Origin: Antedon mediterranea
Taxonomy: Eukaryota; Echinodermata; Crinoidea; Comatulida; Antedonidae
DNA length: 64,000 nt
NCBI RefSeq assembly: GCF_964355755.1
Contig: NC_092671.1
Location: forward strand, 37,031,304 to 37,095,303
Direction of reading: 5' to 3'
In this document: one piece after another, positions 1-64,000 of the stretch
Layout: the number at the start of each line of letters is the position of its first letter
Numbering within the stretch: position 1 is the stretch's first letter
Made by a program: the position numbers and the translations under genes
Notes under the pieces: generated by a model
What the model saw: only the letters and a program-made list of their open reading frames with translations
The model's database searches: none
What the model was told of the DNA's origin: nothing

Positions 1-1804
1 CAACGTTACAGACAAAGAATGTATGGAAAAACTCACCGCTGAAGACATTATGGTGATAATGAGCAGGATAATAGGAAATTATTCCAGTGAAACAAATCTT
101 TTTTGTTTAAGAAATTATACTACGAAGAATTCAAGTTCCTCAGTTGTTGATCTTGTGTACAACTATATCTACACTGCAATGCATGGAAATACTCATTACT
201 CGTGCTACATGATTTCAGAGAAACAACGTTGCAAAGCAGCTTTGTATAAATTTTACTGGAATGTACCTATTACTGTAATTGGCTTAGTGGTGATGTTATT
301 TAGTCCATTGGTAATTGGGGTGTTATTAGAGAACCCTTATCGTAAATCTTCAGATGACAATACGTGTCCACGAACCACAGAGGATGTAGCTCTTTTGGAA
401 ACAGACGATACTAAACAACCGCCAAGATTGGCTCTAAATTCTCCGTTACCTTTGGGTGCAAGGTACGCCATATTTCATTGGGGTAACAAACATGTATACC
501 TACTAAGCCTCCGGGTTTTCTGCATTTGCATGGTAATAATTGTTTTGATTCCTGTGGCTAAATATTTGGAAGTCCATTTTCATGTTAACTTTAAACGGCA
601 GAATGGTAACTATTTAAAAAAGTGTATTATTCTACAAAATGTTCTATCATCATGCCAGTTGTTAGCACTTCTGATCATCACAATTCACCCGGCATCGCTT
701 TCTTATTTCGACGATGGATCAGAATGTAGACTTGACTTCGACAGCAACCGATACACATGTCTTTATCGTCAGATATTGAATCGATTTAAACTGGTGACCA
801 GTTGGGAAGTTTGGCAAGATAGACCATTTATTGGTTTTACCTCACACATGCCAACGATATTTCGCAGAATGTTTTTGATCGTAGATGTTTTCATAGCTAT
901 ATGTCGCATATTAATGTTTCTATTTCCATTCCTTTATTTCATATCAGCACCAATAATATCTATCTTCAAGTCTCTCTTTCAATTTTTTAAATCACGAGGT
1001 CCGCCTTTCCGTATAAAGTCTCTTCCATTTTATATGGTATTGATTGTCATACGGTCCGCGTTGTTAACCATATTTGTTGCATCTCTCTCAATGCAAATGA
1101 TGACCATTGCAATTTCCATTATGCAGATGATTGTTCTGACCACTATAGGTATCGTGACGGAATATAACGATATCGTTGTAATACGAGTAATTACAATCCT
1201 CTCCTTTGGTTGGTACATTCTTAATGGCTTTAAAGAATACTACAACTGCTATGCTTCAGTTTGGCGTACCATAATTGATGCAGCAGAATCGTGGCAAGCC
1301 GGTTGTAACGAAGAAGCTTACAATGAGATTAACAACGACCCGAATTATCAAAGAGAAAATGTTCTTAAGGTTCGAAAATCTCCTAAATTAACAAAACCGC
1401 TTGTTGTTTATACAGAATTGATTCCATATTTACCAGAAGAGGTGTTGAATCACGTTATCAATAGATGCAAAAAGAAGAGTTTTCAGATTGCAAAAATGGT
1501 TTTGTGGAACGCCATTGTTGCCATCTTTTTGACAATCACATATTCAACGATCGTTTCAACTCATAAATTTACCGAATTCACACAAGTTACTAAATCGATG
1601 CTAACCTTGGCAATGGCACCTTTTCCAAAATTAGCATCAATTGCTTTCACCACACAAGAATATGCTTCGAGAAAAGAAGCCAAACAACGTCGAATTTGGT
1701 TTGAGGTGTTTAAGTACGCAGAGGAAAACGGATACAATAGAATTGGAGACGTTCAAGACGGTCTGCAATATGGCGAAGAAAATAATGACAGTGAGAGTAA
1801 CTAA
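1..1804 (+). CDS. Multi-pass membrane protein, copy 1 (5' truncated by window edge)
   Basis: This is an open frame of at least 600 codons. It is in frame from base 2, because the codons before the first ATG (base 23) match those at 9063-9085 of copy 2. The true start therefore lies outside the window, about 130 codons upstream by comparison with copy 3. The visible part holds the end of an N-glycosylated ectodomain, a first membrane helix near residues 90-112 of the open frame, a hydrophilic loop ending in the conserved segment LPLGARYAIFHWGN, and then about seven more hydrophobic segments. A Cys-containing loop (SNRYTCLYRQILNRFKLVT) separates two groups of helices. The C-terminal tail is charged (EYASRKEAKQRRIWFEVF). 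No intron is visible. I do not recognise the family, so function is unknown. Membrane location is inferred from hydrophobicity. Confidence 0.8.
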   Translation, partial: NVTDKECMEKLTAEDIMVIMSRIIGNYSSETNLFCLRNYTTKNSSSSVVDLVYNYIYTAMHGNTHYSCYMISEKQRCKAALYKFYWNVPITVIGLVVMLFSPLVIGVLLENPYRKSSDDNTCPRTTEDVALLETDDTKQPPRLALNSPLPLGARYAIFHWGNKHVYLLSLRVFCICMVIIVLIPVAKYLEVHFHVNFKRQNGNYLKKCIILQNVLSSCQLLALLIITIHPASLSYFDDGSECRLDFDSNRYTCLYRQILNRFKLVTSWEVWQDRPFIGFTSHMPTIFRRMFLIVDVFIAICRILMFLFPFLYFISAPIISIFKSLFQFFKSRGPPFRIKSLPFYMVLIVIRSALLTIFVASLSMQMMTIAISIMQMIVLTTIGIVTEYNDIVVIRVITILSFGWYILNGFKEYYNCYASVWRTIIDAAESWQAGCNEEAYNEINNDPNYQRENVLKVRKSPKLTKPLVVYTELIPYLPEEVLNHVINRCKKKSFQIAKMVLWNAIVAIFLTITYSTIVSTHKFTEFTQVTKSMLTLAMAPFPKLASIAFTTQEYASRKEAKQRRIWFEVFKYAEENGYNRIGDVQDGLQYGEENNDSESN

Positions 1805-2679
1805 CAGACAAATGTATTGATGCTATACAAAATTAATTTTACCAACTCTGAATGGAGAGAACTTGATCTACAAATCAGAACGTTACGTAACTTATACTCA
1901 GACAAATGTGTAGGGCCTATTATTTTATAGCAGTATGAAAAGCTTAAGTTTTAATGAATACTGATGAGGTAATTGAAAAGTGTGGCTTTACAATGTTTAT
2001 AATGTGTTAATGACTTCTTAGATGCTAACTTTGTAAATATAACAATAACTTAAAATCCAAAGGAAAATTACTGAAAAAATGGCAATGCTATGGTATCAGT
2101 GAATGGATCTCAATGGAGATACAAAATAAAATAAGCAAAAAGCTAAATCAAAACGAAAAAATAAAATAGCCAGAAAAATGTTAGCTTAACAAATAATTTG
2201 TCAATATTTATATATAATTGAAGCTATATAGTAGATTTACAAGTAATGTTTGCATAATAACAAGTAAATGCATGGTACCATAGCATTCCACATAAACTAC
2301 AATTTCATTAAAATTTTAAAAAGTCTATAGTATAAGTTTGATTTTCCATTTAATTCGGAAGAAGTTTCTCGCTCCTCTTTAATTTGCAAACACCTGTACA
2401 TATTTGAATAGTGGGCTACACGTGACGAAGTCAACTGGACTACTCAGACTGAGCCACCATGTAGGCCTAGGCGCAGCCGCAGAGGTGTAGAGTTTTATTA
2501 GATTTTGGTTGTTGGCACCTGTTGCTACCAGCAATGTGAGTAATAAATTATTATTATGTATATGGTGGACAATATATAATTCGGTAGGTAGTAACATATA
2601 CTGTATCAAACACCTGTCGCTCCGTTATTTAAAAGTACAGAACTATCGGCGACTGCTTTTTAAACATTTCCGTTCTACC
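1805..2679. repeat. Duplicated 3' flank of copy 1 (matches 12631-13595)
   Basis: The non-coding sequence after copy 1 is clearly homologous to that after copy 2. Shared stretches include the AGCAGTATGAAA region, the poly-A-rich block near 2040-2170, the line GACGAAGTCAACTGGACTAC and the segment TTCGGTAGGTAGTAACATAT. The duplication unit therefore included at least 0.85 kb of 3' flank. Similarity stops at about 2675, where the next inverted-repeat element begins. No gene is seen here. Confidence 0.75.
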
Positions 2680-3128
2680 GCCGGTGTAAGATTTAAATGT
2701 GTCCGGTGTTTGAAAGTGTCCACTGGACAATTTTCAGCATTGAATAGTGTAATACCAGCTGTTGAAAATGGCTGCAACCACCCGGGCAGCTTTCATCGAT
2801 AAAAAAGTAGGACCATCGACATCATATTAACCCCGTAAAAACTAGGGCACTGGACGGTCACCAACTCCCGTTAGGGTAATTATAATTCCTTAGAATACCA
2901 ACTTGAATCGCAAAATATCAAGTCGATTGAAATAAATATTACTATTATTATATCTGGAGACATATAGTCTAATCAAATTAAATTGTTTGTTTTTGATTGA
3001 GTATATACAACCTGTTGTCAATTTGAAGTAAATCTGACAACTTGAAAAAATATATAGCCTACCGGTACTGTATTATTATTTCTAGGGAATGAATATCACT
3101 AAATCATATAGGCATAGGGCCTACCTAT

Positions 3129-3222
3129 TTTCGTTCTCTCGAAATATTATTTCATTGGAATTCGAATTACTAATTCGCGAGAGAACGAAATAATTTCCCT
3201 CGAAATTATTTCGTTCTCTCGA
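3129..3222. repeat. Palindrome built on TTTCGTTCTCTCGA
   Basis: The motif TTCGTTCTCTCGA and its complement TCGCGAGAGAACGAAAT occur three times in alternating orientation within about 95 nt, giving a strong hairpin. More decayed TTGTTCTC-like copies continue to about 3340. It looks like a subterminal repeat of the surrounding composite. Confidence 0.5.
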
Positions 3223-3719
3223 TCATTCCTTGTCTCGAAGTAGTAATTCATTTTTTATATTGTTCAGTTCTTGAAATCTTATTTTGTTCTCCCTAAATAT
3301 ATTTGTTCCCTCAAAATATTTTTCAGTTCTCAAAATATTATTTTGTAATATTCATAATACTGTTACTAATTTAATAATATTAACTGATAACAAAAGTGCT
3401 TTAAACAAGTAAGTTCGTCATTGTTAAAGTGAGTTCTTTTTCATTATATTTTTTTTCACAGATGCCTGATTTTTGGTTTTATTTAATAAAACATTGAATT
3501 GATTAGTCACAATATTTTATTTGTTTCTAGAGATTTTACATTATTTATTTATTTATCTAAAATACATTTGAAAAATATTGTTGATGCATATTACCAAAAA
3601 ATATTTATTTTTTTATATTTTATATGGCAAAATAAACACCTTAATTGCGCATCAAAATTATTCGTTCACTCAAGGGTATTTCGTTTTTTTGTATTTTTCG
3701 AATAATCTCTAAAAAAAAA

Positions 3720-4030
3720 ACGTCCACCTCTCCTAAGGGACCACTTCTCATAATTCCGTAACGACCACCTTTCGCAAATTACCACCTCTATTGAGGTGGT
3801 CACTTACGGGAGGTGTAGTCGGTAAAAGAAGTGGTCGTCTACGAGCGGTGGTAGTTTATGAAAGCAGTCCGTTATGAGAGGTGGTTACCCCTTCAGGAGG
3901 TTGTCCATTGTGAGAAGCGGTCCATTAACAGAGGTAGTCCCTTTTAAATATTAAAGGTGGTCGCTAACAAAGGTGGTTGCTTACGATCAGAGTGCTAAGT
4001 TTTGAAAGCCGATCACTTACGAGAGGTGGA
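3720..4030. repeat. Degenerate GAGGTGGTC / GACCACCTC repeat block
   Basis: About ten decayed copies of a 25-35 nt unit built around GAGGTGGTC and its complement. Their orientation flips near 3790, giving a fold-back centre. The short motif resembles the GTCCCCTTAATAGAGGTGTC ends seen near 36820, 48800 and 59940, so all may derive from related inverted-repeat elements. Confidence 0.45.
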
Positions 4031-4140
4031 TAGACTGACGACAAGTAGAGAAATACATTTGCACATGATTTAGACATTTTTAATTCAACATTTATTAGTT
4101 TCTATCAATGGTATAACAATACAATAAAAAGAATGATAAT

Positions 4141-4528
4141 TTATAATGAGAAAATACAAAAAATACCATTAATAGAGGATCTTGCAAGAAGAGAATACTT
4201 GTCACGCAAGACCCATAAACAAAAGAAAAAAATACATTTGTATATAATTATTAAATAAAATAAAAAAAAGTCATGACAAAAACATTTTGAAGGTCTAGTT
4301 TGAGTACAATGATAACAAATTACTTTTAAGTTTTTTACGAAAAGTTGGGAGAGAGGAAGAGTTAACAATACTAGTATCTAATTGATTCCAAATTAAAGGG
4401 CCAGAAACATAAATAAAGTGAGAAGAACTAGTTAATCTTACAAAAGGAATAGTTAACTGAAACTTATGAACAGTACTTCTTAAATTATGACCATGGTTGA
4501 AATCAGCAGTGTTAAATAAATTCATCAT
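4141..4528 (-). mobile_element. Non-LTR retrotransposon (CR1/L2-like) 3' fragment
   Basis: On the minus strand, 4528-4295 encodes a 77-residue open frame with the typical C-terminal end of LINE reverse transcriptases: H-x-LRS near the start, then YVSGPLIWNQL and S-x-x-TFRKKLKSNLL. An A+T-rich 3' tail follows. It is truncated at 5' and is not a host gene. Family level (CR1/L2/Jockey-like) is a judgement from the Y-GP-x-x-WN-x-L motif. Confidence 0.6.
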
Positions 4529-4869
4529 GGGAGAAGGAAGATTGTTAGAAAAATATTGAAAGACAAAAGAGGCACTTTAGGTTTGTAAAATATATAATAT
4601 TTTATTAGCTGGCGATATTAACTACATTAGCTGTGAGGCAATTTTCGTTACTACATTACCTGTTGAGTTGTATATGAGTATAATGTTGATTTTTATTTGA
4701 TAAATAAGCTGTTGGTGTTTCTACATCATTAGCTAGTTCTAGGTTTTATTATATGGGTGGATTTGACTTTTCTACACTAGCAGTTTTGAACAGGGCCTAC
4801 TGTGTTTAAATGGAATGCTACAAGTTGTATTATTTTTTTTTATTTATCGTTTTGTGTACTAAAGTGGCA

Positions 4870-5095
4870 GCATAATCAGTATTTATTTTTACCAGATGTC
4901 CAACAAGGGTAATGTCCCAATTGGTAATTGCCACAATTGTCAGGTCAACCTCAAAACAGCGGCTCTCGGGACCGGGAGAGTTGTATGATTTGTTTTTATT
5001 ATTATTTTTTTTTTAATGCGCCTTGAGCACTCTGTGGTATGTGTGCTATAAAAATCCTGTTATTATTATTTGTTATTATTATTTCACCTTTTAGT
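4870..5095 (+). mobile_element. LINE/SINE 3' tail with (ATT)n end
   Basis: Contains GCGCCTTGAGCACTCTGTGG, then GTGCTATAAAAATCCTG and a (TTATTA)n run. This is the usual layout of a CR1/RTE-type 3' end ending in a microsatellite. No coding portion is recognisable. Confidence 0.4.
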
Positions 5096-5099
5096 CGTG

Positions 5100-7625
5100 T
5101 CTGTCTTAAAGTAAAGTGATCTTTAATTGGAAGAGGACCAGTACAATTACTTGTTTTTAATCACATGATTATAAACTATTTATTCCTCTTGTCTGTGCTC
5201 GTACAAAATAATAAAACGGTCGCTAATTGGAAGTGTATTAAAGTAAAGTGATCTTTAATTGGAAGAGGACCAGTACAATTACTTGTTTTTTATCACATGA
5301 TTATAAACTATTTATTCCTCTTGTCTGTACTCATACAAAATAATAAAACGGTCGCTAAATGGAAGTGTTTAAATTGAAGTGATCTTTAATTTGAAGAGGA
5401 CCAGTACAATTACTTGTTTTTTATCACATGATTATAAACTATTTCTTCTTCTTGTCTTTATTCATACAAAATAATATAACGGTCGCTAATTAGAGGTGTC
5501 TTAAAGTAAAGTGATCTTTAATTGGAAGCGGACCAGTACATTTACTTAATTTTGTCACATAATTAAACTATTAATTATTCTTACCTTTACTCATACCAAT
5601 TAATAAAAATGGTCGCTAATTAGAGGTGTCTTAAAGTAAAGTGATCTTTATTTGGAAGCGGACCAGTACAGTTACTTAATTTTGTCACATAATTAAAACT
5701 ATTAATTATTATTGTCTTTACTCATACCAATTAATATAATGGTCGCTAATTGGAGGTGTTTTAGGTAAAGTGATTTTTAATGGAAGAGGACCACTTCATT
5801 TACTTGTTTTTGTCATATACTTAACAATTATTTATTCTTTTTGTCTTTATTAATACTAAATAATATAATGGTCGCTAATTGGAGGTTTCTTTAAGTAAAG
5901 TGATCTATAACTGGAAGAGGACTAGTACAGTTACTTAATTTTGTCACTATCATAATTAAAACTATGTATTCTTCTTGTATTTAGTCCTACCAATTAATAA
6001 AATGGTCGCTAATTAGAGGTGTCTTAAAGTAAAGTGACCTTTAATTGGAAGCGGACCAGTACATTTACTTAATTTTGTCACATAATTAAACTATTAATTA
6101 TTCTTGCCTTTACTCATACCAATTAATAAAAATGGTCACTAATTAGAGGTGTCTTAAAGTAAAGTGATCTTTAATTGGAAGCGGACCAGTCAGTACAGTT
6201 ACTTAATTTTGTCACATAATTAAAACTATTAATTATTATTGTCTTTACTCATACCAATTAATAAAATGGTCGCTAATTGGAGGTGTTTTAAGTAAAGTGG
6301 TCCTTTATTGAAAGAGGGCCAGTACAATTACTTGTTTTTTGTCACATAATTAATAACTATATATTCTTCTTGCTTTATTAATACTAAATAATATAATGGT
6401 CGCTAATTGGAGGTTTCTTTAAGTAACGTGATCTATAACTGGAAGAGGACTAGTACAGTTATTTAATTTTGTCACTATCATAATTAAAACTATGTATTCT
6501 TCTTGTATTTACTTCTACCAATTAATAAAAATGGTCGCTAATTAGAGGTGTCTTAAAGTAAAGTGACCTTTAATTGGAAGCGGACCAGTACATTTACTTA
6601 ATTTTGTCACATAATTAAACTATTAATTATTCTTGCCTTTACTCATACCAATTAATAAAAATGGTCATTAATTTGAGGTGTCTTAAAGTAAAGTGATCTT
6701 TAATTGGAAGCGGACCAGTCAGTACAGTTACTTAATTTTGTCACATAATTAAAACTATTAATTATTATTGTCTTTACTCATACCAATTAATAAAATGGTC
6801 GCTAATTGGAGGTGTTTTAAGTAAAGTGGTCCTTTATTGAAAGAGGGCCAGTACAATTACTTGTTTTTTGTCACATAATTAATAACTATATATTCTTCTT
6901 GCTTTATTAATACTAAATAATATAATGGTCGCTAATTGGAGGTTTCTTTAAGTAACGTGATCTATAACTGGAAGAGGACTAGTACAGTTATTTAATTTTG
7001 TCACTATCATAATTAAAACTATGTATTCTTCTTGTATTTACTTCTACCAATTAATAAAAATGGTCGCTAATTAGAGGTGTCTTAAAGTAAAGTGACCTTT
7101 AATTGGAAGCGGACCAGTACATTTACTTAATTTTGTCACATAATTAAACTATCAATTATTCTTGCCTTTACTCATACCAATTAATAAAAATGGTCATTAA
7201 TTTGAGGTGTCTTAAAGTAAAGTGATCTTTAATTGGAAGCGGACCAGTCAGTACAGTTACTTAATTTTGTCACATAATTAAAACTATTAATTATTATTGT
7301 CTTTACTCATACCAATTAATAAAATGGTCGCTAATTGGAGGTGTTTTAAGTAAAGTGGTCCTTTATTGAAAGAGGTCCAGTACAATTACTTGTTTTTTGT
7401 CACATAATTAAAAACTATATATTCTTCTTGCTTTATTAATACTAAATAATATAATGGTCGCTAATTGGAGGTGTTTTAGGTAAAGTGATTTTTAATTGGA
7501 AGAGGAACACTTCATTTACTTGTTTTTGTCACATACTTAACAATTATTTATTCTTCTTGTCTTTTCACATACCATATAATATAATGGTCCCTAATTGGAG
7601 GTGTTTAGGCAAAGCGATCTTTAAT
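5100..7625. repeat. Satellite: ~130-bp monomers with 529-bp higher-order unit
   Basis: About 19 monomers of roughly 130 nt, each carrying GGTCGCTAATTGGAGGTGT, AAGTAAAGTGATCTTTAATT and GGACCAGTACA...TTTGTCACATAATTA. GGTCGCTAAT recurs at about 5218, 5350, 5481, 5611, 5741, 5870 and 6005. From about 6000 the array is ordered in blocks: AAAGTGACCT falls at 6031, 6560 and 7089, exactly 529 nt apart, so four monomers are amplified together. Monomers at the left edge are the most divergent. No reading frame is conserved. Confidence 0.9.
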
Positions 7626-8099
7626 TAGAAAAAAAAAATTTGTTTGGCATCATTAAGTATTATTGGTTATTAAAAGAAGACAAGACAAGTGCAGGCGTGA
7701 TAAAAACAACCACCTATCATAAAACGTATGATACAGTATTTAATAGTGGACGCATTTCAATCCATGGGTCAGACATTATTAAACGGGCCGGACAGCATTA
7801 AATTGTTGAAAAACGCCCACGAACCCGTTGAAACATGCAACTGGACACTATCCAATGCTGAAAAGTGTCCACCCGGACACTTTTGAATGCTGGACACAAT
7901 TCAATCTTACACCGGCCTCCGATTGGCGAAACAGTGTTATTTTATTTTACGAGCCACAAAAATATACGAAAGGTTTCCCAGAGTAGTTCCGGCCTCCAAA
8001 ACGGTAACCACAAACCCAGTAATCAGCGCACCTGGATAAATTTTAGTTTGGTACGCCTTTATAATTCACGAATGAAACGGTCACTTATTATTTGATATT

Positions 8100-8664
8100 G
8101 TTGAACTGTGTCCATTTTAACTTAAATGTTAAAGTTTTATGCAATATACAGCATGCTTATCTTGTAGCTATACCGGTATTGCTTTGTAATTTGTAATGGT
8201 TTTTCATATATCCGCAATAAAATATTATATATTATTATCTATATTAAATCAGTATCTGTAAAGCATTGGTATTTGTTTCTTCCAACCTTGTCTACTAAAC
8301 ATTCCGCTCTTCTCTCGGCTACTACACAAATCAAACGAGTGACCAATTAAACACAATTCAACAACAGACTATGACAAATTTCAAAGTAGTAAAAGAGTGA
8401 CAAAGTAAGCAAAAAAAAGCCGTTAACATTTTGATTTAGTAAATTTAAAATGACGTTACAACGGGGGAAATGTGTATAGGCATATAACACGGAAAGTGTA
8501 AACAAAAAGTTGTGGAATTGGGAATTCCAAGATATTCACAAATAGGTACCATATAGGAAGTAAACCTTGTTTTGGTATTATAAACACTCGTGATTTAAAT
8601 CTGGTTCTGTTCAGTTTGTTGTCTAGTTTTCAGACTTGCAGTATTGATTTTAAGAGTTATAGTT
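8100..8664 (+). promoter_or_regulatory. Upstream region of copy 2, related to that of copy 3
   Basis: Blocks such as TTGGGAATTCC, TCACAAATAG, CTCGTGATTT and TGTTCAG occur in the same order at 8517-8612 and at 16360-16470 upstream of copy 3, about the same distance before each ATG. This suggests a shared ancestral promoter/5' UTR. No TATA box stands out. Confidence 0.4.
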
Positions 8665-11600
8665 ATGGCGTCAAACTGGATTTGTTTTACCATGATGGTA
8701 GGTACGATTGTTCATGGAAACTATGTTATGCAGGATTTTTCAAAAACTCGACCTTACATTAAGGTGGTCAGTCCATGTTGGCCTATTTGGAGTCAAATAC
8801 AAAATACGACTGATTGTGATCTAATGCCGACAATATATAGGCCTACTGGTAATAACAGAACTATGAACATCAGCGAACTGGTTGACCGTTCTAGAAATGT
8901 TTCTGTTGTGAAATTTAACATACACAAAGGTTCAGAGTATGGTACACTTGCATGGGTTGACGACAAAGTAGGAGCAACTATAATGTCATATCCCGCCAAC
9001 TATGAAATTTTGTCGTTGGGAACATTGACATTTGAAGAGATCACATTGAATCTAAGATTTAACAACGTTACAGACAAAGAATGTAAGAAAAACCTCACTA
9101 ACGAAAACATTATGGTGATAATGAGCAGGGTAATAGGAAACTATACCAGTGAAACGGATCTTTTTTGTTTAAGAAATTATACTACGAAGAATTCAAGTAG
9201 GCCTACCTCAGTTGTTGATCTTTTGTACAACTATATCTACACTGCAATTCATGGAAACACTAATTACTCGTGTCACATGATTTCAGAGAGACACATTTGC
9301 AAGGTAGTTTTGCATAAATTTTACTGGACTGGACCCATTACTGCAATTGGCTTACTGGTGATGTTATTTAGTCCATTGGTAATTGGGGTGTTATTAGAGA
9401 ACCCTTATCGTAAATCTTCAGATGGCAATACGTGTCCAAGAACCACAGACGACATAGCTCTTTTGGAAACAGACAATACTGAACAACCGCCAAGATTGGC
9501 TCTGAATTCTCCGTTACCTTTGGGTGCAAGGTACGCCATATTTCATTGGGGTAACAGACATGTATACCTACTATCCCTCCGGGTTTTCTACATTTGCATG
9601 GTAATAATTGTTTTGATTCCTGTGGCTAAATATTTGGAAGTCCATTTTCATGCTAACTTTAAACGGCAGAATAAAGTAAATAAAATATTTAAAAAAGTGT
9701 ATTATTCTACAAAGTGTTCTATCATCACAGGCCCGTATGCAGCATTTATAATGGGGGGGTGCGAGCGAAGCGAGCAACAATGGCTGGGGGCCAGGGGGCC
9801 GCCAAGGGCCCCCGGTCAGGGTCCAGGGGCCGAAGGCCCTGGAAAAATTTGCGTTATTTGACGTTCTAAAGACTGATGTAAGACTCTCTGTTGTGGCTTG
9901 GGCTAGTTGAACGATGGACACCAGAACTTAACGCTTTCATGATGAGGCCAACTCAGCAGGGGTGGCGCCAGGATCTTCCCGACGCGGGGGCTACATTCCC
10001 CGACGAGGGGGCTATGCGAGCATCACTAGGCTGAGGGCCAGGGGCCGCCAAGGACCCCCGGTGGGGTCCAGGGGGCGAAGCCCCCGGAAGCAACGCGTAC
10101 TAGCGTCATTTGAGGTTTTTTTTAATCAGATTTAGGGTAGCCATTTTTTCCATTTTTTATAATGCATAAATAAAATACTGCGTGCAAAAAAACGATGCGC
10201 GATGACGGTTTCAATCCATATTTTTCAAGTTAAAAAATAAAAGTTCAAAGAAAATTTTGAAAAATAGAGTTGGAGGTCCTGGAAATTGGACTTATTTATA
10301 CTTCAAAACATGAAAAAAAATATATAAGTCCCTATCATGGGTTGTGACTGAGCTAAGAAATGTTTGAAAAATAGAGATGTTAGGTCCCGGAAAATGTACT
10401 TCTTGTTCTTCGAAATATGACCAGCTTTATTGTTGGGGCTGAGCTAAGAAAATGTTTAAAACTAGAGCTGCAGGTCTTCAAAAAATTGCATTTTATACTT
10501 TGGAAACATCAGGCCTAGAGGCTTAAAAAACGCAAGCGTAGACCTTTTTCAGTCGGGGAAAAAGTTTATTCCTCCCAGGTGTATGCATGCGTACCATCTG
10601 GACTTCCGAGTGGTGAGAAATTCATGACATACAGGATATTGAAAATGTAATAACTATAGCTATAATGTTGGCTAAGCGAAAATGGCATGTTTTTTTGTTT
10701 AGTAATGGATGAAAAATTTATTTTAGGTGCCCCACGGTACAGAAGGTTACTTGTAAATTAAAAAATTGGTGAACAAACGAACAATTAACATAATTCGTTT
10801 TTGCTGTAGTGTAGCGTACGTCGACGCAGTACACGACGTAACCGTCGGTAAACTTCGCCTGGAAAATAACACATTACACATTTTGGTCCCTGGATGAAAC
10901 TTGATATCACGCGTCTCGACCCAACGTTGAACGATTCGTACAAAGGGATACCGCCAGACAAGTGCGTACCTAGCTATTGTTTAGTAGTAAGTTAGATCGC
11001 TGGCAATAATGAATGCATATAAAGTGCATAATATCACTCTGACGTACTCTCACGGTGAATGAAACGTCGCGGTTTTCTAGGCGCTGAAGCTAGCTACGAA
11101 GTGAACGCGAACGCTTTTTACTGTATATTATATTCCCCGACAAAAAGTACACGTGTTCCCTGACGTTAAGTTGTCTGTATTTCTCCAGCAAACACTTTAC
11201 CGCGTACCGCGTACATGAAGCGCTAAGCTATTGCTTGTCGTCACATGATCGACTGCGCATGTTTTACATCGAGTTTGTAGTCAGTTCAGATTCCGTAATT
11301 TAATTACCGGTATTTTTTCATTTTATATTAGCATATTTTTGTTTGTATACCATTGATAATGTAAATTTTGTATATATATAATGATATTGTCTTTAGTTAA
11401 ACAAGACAAGAAAAAATACCAACCGAGGAAATAGTGGACCTTTTGGGACTTGGGGGGGTGCGTCTGCACCCAACGCACCCCCCCTGGATACGGGCCTGCA
11501 TCATGCCAGTTGTTAGCACTTCTGATCATCACAATTCATCCGGCGTCGCTTTCTTGTTTCGACGATGGATCAGAATGTGGACTTGACTTCGACAGCAACC

Positions 11601-12630
11601 GATACACATGTCTTTATCGTCAGATATTGAATCGATTTAAACTTGTGACCAATCGTACGATTTGGCGAGATAAACCATTTGTTGGTATTACCTCTAACAT
11701 GTCACTGATATTTCGCAGAATGTTTCTGATCGTAGATGTTTTCATTGCGGTGTGTCGTATAATAACGTGCCTATTTCCAGTTATTTACTTTCTCTCAGCA
11801 CCAATAATATCAATCTTCAAGATTCTGTTTAAAGTTGTTGGATTTGACAATCCACGAGAGCGACGTATACAGTTTGCTCCACTGTATTTATCATTGGTTG
11901 TCATACGGGCTGCTTTGTTGACCATATTTGTTGCATGTCTGTCATTACAAGTGATGACCATTACATTCTTCATTTTTCAAACGATTGTTCTGACCACTAT
12001 AGGTATCGTGACGGACTATGGCGATAACGAGATTATGGTAATACGAGTAATTACAATCCTCTCCTTTGGTTGGTACATTCTTACTGGCTTTAAAGAATAC
12101 TACAACTGCTATGCTTCAGTTTGGCGTACCATAATTGATGCAGCAGAATCGTGGCAAGCCGGTCTTAATGCAGAAGCTTACAATGAGATTAACAACGACC
12201 CGAATTCTCAAAGGCGAAATGCTCTTATGGTTCGAAATTCTCCTAAATTAACCAAACCGCTTGTTGTCTACACAGAATTGATTCCATCTTTACCAGAAGA
12301 GTTGTTGAATCACGTTATCAATAGATGCAAAAAAAAAAAAGTGTTCAGATTGCAAAAATTGTTTTGTGGAACGTCATTGTTGCCATCTTTTTTACAATCG
12401 CATATTTAACGATCGTTTCGACTCATCAGTATAACGAGTTCACACAAGTTAGTAAATCTATGATAACGTTAGCAATGGCGACATTTCCAAAATTGGCATC
12501 AATAGCTTTCACGACACATGAATATGCCTCAAGAAAAGAAGCCAAAATACGCAGAGTTTGGTTTGAGGTGTTTAAGTACGCAGAAGAAAAAGATTACAAC
12601 AGAATTGGAGACGTCCAAGGTTTGGAATAA
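8665..12630 (+). pseudogene. Multi-pass membrane protein, copy 2 (disrupted by transposon)
   Basis: This is the full-length homologue of copies 1 and 3. The start at 8665 (ATGGCGTCAAACTGG) is chosen because it aligns with copy 3's start; an upstream in-frame ATG exists at 8644. The first part (8665 to about 9670) encodes a signal peptide, an ectodomain with many N-x-S/T sites, and the first two membrane segments. Three lesions follow. A net 7-nt gain relative to copy 1 near 9670-9685 shifts the frame. A 1771-bp transposon with a CATCA duplication lies at 9728-11498. A longer A-run near 12330 shifts the frame again, so the last ~100 codons (12325-12630) read in a different phase. Each shift is independent of the insert, since insert plus duplication is a multiple of three. 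An expressed truncated N-terminal protein is still possible. Confidence 0.85.
9728..11498. mobile_element. Non-autonomous hAT-like element inserted in copy 2
   Basis: The termini are imperfect inverted repeats: 5' CAGGCCCGTATGCAGC and 3' complement CAGGCCCGTATCCAGG, followed inward by G-rich runs. It is flanked by a 5-bp direct repeat CATCA (9723-9727 and 11499-11503). Copy 1 preserves the empty site (…TCTATCATCATGCCAG…), which proves the insertion boundaries. CAGG…CCTG ends fit hAT elements; 5-bp duplications fit the hAT5-like group rather than classic 8-bp hATs. The interior has two related GC-rich blocks (about 9790-9840 and 10020-10090, CCAGGGGCCGCCAAGG-type). No transposase frame is visible. 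Confidence 0.85.
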
Positions 12631-13619
12631 TGGCGAAGACAAGTTGTGCGACCATACTCAAATATACAGGATTGATTAAAATTTAAATTCTGAATAGAGA
12701 GAACATGATCTGTATATACAAATCCGAAAACGTTACGTAACTTATACTAAAAAAAAATTGTATATATTTTATAGCAGTATGAAAGCTTAAGTTTTAATGA
12801 ATATTGTTTGAGATTTGTAAAGTGTTGCTTTACAATGTTTATAATGTGTTAATGACTTCTTAGGTGCTGATTTTGTAAATATAAGTTAAAATCCAAAGGA
12901 AAATTACTGAAAAAATGGCAATCTTAATAAAGATAGAAAATAAAATAAGAACAAAGCTAAATCAAAATGACAAAGTGAAACAGCCAGAAAAATGTTAGCT
13001 TAACAAATCATGTGTAAATATTTATATACGCCTATAATTGAAGCTATAGTAGGTTTATAACTAATGTTTGCATAACCAGTAAATGACACTATAGCATTCC
13101 ACATAAACTACAATTTAATTAAAAATAAAAAAGTTTAGTAATTGAATACTTTGTGTGATGTTAAGACATAAAATATGTAGGCTATTATAGGCCTATAGTT
13201 ACTGCGTGCAGCTTGCCATTAACATCTAAAGTTTAGAAGAATCTTAAGAATGAGAGAATTAATCAAACTTTAGTCAGTTTAATTCGGAAGAAGTTTCTCG
13301 CTCCTATTTGCATACACCTGTACATATTTGAATAGTGGGCTACACGTGACGAAGTCAACTGGACTACTCAGACTGAGCCACCATGTAGGCCTAGGCGCTG
13401 CAGCGGTGTAGAGATTTATTAGATTTTGGTTGTTCACATTGTACAATGTGAGTAATACATTATTATTATGTATATGATGGACAATATAATCTTAAATAAT
13501 TCGGTAGGTAGTAACATATATTGTATCAAATACCTGTCGCTCCGTTATTTAAAAGTACATAGTAGCTGTCGTTGGCGACTGCTTTTTTTAAATTTCCGTT
13601 CAAAGGTCATTATGATTAT
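12631..13619. repeat. Duplicated 3' flank of copy 2
   Basis: Homologous to 1805-2675 downstream of copy 1, with small indels, up to TTTCCGTTC at about 13600. No gene is seen. Confidence 0.75.
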
Positions 13620-15864
13620 TACCGGGCTGCGATTTTTTTTTTCGTACATAAGTTGGGGACCCCCTCATGAAACGTCACAAAATAAACATGAATAATTCAT
13701 CAGTTAAATTTGTTGTTCCGTGTGCACCCAAGCGTATAGCAACAAGAAGTGATTACACGCACAACTAAACTGCGATACGATTCTTTCTACAGTAGGCCTA
13801 GGATTCTAGGTCAATTCACGTGATTGCCTTCGCGCACTCTTCTTTAAATCTTCACACACACACCACTATGCAAAATGTGTCGAGGCTAATCGACAGCTAG
13901 GCAAGATATTAAACTAAGTACTGTAGTTAATTGGACATAGCCCAAAGAAAGCAGACCCACAAGAATAAAAAATGTATATAATTTGTGTACTGTATTTTTT
14001 TAATTCTGCTATTTTAATTATCAAACAATATGCATGTACTCAAAGGAATTTTAAAAATGCGCGTATATGAACACATGAGATGGGAAGATTTGACCCACGA
14101 GAATAAAAAATGTATTTTTGTGTAATGTTTATTGTTTAATTTTGCTGACTTATTACTCGGATTGTGTGGGTAGTAACAAAGTGCGAGGCAGCGAGGCACG
14201 CGAGGCAGGGAAGGCATGCGAGGCAAGTCAGAAATTTATGCGAGGCATCGTTTTACCATCATCAAAAAATGCGAGGCATCATTTTATCATTTCTCAAAAT
14301 TGCAAGGCAGGAAATCACCGAAATTGAAGTAGCCTAGGCCTAGGCCCGCTAGGCTAGTTTCCTTTTGCACCTGCCTTTTATTTTAACCAACTTTATCCTG
14401 AATACCACAGCTTAGAATTAGTAGGCCTACTTTAATGAAGAAAAATCACATAAAAGTAACAATAAATCCATTAAATTGGTGATTTTACAGACGTTGTTTT
14501 TCTCGCATTTCGCACACTCAATGTTCAATATTTTGGTTTCTATGGAACGCCAAAAGAGCAAAATTAATTAGAGGGCTAAAAACTCTGTGGAATCCATTTA
14601 TATTTAACGCATTATTTGGTGAAAATCAAGTACAATTTCAATAGATTTTGTCACTGTCAGTAAAGAATTTTTTTCTTTGCGGCATGTTATTGGATCGCCA
14701 TATCAGTTACCTTTTATTCACCGCCAGTTATTGAACTTGTCCTGACAATCGCTGTTCACCTTATTTGCGAGAGAGGTACACGTGTTGTTCCTAGAGAATG
14801 GAATGTCAAAAATGTCTTTGGCACGCCGCTCAGAGAGAAGTCTGTGCGTTGCTGCTGAAACCACGTGCTATAGGAGGGGAATGCACCTCAATCCTCTGAG
14901 CTGAGGGCTGAATCATTCCGCTACCTGCTAAATAGTAAAGAGGGATCTAGGCGCAGGGGTGTGATAAAATATTATTTTCACTCTGCTATGTTCGAGAGAC
15001 ATGTGAGTGAACACGCTCGAAATGCCAACAAACATTGCAGTCATTTGATGAGTGTGTCGCTATAACAATTATTGTTTATCGAAAGTTGAAGACTGTCGTT
15101 CAGATTTTTGAACCGTAGTTTGGGCACTTTTGTAAAAGTAAAATTTGACACGATATGACTTGAATGAAAAAACAATCGTTACATAAAAATAAACAACATG
15201 ATGAGCGTATACACGAATCTATTTAGATACGCTTGTATCGATTGATTATTAGGCCTATAATATAGCATAATAGCACGTTAAGATATGCCTCGTACCTTTT
15301 TGAAATTGTAAACTATATGCATCGCATGCCTCGCACTTTTGGAAATGATAAAATGATGCCTCGCACAAATATTTGGCATGCCTCGCGTGCCTCGCTGCCT
15401 CGCACTTTGTCAACACTCGGATTGTGTCATACCAAAGATAGTAAGTGTAACTATTTTTGGTCATACCTAACACACACACGTCACACACACCCACATAGCT
15501 ACTACTAGAATAGACATGGGTTTAGAGACTAATAATTAGACCTAATAGTATTAATAGAAACTATAGTTTTAACACGTAATTCTTTAGTAATAAATTATAT
15601 TAAAAACACCATAAACTAAAGGCTGATTATTTCGACAATCCACACAAAACGCCGCTATTCTTCTTCTATGAAATCGCACGCCGCAACAACAGCGGAGATA
15701 GGAGGCCTAGAATCGTACCGCACTTGTGTAATCACTTCTTGTTGCTATACGCTTGGGTGCACACGGAACAAGAAAATTTAACAGATGAATTATTCATGTT
15801 TATTTTGTGACGTTTCATGAGGGGGTACCCAACTTATGTACGAAAAAAAAATCGCTACCGGGCT
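13620..15864. mobile_element. Mutator-like foldback element with 9-bp target duplication
   Basis: The element proper is 13629-15855, flanked by the direct repeat TACCGGGCT (13620-13628 and 15856-15864). The ends start GCGATTTTTTTTTCG and continue as near-identical inverted arms of about 180 nt, including CGTACATAAGTTGGG, CATGAAACGTCACAAAATAA and CACCCAAGCGTATAGCAAC. A long inverted repeat plus a 9-bp duplication is the Mutator/MULE signature. No transposase is visible, so it would depend on an autonomous copy elsewhere. A second, nested foldback lies inside. Confidence 0.85.
14168..15414. mobile_element. Nested foldback element with GCGAGGCA-rich arms
   Basis: The inverted arms at about 14172-14320 and 15283-15412 share ACAAAGTGCGAGGCAGCGAG and repeated TGCGAGGCAT motifs. 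The 13-nt direct repeat ACTCGGATTGTGT flanks it on both sides (14155-14167 and 15415-15427), so a 9-nt or longer target duplication is likely. It sits wholly inside the larger Mutator-like element, so it is a later insertion. The core (14330-15280) has no recognisable protein. Confidence 0.75.
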
Positions 15865-16509
15865 GGCTTTGGATTGGTTGAAGCGGTTTAGGAAAGTCCC
15901 GAAAAATTTGTTAGGCCTAAATTAATGTAACGTAAAAATTGAAAAATTCCAAAACAGATTCGTTTGCTTTTGAAATGGTTTTCCCAATCATAAACATAGA
16001 ATTCTTATAGCCTAACATACCTATATTTAGACATATTGAGTGACTCACATCCAGGCTAGAATTTAGAGTATAGTGAACAGGAGGACATGATGCTAAACAC
16101 GTTGCTCCAGTACAACAGTAAGTCTCTGTAGGCCTACATCTTATTATTAAAGAAAAATAGAGTGCAAATAGTCCTGTTTTCTTTATGATTATTATTATTA
16201 TTATATGTCTCTACGCTTTTACAAGTCTGCTACACTTTAGTCATGTTCATAGTGTAGACAAAGACATTTCATTGAAAACGTTTGCTAAATTAAAAGTTTT
16301 AGGCTAAAGTGCAACATAGAAACACGGAAATAAATTTAAAAAAAAAGGTACATACCTGAGATTGGGAATTCCGAGACAGTCACAAATAGTAACAAGACGA
16401 GGAAGTTTATTATGCTCTGATCCGGGTTCTGATGGTAAAACGTCTCGTGATTTTGTGATTGTGTTCAGTATAATGCTTGATGGTTGATGTATGACAATCT
16501 TTTCACAAA
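15865..16509 (+). promoter_or_regulatory. Upstream region of copy 3
   Basis: Shares ordered short blocks (ATTGGGAATTCC, GTCACAAATAG, CTCGTGATTTT, TGTTCAGT) with the region before copy 2. An (ATT)n microsatellite lies at about 16188-16204. Nothing else is recognised. Confidence 0.35.
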
Positions 16510-18690
16510 ATGGCCTCAAAATGGATAAGTTTTACAATCTACCTGATGGTATGTACGACTGTGATTGGAAATAGCGATGTAATGATGCCGATTATTCCTC
16601 AAAATCCTTACATTGAGGTACTGCATGAGACGTGTTCTTGGATAACAATCATGAGTAATACAACTGATGCTGATCTTACACCAATAATAGTCAATGACAC
16701 CGATCACAAAATTATTAGCAGTGAACATCTGGTTGGGCGTGCCAAAGCGGAGCATTCGATTTCTGTTGTGAAATTTAAATCCGACTTATTTCCACCATTT
16801 ACCTGGGTTAACGACAAAGTAGGAGCAACTATCATGTCATATCCCGTCAACTATGAAATACTGTCTTTGGGAACATTGAAATTTGAAGAGATCACAGTGC
16901 GTTTGGAATTTAACATTACAGACGAATACAGACGCATATTATCTCCTAATGACATAATGGCGGTAATGAGTAAGCACATAATTCAAAATTACACAACTGA
17001 AAAAGATCTTATTTGCTTTCGTTCTACTCCAAATAATTCCAGCGCCTCATTCGGTCATCTTGCGTACAACTATATTTACAGTGCAATGCAGGGAACTGCT
17101 CATCATTCGTGCTTCAAGATTGCAGAGAAACAAAGTTGCAAGGCAGGTTTGAATAACTTTGTCTGGAATGGACCTATTACTGTATTTGGCTTGCTGGTGA
17201 TGTTATTTAGTCCATTGGCGATTGGAGTGTTATTACAGAATCCCCATCAAAGACCTTCAGATGACATTACGTGTACAAGAACCACAAAAGGAGACGCTCT
17301 TTTGGAAACAGACAATACCGAACAACCGCCAAGATTGGCTTTGAATTCTCCGTTACCGCTAGGTGCAAGGTACGCCATATTTCATTGGGGTAACAAACAT
17401 GTATACCTACTAAGCCTCCGGGTTTTCTGCATTTGCATGGTAATAATTGTTTTGATTCCGATAGCGCAGCTAAAAGTACTTTTTGATGCCAACTATACGT
17501 ATTTGTATCTTTTATCCTCGTATTACTTTGTACATTTAGTTGTAACAGCATGTCAGTTGTTAGCACTTCTGATTATCACAATTCACCCGGCATCGCTTTC
17601 TTGTTTCGACAATGGATCAGAATGTGGACTTGACTTCGACAGCAACCGATACACATGTCTTTATCGTCAGATATTGAATCGATTTAAACTTGTGACCAAT
17701 CGTAAAGTTTGGCAAGATAGACCATTTGTTGGAATTACCTCTAACATGATAACTCGCAGAATGTTTCTGGTCGTAGATGTTTTCGTTGCGGTGTGTCGTA
17801 TAATAACGTGCCTATTTCCTGTTCTTTTCTTCATCTCAGCACCAATAATATCTATCTTCAAGTCTCTCTTTAAATTTGTCAATTCACAAGATCGGCCTTT
17901 CCGTATACAGTTTCTTCCATTTTATATGGTAGGGCTTGTCATACGGTCATCTTTGTTGACCATATTTGTTGCAGCTCTCTCACTACAAATGATGACCATT
18001 GCAATTTTCATTATGCAGATCATTGTTCTGACCACTATAGGTATCGTGACGGACTATGGCGAGAACGAGATCGTTGTAATACGAGTGATTACAATCCTCT
18101 CCTTTGGTTGGTACATTCTTAATGGCTTTAAAGAATACTACAACTGCTATGCTTCAGTTTGGCGTACCATAATTGATGCAGCAGAATCGTGGCAAGCCGG
18201 TGGTAACGCAGAAGCTTACAATGAGATTAGCAACGACCCGAATTATCAAAGAGAAAATGCTCTTAAAGTTCGAAAATCTCCTGAATTACCAAAACCGCTT
18301 GTTGTCTACACAGAATTGATTCCATCTTTACCAGAAGAGCTGTTGAATCACGTTATCAATAGATGCAAAAAGAAGAGTGTTCAGGTGGCAAAAATTGTTT
18401 TGTGGAATGCCATTGTTGCCCTATTTTTTATAATCGCCTATTCCACGATTGTTTCAACTCATGAATATAACGAGTTCACACAAGTTACTAAATCTACATT
18501 AACATTGGCTACGGCTGCCTTTCCAAAGTTAGTATCAATGGCTTTCACGACACAAGAATACGCTTCAAGAAAAGAAGCCAAACAACGTCGTATTTGGTTT
18601 GAGGTGTTCAATTACGCAGAGGAAAACGGATACAATAGAATTGGAGACGTTCAGAACAGTTTGGTCGTCGGGGATAACGGCGACGACTAG
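16510..18690 (+). CDS. Multi-pass membrane protein, copy 3 (intact, 726 aa)
   Basis: A single uninterrupted exon. Residues 1-20 look like a signal peptide (hydrophobic SFTIYLMVCTTVIG). Residues 21-220 form an ectodomain with N-x-S/T sites (NTT, NDT, NIT, NYT, NSS) and several Cys. About eight to nine hydrophobic helices follow, near 222-244, 300-320, 333-358, 418-445, 466-490, 492-515, 521-542, 625-650 and possibly 660-680. Conserved landmarks are LPLGARYAIFHWGN (282-295), a Cys loop with SNRYTCLYRQILNRF (378-392), GFKEYYNCYASVWRTIIDAA (539-558) and a basic tail EYASRKEAKQRRIW (683-696). Compared with copy 1, residues 320-345 differ strongly. I do not recognise the family. Secretory-pathway membrane location is inferred; a receptor or channel-like role is possible but unsupported. 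Confidence 0.85.
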   Translation: MASKWISFTIYLMVCTTVIGNSDVMMPIIPQNPYIEVLHETCSWITIMSNTTDADLTPIIVNDTDHKIISSEHLVGRAKAEHSISVVKFKSDLFPPFTWVNDKVGATIMSYPVNYEILSLGTLKFEEITVRLEFNITDEYRRILSPNDIMAVMSKHIIQNYTTEKDLICFRSTPNNSSASFGHLAYNYIYSAMQGTAHHSCFKIAEKQSCKAGLNNFVWNGPITVFGLLVMLFSPLAIGVLLQNPHQRPSDDITCTRTTKGDALLETDNTEQPPRLALNSPLPLGARYAIFHWGNKHVYLLSLRVFCICMVIIVLIPIAQLKVLFDANYTYLYLLSSYYFVHLVVTACQLLALLIITIHPASLSCFDNGSECGLDFDSNRYTCLYRQILNRFKLVTNRKVWQDRPFVGITSNMITRRMFLVVDVFVAVCRIITCLFPVLFFISAPIISIFKSLFKFVNSQDRPFRIQFLPFYMVGLVIRSSLLTIFVAALSLQMMTIAIFIMQIIVLTTIGIVTDYGENEIVVIRVITILSFGWYILNGFKEYYNCYASVWRTIIDAAESWQAGGNAEAYNEISNDPNYQRENALKVRKSPELPKPLVVYTELIPSLPEELLNHVINRCKKKSVQVAKIVLWNAIVALFFIIAYSTIVSTHEYNEFTQVTKSTLTLATAAFPKLVSMAFTTQEYASRKEAKQRRIWFEVFNYAEENGYNRIGDVQNSLVVGDNGDD

Positions 18691-18973
18691 AATGGCAGTA
18701 ACAAGCTAACTGGTGACAACGATGTAAAAAAAGATGAAGAAGAAAATGAACAAGAAGATGGCAGTGACAAAATATAAAAGGACGGTGATTGCAACGTTTC
18801 TAATAAATGTTGGAAAGAAAAATGTATAGAAAAAATGCATTTTTGTAAGAAAAGCTTGAATTTGTAGTTTCTGTTAGTATCTGGTATAACGGCCTCACCA
18901 AAGAGAACAAATACAAACTTTATCGAGTTATAAGGAAAGCAGATAACATTATGGGTACCAAATCTGAGGACTT

Positions 18974-19159
18974 AAGCTTGGTTCCCACTAGAACGTAACG
19001 CAAGGACGTAAACGCAACGCAAGCGTTTTAACCAATGACAAGCGAAGTTATAGACACTAATTAGCAATCACAAGCGAATAAGCCATCGCTTGTGATTGGT
19101 CAATTCACTTGCGTTGCGTTACGTCCTTGCGTTGCGTCGCTAGTGGGAACCACGCTTTA
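18974..19159. mobile_element. MITE with GGTTCCCACTAG ends (family C)
   Basis: Ends AAGCTTGGTTCCCACTAGAA and its complement CTAGTGGGAACCACGCTT enclose nearly palindromic blocks with AACGCAAGGACGTAA and CAATCACAAGCGA. The same family recurs at 39727-40111 and 41251-41789. There is a short TTA/TAA-like flank. It is non-coding. Confidence 0.8.
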
Positions 19160-20227
19160 GATAGCATATGTAACGAATTGTTGGCTAAAGCCAAAGTCAT
19201 AATGTCTGATTCTGTCCATCCCTTGCATAGTTCGTTTGCTATGTGCTGATCTAGTAGACTACGTCATCCTTTGACAAAAACAAATAGGTTTAACAATTCT
19301 TTTATTCCCTCCTCAATTCGTCTCTTTAACAAACAATTTGTAAGATAATTACTGTAATTACTTTTAATGAACTTTACATAGGCCTACAATGTATTTGACT
19401 TGACTAATTGTATCGATGTTTTTACATGGTGTTTTTATTACGAATGTAACGCGTAGCTGAGTCTCACATTTTATAATTATTATGTGACAATAAAGTATAT
19501 CTATGTCTATTTTAACGAATACAATGTTACTATATGTGCTTAGATTAGATGGTAGGCAAATAACTTGTTAGCTAAGCCTGCTACTGTTATTAATAAACAT
19601 AATTATAACAAATATTATACCCTTTAATTAAGATTAACTATATTTTGAAGATTGGCTTTACGTGTAAATTTGAAAAAAAAAAAACATTAGAAAAATCGTT
19701 TAAAATGTTTAAGTGATCACCAAGTATTGGTTCATATTTTGCGTGCCAATAGTAAATGCTAATTTTAGGTATACGACAAGTCAACATAAGTTTCTCGCTA
19801 ATAATCTTCTTTGTAATTGTGTATTTAACTATTATTGTTTGTGATGATAGCAGCATTGTGATTAAAAATAACTTGGTAGTACAGTATTTGAATAGTATGA
19901 TGTGTTTTTTGTGTAATGACAGATTACTGCCATCATAGTTGAATTGATTCGCGCATGCCTCTGGTTTAATTTGATCAGCATTCGTTTTTCCTAATCTATG
20001 GTAAAATTAAAGAAGGATCTAGGCGCTCGCCTGGTCTGAAATTTTCACCACCCATTCCAATTCTCCAGCACAGCTCGTCATATTTTATTTTAATAATTAT
20101 ATTTAAAGCATATTTGCCGCGTCTGTTTTTAACCTCTAGTGGCTACGGCCGTGCCGCCCATGACAAATAACCGAATTGGCTGGTTCACACGTCATTGTGA
20201 CATAGTAGGTGTAAACGCTTTCCATTA

Positions 20228-20380
20228 GCGAATATATTCGCGCGTGAAACAAACATTCATGAGTTCTGATTGGTTGCGCATTTTTCCACGTCACAAAATA
20301 AAATTATCTTATAAAATAAATGAGAATATTAATACGCATGCGTATTAGTCAGCGATTTGTATTCGCGCGAATAAATTCGC
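20228..20380. mobile_element. Small inverted-repeat element, GCGAATATATTCGCGCG ends
   Basis: The left end GCGAATATATTCGCGCG (20228-20244) is matched in inverted form at about 20360-20380 (ATTCGCGCGAATAAATTCGC). The core contains ACGCATGCGT. It is MITE-sized and non-coding. Confidence 0.55.
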
Positions 20381-20388
20381 CTCTAGTC

Positions 20389-20558
20389 TAAAGGGCCTTT
20401 CACACCTGTTCCGGCGAACCAAACGCCAACGTTTCGTTTTCACGACGCTCCACGTGGATATGCGCCAATCGATATTGACGTTCGATTGGACGATTGCATT
20501 TGCCGGCGCCGGTCCGGCGCCGGTCCGGAACCGGTGTGAAAGATCAAGACCCTTTAAG
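20389..20558. mobile_element. MITE with AGGGCCTTTCACACC ends (family B)
   Basis: The end AGGGCCTTTCACACCTGTTC is mirrored by GGTGTGAAAGATCAAGACCC. Other copies lie at 42564-42760 (best preserved, flanked by TAA on both sides) and at 59303 (truncated). A TWA-type duplication suggests the PIF/Harbinger superfamily. Confidence 0.75.
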
Positions 20559-20970
20559 CAGACTTTAAATAGCTTATAGCCTGTTTCGGTTTTATTGTCC
20601 AAGAAGTGAAGTGCCCTTTAGAAATTTAGTTTCATTTTATTTATAATCATATATTTCACGATGTTATATTATATTCTAAAAATTAAAACCCTCCCGATTA
20701 ATACGGTACCGTATAACCTATAACCTATTTAATTAATTAAAATTTAAATACATAATTTGCACTGGAATATCAAGGAATATTTTAAAAAGTCCTGGCTAAT
20801 TAATACTGAACCACAATGTATTATTATATTATAATTACAAAGTATTTCATTAAAATACTGGAATCTATAAAGGTATCAAATAAACCAACCATTAAACATT
20901 AATTAAATAATATTATTATTTTACAAAATGCCAGCCAAAACAAACAACATAGTTAATATATTGGAAGTTT

Positions 20971-22874
20971 TTACCAAGTTAATACTACAGATTTGTCAGA
21001 AAGGTGTTTCCCATTTGGTGTTCCTGAATTCTCAGGCAACAATGCACAATATACTGGTGTTATGGCGCCCTCATCTGGGGTTTTAGTTCCTTTGTGACTT
21101 GACATGTCAGTATCAACATAACCTGGGCAACACTGCAAAATGAAATCAAAGAAATCATCAATTACAGTATTTTAATTATCCATCTTAAATTAATAAAATA
21201 TATGAATTTGTGAAATAGTTTTGATAAAATTTAATAACAGTTACCACTGTATGTACATTCAGGCCAGGCAAAGATTTTAAGCTCTGTCTACACTATCAAA
21301 CTTTAAGTGACAAAAAAAATGTGATGTTCCCATATATGGACATGATGATGTCATATCACTACCATATTTGGGCACACCACACTTATTTTTTATAGTGTAG
21401 ACAGAGCTTTACTTACACAGTTGATAAGAATATCCTGTTTTGAGGTGTCTGCACTCATGGCTGCAGCCTGGATCCTTGTTATGGTGATAACTGCTGCCTT
21501 TGAGGTACCATAGGCACTTTCTACCCATCCATCTTCTTTTATTGTCCCCTTTTCTGCACTCCTGTCATATAAATCATGTTTAATGTAAATACCAGTAATC
21601 CAACAGAAACATGCTTAAACTTGCGATTTTGAATCTATGCAATTACAAGTATTTATACTAACGCAACAAAGTCAGCCATCAGCTTATTGACATCTTCTTC
21701 TGTTTTTGCCTGTTTGAAGGCTTGCTGAAGTTTGGGACTCAACTTCTTGTACACCATTGGTCCGACTAAACTTGCCAAATGGCAAACCCTAAAATGAAAA
21801 CAAAAGTTAAGTACATTGCAGACAAGAAAGAAAAAACCTATGCGAAAGAAAACATAATGAAAGCCTTCAGTACCTTCCATGCGAACGTATCAATGGGAAC
21901 AGAGCGTGACAAACATTTAATGTTGCAGTGTAGTTGGTTGCTATGGATACCTTGGCTTGTACACTAAATGGAGCTGTGTCTGTTTGCTGAAATATAAGTA
22001 AAAATACATTTTTTTTTAAATTGCAAATACGTATCATGTAAAGTTTGGTTCTCGGAATGAAATGGGAGATGGTTGTATCCCGAGATAAAAATATTGTACC
22101 TTATACGCAATTGCAGCATTATTAACAAGTATATCTAGGCCCCCATGAGTGGATTTAAGAAAATCTCTCAAACGGTCAATGCTCTCTGATGAATCAATGT
22201 CCAGCTGATGAAAGTGAGGGTTCAGTCCTTCCTTCTTAAGTTCTTCTACAGCAGCTTTCCCTCGTTCTTCATTCCGTGATGTCAAATAAACGATACCATT
22301 CTGAAGTTCTTTGCAAAGAGCCCTCACAATGGCAAAACCAATACCTTTATTTCCCCCAGTCACCTAATAAAAGAAACCAATATTTTAGTGGATTTTGATG
22401 GATGATTTTAACCGGCATTTTCATATACCTGTACTGCAGTAGTATCGTATGTTTTGCAAGATTTATAATCAATATTTGTCAATAGTCTATAGATACTGTA
22501 GTACAAATAATAATTAATAGATATTTCCTACATCGACGTATGAAAACCTGCGGTTTTATATTCATATACGTGCATTAATTAACTTTTGTGAGATCCGGAC
22601 CTTTCAATAAATACAAAACAGGCGGCCTCTGGAATATCTGATCTGATTATACAATATAATATTAATAACCTGTTGGCCCTGGCCTGCTGCCCCTCCCTCC
22701 CGCCGGCCCTGTCTAGGCTAGCCTACTAAGTACTAGGTAGGGCCTAGGCCTAGCTAGGCCTACTAGTACTAGGCTAGGCACCTTTAATTTATCTAGGTAG
22801 GCCTAGGCCTAGGCTAGAATAGAAGCAAATTCACTATTGATTATGATACTCACCACTGCAATTTTTTGTGACAT
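20971..22874 (-). CDS. CBR1: Carbonyl reductase 1-like SDR, copy A (six exons, 276 aa)
   Basis: Exons on the minus strand: 22874-22854, 22363-22100, 21986-21874, 21788-21663, 21561-21417 and 21132-20971. All have GT/AG borders and matching phases (831 nt including stop). The product is a cytosolic NADPH-dependent carbonyl reductase of the short-chain dehydrogenase fold. It shows the cofactor motif TGGNKGIG (residues 9-16), LDIDSSES, NNAA (N-N-A in place of the common NNAG), a retained catalytic Ser in HLAS, the YGTSK catalytic Tyr/Lys pair, and CCPGYVDTDM after it. Length matches the human CBR1 family (277 aa). Intron 1 is rich in AGGCCTAGGCC repeats. Intron 5 carries a MITE starting about 7 nt after the exon 5 donor. 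Substrates cannot be told from sequence. Confidence 0.93.
21279..21409. mobile_element. MITE family A copy in CBR copy A intron 5
   Basis: Inverted ends AGCTCTGTCTACACTATC / GATAGTGTAGACAGAGCT with an inner CATATATGGACATGATGATG and CCATATTTGGGCACA. Flanks read TAA on both sides. The equivalent insertion is present in copies B and C, so it predates the gene triplication. Confidence 0.9.
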
Positions 22875-23279
22875 GATTTGTTATAATTAATGGTTCGGTT
22901 CTAGGCCTATTCGTTGTCTACGACGAGTACAGCAAGGAAGTGAGTACTCTTTATATCAATTTCACGGGTTCATGATCTTGTTTGTTTACGACCGAGATGA
23001 CTTTGCAATTTTTTTACGCACGTACGTCCACGTGTCCATAATTTTCTGTTTGCTATCAACACGGCGACCGTGACTTTGCTTAATTTAATCAATCTATCAA
23101 TAAGTCCGACCCGATAAGCCTTTTTTTTTTTCAATTTGTATCTATTTATGACATTGTGTCTTATATGTTGTATGCTCAATTGACACAGTAAGTTTAACTT
23201 TTGCACAGAAGAAATGTTTGCAATAAACACTAGCCTACTACTTAGGCCTGGGCCTACAGCTAGTTCACTTCAAATCAGG

Positions 23280-23303
23280 ACCCCCCCCCCCCCACCCCCT
23301 GCT
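23280..23303. repeat. Poly(C) tract
   Basis: A run of about 15 C interrupted once by A, then CCCC. A simple repeat; its length may be unreliable in an assembly. Confidence 0.8.
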
Positions 23304-23496
23304 TTGGTTAAGCCGATTTTCTTTTTCAGGGAGTAGGCCTAATCAACATACACGAACAATTATCAATCATCTACACAATAATTACAGATATGCCTTTTAT
23401 ATTCTTAGTGAATTTAGTTTTAATTTATAATAGTTTTAATTGTTAATTAATTAATCATAGTACGTCATTACATTATTTCTAATAAACATATACCGT

Positions 23497-24374
23497 AAAA
23501 CCTCGAAAAGAAGCCCATGGGCTTCTTCATTTTTTTAGTGCTCTTGGGTGGGCTTCTTTTCGAGATGGGCTTCTTTTCGAGATGGGCTTCTTTTCGAGAG
23601 TACGTTTGCAAGCTGTAGAGGGGGGCTTCTTTTCGAAATGAATGCTGTAAATTTTGTGAATTTCTACTACAATAATATGACTTTTTATCTAGAATTAAAG
23701 GACACCATGTTTTTCAGTACAATTACGAAATAAACGAAGAAATGATATGTAAATTGGAACCTGAAAACATGAAAAGTCTAGCCAGAAATGCAATCAAGGT
23801 ATGTTCGTTGAATGGTATAGATGTTGGACATGTTCCTGAATGTTTGGCTCAGAAAATAGCTCCGTTGATGAAAGATAGGACACTAGTGCAGCTTAAAGCC
23901 AAGATAACTGGAATGGAACAAACGGCCCCAGAAGGAAAATGGGTACTTGGTGGAGGTGTGGAAATTCCCTGCCGATTTTACATATAATTGCCAACGAAGA
24001 AGACAAGAAAAAGATATATGCGATCAAAGCACCATTTGAACGACAATAATAAACACGATCATACATATTCTTTATTATCATCAGTCTGCATCACAAGTAT
24101 CTGGCATTAAATTATCCTACTACAGTAACTCTTAATCACGTGTTTGTAATGTTTATTTCTGTTCCTTTGACGTTCAGTTAATAAAGCTACATTCTTAATA
24201 CAGTATAGTAGTCTATCTCGAAAAGAATTAAGTCCATACTATCTTGAAAAGAAGCCCAGGAGGCTTCATTTCGAGATTCTTTTCGAGAGTACTTTTGCAA
24301 ACTGTAGAGGGGGGCTTCTTTTCGAGATGGGCTTCTTTTCGAGGTTTAAGCCCATGGGCTTCTTTTCGAGGTTT
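23497..24374. mobile_element. 0.88 kb element with AAACCTCGAAAAGAAGCCC ends carrying an ORF remnant
   Basis: The left end (23497) reads AAACCTCGAAAAGAAGCCCA and the right end (24374) is its complement. Between them are repeated GGGCTTCTTTTCGAGA motifs and two direct copies of a block with TGTAGAGGGGGGCTTCTTTT (about 23615 and 24305). The core holds the unidentified frame at 23716-24050. The superfamily is unknown. Confidence 0.6.
23716..24050 (+). pseudogene. Unidentified frame inside the CTTCTTTTCGAG element
   Basis: From a splice-acceptor-like TTTTTCAG a frame reads YNYEINEEMICKLEPENM, then LARNAIKVCSLNGIDVGHVP and LAQKIAPLMKD. It stops at 23987, but a +1 frame continues with HIIANEEDKKKIYAIKAPF to about 24048. 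This suggests a coding segment with a late frameshift. The residue pattern is protein-like (regular hydrophobic spacing), but I do not recognise it. It may be a captured host exon or a decayed element protein. The isolated ATG frame is 23742-23987 (81 aa). Confidence 0.35.
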
Positions 24375-24829
24375 TTAGCTATTATAAATGAATAACCCAG
24401 TAATAATAAGCCCTATACGTTGTTGTTACAAATCAATATTAACTGTAAAAAAAACATTATTTTACTCTTAGACAATTGATATTAATGAAGCATTAAAACT
24501 GCCATTTATTCTGACAAAAGCCAGCCAAACCAATATATAAAGTCTTGGTAGACTAATTACCAAGTTTCAACTACAGATTTGTTAGAAAGGTGTTTTCCAT
24601 TTGGTCCTGCTGAAGGTAACAATGAACAATACACTGGTGTTATGGCGCCCTCATCTGGGGTTTTAGTTCCTTTGTGACTTGTCATGTCAGTATCAACATA
24701 ACCTGGGCAACACTGCAAAATGAAATCAAAGAAATAATCAATTACATGATTTTAATTATCTTAAATTAATATGAATTTGTGAAATAGTTTTGATAAAATT
24801 TAATAACAGTTACTAATGTAAAAAAATAT

Positions 24830-25115
24830 GCATCCTATGATCAAGCAATTAAACTACTTAATCTTAAATTTTTAGATCAAAGAAGAGAAGATATTCTTCT
24901 TGATTTTGCTAAAAATCTTAACAAAATCGTTCCTAACGCACTTCCTAAATTGAGAGGCGAAACGTGAGGCAGGATACTTAGGAATGCTAAGAAGCAAAGT
25001 GAAATATATGGCAATACTAAAAGATTCAACAACTCATGTTTCCCAGCACTGTGTAGACTAATTAATAAACCAAAATAAACACAACAATAATAATAATAAT
25101 AAGTAATAAGTACTT
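24830..25115 (+). mobile_element. LINE reverse transcriptase C-terminal fragment
   Basis: A plus-strand frame reads YDQAIKLLNLKFLDQRREDI, LDFAKNLNKIVPNALPKLRG, a stop, then RFNNSCFPALCRLIN. This is the usual C-terminal end of a non-LTR retrotransposon polyprotein (L-x-x-RRE-x-L...N-S-x-x-P-x-L-x-x-LIN). It ends in (AAT)n. It is inserted in intron 5 of copy B and absent from A and C. Confidence 0.65.
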
Positions 25116-25326
25116 TCATCAGTTTCTTCCATGTGTAATATCTCCTTTTTTAAAATATTTTTTTAACTTTTTAACTTTTGTTGTAAATTTTGATGTTTGA
25201 AAGCTTGTACCAATTTTATATGTAAATCTCTCGCAATTCAGTTTTATTTTATATATACTGCAAAGAGAAATATTGAATAAAAGCAGAATGAATGAATGTA
25301 TGTACATTCAGGCAGACAAAAATGTT

Positions 25327-25456
25327 AAGCTCTGACTACAGTATCAAACTTTATGTGGCAAACCAATGTCATGTGCCCATATATGGACATGATGATGTCA
25401 TATCACTACCATATTTGGGCACATCACACTTTTTTTTGATAGTGTAGATAGAGCTT
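25327..25456. mobile_element. MITE family A copy in CBR copy B intron 5
   Basis: AAGCTCTGACTACAGTATC at one end and GATAGTGTAGATAGAGCTT at the other. Same position relative to the exon 5 donor as in copies A and C. Confidence 0.85.
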
Positions 25457-27242
25457 TACTTACACAGTTGATAAGAATATCCTGTCTTGAGGTGTCTGCA
25501 CTTATGGCTGTAGCCTGGATCCTTGTTACGGTGATAATTCCAGCCTTTGAGGTACAATAAGCAGCTCCTGCATATCCTTCTTCCAATGTCCCCTTTTCTG
25601 AACTCCTGCCAAATAAATCAAGACATTTAAAAACACTTCAGACTGGCATTCTTAATCATTTACATAGAATGCATATTAACCAATGCTAATCACTATTATA
25701 AGAGTTACTAACAAAATAAATTCTCCATTAGGTGTACAATATCCAGCTACCCATCCATCTTCTTTTATTGTCCCCCTTTCTGCACTCCTGCCAAATAAAT
25801 CACGTTTACAAGAAAATTAATAACATCTATAGACTGTCGGTATTCGTTTTCTCATGGTTTTTAATAATTTATTATTTTAGTATGATTATACTATAAACCT
25901 TTGGATATTCCATTCTAAACGCACGACCAATCGCGTGACGACACGATGGATGATCTTCGCGTCCTGATTGGTCAAATTGCTTGCATTGCGCTTTCGTCAA
26001 AAAATATAAAGTAACTAACGTAACGAAGTCAGCCATCAGCTTATTAACATCTTCTTCTGTGTTTGCCTCTTTGAAGGCTTGCTGAAGTTTGGGACTCAAC
26101 TTCTTGTACATCAATGCTCCCAACATACTTGTTAAATGACAAACTCTTATATGAGAAAAAAACATTGCTATAGTGAAAACAAAAATACACGCTTCTTTCT
26201 GAAGGAAAATAGTTTTTAAAAATAACTTTTTTTCATCCCCAATTCTTTTTCAAAACAAATTTAAATTGCTCATTGATTTTTTCCAAATGTCCGTTTTCAT
26301 TTTGGGATTTTTGACCTTTGTTATATTTTTATATCGTTGTATCTTCTTGTGTTTATGTGAGGCACCTTGTAAGAATTCTGTTTTAGGTCACTCTCTATAA
26401 ACAAGGTTAAATACAATTACTTATCAAATTTCTATGAAATACTGTATAAGCTGAAGCAATGTCATGGGGTGTCAGGCCTTACTTACCTTCCATGCGAACG
26501 TATCAATGGGAACAGGGCATGGCAGACATTTAATGTTCCAGTGTAGTTGGTTGCTATGGATATTTTAGCTTGTACACTAAATGGAGTAGTATCATTTTTC
26601 TAGAAGAAAAAATTAAAATGAAATCTACATATATCTACATATATTTAAATTAGCATCATGATGAGATGATGATGTTCCATGAATACCTTAAAATTATACG
26701 AAATTGCAGCATTGTTAACAAGTATGTCTAGCTAGGCCCCCGTGAGTAGTTTTAAGAAAATGTCTGAAACGGTCAATGCTCTCTGATGAATCAATGTCCA
26801 GCTGATGAAAGTGAGTGTTCAATCCTTCCTTCTTAAGTTCTTCTACAGCAGCTTTTCCTCGTTCTTCATTCCGTGATGTCAAATAAACGATACCATTCTG
26901 AAGTTCTTTGCAAAGAGCCCTCACAATGGCAAAACCAATTCCTTTATTACCCCCAGTCACCTAAAAGAAAATAGTTGATTTTTAAGAATTACTTAAAAAG
27001 CAACTATTTTAAGCAACACATGATCTATAGTATAGTAGTAGTAGTAAATAGTATTTTTATCAAAGACAGCATAAATGGTTATCCTATTAGTATTATTTCT
27101 AGAATAAAACTTTTCTAATTTCTTTTGTTGTATGTAATGTAAGACAAATGTATGTTTATCTTGCTTTCGTCGATCGTTATCGTCCTAGTAGACTTCAAGG
27201 TACTAAAAGCAAGTGAGCCTGAGATCTACCCTCTCTCTTCCC

Positions 27243-27267
27243 AGGGAGTTGTTAATAACAACTCCCT
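27243..27267. repeat. 25-bp palindrome AGGGAGTTGT..ACAACTCCCT with short direct flanks
   Basis: The arms AGGGAGTTGTTA and TAACAACTCCCT flank a 1-nt centre, and CTCTTCC lies on both sides (27234-27242 area and 27268-27276). Its arms are identical in their first 10 nt to those of the palindrome inserted at 54926-54962. Confidence 0.6.
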
Positions 27268-27360
27268 GCTCTTCCTAAGTAAGCGGCATGACGCGGGTAA
27301 ATAGTTCAATATTCACTAGTATATGTAAACGGTACTCACCACGGCAATTTTTTGTGACAT

Positions 27361-28159
27361 GACACGTGTCTTGATCTGTACTGATATTGATATGACTTCG
27401 TGAAATCTCTTACAAAATTGTTTATTCCGAAAAGGCTTATAATGATTTCTTACTTCAATCTTAGTTTTATATAGCCGATATTTCTTTTTGTATAGAGACA
27501 AAAGTATGGCGTCTGGTCGGGTTCAGAAGGCTACAGTATATTGTGAACGTGAAACAATTTGCCATTTAAATGGAAGATTGATGAGTCCCATTAGGGACAC
27601 CACAATGTCGAATTTTCTTTTATGTGTATGATGCATGCTATTGTTATTTAAAACTGAATATAGCCAATACAATTGTTACAGAACTTAAAAGAAGAGCCCA
27701 TAAAAACGTCTACCCATGGATGAATATTACTCCATGGTCTACTATAGTTCATAAATTTTAAGGCAAAGGTATGGAGGGCCGTGCCTACCTTAACTTCAAG
27801 TTGATTAATAGGGTTTAAAAGCATACACAGTAGAAACAAAGAAAATGGGAGACAAAGAAAATATTTCAGATCCCAACACTTATTAATCCATCATGGCGCT
27901 AGACTACTTCTAGCCTCTAAAATCTCTTCTACTCCGTTATTACAGAAATAAATGCCCATTAACAAACATAACTTCTCAATTTGAAGCTTTGTTTTATTCA
28001 TCATTTATAATTATTGATCATTTCTTTCATATTAGATTACATTATTTTTAATAAAATATAATACTAGTAATTGAAATTATTATAATTATTTAGCTACTAT
28101 GATAAATAATTGTCATTAGGTCAGCCAAACAACAATCATATAAAGTCTTGGTAGACTAA
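27361..28159. other. Intergenic region between CBR copies B and C
   Basis: AT-rich; only short frames. No gene or clear repeat is recognised. Confidence 0.4.
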
Positions 28160-30377
28160 TTACCAAGTTTCAACTACAGATTTGTTAGAAAGGTGTTTCC
28201 CATTTGGTGTTGCTGAATTCTCAGGTAACAATGCACAATACACTGGTGTTATGGCGCCCTCATCTGGGGTTTTAGTTCCTTTGTGACTTGTCATGTCAGT
28301 ATCAACATAACCTGGGCAACACTGCAAATGAAATCAACGAAATCATCAATTACATGATTTTAATTATCCATCTTAAATTAATTAAATATATGAATTTGTG
28401 AAATAGTTTTGATAAAATTTAACAACAGTTACTAATGTATGTACATTCAGGCCAGGTAAAGATTTTAAGCTCTGTCTACACTATCAAACTTTATGTGACA
28501 AACCAATGTCATGTGCCCATATATGGACATGATGATGTCATATCACTACCATATTTGGGCACATCACTACCATATTTGGACATATCTCTACCATATGTGG
28601 GCACATCACTACCACATTTGGTAGTTTGATATACAGAGCTTTACTTACACAGTTGATAAGGATATCCTGTCTTGAGGTGTCTGCACTCATGGCTGCAGCC
28701 TGGATCCTTGTTATGGTGATAACTCCAGCCTTTGAGGTACCATAGGCATTTTGTACCCATCCTTCTTCACTTAATGTCCCCTTCTCTGCACTCCTGTCAA
28801 TAAATCATGTTCAAATGAAATTTTAAATAACATTCTGACTGTTTGTTTGTTTTAAATTTTTTACTTATTTGACATGTATATTAAAACTAATAAAAGTTGG
28901 CAACAAATTATTATATAAAAGCAACTAACGCAACAAAGTCAGCCATCAGCTTATTAACATCATCTTCTGTTTTTGCATGTTTGAACGCTTCCTGAAGTTT
29001 GGGACTCAATTTCTTGTACACATGTGGTCCTGACATACTTGCTACATGGCAAACCCTTATGAGAGATGAAAGAAGTTTAAATGGTACACTGTTAAGCTGT
29101 AATATAATGGTGATACACAAATATACACTCTGAAAGAAGGTGGTTTTATCTAAAGCTCAAACTTTATGTGTAAAAAATGTGATGTGCCCATATATGGCCA
29201 CAATGAAATCATATCAGTACCATATTTGGGCACATCACACTTTGTTTACCGAACTAGTTTGATAGTGTTTGACAGTAATAGTAAATGGAAAGATAATGAA
29301 AGCTTTTATTCCTTTACCTTCCATGCGAACGTATCAATGGGAACAGGGCATGACAAACATTTAATGTTGCAGTGTAGTTGGTTGCTATGGATACTTTAGC
29401 TTGTACATCAAATGAAGTGGTATCTTTTTGCTGGAAACAAAATTGAAAATTTGAAAAAAAGGCAAAAATAAATGTTAAAATTCTGATTAAATCTGTATTA
29501 TTATACAGTATAATAAATGTTCCACATAATAAAGCAAACCAAATTTCTTAATGTGAGCATACAAAAGTGTGCGGGATACCTTAAACGCAATTGCAGCATT
29601 GTTAACAAGTATATCTAAGCCCCCATGAGTGGATTTAAGGAAATCTCTCAAACGGTCAATGCTCTCTGATGAATCAATGTCCAGCTGATGAAAGTGAGGG
29701 TTCAATCCTTCCTTCTTAAGTTCTTCTACAGCATCTTTTCCTCGTTCTTCATTCCGTGATGTCAAATAAACGATACCATTCTGAAGTTCTTTGCAAAGAG
29801 CCCTCACAATGGCAAAACCAATGCCTTTATTTCCCCCAGTTACCTAATAAAAGAAATCAAATTATAGTGGACTTTATTTAAGTATATTATGTGTTATGCG
29901 TGAAAGAAAGCTGTATTGTATGCATGGATGGAGGGTTTTCATCCATTCTCTAGCCTAGCTACTCCTACTCCTACACCATGCACACTATCACCTCTGCTCT
30001 GGTCTGGTGCAAATAAAAACACGCTAGGCTAGGCCTAGCCTGTAGTATGTAGGCCATAGATAGTAGTACGGGACCCCTACAACTAGTACTAGCCTACTAG
30101 GATAGCTAGGCCTGGCTGGGAGTCCTCAGATCCTCCATAATAATGCCTGGCCTACTACTACTACTACTACTAGTAGTACTATTATTATTAATATTAGGCC
30201 TAATTCCCTAGCTAGGCCTAGCCCTAGCCTAGTAGTTCGGCCAACAAGCTAGCTAGCTAGGCTTACCTGTAAAGTGTAAATGTATTTAGGTAGGAGGCCT
30301 AGGCCTAGCTTATATTTGCATATAAAATAAAACGGCAATTAAAAAACGATACTTACCAAAGCAATTTTTTGTGACAT
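28160..30377 (-). CDS. CBR1: Carbonyl reductase 1-like SDR, copy C (six exons, 276 aa)
   Basis: Minus-strand exons: 30377-30357, 29843-29580, 29430-29318, 29055-28930, 28793-28649 and 28321-28160. All borders are GT/AG and exon lengths are identical to copy A (21, 264, 113, 126, 145, 162 nt). Motifs are intact: TGGNKGIG, NNAA, the HVAS serine position, YGTSK and CCPGYVDTDM. Against copy A the differences are mostly substitutions (for example GKDAVEELKKEG for GKAAVEELKKEG), so it is likely active. Intron 1 is dense in CTAGGCCTAGC repeats, intron 3 holds a partial family A MITE, and intron 5 holds a full one next to the exon 5 donor. Confidence 0.93.
28467..28642. mobile_element. MITE family A copy in CBR copy C intron 5
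   Basis: AGCTCTGTCTACACTATC at the left. The core has extra CCATATTTGG units (four against one or two elsewhere), and the right end is eroded to ATACAGAGCTTTA. Confidence 0.85.
29152..29276. mobile_element. Eroded MITE family A copy in CBR copy C intron 3
   Basis: The core GTGATGTGCCCATATATGG and CCATATTTGGGCACATCACA remain; the terminal AGCTCTGTC parts are decayed. Confidence 0.7.
29940..30340. repeat. CTAGGCCTAG-rich region
   Basis: Many overlapping copies of AGGCCTAGGCCTAG and CTAGCTAGCTAG, plus a (CTA)n run near 30155. Similar short clusters lie at about 22690-22820 and 30760-30840, and singly across the window. Confidence 0.7.
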
Positions 30378-31247
30378 GATTAATAATTTTAACTAAATTA
30401 GAAGGGCTAGGCCTAGGTCAATCTGCAAAAACAACAACACGGTGTACACTGGACCGCAGATCACTATTTACCAAATGTGCCGAGTCAGTCCACATTCATC
30501 ATTGATAAGTTCAGTTCAACTTTTAGCATAAGCCAATGATATGATGAGGGGTGAATTTTTATTTTTTATGAAAAAGACTGTCCGGCGGAGAATCCAATTT
30601 ACCTTTGACTTTAGATGTATTATTGTGTTGTATCTTGTAAGTTTTATGGCTTTTTTTCTTGGTTTAAAAAGTTTCTAACAATAAGCTTGGATACATAAAC
30701 TATATAACAATATATAAGAATAATGGAAAAGTGGTCAAAACACCGTGTTAGCTAGGCCTACTTTAGGCTAGTCATGAGCCTGACGCCTAACTAGGTCTAG
30801 GCCTAGCTAGGCCTAGGCCTAGGCCTTAAAGGGTAGGCCGTATAGGCTGGGTGCTGGTCAACCCGTACCCAAACCAACCCGTACCCATGCCAACTCGTAC
30901 CCAACTTGGCTAACCCGTACCCAAATAATTGGTCAACTCGTACCCACTTTGGCTAACCCGTACCCAAACCAACTCGTACCCATGCCAACTCGTACCTACA
31001 TATTTGGCTTACTCGTACCCAAGTATTTGGCTTACTCGTACCCATTATTTGGCTTACTCGTACCCATTTTTGGATAATTAGGCCTACTTGTAATGATTTG
31101 ATCGGCGCAAAACTAGTGGTATGCTTTCAAACGTATGAATATTTTTATATTTAAATAGTTTTTTTTATTTTACAGGTCTCGGTGAAATTTGTGCTAATAA
31201 AAATGACCATTGATTTGATTGTAAACTTCGTTTTAGGCATATATTTG

Positions 31248-32027
31248 TTAATGTTATGCGCGATTTGAACGATTTGCGCAATTTGAAATTGCGCAAAAAA
31301 ATTCTTGCGCAATTTAAAATTGCGCAAGGATTTTTTTGCGCAATTTGAAATTGCGCAATCAACTTGCGCAATTTCAAATTGCGCAAGAAAATCTTTGCGC
31401 AATTTTAAATTGCGCTGCACAATTTGTAAATTAAGCAAGATAGTTCTTGCGCAATATGACACCTTTGCGCAATTTGAAAACGAACTGTAAATTTTCCCAT
31501 ACATGGCTAGGCTAGGCCTAGGCAGAGGAGTTTAAAATTTAGTATTTTATTATATAAATAAGACCATTTCAATGAAGATAATGTTTAATACTCACTTTTT
31601 AAGTTTTTAATATTAGTTTAAGCTAGGCCATGTAACCTAGTCAGTATCAGTAGTCCAGACCCTAGCTAGGCTAGAGTAGTATAGCCGGCCGCCCGCGCCG
31701 CGCCCGCCTGGTGGAACACCACCGCTTCGTTTTCCTTCGTCGGTTCTTCGACGGTATGCTAACTTATTATAACAATATTTGCACTACTAAAATAAGGAAA
31801 TGCGATATTTATCTTTAATTTTGAATCATTCTTAGAAATTACTATAAAAATATGGGTGTGCATGATTTCACAATCTGTCGAAAAACCTTGCGCAATTTGC
31901 AGATTACTTGCGCAATTTAATACGTTGCTTGCGCAATTTGAAACACATGTTTCAATTCAAATTGCGCAAGGATTTTTTTTGCGCAATTTCAAATTGCGCA
32001 AATCGTTCAAATCGCGCATAACATTAA
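31248..32027. mobile_element. Nested inverted-repeat element of GCGCAATTT palindromes
   Basis: The left end GTTAATGTTATGCGCGATTT is repeated inverted at 32008-32027 (AAATCGCGCATAACATTAAC). Adjacent to both ends are arrays of TTGCGCAATTTGAAATTGCG, each unit itself a palindrome. The central 31500-31880 part is unique. Long minus- and plus-strand frames here are made only of this repeat. Confidence 0.7.
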
Positions 32028-32235
32028 CATTAATTTAAATGTAGTATTATAGTTTTATAAACGTAATGTTTGATGTGTCTTTTTATTTATTTACGTAAGA
32101 ACATTAATTAATAAAAAAATATTTTTACTGTTGTATAGTATTACAATTCAATTAAGCCCAGGTAAAGTACCAACAACGTATCATTTTTATACTTATCAAT
32201 TTTTATTCTTATCACCTAATTATCTTCCCTGATTA

Positions 32236-32272
32236 CATTCGATCATGGAGGTATACCTCCATGATTCGATCA
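32236..32272. repeat. 18-bp palindrome between 9-bp direct repeats
   Basis: ATTCGATCA occurs at 32237-32245 and 32264-32272, enclosing TGGAGGTATACCTCCATG. The layout matches a minimal insertion with a 9-bp target duplication, as at 54917-54971. Confidence 0.5.
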
Positions 32273-32339
32273 AGTAATTATTGTTTCTATTGTATTGGTA
32301 TATTTAAAATTGGTTGAATTAACGACGCACTGTTTTAAT

Positions 32340-33080
32340 CAAAAAGCCCACAGGGCTATGGGGTCGAATTACTCGTAGATTTCGTGTTACGTGTTTTTGC
32401 TGACCGGGATTAACCTTTTATTATAAAAAAAATGACGTATGATCGTTTTCCATATTTTATTTATTAATAATTCAGTGAAATGATCATGTACACGTACTGT
32501 AAAGTCTGCAGGGCTATGGGCCTAGATTTTGTGTTACGTGTTTTTGCTGACCGGGATTAACCTTTTATTATAAAAAAACACGCATTTATCGGGCGTCAAA
32601 GAGATGACTCATTAATGACGTATATGATCGTTTTCCATATATTTTATTTATTAATAATTCAGTGAAATGATCATATACACGTACTGTAATGCCTGCAGGG
32701 CTATGGGGCGTAGATTTCGTGTTACGTGTTTTTGCTGACCGGGATTAACCTTTTATTACAAAAAAACACGCATTTATAGGGCGTCAAAGAGACGACTCAG
32801 TAATGACGTATGATCGTTTTCCATATATTTTATTTATTAATAATTCAGTGAAATGATCATATACACGTACTTTAAGGCAGTTAAACATTTTTGGCAGATT
32901 TTCTTCTATAACAGCTACAGTGTGTAAAAAAAAATAGACAACGCAATTTGGCGTACGATCGTTTTCTTTTTTTTTTTTCTTAAATAATTCAGTAAAATTA
33001 TCTGTTTGTTTACAGCAATTAAACATTTTTGGTAGATGTTTCCTCAATAACAGCTACGTGTTTTTGCTGACGAGGGATTC
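32340..33080. repeat. Tandem ~150-190 bp repeat, about four copies
   Basis: Each unit has GTGTTACGTGTTTTTGCTGA, CCGGGATTAACCTTTTATTA and GATCGTTTTCCATAT, then TAATTCAGTGAAATGATCAT. The TGACCGGGAT marker lies at 32401, 32548 and 32736, with a diverged copy near 33068. Confidence 0.8.
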
Positions 33081-33918
33081 CCTTTTAAAAAAAAATACGC
33101 ATTCTATAATATTCTACAAATAAATGACCCACACTCGTTTTTCCATGGCAACGGATGTCGTCTTATTTACTACACGTGTCTGTGTACATTCGTATCTGTC
33201 AGCGATAAGATGATTTTAAATAATAGATCAATAACTATTCATAAATGAAAAAAAATAGAATGCAGCACAGCAGCCGACCACTGACATCTTCCATGTAAAA
33301 CAGCGCCCTCAAGTATTAATTTAACTACGACCCAAATACGATGAAAGCTGTGCTTTTTTCGTACGAGTCTGTACATAAATTATACTTAGGTAAATAGTTT
33401 TTGCCATTATAATATCGAACATAATGACCTAAAAATATGTAATAAAACTGGGTTTAACTGTAATAGGCCTATATAAATATACTTTAAATAGCATTAAACT
33501 TGGGTACGGGCCAGCCAATGATGGGTACGGGTTAGCCAATGATGGGTACGGGTGAGCCAAAATTTTGGGTACGAGTAAGCCAAAATTTGGGTACGAGTTG
33601 GTGGGTACGAGTTGGCATGGGTACGGGTTGACCTGTATTCCTATAGGCTTCCTTGGTTGTGGGCGTCGTACTCAATAGCCTAGCCCAGCCTACCTGCTAA
33701 ACTGGACTTCCATAGCAAAGGTTAGTTAGACTATGCCTCTAAGCTAGAGTATATGTAATTTCCGTATTAGTACTGTGGTTTTTTAGTTTATTTGTAAAAA
33801 AATTTCTTTTCTTTTTTTAGAATTTGTTTTAACGTATGCTCACTGATGGTTCTGTATGTTGCAGAAAAAGTAAATATTTACACAGGCTAGTAATCAATAA
33901 GTTTGTCTTCCAATCACA

Positions 33919-36900
33919 ATGATTTCTAAAACTACTGAAACAGAATCGAAGATTATAGAATGGGATGATATGGACAAGACTAAATTCTATTCATTTGGTG
34001 TTTTATTTGCATTATCAATACGAACGGTTCTTTATCCTACCACCTTGATCAAAACAAGACTGCAAGTGCAAAGTCAAAAATCGGCATATACCGGTACTTG
34101 GGATGCAGTAAAAAAAATAGGACGTTACGAAGGTATACGCGGATATTATAAAGGCTTTATGATCAACACGTTTACGATATTCTCAGGACAATGTTACGTA
34201 ACTACTTATGAATTGCTACGTAAAACATTTTCTGGTGCTAATAACTTTACGAAATCTTTTATCGCTGGAGGTGGAGCGTCACTCGTGGCCCAAAGTATCA
34301 CTGTTCCGATTGACGTTGTGTCTCAAAGGATAATGATGATTGGTCAGTCTGTAGATGGCAGTGTTGCACGGCAAAATATATCATGGAAGCAGACAAGCTC
34401 GATTGCAAGCGATATTTTAAGGACTAGTGGTGTACGTGGGTTTTACAAGGGGTATACTGCCTCCATTATGACTTTTATGCCAAGTAGTGCCCTGTGGTGG
34501 CCATTTTATCATTTTTATACAGGTTAGTAAATTGCCAATACACATTAATAATTTATTTTATTTATTTATTCAATTTCTGCCATATACATATTAAACAAAG
34601 AAGACAAAACAATTATAAAAGGAGGCACGGAAAGACCAAACAGGTGCTAAACACCTATGCTGGTTGGTCAACCCAGAACAGAGAAAAATAAATAAATTAC
34701 GTTCTACAATAAAAGCATCGACAAGAAAGCGACCAACTACACACATTTTCAATATCGAAATTATTTTAAAAATAAATATTGAGATAATCATCTCACTATT
34801 TATTAACTATACATCACATGGAATTACCTTTTCAGCATATGGTACATTAATTCATTGAATAAATTTAGATTTTAAATGACAATTAGTATTTCCTTGTGTT
34901 TTTGACTAGCCCGTGGCCTTATTCACCAATCACACTAAATTGAGATATCTCCTATAAATATTTCACTTAACTCAATAAATATTTAAGTATTTCCCTTAAA
35001 TTGTGTTCACTTAGACCCCATTTACACTTACGATTTAGGCCGGCCCTGGGTCGGCCCTGGGTCGGCAATTGATAAGTGTAAATACTCCAAAAAGTTAGGC
35101 CGGCCCTGGGCCGGACGCAGATCTGGGCCACCTCTCCAGGTAGGTTCAGGAGCGGCTTTTACGTTTGGACCGGCTTACGCAGTGAACTGTGAACAATGTT
35201 TGACCTTTTTATGAGGTGGTTGTTATGACAATTTGTTTTCTTCATCATTTATTATTATATAGTTAAATTTATTTTCAGACATCTTCTTTCAATAAAGTAT
35301 TCCTCTGCTTGTTTCGCATATACATAAAATACAGCCATATTATATATAAAACAGTGGAGTTCATTTTGTTTTTAATGGGACAAAAAAACAACAATACAGT
35401 ATAAATATAAAACGGTCGGTTCGCGCGGAGATTTGAATTAATTGACGATCGAGAGAGAAAAATTTAAACAAACTGTACTTCGTATCCCAGCATGCAATGG
35501 TACTTCCGATAAAATTATTTACGACCAGTAATCTGCGTCGCTAGTGTAAACGCTCTGGGGCCAGCCTAAAAGGTAAATATTTGCAACCGGCCCTGGACCC
35601 AAACGTAAGTGTAAATGGGGTCTTAGGATAGGATATTTTTTTTATTTTAAGGGTAAGTGTCTCCCTTAGCCTAAGTGTGAATGGTGAATACGGCCACTAG
35701 GTGTTGTTGAATACAACATTTGGTAAAGTAAGTTTGTAGATATACCGTTTGACCCAGTTTGTATAAACCAAATTCAATGTGAGTGACTTATACCTGCATA
35801 GTATGGTTGAAGATAGTATTTATTTATTGTTGAAGGTAATAATACAATTAAACAGTATCACATGTTTATTATTATTAATTAAAATATTATTATTATATTC
35901 TTTTATATTAATTTGTTTTTACAGATAGGTATAGCTATATAATTAAAGATGTATTAGATTTTCCAGTACCTCACATTGCAATACAGGCCTTAGCTGGGCC
36001 TACAGCAGGCTTCACTGCAACCACAGTCACCAATCCAATGGATATAGTGCGTACAAGACTTCAGGTAATAGCACAAAAATGTCATATTTTTATTATATTT
36101 ACCACCGTAATCTATTTGTTACTTGGCAAAAATATAATTTTAATAATAAATATTGTTTGTTAGGATGATAGCGCCTACAATTTTTAAATTATCATTCTTA
36201 AATTTTCGGTGTAAAAGGTATACCTATTGAAATTAATAAAAATCGGTTCATTAATTAACTTCACAAATAAAAGTACTAAACTTCAAGTAAAAACAAAAAT
36301 CTAGGCTGAAATATTAATATGCGCCCTCTGTGACAATATTTTGCCAAGTACTTCACTCAGTTTCTGAGTGCTCATTATTTTTGTTGAGGGTGTTGATTTG
36401 TAAAAAGGTTTGATAATAAAAAGCCCAGTTTGTTAACCATGAACAAAATACTGGCATATCAATTTGTAACATTAGAAATTCATTATGCTGTATTTGAGAT
36501 TGGACCAAATCCAACCAAAAGTAATAAAATTTAATGCTTATTGAATTTGCACTTATGGAAACCAGATTGTTGTAATCTACTTTAAATAAAACATGTACAA
36601 AACAATTTTTATATTGTTTTAAAAAAAATTACAATATTGAATGAAAGTAATATCATTTTATTACGGTATTCTCTTCGTCCTTATTTCCATTCATCATACA
36701 CAATCATAAACATACATAAATAAGCATACAGTAGTACAAAGAAGAAAAAAAAGAATATTATATGTTATTTAGCACAATAAAATGATAATATGTCAGTAAA
36801 ACCTCTATTATTAAAGGGACACATTTGGTAGAAAAGTGTCCCCTTAATAGGAGTGATTGTCCAAAAGTAGGTTTTGTATTAGTACTGTATATCCTCTGGT

Positions 36901-38024
36901 ATAATTCCACCGGTTCCAGGACGATTCGGCCCTGAGACGATTCGGCCCAGTTGTGGTGGGACGATTTGCCCCACTTTTGGGCTGAAACATCCCACTTTGT
37001 GGGCCGAAACGTCTCACATTTGACCAAATTCATATCCATTTTTTTTGGTATTTATCAAGTTTTTAAAGGTGTTTAACAATCCGTATTTTATTGATATTGA
37101 CAATGTTGATATAATATATATAATAAATTATCTAAAAAACGTATTTTATATTTATTTTTATTTTTATATATATATATATATAATTTATTTTTTTATTACT
37201 TCGAAAACCTTGTTTATTTCGTGCATTCGCCAAGCGGCCAACAGAGGGCGTAACTTGTTTACATCGTTCGCGTGACTAAAAAATGATCATTTTCGACAAT
37301 GTTTTCAAAATGTTTACTTTATTGCATCTTCAACCCTAGTAGTAGTGCTACCCCATAGTTTCTCTGAAAATAAAGTTTGGGGAAAAAAGGTTATTTTATG
37401 CTTATAAAATGCATATCAAAGCCGATAAATTTAAATGTGCCGAATCGTCTCAGGGCCGAATAGTCCCGGGCCGAATCGTCTCAGGGCTGAATCGTCCCGG
37501 GCCGAATCATCTCATTGCCGAATCGTCCCGTTACCATTCCACCCACCTAAAACACAAAATTGGGCCAACTTTGTGGGGTAGGACTACCTGTATACCCGGA
37601 GAAACCCTGGTTGAAGGGAAAAAAAAATCATTGTAAAAACTGTAGGACCCCTACAACCAGATCAAAAGTCAATACAGGGACTATACCTGGAGATATGCCT
37701 GTTTGTGAAAGCAGACATAAAGTAAAGGTTGGGATTAGCCCTGAAGTGGGATTATACCCGGGGATATACGGTAATTAAAATGAGCATATTTGATAGCTTT
37801 ATTTATTTTCAATGACTATATTTCTTTCTCAGGTGCTTGGAGGCGATTCAATAATTGGTTCATTTAAGAATTTATTTCATGAGGAAGGGCTGAAAGGTTT
37901 CACCAAAGGACTAAGTGCTAGGTACCTAGCAACGGTACCAACAAGCCTCATCATTGTCCTTGGTTACGAGACACTGAAGAGAGTTAGTTTACGATCTGAA
38001 TTAAAAGAATTATATGAATGGTAG
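33919..38024 (+). CDS. SLC25A44: SLC25A44-type mitochondrial carrier (three exons, 311 aa)
   Basis: Exons 33919-34522, 35925-36064 and 37833-38024, with GT/AG borders and phases 1 and 0 (936 nt with stop). This family of inner-membrane carriers imports branched-chain amino acids into mitochondria. The N-terminus IIEWDDMDKTKFYSFGVLF matches the SLC25A44 pattern IIEW-x-x-(L/M)DK-x-KFY. Three carrier signatures are seen: YPTTLIKTRLQ (Thr where Asp/Glu is usual, as in this family), VPIDVVSQRIM and NPMDIVRTRLQ. SGQCYVTTYE and ALWWPFYHFY are also family hallmarks. Length is near the human protein (314 aa). Intron 1 contains a LINE 3' end and nested MITEs; intron 2 contains a 0.6 kb foldback element. 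A family A MITE starts 25 nt after the stop codon. Confidence 0.95.
34585..34800 (-). mobile_element. LINE 3' end in SLC25A44 intron 1
   Basis: The reverse complement of this segment matches the 3' part of the LINE at 57050-57530, including TGTGTGTAGTTGGTC and GTCGATGCTTTTATTGTAGA, then GGTCTTTCCGTGCCTCC and the tail. It is a 5'-truncated copy. Confidence 0.8.
34914..35696. mobile_element. Nested MITE pair in SLC25A44 intron 1
   Basis: The outer ends TGGCCTTATTCACCAATCAC and GTGTGAATGGTGAATACGGC form imperfect inverted repeats. Inside, 35014-35622 has ends GACCCCATTTACACTTACG and its exact complement, flanked by TTA on both sides (PIF/Harbinger-like). The inner element also has GGCCGGCCCTGGG repeats near both ends. 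No coding sequence. Confidence 0.7.
36904..37543. mobile_element. Foldback element with GGACGATTCGGCC repeats in SLC25A44 intron 2
   Basis: The element 36912-37535 lies between direct repeats ATTCCACC (36904-36911 and 37536-37543). The inverted arms carry repeated GGACGATTCGGC / GCCGAATCGTCC units. The core is AT-rich with a (TA)n run near 37166. The 8-bp duplication fits hAT or Mutator-like insertion. Confidence 0.75.
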
Positions 38025-38048
38025 ATTTAATTCCTTTGTTTTCTGCTT

Positions 38049-38181
38049 AAGCTCTGTCCACACTATCAAACTTTATGTGACAAAAAGATGTGATGTGATG
38101 TGCCCATATATGGACATGATGATGTCATATCACTACCATATTTGGGCACATCACCACTAGTTTGATAGTGTAGACAGAGCT
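38049..38181. mobile_element. MITE family A copy 3' of SLC25A44
   Basis: AAGCTCTGTCCACACTATC to GATAGTGTAGACAGAGC with the usual TATATGGACATGATG core. It may lie in the 3' UTR. A second, left-truncated copy follows at about 38290-38424. Confidence 0.85.
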
Positions 38182-38289
38182 ACTTTAGATTTAATAACAT
38201 TTAATTCCAACATTTTGTAAAATCCATAACTCGAGGTTTGTCTGTACTGTTGCAACTATCCACTTATTAAGGCTCAAATTGTCCTTGCA

Positions 38290-38424
38290 CCAAATTTGGT
38301 GGTGATATATCCAAATATGGTAGTGATATGACCAAATATGGTAGCGATATGACATCATGTCCATATTTGGGCACATCACATTTTTTTGTTACGTAAAGTT
38401 TGATAGTGTAGACAGAACTTTAAA
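38290..38424. mobile_element. Left-truncated MITE family A copy
   Basis: Repeated CCAAATATGGTAGTGATATG units, then CATCATGTCCATATTTGGG and the terminal GATAGTGTAGACAGAACTTT. Confidence 0.7.
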
Positions 38425-39037
38425 GCATAGAGGAAAACTCTATGCTTAGAGCTATCAAATTGTATAGCTCCATGATTGTACAAAGCTTTTTTTTTCAATT
38501 GTGAATATAAGATAATTCCATCAATGAACAATAAAATATAGTATATCCTGAAATTATTAATTTGGTGAATTTAAACTCACTTTTTATGTATGCTGCTTAG
38601 CTACTATCTAGCTGCACAAAAAGCAAGGTTCTTTTTACTTTTTTGTAATTAGTATCCCTGCTATGATGGCATGCATCTGCAAATGAATGAATCAAGGGGG
38701 ACAGCTTGTACTATGCATTTTGATCGCTCTATTTTTAGATTCCAGATTATGAAGTTAGTATTACATTTAGATTATTAGCACTTAATAATAATAATAACTT
38801 TATTTTTTCTCTTTTATAACAGAGGCACAATTCTCAAGAGATGTGCAACAAAAAAAATAATAAATATGGACTTATCTTACTACACAATCAAATACAAACA
38901 TTATAAATTATTACATTAAAAAGTATATACACATAGTATTGTATAATATTCAATTTTACAAATATGAGTGAGATTTATTTTTTTTTAAATTAAGCGATAT
39001 TTTGAGTATATTAACATATCTTTGTGAATATTATTAA

Positions 39038-39192
39038 AAGGGGCAGATCCAAGATATTTTAAACAGGGGAGTACCTAACATTATTATATTAATGGTCTAT
39101 CAAAATAGATTCTTTATACCAAAATGTAGTTCATAATATCATTTTAGCGGGGGAGCCTGTCCCTAGTGCTACCCACCTGAATCTGCCCCTGA
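39038..39192. mobile_element. hAT-like MITE, GGGGCAGATCC ends
   Basis: The left end GGGGCAGATCCAAG and right end ATCTGCCCCTG are inverted. CAGGGGCAGAT-type ends are typical of hAT-derived MITEs. Flanks TATTAAAA / ATTTAAAA agree at 7 of 8 positions. Confidence 0.5.
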
Positions 39193-39726
39193 TTTAAAAT
39201 ATTAATTGTGCTGACAATGTAGAACCATTCGATGTAAAATAATAAATACTGTATATAGTAAATTGATATGCAATAATACCTCAACACAAATTTATTTTAC
39301 ACTTAATATATAATTTAGCATTGGTATTTAATATTGGTATATATATATATTTAGATATAGTGTTTCTGCAATTATTTTAAGCTGTAAAGTGCAAGGAAGA
39401 ACGGAATATAACAATTCAACATAATGGGCCATAAATTAATGGTACTATGATACATGTACCTTGAAATCATCAGGGCGCCCTCTCTAATTGAAAACTACTT
39501 TTATCTGGGACTTTGATTTTAGTATTTTATATCTGGGCGGGAGAGGGTGTTTGATTGAAAATACAAAAGTACAGTAGTTGTTTTTTTTTCTTTATGTGCG
39601 CGGTTGGTATGGGATTTTCTGTATTCAGAGATCTCACTTTCCCTGCCCTCATATTAATTATAATTTAGATCGATGTTTTATGAGCTATAATTAAGAGCTT
39701 ATTATTTACATTCATCGGCGTAAAGC

Positions 39727-40111
39727 TTGGTCCGGTTCCCAACTACCGAAGCAACGTAGAAAAACGCAAGTGAATTGACCAATCACAAGCGATGGCTTAT
39801 TCGCTTGTGATTGCTAACTATCTATAACTTCGCTTGTCATTGGTTAAAACGCTTGCGTTGCGTTTACGTCCTTGTGTTACGTTCTTGTGGGAACCACGCT
39901 TTTAGAGTGGTTCCCACTAGGATGCAACGCAAATTGATTTGACCAATCACAAGCGATGGATTATTCGAACAGTAGCTTGTCATTGGTCAACTCGCTTGCG
40001 TGGCGTCTACGTCCTTGCGTTGCGTCCTAGTGAGAACCAAGCGTTACGCATATGTCTACATCACTTTCCGTCGATCGTCACTGCGTTGCGTTCTAATGGG
40101 AACCACGCTTT
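39727..40111. mobile_element. Two to three clustered MITE family C copies
   Basis: Adjacent units with GGGAACCACGCTT / GGTTCCCACTAG borders at about 39727-39902, 39903-40034 and a partial unit to 40111. All carry CAATCACAAGCGATGG and CGTCCTTGCGTTGCGT. Confidence 0.75.
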
Positions 40112-40972
40112 ATGAAGTGTTTTCATAAACGTTATATAATTATTGAATAATGTATCAGAATTGATCTCTTCAATGATTTCTATTTTTATTATACTAATTG
40201 TGCAAATTTAAATTGGTTGTATAAAAAATCGTTTTAGATTTTGAAATCCATATGTATGTATGTACTACAGTTATAAGTTGTTATATTAAAGTGGTAACTA
40301 TATACTATATCCCTTTCACACAAAAACTCCGGAGTTTTGCTTTTGGTTTGAAAGGGGTATAAAATAAAATAAATTACAGTGTTTTTAGCTTTGTAAATCC
40401 TGAGGTTTAAGCCAACAGAGTCTGCAGTGGTAAATGAGTGAATATTTCATCATTATCTAGTGGATAGAACAATTTATACTACCGTATATTCATTGAATTT
40501 CAATTCCAAAAAGTGTTAATTGAACTGAACAGATGTGACTCGTATATTGATCTATGTAGTTGATTTTTAATTCAATATTACATGGAAGTGGGTATTTTAT
40601 TTTTGCTTTTTAAATTAATTATTAAATATTGATGATTTGTAATGATGATAATATTGTTATTTTTGCCGTACAAATAAATGATTCTTATTTTAGTGTGATA
40701 ATTATTATGAATAGTTAATTTAAACGAAATAAATGATAAAACAATAAATTATAACACTTCTCTGGAAATTCTGCTTGACTATAACACCCGATTCTAGACT
40801 GTATATCCACATATGGCATTATGATGATGCAAATCCTGTAATACAGGTATGTTGGGCTTATAGCCTGATACGGTACCGCGTGTGACACAGATATGACACC
40901 GTATTACAGAATTAACTGTGATAAATTTGTTATACAATACTCTACCAATAATCAGCTCCGTTAATATTTTGC

Positions 40973-41225
40973 TTGTGTAACCAAGGCAACCTAACAACAG
41001 GATGCTAAGCTCCGGAGATCAAAGGGTTCATCTATGGCTGCGACACGATCATTTTCACGCCCCTAATTATTAACAAACACCGCGCGCTGTGGAGAGAATT
41101 GTACATAGTATAGGCCACAGTACTGTTGATATTTGTCGCAGCCAGGCATACGATCAGAGGACTGTTACTGGTTCTTATCTTGGCAGGGGCGCCTGTTAGA
41201 TTGCCTTGTGTAACTAAACTAAAGG
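40973..41225. mobile_element. TIR element related to 63050-63250
   Basis: Begins GTGTAACCAAGGCAACCTAA and ends TTAGATTGCCTTGTGTAAC, which are inverted. The core shares AACAACAGGATGCTAAGCTCC, GATCAAAG and TATTTGTCGCAGCCA with the copy at 63050-63250. Confidence 0.65.
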
Positions 41226-41250
41226 CAACCGAAAATAAAATATTTCCATA

Positions 41251-41789
41251 AAGCATGGTTCCCACTAGAACGCAACGCAGCGACGTATTGACGCAAAGTG
41301 CTGTATTGCGTAATCACAAGTGAGAACCGACGACGCAACAATGCTGCAAACATCGCAGGTTTGATTTCACGCAGGCGAAGGCGCGCAAACACAATTAAGC
41401 GTGGTTCCCACTAGCGACGCAACGCAAGGACGTAACGCAACGCAAGTGAATTGACCAATCACAAGCGATGGCTTATTCGCTTTTGATTGCTAACTGTCTA
41501 TAACTTCGCTTGTCATTGGTTAAAACGCTTGCGTTGCGTTTACGTCCTTGCGTTACGTTCTAGTGAGAACCAAGCTTAAGTAAGCGTGGTTCCCACTAGA
41601 CGCAACGTACAACGACGTATCGACGCAAAGTGCTGTATTGCGTAATTGCGTAAGTGGGAACCGACGACGCAACAATGCTGCAAACATCGCAGGTTTGATT
41701 TCACGCAGGCGGGGGCCTACACAATTATTGTAAGGGCATTTTCTTACACTGCGTAGATTGCGTTGCGTCGCTAGTTAGAACCAAGCTTT
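41251..41789. mobile_element. Cluster of three MITE family C copies
   Basis: Units at 41251-41396, 41397-41577 and 41582-41789, head to tail. Each starts AAGC(A/G)TGGTTCCCACTAG; the last two end ACCAAGCTT, while the first runs directly into the second. The first and third share CGACGCAACAATGCTGCAAA and form one subtype; the middle one belongs to the 18974 subtype. The block ends 9 nt from the predicted 3' end of the EGF gene. Confidence 0.8.
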
Positions 41790-41797
41790 AGTTAGGA

Positions 41798-44261
41798 TTA
41801 AGCTCTAATCATTCTTCTTCTTGAATGGAAGAGTGATACCACGAAGTTGAGTCGAAAATACAATCCACACTCCGACCCATCTGGTCTATAAGAAAAAACA
41901 AACAAAAAACCTCTAATATCCAACACAAATGTACTCTTTTAAAACTACGACCACATTATAATAATGTAATTGTTATAGGCCTAGGCCTAACAAGATATTT
42001 TTATAACGGAAATTAAATATCTTGAAATCTTGAAAAATATTGACCAGTTTACAAAAGTTATCACCACTTGGTTTGCGCATGTGTGCATTTAAAAAAAATG
42101 ATAGAAACCGAATTCAAAAAGTTTTTGTATTAAAACAATTCATCGGACAGGTTTTATACGGAAATATTTACATCCGGATCCTTGCGCACACATTTTATAA
42201 TCGTAAAAACTATATATTATAAGGCTACCTATAATGACGATGTAAAGTAAGTAAGTAAGTAAGTAAGTTTAAATTGTGCCAAAAAAATTGTTTATTACAT
42301 TTAACTATAGCTTACTCATGTTTATATACTGTTCTTGGTCACCTTCGTCGTAGATAGACGTAGTGTCGCCGATGGACGAGGCCGGTATCGGAGGCGTAAA
42401 TTTTTTGTTTCTATGTTAAAAAAACATGTTTACAGAGTTGTAATTGCGTTAATTTAGATTTACATAACCATGTAGATTATGTGCATTTTCATTTTTCTCA
42501 TTCTACAAAATGAATACATATTCTTACAATGTGGGTTAGTAAGACCAGGGTATGGATACCGAGTAAAGGGCCTTTCACACCTGCTCCGGCACGGTTCCGG
42601 TCCGGCGACGGCAAATCCAATCGAACGTCAATGTTTCGTTTTCACGCGGCTACGCGCATATCAATTGGTGCTTGGCCGCGTGGAGCGTCGTAAAAACGAA
42701 ACATTGGTGTTCGATTCGCCGGACCGGAACCGTGCCGGAACAGGTGTGAAAGGCCCTTAAGTGTGTTGTTCATGGCCAGGGCTACATTATTTTGGACAAT
42801 ACTTTATAGGTTTTGGTTTATAAGCTCTGTCTACACTATCAAACTTTATGTGACAACAATGTGATGTGCTTATTATGGACATGATGATATCATATCACTA
42901 CCATATTTGGGTATATCACTACCATATTTGGGCACATCACACTTTTTTTGACAGTGTAGCTTTAGTTCATACCTTCTTTTCTTCGTGGCTGCTCTGTATA
43001 CAATGACCAGAAGTAAGATAAAAACAATTGTTGATAATATAGCAATTCCCAATTGAAACCATAATGAGTGGTATACGGCTAAAAAATAAAATTATGAACT
43101 TTTATTTGCTATAGGCCTACCATCTAAGATTTTATTTTCTGTTGTTTGTGTTATAAACGCATTCCCTGATTTCATAAAAGCTCTGTCTACACTATCACTA
43201 TCACACTGCCCAAATATGGTAGTGATGAACATCATCATGTTCATATATATGGGCACATCACATGTTTTTGTCACATAAAGTTTGATAGTGTAGACAGGCT
43301 TAGTTCCTTTGTATCTTTATTCATGTATTTTTCGCGCCGCTCCTTTGGGCAGTTATTATAGGCATATTCAATAGAATGGAAGCATAATATGGCGATTCAT
43401 ACGTATAACTACTTGATTTCAAGACAAAAATCGAAACGTCCGACTGACATAAAAGACAACAAATACAGACTTAATTAGAGCAAGTATAACGCACACCCAA
43501 AACACGTTGGGAAGATCGAGATTCTAAATTAGAATTTAAAAACTCGGACTCCTGGGCAAGCGCTCTGGAATTTATCAAATAGAATATCAATAAAATAATT
43601 AATAATAAAGGAAAAGTTTTTTTGTAAGAAATATTTCGATCTTGTTTAGGCCTATACCTGATTTGCTGGAACATTCATCGGTGCAGTCACAGTCATCGCA
43701 GTCATCACAGGTTGCTCCGCTCCAGTTATCTCTGCAAACGCATTCTCCTGTGGTCCATTTACAAAACTCTGTACGGTTGTGATTGCATGTACAGTTATGT
43801 TCGCATTTGGTCCCAAATGTCCAATCAGCACATCTGCTATCACAGTGTTTACCCATCCAACCTGCACTACAACTGCAAGCACCATTGATTTTGTCATAAG
43901 ATTCAATATTGTCTTGATTACATTCGTGAACATCTCTACACCGTGGGCCATAAAATGGGACTGGACAGCGACTTTCACAGAGGCAACCGTACCATCCTGG
44001 TTCACACAAACATCGTTTGGAATCAGAGCAGTTTTTAGCATTATCGGGTTTAATATTAGATGGAATTGGTTCACATCGGTTTTCACATTGCGGACCAAAA
44101 TATCCTGGCTTGCAGACACAAACACTGGCTTCACAGACCTTTGCATTTCGGGGTTGAGTGGATATAGGCCTAGTTGTGGAGTTGACCGATGGAAAGGTCA
44201 ACAAGACCGTTATTAGACCTAAAATCTGTCTCAAAAAGAATGTTATAACGATAGAAAGCAA
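41798..44261 (-). CDS. EGF-repeat single-pass membrane protein (three exons, 265 aa)
   Basis: Minus-strand exons 44261-43658, 43078-42973 and 41885-41798, with GT/AG borders and phases 1 and 2. Residues 1-28 are hydrophobic (signal peptide). From about 43 to 198 lie four Cys-rich EGF/laminin-EGF-like units with the typical CxCxxGxxGxxC ending (CVCKPGYFGPQC, CLCEPGWYGCLC, CSCSAGWMGKHC, CVCRDNWSGATC), then an acidic Cys cluster DDCDDCDCTDEC. Exon 2 adds a membrane helix (LGIAILSTIVFILLLVIVY) and a basic stop-transfer RAATKKRR. The layout recalls small MEGF/SCARF-like surface proteins; ligand unknown. Exon 3 (ending MIRA) is the least certain. A family A MITE begins about 8 nt past the exon 2 donor. 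Confidence 0.7.
42242..42270. repeat. (GTAA)n microsatellite
   Basis: About seven copies of GTAA within intron 2 of the EGF-repeat gene. Confidence 0.85.
42564..42760. mobile_element. MITE family B, best-preserved copy
   Basis: AGGGCCTTTCACACCTGCTC at the left and its near-exact complement at the right, flanked by TAA. Subterminal CGGCACGGTTCCGGTCCGGC is mirrored by GCCGGACCGGAACCGTGCCG. Confidence 0.85.
42822..42964. mobile_element. MITE family A copy in EGF gene intron 2
   Basis: AAGCTCTGTCTACACTATC at the left. The right end is shortened to ACAGTGTAGCTTTAG and lies about 8 nt inside the intron from the exon 2 donor. Confidence 0.85.
43178..43301. mobile_element. MITE family A copy in EGF gene intron 1
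   Basis: AGCTCTGTCTACACTATC to GATAGTGTAGACAGGCT with the ATATATGGGCACATC core. Confidence 0.85.
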
Positions 44262-45861
44262 TAATGACGACTAATAGTACAGTAATACAAAATATTAATT
44301 TGGCACGCAGCATGTTTGCCCTCTGTGATGTAGTTCGGCTCGTGGAGTCGAGTCCTATATGCCGAGAATTGCAAGTGTTCTCAGTATCCAGTACAGAGCA
44401 GAGAGAGGACAAACATCTGATCAATTAGCCTAACTTGCTCCTCTTGACGCAAAGGGTCAAGATTACACTATATTACATTATTGTGTAAAGTTTTGAACAA
44501 TCAGATTAATGATGATAGAATTGCCCAATGGTATTTATTAATGTTCTCTGACGAATTGCAATTAATAATTGAATGTTTGAATGTTCAGCATTTCTCTCAC
44601 AATAATATGCTTAGTGAACAAGGCATTAGTTTCATTTAGGCCTATATTATTAAGCATTATAGTAGGTTTTTATTTGAGCAGAAAATCTGTGTTCTGGTTG
44701 CTTGAATTAAGCACAAAGAAACTATTTTCTTACCGTATATTTTGTATCCATTTTGTAGTAGCCTATTGTTTTATTTCAAAGGCACAAGCCAATTTAATTT
44801 GAAGCACGACATAAGAGATGTATGATGTGTTTGATCATGCGGAATCGGGTGCGGAATAAAATCTAATTGTTTAATTCATCAACATCACCACAACTGAGTA
44901 TGATAATAACAGTTTTGATATTACTCTTTTACTTGTTTCAGTTTTGTATTCCAAGTGGCGGCGTCGTTTTCAGTCAGTCAGGCTGTCTATCATCACTCAT
45001 CAACCACCAAATAATATATAAGAAGAAAAAATAATTTTAATACTTTTTTAAGAATTTTATGAAAATGTTATGATACCCGTTTCTAAGCTGTTCTATCGGA
45101 GTATGAGATACAAGTTTAGATGTATATAACTATATGATACGGACTGTATCTCCATGACTCTCGGTTGTCAGTTAAGATATATCTAATGACAGCTGCAGAT
45201 TCATAACTTTTTTCAGGTAAAATATTTTTTTTTCGATCCAATTTTTGGTCGAAGTGAATAATTGTTACAGAATTTTCGATCCATTTTTTGGTCGAAGTGA
45301 ATAATTGTTACAGAACATAAACAGTGAAAAAATGTTTTAAAATTCTTATTTTTGAATTCTTATCAATAGAAGAATAACAAATATTGATTGTTGATTGAAA
45401 AATATGAACGTAATTTTCCCGCGATATAATTATCGACACCCAACACTGTGTACGCATGCGCACAAAAAAACTGTTCAATGGAAAATTACGAAAAAAATAC
45501 GAGACTTCCACACACACGTCAGCTGCTTGTTGTTTGTGGGCGGCTCACAGTACACACACACACGTACACAGAGAAGACAGAGGCAAGAGATGGGTTTGTT
45601 ATTGTTATCAACGAACTGAGTACAGAAATGTGTTAAACTTGATCTAAGTTTATTATTCAATACTTTTAATTTGTTTTCATCGTCTTCATTTTTCAACGTT
45701 CACAAACGTCTAGCAGCCTAGTTAAGCCCGATTGTCACACACCCTCCTGCTTCTTGGAAATTGTTGCACAGCAGGACTGAACTCCTTTGCTACACGCCAA
45801 TTCTCTTCTCCGTCAAGGAAGGCTTTCATATATAGGCCTAGCTCAACTTTGACTATAAACA
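44262..45861. other. Divergent intergenic region between EGF gene (-) and PDK (+)
   Basis: A 1.6 kb region that must hold both promoters. A 42-nt tandem duplication with TTTCGATCCA..GGTCGAAGTG lies at 45231-45314. No TATA/CpG signal stands out. The (CA)n-rich stretch near 45505-45570 yields long but artefactual frames. Confidence 0.45.
45231..45314. repeat. 42-bp tandem duplication
   Basis: Two nearly identical units starting TTTCGATCCA and ending AATTGTTACAGAA. A related diverged unit occurs near 54003-54045 (CCAATAATTTTGGTCAAAGT). Confidence 0.8.
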
Positions 45862-48800
45862 ATGAAGCTTACACTATTATTACTGAACTCTTTAAAAGGG
45901 TTACCAGCACGTATGGATCATTATTCCAGATTTTCACCATCACCTTTATCTATAAAGCAGTTTTTAGAATTTGGTGAGTACACAGAGAGAGAGAGTAAAC
46001 TAGCCTAGGGAGGGGCCTAGATAGGGTAGGCCAGGCCCAAGGGGAAGGCCTATACTATAATAATATAAAAACATTCAATTCAAGTTAGGTTCAACTTGTA
46101 TTTTTTTAATTAAAACAAAAAAATGTCTACTGTATATAGCCTAGGCCTACTAGGGCCTATTATAGTATTCATTTACCTATATTGTGATAAATTGTTATAT
46201 TTTCTACACTTTTTGTATAATATAGGCCTAGCCTAAACTAAATATTGATTATGATATGATATAAACTTGTAATTTTGCAAGGTACAAAAGAAATTTGGTT
46301 GGTTGATTTACATGCAATTTGACAATGAATTTTTTTTAAACATTGTAACCAGTGAGTGATTCTATAGGGATCTTACAAAATTGCTATTAAATACATGAAT
46401 TGAATTATAAACAAATGATTGTCGTCAGCAACGTTTAGTGTTTTGATTCAGAGTGATCAGTCTACCAGTTTGGTTTTTTAGAGGATGATCAGGGTCCTGA
46501 CAAATTGTAGAGTTTTTAGAATATCCCTTTCATGAAGCAAAATAAAAGGTTCAAGGCTAGGCCTATATGTCGAAGAGTTTACTAGCCCACTGACGGTTTG
46601 TCTTTTCCCCTTTTGTGTAAGATTCGAGAACCAGACAATAGAGATGAATTAAAGAACACTTCTACAGTAATAACACTATTTAAATATTACGTTTAAATTT
46701 TTTTTATTATTATTTAAATTTGCCATCAATATACTAATAATGTGTCACTCTGACCATCAGGTCAACAACCCTGTATCACTATTTCTCCATACATTACTCC
46801 ATCTATTTACATTCCTAGTGGTTTCTTTCTGTCCCTAGTTACTCTTTATTCACTTTCCTATAACCCACATCCTTAATCAATTACTGTTTCTACATCATCA
46901 AGGAATGTTACTAGCTGGAGTAGGGAGAAATAGTGATACAGGGTTGTTGACCTGATGGCCAGAGTGTTACCTTAATATTAAATAATATATTATTAATTAT
47001 GCCTAGGCCTAGTCAAACTTGATGTATACTATAATTGATAATAAAAACATAAATTAAATAAATGTATCTTCATTGTACTGTCGTAAATTATATTTTTGAA
47101 AAATCAACAATATTTTAATATGGTAAATCTTAGATTATTACTGTAGATGGCAATGGGTCTAATATAATTTCCTCACATCTTTAACATCTGTTAATATCAT
47201 TACTGGGTCATAATGCTATTGTTGCATCATTTTTTAGACACTGGCTGAACTCATATTTCTTCATTTATTATAAATATTTATTTTTGTTCAAAGTTCAAAA
47301 TATTAAACAAAAGCCTTGTTTGCTACATGTTTTTCTTATGCTTTTAAAATCATGAATTAAAATTGGAATATAAAATTGGATTATACCATTGTATTTTTTT
47401 TGTTTGAATAAAAATAGTAAAGAAGGGTTTTGTATCTGATACTTAATATTTAATAAGTATTATAATACAATAAGTTTAAATATTGATGCCGTTTTTAAAT
47501 TGCATGGTGATTATGACTTGCATATCATAGCTTGGTATAATATTTAATAATACAATGATATTGATATCCTGTTTGTGATGCAAATTACCTTTCACCAAGC
47601 CTCGTACACACCCACATAACTAGCCACTTAGAATGCTGCTTCACACTGACTACTATATACTGCTTTGTAATGACGTTTGTCATTCATGATTTATTCCACT
47701 GAAGCATAGTGGTTGATGACGTCAAGAAAATTTGTTTACATACATCAATAATTAATTTTCAATATGTACCGTATACTAAATACTATACTACTACAGTTAG
47801 AAAATCTGTAGTTAGTAGACTAAACAACCAAAAGATGCACTGATTATATTTAAATAATAATAATAGTATAAAAATGAGAGGCAAGCCATGATTCAAAACT
47901 AAACAGCTAAATGTATAAATTAGATCCAAAAGGAGATTATTTAATATTGGTAATATTAATTAAATAAATTTTGGTCACTACTGTAGATAATTATGAAGGC
48001 ATACAAACATTTATTTGTCCAAAATATATGATAATTTTTATGTTTACAACAGCTTAAATACTGTAACTTAAAATATATGTCATTATATTATTCAGTCTTA
48101 ACCATGTCATGTACAGTAAGCAAAATATGTACTTTAAATGAGTAAAGATGCTTGTTGGATGTTGAACATTTGAATGTATAGCCTTTTTTTAAAACTGTTA
48201 CAAATTTACTAGATATATTACAGGCTACTAACCTATACTTCAGTGATAAAACTTAGTATTGACTATATCAATCATTATAAGAAAAATCTATGATCAATTT
48301 TTTTCTCTGGTGTTCGATAAATCATCATTTAAAAATAATTTTAAATGTCATGCTTATTTTCATTTAGTTTAGTAATCATATTTAAAAGGAAATTACGATA
48401 CTTTAAATGAATTGCAATTTCGAGTTATTATTTGCCACTAAAACCCGGATTTGTAACCACAAATCTACACTAATTGTTTAAATAGTTAATTTGAATGTTG
48501 ACCTTTGTAAAATTAATTTTTTTCAAATTTAAAGGTGAAATTTTGTACAATGTCATAACCTTTTGAATGGTTTAAAATGGTTTTAAATTTATATAGCGCA
48601 AAATACAAATAGTCTCTATGCGCTGTTTAGCACGAGTGTAAAAATGAAAAAATGTTGATGTAAAATAAACCACGAAATAGCCTAAAAACCGAATAAATTG
48701 ACCAAGAGACAACAGAAAAAGTCCGAAAGTACTGATGACAGTATAAGTGGGTTACCAATTTACTAAAAAAACAAAAAATATTCAATAATGTATGCCCAGT

Positions 48801-51800
48801 ACTGTTAGAACCTCTGTTGAGGGGACACCCCCAGGACCAAAATAAAAGGTGTAACCCTGAATATGGGTTGGCCAATAAAAGTGTTGAAACCTATATTGTT
48901 TGTTTGTCTTAATATAAGTATAAAACTTGAGGATACTCCTCCTAATCAAATTATTATTAAGGAGGAGTTCTTGTTTATTAGTAATAGATATTAAATAATA
49001 AATATTGATACTAGTTTTAACGTAATAAATTTGCCGATTTCACAGGTATGAAGAGTGCAAATGAGAAGAAATCATTTGAGTTTTTAAGACAAGAACTTCC
49101 AATCAGAATTTGCAATATGATGAAGGAGATGAATCTTCTACCAGAAAAACTGTTAAAAATGCCTTCAGTTAAATTAGTCAATAGCTGGTAAGTGTACAGT
49201 ATATTTCAAAATGCCTTCAGTTAAATTAGCTGGTAAGTGTACAGTATATTTAAGTGTCTTTAAACAGCTTGTCATCCAATCAGGATGTCTCTTCAATGGG
49301 CCCGTTCGGACGGGACTGCCGTGTACTTCCAACTGTGAGGTCGCGTGTGGCAATTAACTTACGCCTCTGGCTATAAAAAATTAGAAAACCATCTGGACGA
49401 AAAATCCACCAACTTTACTGGTTATTTCAATCCCATTCCAATTACACGCTGCCTCGGGGTATAATTAATCAAGCGTTAACGGGGTCATGTCAAATCGCGA
49501 CCTCAAATAAGCTTTATGATTGTTTAGCAATTATTGTTTAAAATGTTCTTTTTCGTTAATGCGAATGTATATCTATTGTTTTGTAATAAATAATCAACTC
49601 GTTGGTTTTTTTTCCGGTGACCTGAACTTGCGAATCGGTGGCTTATAATGTACATGTAACGGCAGGGAGTTCTGTATTGTGGTAGCCTGGTGTCTGTGAA
49701 TTACCACATCAACCGTTCGGCTCGCACGATAAGAGGGGTACAGTGCGTGTTAAATGGAATTTTTACAACAATAGTTCGGCTCGCACGATAAATACACGTG
49801 GCGATTTTTACAAGAGGGGTACAGTGCGTGTACATTAAATGGAATTTCCACAACAATAGTTCGGCTCGCACGATAAATACACGTGGTGATTTTTACAAGA
49901 GGGGTACAGTGCGTGTACATTAAATGGAATTTCCACAACAATAGTTCGGCTCGCACGATAAATACACGTGGTCAACAAACAACATACGTTAGCAGGATTT
50001 TCGATCATTATTTATTTAAAAAGTAAATTGTATTCGATGTATTATAAATATATAGGTCTGGTTGTCGATTGAAAAATAATAATTGAACGATTCGCGCGCG
50101 AAACGACATGCAATATCCAGTTGAATTTGTCAACACGCCATGTCAATTGATATGGGTCGACGCACAGAGGGCGCTTTTTGACCTAAGAATTCCGATCTTA
50201 ATTGGTTTCGTGTCAGCTTACCGGTACTTTGTTTATTCGTACGAACGTTGTATGGGTTTTACCCCAAGGGTAAAAACCAAATAAACGTGTATTTCAATCG
50301 CCGTACGAACACGGTCAATGACACTGAAGTAAGTAATTTAAGTCGTTAAGGGAAAGTGTTTCTCTACATGAACTATTATCATTTCCTTTATCGGATTATA
50401 AAAAGATTTCCAGTTTTATGTTATTTATGGCACAAAATTAGATTACCGTAAATTCATTGATAATTAGTATAAACAGTGAATAACTTTGCCAGTGTAGCAG
50501 AACAAAAGGCTACAGTATACATAACAACCTTATTGCTACACATTTCTAAAATTGTGTAGCAAAAAATACAATACCAAACTATGTTGGACTCAAAAATTAG
50601 TTTGATTAGCAAACAAAATTTAAAAATGAAATTTTTCCATGATAAACCATTTGATTTAACATTACATTATCATAAATAAAAGACAATACAGTATTTTGTA
50701 AACAATATGCAATAGTTAGTTAATATATTTGTAATGAATTTTTATTTAGGTATTTACAAACACTGCAAGACCTCCTTGAATTTGAAGATTCTGTGAATGA
50801 TTCACCAACAAGAGAAAGGTACAGTATCTCACTTTAAAAAAAATGTAATCATATTTTGTTATATTTTTTATATATTATGTTATATGACATAAACAAGCAA
50901 CACAAATTTAGAGCCAGAGTGCTTAAAGAAATAAAATAATTGAATTGAATACGTGAATAATGTGTTGTATGAGTTGTTCATTTCAATCACTTTAACAATT
51001 GTGACTTTTGTGTTTACTAAACACACCATATTAACTCTATAATTATTAAATATTTTTATTAAATATTTTTTTCAGATTTACAGAAAGTTTGACAACAATA
51101 CGCAACAGACATGCAAATGTAGTTGAGACAATAGCACAGGTATTTATACAATTTATCTATATTTCATTTGGTTAAGGGACAGAGTAAAGGTTACTCTCAA
51201 TATTATTGTAAAGTTATAGAAAGGTCAACCAACTATTCTGAAATCATATGTAATGTTTTACCAAATTAAATTTCATAACATTTGTTATGAAGTTGACATT
51301 GAAGAAGTTAAAATTCATAGACAATAAACAATCAGGTGTATGCAGCTTAATTTTTTCTTTTACTTTTTTCCCGTTATTTATTCATTTTTACTACATTTGA
51401 AATATTTATTATATACTTTTTAAATTCTTTTTAGCCTCTGGGCATATTTAAGTTTCTCCAGTATAATTGCATTGTACTTTAAAAAAAACTGTCATGTTAT
51501 TATGAAATTATGAAAATAAAATTGAATTGAATTGAGTAATAACAAAAAAAGAAAGAAACAGAATTGTTTTTGGCGATAAACGTTCACATTTTAAGTCCCA
51601 TTATCAAAAGGGCGTTGAATAGTGGTAATCAGTCATGTGAAAAATCCTGATACTAAATATAAGCAGAATTTCAATTGGTTAATGCTCAACTACTAGAGAA
51701 TCTGAAGTTCTGAGAGTCTTACATTCTTTAGTATTTGGTTGTCCATTTTATATTCATATTCATATTCATTTATTATCCAGAAAAAATAATACAAAAACAA

Positions 51801-54800
51801 TACAAAAAGCATATATAACATAGAACAACAACAAGCAGAGAAAAAGCGCAGAACATTATCCTGGCGGATTGTCAAAAAGCAAAAAATATCGCTATAAAAG
51901 ACTCTTCCTTTTTATGTCTTGCTTGTGTGATGTACTCAAATATGGTAGTGATATGCCCAAATATGGTAGCGATATGCCTAATATGGTATTGATATGACAT
52001 CACTATGTCCATATATGGGCACATCACATTTTTTTGTCTCATAAAGTTTGATAGAGTAGACAGAGCTTAACATTGTAAACCTATAACAATGTATTATTGT
52101 AGTACTCAGTATACTATGCTCCTGATTTCAAATCAAAAGTAGTAAAGAAGCAAAAAAACTATAACAATGCATTGTACTATCAATATCTTGCTGTTTAGAA
52201 TTCCTTTCATTTTATTGAACATAAAAAAGTTTAGATGCTATCAATTTTTTCATGGAAATCAAAGAATGTAAAGATACCTCTATCTGAAATAGAAGTAAAA
52301 TCCTATAACATTAACAATGCATTGTACTATCAATATCTTGCTGTTTGCAATTCCTTTTCAGTTTATTGAACTTCAACAAAGTTTAGATGTTATAAATGTT
52401 TGCATGCAAATCACATGTAAATATACTTATCTACAACAGAAGTACAATGCACTCTCAATGACAGTAGAATGTCATAGGTCTTGTTCACATAATTAACAAT
52501 AGATTTAAAGTATTTCACGTCTGTTACTGGGCGTGGTAACATTTGAACAAGTCTGCATTAGATGTGCTTTTAAATAATTCTTTCTTCTGCAACATTGGTG
52601 TATTTCATTTAGTAATTTTACATACATGAAATGAGTTTGGTAGTCGAGTGGTTTGGACACTTGACTGTCGTACAGGTTCAGTTCCCGACAACTCCCAGTC
52701 CACTCAGCTGTAAATGAGTTGAAAATACTAGGGAAGATAAGGCAGCGTTGAAAGGAACAATGCCGAGGCTTAGTACAATGAGCTCCTAACAGCTACCCTA
52801 TGTTCAGAATGAACTAGAGACTCACCTTTACCTTTTTTTGACTGTATACAAATAAAAAATGTATTGACCTTATTACTTCTTACTATTCTACTTGTATTAA
52901 TGATTTAGGGAGTGCTAGAAATGAGGGAAGGCAAGTGGAATGTGGACACACATGAAGAATGTAATATACAGTACTTCTTAGATCGATTCCTGATGAGCAG
53001 AATTAGCATTAGAATGTTAATTAACCAACACAGTAAGTCAACCTGTAAATCAAGTTAAAGATGTGTTGTCACCCAAAAACAGTTTCAACTAGAGGGTACT
53101 CCGAGAGTACAAACCTCCGCCTACTGTCAAATTCCCCTACATAAAATTCCCCCCGAAAATGTTTTTTTTTACATTTTTTTTATTAGTTCTAAAGTGTAAA
53201 TAGGCTAACTGCACACTACAAAGTTGTGGATGAGAGTTTGGTGTAATGGTTATGTATCCAGCCTCTCACAGTTAAGGTCCCTGGTTCAAGTCCCGCTGAG
53301 AATTTTTTAAAATTTTTTTATTTATTTTTTTTTTTTGTGGACCTTGATCTTTAACCCTGACCCTTCAAAATGTAACCAAAATTATATGATGAGTCATTGA
53401 TCATTGTGGCTAAGTTTGGTGAGAATCGGATCAAAACTGTGGTCTCTAGGCAGTAATATAGTTTTTTGTTAGTTGTGACCTTGACCTATGACCTTTCCCC
53501 CTCAAATTCGAACTCGTCCGAGCTTTTTGGGCATAGATCATTGTGTCCAAATTTGGTTAGAATCGGATAAAAACTGTGGCCTCCAGGCTGTTCACAAACA
53601 CACACACAAACACACACACAAACATACAGGGGTGAAAACATAACCTCCTTGGCGGAGGTAATGAAGATTAATAAAAGAAAAGGAATAGGCCATTTTGCAG
53701 TTTAATTAATTTTAATTTAATTATTTCCATTCCATAGAAGAAAAAAAATATTAACAATGTAAACAAAATAAACAGAAATATTATACTCCCAAAAGATGAA
53801 AAATGAATATTAATAAAATCAGACATTAAATAGGCCATTTTGCCGTTTTCATTAAATGTTAATCACTTCCATAAAACAAAAATTATGTTTTCACTTTTAT
53901 AAAAAGACAAAAAAAAACAGTTAAATTCCATCAAAAACCTTCCAGTCAATTTGGCTATTTGTTACAATAAAATACATATTTTTTTGATAAACTATTTTTT
54001 TTTCCAGTCCAATAATTTTGGTCAAAGTGAATAACTATTATGTGACATTAAAATGGCATATTAAAAAAAAATTAAAAAAATTTTTTTTTTCAGGGGGACA
54101 ATACATCTTTATATATATTTATAAAGAAATAATAATTTTGTGAGAGAGACCATGCATTGCATATTATTTTCCCATATTTTTTTATTGCCAATTTATTTTT
54201 TATTGTGTTTAATTGATTATTAATAAAGTAAATTGATTTAAATATAGCTTTAGTGTTTGGGTCAGAAACCAACGGTCACTCATCCAGGCATATTGGCAGC
54301 ATTGATCCTAACTGTGATGTTGTGTCGGTCACTCAAGGTAAGTGACAACAACAATAAACCACAATATTAAAATCTATACCTGCTTATAAACAAGCTTTCT
54401 ACTTAATAAGGTCAATTCAAAATATACACTTTCTTTTCAATTGTGATTCAAAAGTGATTTACATATATCAGGGCCCCTGGTTATGAAAGCAATAATTAAT
54501 ATATTTTTTTTTGTCATTAAATCTTTCAGTAAATTATAAAATTTTGTATGGTAATGGTAGCCTGTTCAGACTTAACAATTTACACATATAATGCTCGCTT
54601 ATGGCATATGGATAAACCAGCTGTTTCAAAAACCCATGAGGTTGAGGTGGATTTTTTAATTACACCTTAAACAGCAAGCCGATTAACCATAAGATTACAT
54701 GCGTAAATTGTTTGTAGTCTGAACTGGTTGTCTGGTTTTCCCAAAGGTTACACGTTACTGAATTTAAAGTCTGAACACAGCTTATTTACTACATTTAATA

Positions 54801-57800
54801 TAAAGTTGACATTCATTGTGTTCCACACTCTGAATCCTGCTCCTACACACTAAAGCTCTGTCTATATTATCAAACTAGTTTGACAAAAAAAGTGTGATGT
54901 GCCTAAATATGGTAGTGATATACCCAGGGAGTTGTAAAATAATTATTATTTTACAACTCCCTGATATACCCAAATATGGTACTGATATTACATCATCATC
55001 ATTTTAATATATGGGCACTTCACATTTTTTTATCACATAAAGTTTGATAGTGTAGACAGACCTTAACACTCTGTGTGATTATTATACTATAAAATTATAT
55101 TTTAATACAGTATCTCCCTGTTTCATTGTGGAGTAGTTTTCACTTTAATCGGAACAATGCTTTTCGTAATAATATATTATACTATTACTTGTGAGCCGAT
55201 TAATAATATGTTGTAATACCTATTAGTATAATAACATTATTCAAAGTTGGCATGAAGAGTAAAACAACATCAGAATGCAGTTTCAACCTGAAATGTGTTG
55301 TGCAGACTAGTTTAGTTAGTTTGTTTTGAATAGCGGGAAGGAAGTTCACTATATTAGGAAATATTGGCAATAAGTAGAGGATTTAAATTGCTGTATTTAA
55401 TGCTGCCAGCTGTACTGTTATTGTCAATTTATCTTTTTTTTTGCACAGAGGTACAAAGACCCTGGCCTTTCATAACAATACATTGACCATATGACTACAC
55501 AACTATAAAAATGTACTTACAGTATTATAGCCTACTTTATAATAAGAGAGACTTGTTGTTGGTGTAGTATAAAGAGAGGGCAGGATCAGTATTAAGTTAT
55601 ATTTAAATCAAGGTTTAATAAATAGATAAATCAAGGGTATTCTACCAGTTGATTGTGTATACAGTACATGTATATGCCAAGATGGGTTGATAGATAATAA
55701 ATAAGTTATTGCTCATTATTACAGAACTATCAAATCATAACAGCAATAATTATAAAATACTGAGTTATTGCTGTTAGGTTACAGAACTATGAAATGGTAA
55801 CACTAAACAGCTATAAAGCCTTTTCTACACTATCAAACTTTAAGTGTCAAAAAAATGTGATGTGCCCATATATGGTACTAGTGCTATGCTTAAATATGGT
55901 AGTGATATGACATCATAGTGTCCATATATGGGCACAACACATTTTTTTGATAGTTTGATAGTGTAGACAAGGCTTAAGGATAAAATACTGATGTATTATT
56001 TTATTTGATAATGTTATGGAAGTGTTTACTATACAGTTAGTAAATTTGTTCCTGTGTATTATTCCTAAGCGTAAACTAATACATACAGAAATAGCTTTAC
56101 AGTAATATTAAAAGTTTTACTAAAATATTACTAATTTAAGAATTAATAATATTTGTAGGCTATTATTATTAATTTGTTTAATGACATTTTGTTTATTTTA
56201 GATGCCTATGATAGCGCAAGATATCTGTGTGATCAATATTATCTCGCTTCACCCGAGCTTGAAATATTCACAAAGAATGGTAAGTGAACGTGTAAAGCTC
56301 TGTCTACACTATCAAACTAGTTGTTTGACAACAAAAAGTGTGATGTGCCCAAATATGGTAGCGAAATGCCTACATACTGTATGGTAGTGATATGGCATCA
56401 TCATTATTTTGTGACATAAAGTTTGATAGTGTAGGGATATTCCCATTGTGCCATATCACTTTGATTATTTTAAATGCTACTAAATTTAGAGTAATATACT
56501 GTATACAAGAAGTATCACATTGTCTATGTAGAAAATACAATAGATTTACACTGTACACTAACAGATATGTTCAACTAAAAACAACTTTACAAATCCAAAC
56601 ATAAGAATACAATATTATAGTGAGATTTTGTTACAATTGCAAGGAGGAAACAAAAAGTTGTGTTTTTCGTATTGTCGTTTTTTAAGTGTTGAGGGCGTCA
56701 TGCATGCCAGCCTCAGCTGTTTTGAGTCACCCTCATTAAACAAAGTTTAATAAATAAATTGTAACAATTTTTCTAGTATGGTATTTATTGTTTTGTTATT
56801 AATTTCGACCCTGTACCAATATTTACCATGATAAATTTGGAATTTGACTGTAGAAATATTGACTTAATTAATAAGATATGTCTCACAGGTTATCAGTAGG
56901 TTGACTTTGTACAATTTCAGAAGGTCAAACTAAAATTAATAATACAGTAACAAACCAATGTAAAGTACTGGAAATGTTTGATAATGTTGTAAAGTGCAGA
57001 CTTCAAACATGCATTATGTTATAGGCGTCACTTTACTGATATCGTTTTTCTCTTTAAGTTATTCAATTCTTATATAATTAATACTGACAAGTTATTTAAT
57101 ATTCGTAATCCACAACGTGTTACTCGTAGCTCTTCTTCTGTTGGTACTCTTTTTGATATTCGTCGCTGCAGAACTGAATCTTCTTTTCAATCATATATCC
57201 CACGTGTTACCAGAATTTGGAATAACTTACCCAGTGAAATCCGCAACTTAAATATTTCTGTTAGTTCTTTTAAAACCAAATTACTTAATTATCTCAATAT
57301 TTATTTTTTAAATAATTTTGATATTGAAAATGTGTGTAGTTGGTCACTTTCTTGTCGATGCTTTTATTGTAGAACGTAATTTATTTATTTTTCTCTGTTC
57401 TGGGTTGACCAACTAGCATAGCTGTTTAGCACCTGTTTGGTCTTTCCGTGCCTCCTTTTATAATTGTTTTGTCTTCTTTGTTATGTATATGGCAGAAATT
57501 GAATAGATAAATAAAAATAAATAAAAAGTGCTATTGCTAGAATAATTTTCCTAAAAAGAACTTTATCAAAGTTTTTAGCTGTTTTTGTAATTTCAAATTA
57601 GAATAAACTAGTATTATAATAATTAACAGCTTTCTTTATGCCTGTAATTAACTATGATAGAACCTTTATTAAAAGTACACCTTTATGTTTTAATGCACAT
57701 ATATACACATAGTCCCTAAGTTGTTCACAGGGTGGAATAAATGTGTTCTAATACTCACCAAAAAATGTGATGTAAATAAGTATCTTGTTGTGTAAAATAT

Positions 57801-60800
57801 ATATAAAATTAATACCTCTTGTCTGATATACTGTACTTCATTGTAAAACATTTAGTGAAACTAATTCCTCTGACTGACTTTAACAAAATTCTTTTCTGTA
57901 CTTTTGTAGGAAGTGACCCTACAAGTGGTATACACATGGTGTATGTACCATCCCATCTCTACCATATACTATTTGAAATTTTCAAGGTGAGTTATTCAGC
58001 TTTTATCAACATATAACAATAATAATAATAATATCCTGGATTTATAAAGCGTCTAATGTTGTGAAACCTCTAAGCGCTGTACATATTACCTTGTTCATTT
58101 TTTGATCAAACATGTATGGAAACATACTCCCATAATGTAGCTAGTAATCAGCGCAAAGTTGTGTTCTGGCCTTACCAGGTACCCATTCGTACACCTGGGT
58201 GGAGAGAGGCAAACAAAAGTAAATTGTAAAAGCAATGTGATGAACGTTGGATTCGAACCCATGATTTCACAATCAGTAGTCCAAACACAGGCCATAATAA
58301 CGGAATTATTAAAAAGCATACAGGGTTGTTGTAGAGATACAATTTGAGCAAAGCAAGATTGTTAAAGAATTGTGCTTTTGCAGAATAGTAATTCTCTCAG
58401 ATCATAGAGCAACTAAATAAACCAACACATATTGCATCTTACCACATAATAATTTCTATTCGTAACACCCACTGAGTTTAAAAATCAACATCCAATCCAT
58501 TCACTTATTTTCTAAAGAATTCGATGCGTGCTGTGATGGAGCACCATGGAGTGGCTGCGGAGGAATTCCCAAAGATCAAAGTAATGGTTACCAAAGGCAA
58601 AGAAGATGTTACAATCAAGGTAGGACAGTGTGTACACAGATGTGTAATGCATTGTAAAATATAATGGCTTAATATTTTTTCCACAATATAACATACATAT
58701 ATTATACAATAACATAATGACATTTAATTAGAATTTATTTATATTTGGATAGTAAATGTTTATTTTATTTATATGTACTGGATGGATAAGCAAGCCTGCG
58801 AGCTACAGCGATTTGAATTGATTTTGCTTAATCCTTCCCTCCTTAGATTTCCGCCTGTCTTGTTTTTATGTTTGAATATATTTCGATTTTGAAGGCTAAA
58901 TAAAGAATGAATAAATGATAAACTAGTTTGTTAATAAATAAAATTGCATATAAATACAATGAAAAGTAGTCATGTGAGGGTAGAGTCATATAAGTCAGAA
59001 AGACTTTAAGTTTGACCCACCCAAAGATATAACAATAAATATGAAAAAGAAAACAAATTACATAAACTAATAATATATAAAAGAAAACAAAGCTACAATT
59101 TGCACAATACTGTGTGTACAAAGAGTAAATGAGAAATATTAATTTTTGCTGTAGTAGAAGCAGGCTCTATTATTTTTTGAACAAATCATAAAAAGTAATT
59201 TAATATACAAAAATAAATGTATGACAAGTTGAAATGCCCAGTGGTGTAATGTAGAGGTAAAAGGCCCCAGGTTTAGCACTTGAGGGCCCTCCAACTCTGG
59301 GTTAAAGGATCTTTCAGACCTGTTCCGGCACGGTTCCGGCCTGGCGAAACGAGCGTCAATGTTTCACAATGCTCCACAGGGCTATGCGTTTTATTTTGGT
59401 GCAAAGTTTGTCACTAATTATTTTCTGTCTTCTAGGTATCTGATGAAGGTGGTGGTATACCAAGGAGTGTGACCGATGAAATGTTTAACTACATGTACAC
59501 AACAGCGCCCTCACCACCTAAACCAGGAACGACAACTATTCCACCTCTTGTAAGTTTACAATTATTATTTGATAATTGATAAACACAAAGTTTAACTTGT
59601 GATGTATCGCATAAAATAGTAAATTAAATAAAGGATATTCGGTAGATGAGTGGAGTAAGAACGTAAAGAAAAGAAGGCTGACATGGTATGGTCACCTGCT
59701 CCGTTTAAATGAAAACACACCAGCTAAGATCGCACTGGGAGAGGCTCAGAGAAAGACCAAAAAACCAAAAGGAAGACCAAAAACAACATGGATGGCAAAC
59801 ATAAAAAAGGAAACAGAACTTTTCACACGCGGACCTATACACATGCTAGCTCAAAAACGTACTGAGTGGCGAAGTGAGACGCGCAATGTCTAACGACGAT
59901 TAGCGTTTTAGGAGAGATTCGGTAGACACCCTACAGGAACACCTTCAGGACCCAACAACGTGTTCCCTTAATAGAGGTGTCGCCTGAATAGGGTTGGCCG
60001 TAGTGTTAAAACATATCTTTCCCCTTGTTTGTCTCATAGGCAAATGACACTACCCTAAATACAAGTGAATGGCCGTAGTGTTAAAACATATCTTTCCCCT
60101 TGTTTGTCTCATAGGCAAATGACACTACCTTAAATACAAGTGAATGGCCGTAGTGTTAAAACATATCTTTCCCCTTGTTTGTCTCATAGGCAAATGACAC
60201 TACCTTAAATACAAGTGAATGGCCGTAGTGTTAAAACATATCTTTCCCCTTGTTTGTCTCATAGGCAAATGACACTACCCTAAATACAAGTGGATGGCTG
60301 TAGTGTTAAAACATATCTTTCCTCTTGTTTGTCTCATAGGCAAATGACACTACCCTAAATACAAGTGGATGGCTGTAGTGTTAAAACATATCTTTCCCCT
60401 TGTTTGTCTCATAGGCAAATGACACTACCTTAAATACAAGTGAATGGCCGTAGTGTTTAAACATATCTTTCCCCTTGTTTGTCTCATAGGCAAATGACAC
60501 TACCCTAAATACAAGTGGATGGCTGTAGTGTTAAAACATATCTTTCCCCTTGTTTGTCTCATAGGCAAATGACACTACCCTAAATACAAGTGGATGGCTG
60601 TAGAGTTAAAACATATCTTTCCCCTTGTTTGTCTCATAGGCAAATGACACTACCTTAAATACAAGTGAATGGCTGTAGAGTTAAAACATATTTCCTCTTC
60701 TTTGTTTTATGTGAAAGTGTCTCCTTAAATAGGTGTCTCCTGTAATAGTATACACCTAAAGGCCGTGTTTCCGCAGCCATAACAAAATCGGATAATTGTT

Positions 60801-62234
60801 TAACCAATCAGATATTTAATAACAAAATAAAGTGCGCATGATCCGACCAAAACAACCAAGTGCCCAATCACAACGCAATGATGTGTCCTTCAGGTCAAAG
60901 GTTAAAAATTATCGCATTTATCAGATAATTAAATTGAATAAGATAATTATCGGTTTTCAAGTGAAATCGGTTAAACCCCATTTCCACATTTTTACTGGAA
61001 TCTCTTCCTTCTAATTCATTTGCATTGTAAAAAATAGACTCCAGATGGCAAATTATTTTCTGGTTAATTGGATTAATAGTGATCTTGTGTTTTTTTTTGG
61101 TATCCATAATTCTATTCATATTGTACATATTTGTGAATCTGTTGTGAATAAATTCTATAAATATTTTTCATTGTGCATAATTTTTCAATTATGTATCTAT
61201 CATTTTCAAGGATCAATTAAAAACAAGGTTATAGTATATATTAATATATATATATTAATATTTCATATTTTTATTTTGCAGGCTGGTTATGGATTTGGTC
61301 TTCCAATTGGTCGTTTATATGCAAAATATTTCCAAGGCGATTTGCAGGTGTCATCAATGGATGGCTACGGGACGGATGCTGTTATATATTTAAAGGTATA
61401 TTATTCAAAATTAAACATTTGGTTGAGTGATTCCATCGCATCATCGCATACGTCATGTTTCTAGGTACTCTTTCGAGCCGAAAATTTCTAGTAAATAAAT
61501 TTTTTCAATAAATCGTAAAAAATACAAATGTTTTTTTTTATTTCTTTTGCCAATTGGGATAATGTTTCTTCAAAACAACACACTGAACATTTTGGCAAAT
61601 TTAATGACAGGTACCTATCTCATGTATGTTAAAAACAGTGAAAACTCATGAGGTAGATTTTGCTAAGCACACTTGACGTCACACACACTTAGATACATTG
61701 TTTTAGGCACTATATAAGACTACCATTATTATTATTACAAGAAAATTGTCTAAAAACATATTTTTTCACAAAACAATGGCCATTCTAAGGGTCTGCCTAC
61801 ACTTTCAAACTTTAAACAAAAAAATGTGATTTGCCCAAATATTGTAGTGATATGACATCATCATGTCCATTTATGGACACATTACATTTTTTGTGACATA
61901 ACGTTTAATATAATAGACCGGGCTTCACATAGATGAATGACTAAAGGGCAGTTAAATGTATGCGAGTGTGAGTATCGGTCATGCAGCTTAGGAGGAGATA
62001 GAGGACAAAAATATTTCTATAATGATTATTTTTGTTTGTTTTCAGAAATTATCAAGCGAGGCGAATGAACTTCTTCCAGTGTTCAACAGCAGTGCTTCAA
62101 GACACTACAAGACACCAGCCATCACTCACGACTGGAGCCGGGCTGGTAATCACGTCCGCCCCTACCACTCTATATACCGCAGTATGTCACGATGCTACAA
62201 GACGACCTCCATCCCAGTATCATTAGCTAAATAA
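45862..62234 (+). CDS. PDK: Pyruvate dehydrogenase kinase (12 exons, 424 aa)
   Basis: Exons 45862-45973, 49046-49187, 50750-50818, 51076-51139, 52909-53032, 54248-54337, 56202-56279, 57910-57986, 58518-58619, 59436-59549, 61282-61395 and 62046-62234. All have GT/AG borders and consistent phases (1275 nt with stop). The mitochondrial matrix kinase phosphorylates and inhibits the E1 subunit of pyruvate dehydrogenase. Visible motifs: [12 protein letters not shown], the regulatory-domain RMLINQH, the GHKL N-box EIFKNSMRA (catalytic Glu and Asn), the G1 box [18 protein letters not shown], the G2 box [16 protein letters not shown] and the C-terminal HDWS (DW motif). It is PDK rather than BCKDK by GSIDPNCDV and the C-terminal DW tail. 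Start context is AACAATGA. The Cys/Arg-rich C-terminal extension after the DW motif is longer than in PDK2. Confidence 0.96.
46746..46976. mobile_element. 231-bp MITE in PDK intron 1
   Basis: Inverted ends of about 45 nt: CACTCTGACCATCAGGTCAA... mirrored by ...TTGACCTGATGGCCAGAGTG, including AACCCTGTATCACTATTTCT. No coding content. The rest of the 3.1 kb intron is AT-rich without recognisable features. Confidence 0.85.
48803..48885. mobile_element. Fragment of a CTCTGTTGAGGGGACAC element
   Basis: GTTAGAACCTCTGTTGAGGG..ATGGGTTGGCC resembles, in inverted form or diverged, GTTCCCTTAATAGAGGTGTC..GGGTTGGCC at 59955-60000 and GGGACACATTTGG..GTCCCCTTAATAGGAG at 36816-36855. It is a dispersed repeat. 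Confidence 0.4.
49156..49250 (+). repeat. Tandem duplication of PDK exon 2/intron 2 junction
   Basis: AAAATGCCTTCAGTTAAATTAG and AGCTGGTAAGTGTACAGTAT both occur twice, about 45-50 nt apart. The second copy lacks TCAATAG. A second consensus donor (GTAAGT at 49233) thus lies 45 nt after the first (49188). Confidence 0.9.
49715..49975. repeat. 85-bp tandem repeat, about three copies
   Basis: GTTCGGCTCGCACGATAA recurs at 49774, 49859 and 49944 (85-nt period), with a shorter unit from 49715. Units contain ATACACGTGG and AAGAGGGGTACAGTGCGTGT. It lies in PDK intron 2. Confidence 0.9.
51925..52069. mobile_element. MITE family A copy in PDK intron 4
   Basis: The left end is eroded; the right end GATAGAGTAGACAGAGCTTAA is intact, with CCAAATATGGTAGTGATATG units. 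Confidence 0.75.
52632..52839 (+). mobile_element. tRNA-derived SINE in PDK intron 4
   Basis: The head has pol III promoter-like boxes (TGGTAGTCGAGTGG as box A, GGTTCAGTTCC as box B), followed by a body with CTCCCAGTCCACTCAGCTGT and AATGCCGAGGCTTAGTACAA. The same family in reverse lies at 62685-62934. Confidence 0.75.
53085..53665. mobile_element. Composite repeat with tRNA-like head and CCTCCGCC ends, PDK intron 5
   Basis: Begins AACCTCCGCCTACTG and ends CCTTGGCGGAGGTAATG (inverted GGCGGAGGT ends). Inside are tRNA-like boxes (TTGGTGTAATGGTTATG, GGTTCAAGTCCC at 53230-53295), two direct AGAATCGGAT(C/A)AAAACTGTGG blocks (about 53425 and 53560), and an (ACAC)n run. It resembles RTE/SINE-type repeats common in marine animals; exact class uncertain. 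Confidence 0.5.
54853..55065. mobile_element. MITE family A copy in PDK intron 6, with a nested palindrome
   Basis: TAA-flanked AGCTCTGTCTATATTATC … GATAGTGTAGACAGACCT. Its interior is interrupted by a 37-bp palindrome at 54926-54962. Confidence 0.85.
54917..54971. mobile_element. 37-bp palindromic insertion with 9-bp target duplication
   Basis: GATATACCC occurs at 54917-54925 and 54963-54971, enclosing a near-perfect palindrome with ends AGGGAGTTGTAAAATAA and TATTTTACAACTCCCT. Other family A copies lack both the palindrome and the duplication, so the empty site is known. Confidence 0.8.
55816..55975. mobile_element. MITE family A copy in PDK intron 6
   Basis: TAA-flanked AGCCTTTTCTACACTATC … GATAGTGTAGACAAGGCT. 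Confidence 0.8.
56295..56436. mobile_element. MITE family A copy 15 nt after PDK exon 7
   Basis: AAGCTCTGTCTACACTATC begins 16 nt into intron 7. The right end breaks off at GATAGTGTAGGG. Confidence 0.8.
57050..57535 (+). mobile_element. LINE 3' fragment in PDK intron 7
   Basis: The translated end reads [18 protein letters not shown], then [20 protein letters not shown] and [10 protein letters not shown], which is the reverse transcriptase C-terminal pattern RV-x-R-(I/L)WN-x-LP. A 3' UTR with GGTCTTTCCGTGCCTCC and an (AAATA)n tail follow. Its 3' part is duplicated, inverted, at 34585-34800. Confidence 0.8.
58018..58310 (-). mobile_element. tRNA-derived SINE with LINE-like tail in PDK intron 8
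   Basis: On the minus strand there is a head with GGGTTCGAATCCAACG (box B), a body, then GCGCTTAGAGGTTTCACAAC, CGCTTTATAAATCCAGG and (ATT)n. It begins about 30 nt after exon 8. Confidence 0.65.
59303..59405. mobile_element. Truncated MITE family B copy in PDK intron 9
   Basis: AAAGGATCTTTCAGACCTGT, CCGGCACGGTTCCGG and TGTTTCACAATGCTCCAC match the left half of family B; the right half is missing. Confidence 0.65.
59650..59895 (+). mobile_element. LINE C-terminal fragment in PDK intron 10
   Basis: Frame [19 protein letters not shown], then [14 protein letters not shown], ending RSETRNV-stop. This matches the common RRL-x-WxGH(V/L)LRM ... (R/K)GRP-x-TTW end of endonuclease/reverse transcriptase LINEs. 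Confidence 0.75.
59990..60690. repeat. 75-bp tandem repeat, about nine copies
   Basis: GTCTCATAGGCAAATGACAC recurs at 60031, 60106, 60181, 60256, 60331, 60406, 60481, 60556 and 60631, exactly 75 nt apart. Units differ at few positions (CCCTAAAT/CCTTAAAT, GGCCGTAG/GGCTGTAG). It lies in PDK intron 10, with MITE-like GAGGTGTC sequence on both sides. Confidence 0.95.
61787..61925. mobile_element. Decayed MITE family A copy in PDK intron 11
   Basis: GGTCTGCCTACACTTTCAAA … AATAGACCGGGCTTCA with the TGTCCATTTATGGACACA core. Confidence 0.65.
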
Positions 62235-62671
62235 TGTTAGTTATTTATCCTGTCTTTCTCGCTGACTTTAGTTGCATAGTGGCACTGTGGGTTGGTGCTT
62301 GCTTTTTAATCCGGTATCCTGGTTCAATTCTTGGGTGATACTTTCTGAATACGTACTGGTATATCTCATGGCAAATTGATGGGATGGCAACAGAATTGTA
62401 CGTTTATCACATATATTTTGTCCAATATTTTCACATACTTTAAATGTGAAAATCTTTATTATTTTCAATACTGTAATGATATTCATTATGTATATATATT
62501 TTAACTTGAAAGAAACTGTTTTAGTTGTAAATAATTTATGATAAGATTGTTTTATTTGGGAAAAATGCATTCCAATTTGTTTTATATTTAAAATGAATGA
62601 ATATGGCATGATCTGTACAAAGTTGTTGGTCAAGTTGATACGACTAAGATGTGGTAAATTCCACTTTATTT

Positions 62672-62947
62672 TGTTACGTGGGTAAAAAAAAAGGTGAGTC
62701 CCGTGTTCTCTGAACGTAGGGGAATGAGCTGTTAGGAGCTCATTGTACTAAGCCTCGGCATTATGTGGTAGGGTGGCCAGTTCCTTTCCACGCCGCCTTT
62801 TTTCTCCCTAGTATTTTCAACCAGGTACTCATTTACAGCTGAGTGGACTGGGAGTTGTCGGGAATTGAACCCGGGTCTATCTGTATGACAGTCAAGTGTC
62901 CTAACCACTCCGCTATCCAACTCCAACCCACGTCTGTTACGTGGGTA
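62672..62947 (-). mobile_element. tRNA-derived SINE with 13-bp target duplication
   Basis: TGTTACGTGGGTA occurs at 62672-62684 and 62935-62947. Between them, on the minus strand, is a tRNA-like head (GAGTTGGATAGCGGAGTGG as box A region, GGGTTCAATTCCC as box B), a body with CTCCCAGTCCACTCAGCTG and CCGAGGCTTAGTACAATGAG, and an oligo-T/A tail. Same family as 52632-52839. Confidence 0.9.
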
Positions 62948-63049
62948 CATATTATATATTGATCAACCCTCCATGTGTGCTATTGCTTGTGTTTAAACAT
63001 ATGGAGTAACACAATACTTACACCTCTGTTACAGTTGAACCTCTTCTAT

Positions 63050-63250
63050 AGTTTAACCCAAGGAAATCTAACAACAGGATGCTGAGCTCCGAAGATCAAA
63101 GAGTTTATCTGTGTCTGTAACATGATCAGTTCTGAACAGACACCGTAGGCTGCTGATAATATGTAATACTGTATTTGTCGCAGCCATACATAAGATCAAG
63201 GCGAGCTCAGTGTCCCATTGTTAGATTGCCTGGTTTTTAAACTAAACTAT
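63050..63250. mobile_element. TIR element related to 40973-41225
   Basis: TCTATAGTTTAACCCAAGGA, TCTAACAACAGGATGCTGAG … TTAGATTGCCTGG and TTTAAACTAAACTAT. Internal blocks match the other copy. Confidence 0.6.
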
Positions 63251-63677
63251 TGTAATATGATTACTATAGAAAAACAAAACCAAGCTTGAAGCTGGTGATA
63301 TACAAATCACTTATTGTAAACTAAAATGTGTAAATAATTTTAACTTAGAGATTGTGAAAAATATCATTGGGTTATACCAATGGAATGACAATAACCATTT
63401 GTACATACACTTTAATGTTTCGATTTGTTGGAACACTATAGCAATCATACATTGGTTATGAAATAGAAAAGGTTATAATATAAAGACCTTTATTAATACA
63501 ACACATGCCATGAATATACAGTAACTGTTCTAAATCGTTAAAACTGCCATGTAATGCATTTTATATAATGAAGAGAATTATCTATAGTGTTGTACAGTTT
63601 ATTTGTTTTAGAAATATTTAATGGATTTAGTTCAAATGAATATTTTATTAAAACTGTATTGAAATTCATAGAATCTT

Positions 63678-63820
63678 AAGCTCTGTCTACACTATCCAAC
63701 TACTGTAGTTTGACAAAAAAAAGTGTGATGTGCCCAAACATGGTAGTGATATGCCCAAATATGGTAGTGATATGACATCACATTTTTTTGCCACATAGAG
63801 TTTGATGGTGTAGACAGCTT
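63678..63820. mobile_element. MITE family A copy
   Basis: TTA-flanked AGCTCTGTCTACACTATCC … TGTAGACAGCT with two CCAAA(C/T)ATGGTAGTGATATG units. Confidence 0.85.
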
Positions 63821-64000
63821 TACATGAAGTTGGGTGAAGAGGTGGGCTAATCTGGATTATATAGTTGAATACAATAGACATTGTCAATTGGAGGATTTTC
63901 CATTGAGTATTAACAAGACTAAGTTAGTACTCAACAAACCGGCTTTAGTTAATTAATGTTATACAATTGAATAAGAAAAGAAGTTTATAAGTCATTCTTT

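Follow-up and report, generated by a model that had tools for sequence, protein, structure and literature searches.

A family of intronless genes for multi-pass membrane proteins was found in the host genome (354 Mb, 18 contigs), and three of its members follow one another in tandem at the left end of the window, the stretch of 64,000 bases analysed here (C2:37031304-37095303). As far as sequence comparison can tell, the family is unknown to Pfam, to NCBIfam (gene 3) and to the proteins of the PDB. It may encode cell-surface receptors or receptor-channels which sense ligands and which evolve by birth and death. This reading is tentative, and we put its chances somewhat short of even. What was observed directly is the structure of the genes, their number, homology and decay, the pattern of selection and the conserved residues; topology, surface location, sensing and signalling we infer. 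As a kind of family we rate it as expanding and receptor-like, not as categorically new.

The original prediction, made from the letters of the window, had described three intronless tandem genes, each encoding a protein of about 726 aa. The lack of introns and the tandem arrangement were borne out by unbroken coding frames and clustered loci. The rest of the description applies to two of the genes. Gene 3 is a single unbroken ORF of 726 codons, and gene 1, whose ATG lies 395 bases upstream of the window, is intact with 732 aa; the two proteins are 72% identical. Gene 2, however, is a pseudogene disrupted by an insertion and by frameshifts (Table 1). In the membrane core the comparison of gene 1 with gene 3 gave a dN/dS of 0.46 (Fisher p 1e-6; like all dN/dS values below, a pairwise Nei-Gojobori count within one genome). 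This purifying selection supports the view that genes 1 and 3 are real coding genes.

Table 1. Members of the family in the window and the parts of gene 3 (positions are those of the window).
Feature	Position	Strand	Basis or details
Gene 1, 3' 600 codons, intronless	1..1804	+	open frame from C2:37030909 to window 1804
Gene 2 pseudogene; ORF pieces 8665-9861, 11504-12409, third frame from ~12328	8665..12630	+	three frames, transposable element, frameshifts
1771-base element with terminal inverted repeats, inside gene 2	9728..11498		ends CAGGCCCGTAT...ATACGGGCCTG
Gene 3, intact intronless 726-aa multi-pass membrane protein	16510..18690	+	ORF
Gene 3 residues 1-20: putative signal peptide	16510..16569	+	hydropathy
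Gene 3 residues 21-218: ectodomain	16570..17163	+	hydropathy, alignment
Gene 3 residues 219-726: membrane core with nine to ten hydrophobic helices	17164..18687	+	hydropathy

The frame of gene 2 that runs from 8665 enters unrelated sequence after position 9727. It might be thought that the gap is an intron, but this is ruled out by the transposon ends, the target-site duplication and the many copies in the genome. A duplication of the 5 bases CATCA flanks the inserted element (9723-9727 and 11499-11503), and a search of the host genome revealed at least 39 further copies, 94-100% identical and most of them with identical ends. Because so many near-identical copies share the same start and stop, the sequence evidence identifies it as a recently mobile DNA element. 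It is probably non-autonomous, since the ORF listing contains no long ORF within it. The 5-base duplications and the ends starting with CAG presumably mark a resemblance to some hAT-like elements. The insertion is not the only lesion in gene 2. A separate frameshift lies upstream of it: the frames before and after the insertion disagree even when 1776 bases (insertion plus duplication) are subtracted. Direct reading of the sequence showed another frameshift at a poly-A run near 12330. Between genes 1 and 2 lies a satellite array (window 5102-7630) in which a 130-base unit is repeated about 19 times, with a higher-order period of 264 bases.

Iterated protein searches of the host genome recovered at least 22 loci on four contigs (C1, C2, C3 and C9) together with relics, about 25 in total. 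Twelve loci have intact long ORFs (~700-990 aa), 10 are broken and about four are relics. Nearly half of the family is thus broken, with the proviso that, at some of these loci, the frameshifts could stem from the assembly. The coding regions of all 12 intact copies are free of introns. Two subfamilies can be distinguished. Subfamily A is located on C1 (3.82-3.89 Mb, four loci, one of them intact) and on C2, in the window and at its left edge (two intact, one dead), and its intact frames are gene 1, gene 3 and L008. Subfamily B is located on C3 (35.40-35.57 and 36.26-36.32 Mb) and on C9 (8.30, 19.16 and 19.60 Mb, with relics at 8.24 and 8.46), and its intact frames are L011, L014, L015, L016, L017, L018, L019, L033 and L034. 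Members of A and B are only ~17-28% identical. Their profiles aligned over 552 columns (hhalign probability 99, E 7e-18), and at the level of sequence profiles the two subfamilies are homologous along most of their length. A maximum-likelihood tree separated A from B with a support of 100/100; L033 and L034 are long-branched and their placement in it is unsure. The subfamily B cluster on C3 is adjoined (35.54-35.67 Mb) by part of the matches to the GT29 sialyltransferase family (PF00777), which has at least 150 exon matches on many contigs and in many clusters and has apparently undergone a large expansion of its own.

Copies derived from retrogenes, kept transiently and without any role in the organism, might be expected to look much the same, given that all copies are intronless and nearly half are broken. 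We nevertheless regard such a non-functional expansion as very improbable. The 12 long intact ORFs speak against it, as does significant purifying selection, which acts on opposite domains in A and B. Moreover, the divergence between A and B is deep, yet cysteines and motifs have been conserved across it.

The proteins share a characteristic architecture. A hydrophobic N-terminus of about 20 residues forms a putative signal peptide, as had been proposed, and the predicted ectodomain of ~200 residues was likewise recovered, with five putative N-glycosylation sequons in gene 3 ahead of the first membrane helix (residues 50, 62, 135, 160 and 175). C169 and C201 of this ectodomain are invariant in all 13 aligned family members. 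Hydropathy placed hydrophobic segments of gene 3 at residues ~224-242, 298-316, 338-356, 432-450, 468-486, 492-510, 522-540 and 629-647, and a weaker one near 660-680. The segment at 432-450 sits in an apolar stretch of 39 residues, in which subfamily B has two segments. Downstream of the signal peptide this makes nine to ten segments in all, a number that fits either nine or ten crossings with the C-terminus on either side of the membrane, so the topology given here is a predicted one. The original prediction had counted eight or nine hydrophobic helices. Besides the two cysteines, F89, W99, G105, S119, G285, G294, N295, R304, Y381, W401, P437, G511, Y535, Y547 and P596 (gene 3 numbering) are common to all 13 sequences. 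Conserved positions of gene 3 lie between helices 1 and 2 (P283, G285, G294, N295, R304) and around helices 6-7 (G511, Y535, Y543-544, Y547). In several members of subfamily B a long loop of low complexity precedes the last two helices.

Searches for known relatives agreed with the claim that the proteins match no described receptor, channel or transporter family. No Pfam or PDB sequence match exceeded the cut-off or chance for any member or profile tested, and the same was true of NCBIfam for gene 3. No relative was found in viral and prokaryotic collections. Word searches of the open-licence literature, in which words cannot match a sequence, returned no description of the family. The top sub-threshold Pfam scores were those of Pho86 (15.9-16.4 bits, cut-off 29.3) and, for L033, of Herpes_LMP1 (19.3 bits, cut-off 26). 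Pho86 (PF11124) was dismissed as a chance hit: at E 0.009 its 15.9 bits stayed below the cut-off and covered only a stretch of 73 residues (595-667), and no tested member of subfamily B had it. Comparable unannotated sequences may exist in other invertebrates, such as cnidarians, molluscs and amphioxus.

The family might belong to a known superfamily, STRA6-like or some other one with nine to eleven helices, as a branch so divergent that profiles do not reach it; in that case the superfamily would indicate its function. The input comprised no more than 4 to 13 sequences, all from a single genome, and profile searches at such depth miss remote relatives. Fold models, which might have revealed such a relationship, failed: for the whole 726-aa protein, modelled from the four window sequences, AlphaFold gave a pLDDT of 34.5 and a pTM of 0.22, and for the ectodomain alone it gave a weak model (pLDDT 42.7). 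With the latter, Foldseek hit scattered unrelated proteins (best E 0.096, none below 0.001) and VIA-align reached a best Z of 3.5 (none at or above 5). The low confidence of the models is most likely due to too few sequences. Against a divergent branch, no Pfam cut-off was reached in any member tested, and the STRA6-family exons of the host lie elsewhere (see below). We think this explanation unlikely, though it deserves to be taken seriously. If it were correct, a large unannotated set would gain a name.

Two families come close in architecture. STRA6, the RBP receptor (PF14752), has its N-terminus outside, about nine membrane helices and a length similar to that of the present proteins. It differs in that PF14752 matched no family member tested; the host has STRA6-family exons elsewhere (C6:22.88-22.90 Mb), and the search of the host genome with PF14752 did not include the present loci among the matches listed. 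TM9SF proteins (EMP70) have a signal peptide, a luminal domain of ~200-250 residues and nine helices, a plan close to that predicted for the present family. Unlike it, they are conserved endomembrane proteins whose genes do not form expanding tandem arrays, and the EMP70 profile gave no match up to E 10 in the members tested, nor did these have any other Pfam match above cut-off. Rhodopsin-class GPCRs have seven helices and an N-terminus outside; hydropathy placed nine to ten segments in the present proteins. In the members tested the 7tm_1 profile gave no match up to E 10 either.

It had also been suggested that the ectodomain changes fast. In the window genes this is the case, with a dN/dS of 0.71-0.75 between the ectodomains of genes 1 and 3 (0.91 in the N-terminal part) as against the lower value of the core. 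Part of the contrast may have another origin. Synonymous divergence between the two genes falls from ~0.8 at the 5' end to ~0.03 around helices 6-7, and this drop points to gene conversion, which would have homogenised the core. As a consequence, part of the "fast ectodomain" would simply be an old, unconverted segment. In subfamily B, on the other hand, the pattern is reversed. Among four closely related copies the ectodomain showed a dN/dS of 0.27-0.38, clearly below 1 in all six pairs, whereas TM4-TM7 gave values of 0.68-1.2, none of which could be clearly distinguished from 1 by bootstrap. In none of the regions compared in A and B was dN/dS significantly above 1, the highest pairwise count being the 1.2 of TM4-TM7 in B. 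Relaxed constraint would fit these values.

These data bear on the possibility that the proteins are transporters, scramblases or constitutive channels. Copies would then differ in substrate or tissue, and the ectodomain would serve assembly or stability instead of recognition. A core of nine to ten helices in which glycines, prolines and tyrosines are conserved is what such a protein might have, and in subfamily B the ectodomain is indeed the most constrained part. However, the membrane core of B changes fast, which would be unusual for a conserved transport path, and no transporter or channel profile or PDB sequence matched above chance. We consider a transport function unlikely, to much the same degree as a remote branch of a known superfamily, but a serious rival.

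The preferred reading, that of a ligand-sensing receptor or receptor-channel, draws on the resemblance to chemoreceptor families, which repeatedly show tandem clustering, a lack of introns and numerous pseudogenes (PMC11526382). The vertebrate ORs, V1Rs, T2Rs and TAARs are intronless, clustered in tandem, rich in pseudogenes and subject to birth and death (PMC11526382), and the present family shows the same pattern with its 12 intact and 10 broken loci. Clusters, missing introns and dead copies, taken together with a putative glycosylated ectodomain, fit a receptor. Profile and sequence searches detected no similarity in sequence between these chemoreceptors and the family. They have seven helices, and most of them lack the cleaved signal peptide and the ectodomain of 200 residues that are predicted here. 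Other observations count against a receptor: no dN/dS was significantly above 1, about 25 copies are modest for a sensory repertoire, the variable region differs between A and B, and enzymes and transporters, too, can form tandem families of intronless and decaying genes.

If the proteins are receptors, a possible mechanism would be as follows. The N-terminus would be outside, and a glycosylated ectodomain of ~200 residues with conserved cysteines would sit atop a membrane core made up of nine to ten helices. On the cytoplasmic side this core would have conserved stretches linking helix 1 to 2 and helix 3 to 4, and the loop ahead of its last two helices would be variable and of low complexity. 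Cues from outside might be bound by the ectodomain, by the helix bundle or by both, and the conserved core would carry the signal across the membrane. An intronless gene would give rise to new copies by duplicating in tandem, and gene conversion would partly homogenise them; divergence would fall in the cue-reading part, and copies would often die. It is conceivable, but slightly less likely than any of the readings above except a non-functional expansion, that the family represents an undescribed animal superfamily of receptors or receptor-channels with an ectodomain fold and core of its own, one branch of which diversified the ectodomain and the sister branch the membrane bundle. Should the receptor reading be true, it would add an unannotated family of animal surface receptors absent from Pfam and, by sequence, from solved structures, and its catalogued copies, intact and dead, and its conserved residues would be at hand for experiments. 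That A and B vary in opposite parts of the protein would then provide a way to ask where recognition happens.

The remainder of the window contains several further features; the dehydrogenases and the carrier among them were named from sequence. Three tandem genes for short-chain dehydrogenases of the carbonyl-reductase type, with introns and a repeated exon VTGGNKGIGFAIVRALCKELQNGIVYLTSRN, occupy 21656-29843 on the minus strand. They are followed by exons of a mitochondrial carrier resembling SLC25A44 (33901-38021, plus strand) and by a fragment of a cysteine-rich EGF-repeat-like gene (43602-44424, minus strand). A tandem array at 59995-60705 comprises 9.5 copies of a 75-base unit with 96% matches. 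Finally, the palindrome TAGGCCTA is overrepresented in the window, with 38 occurrences observed versus about 1 expected at equal base frequencies.
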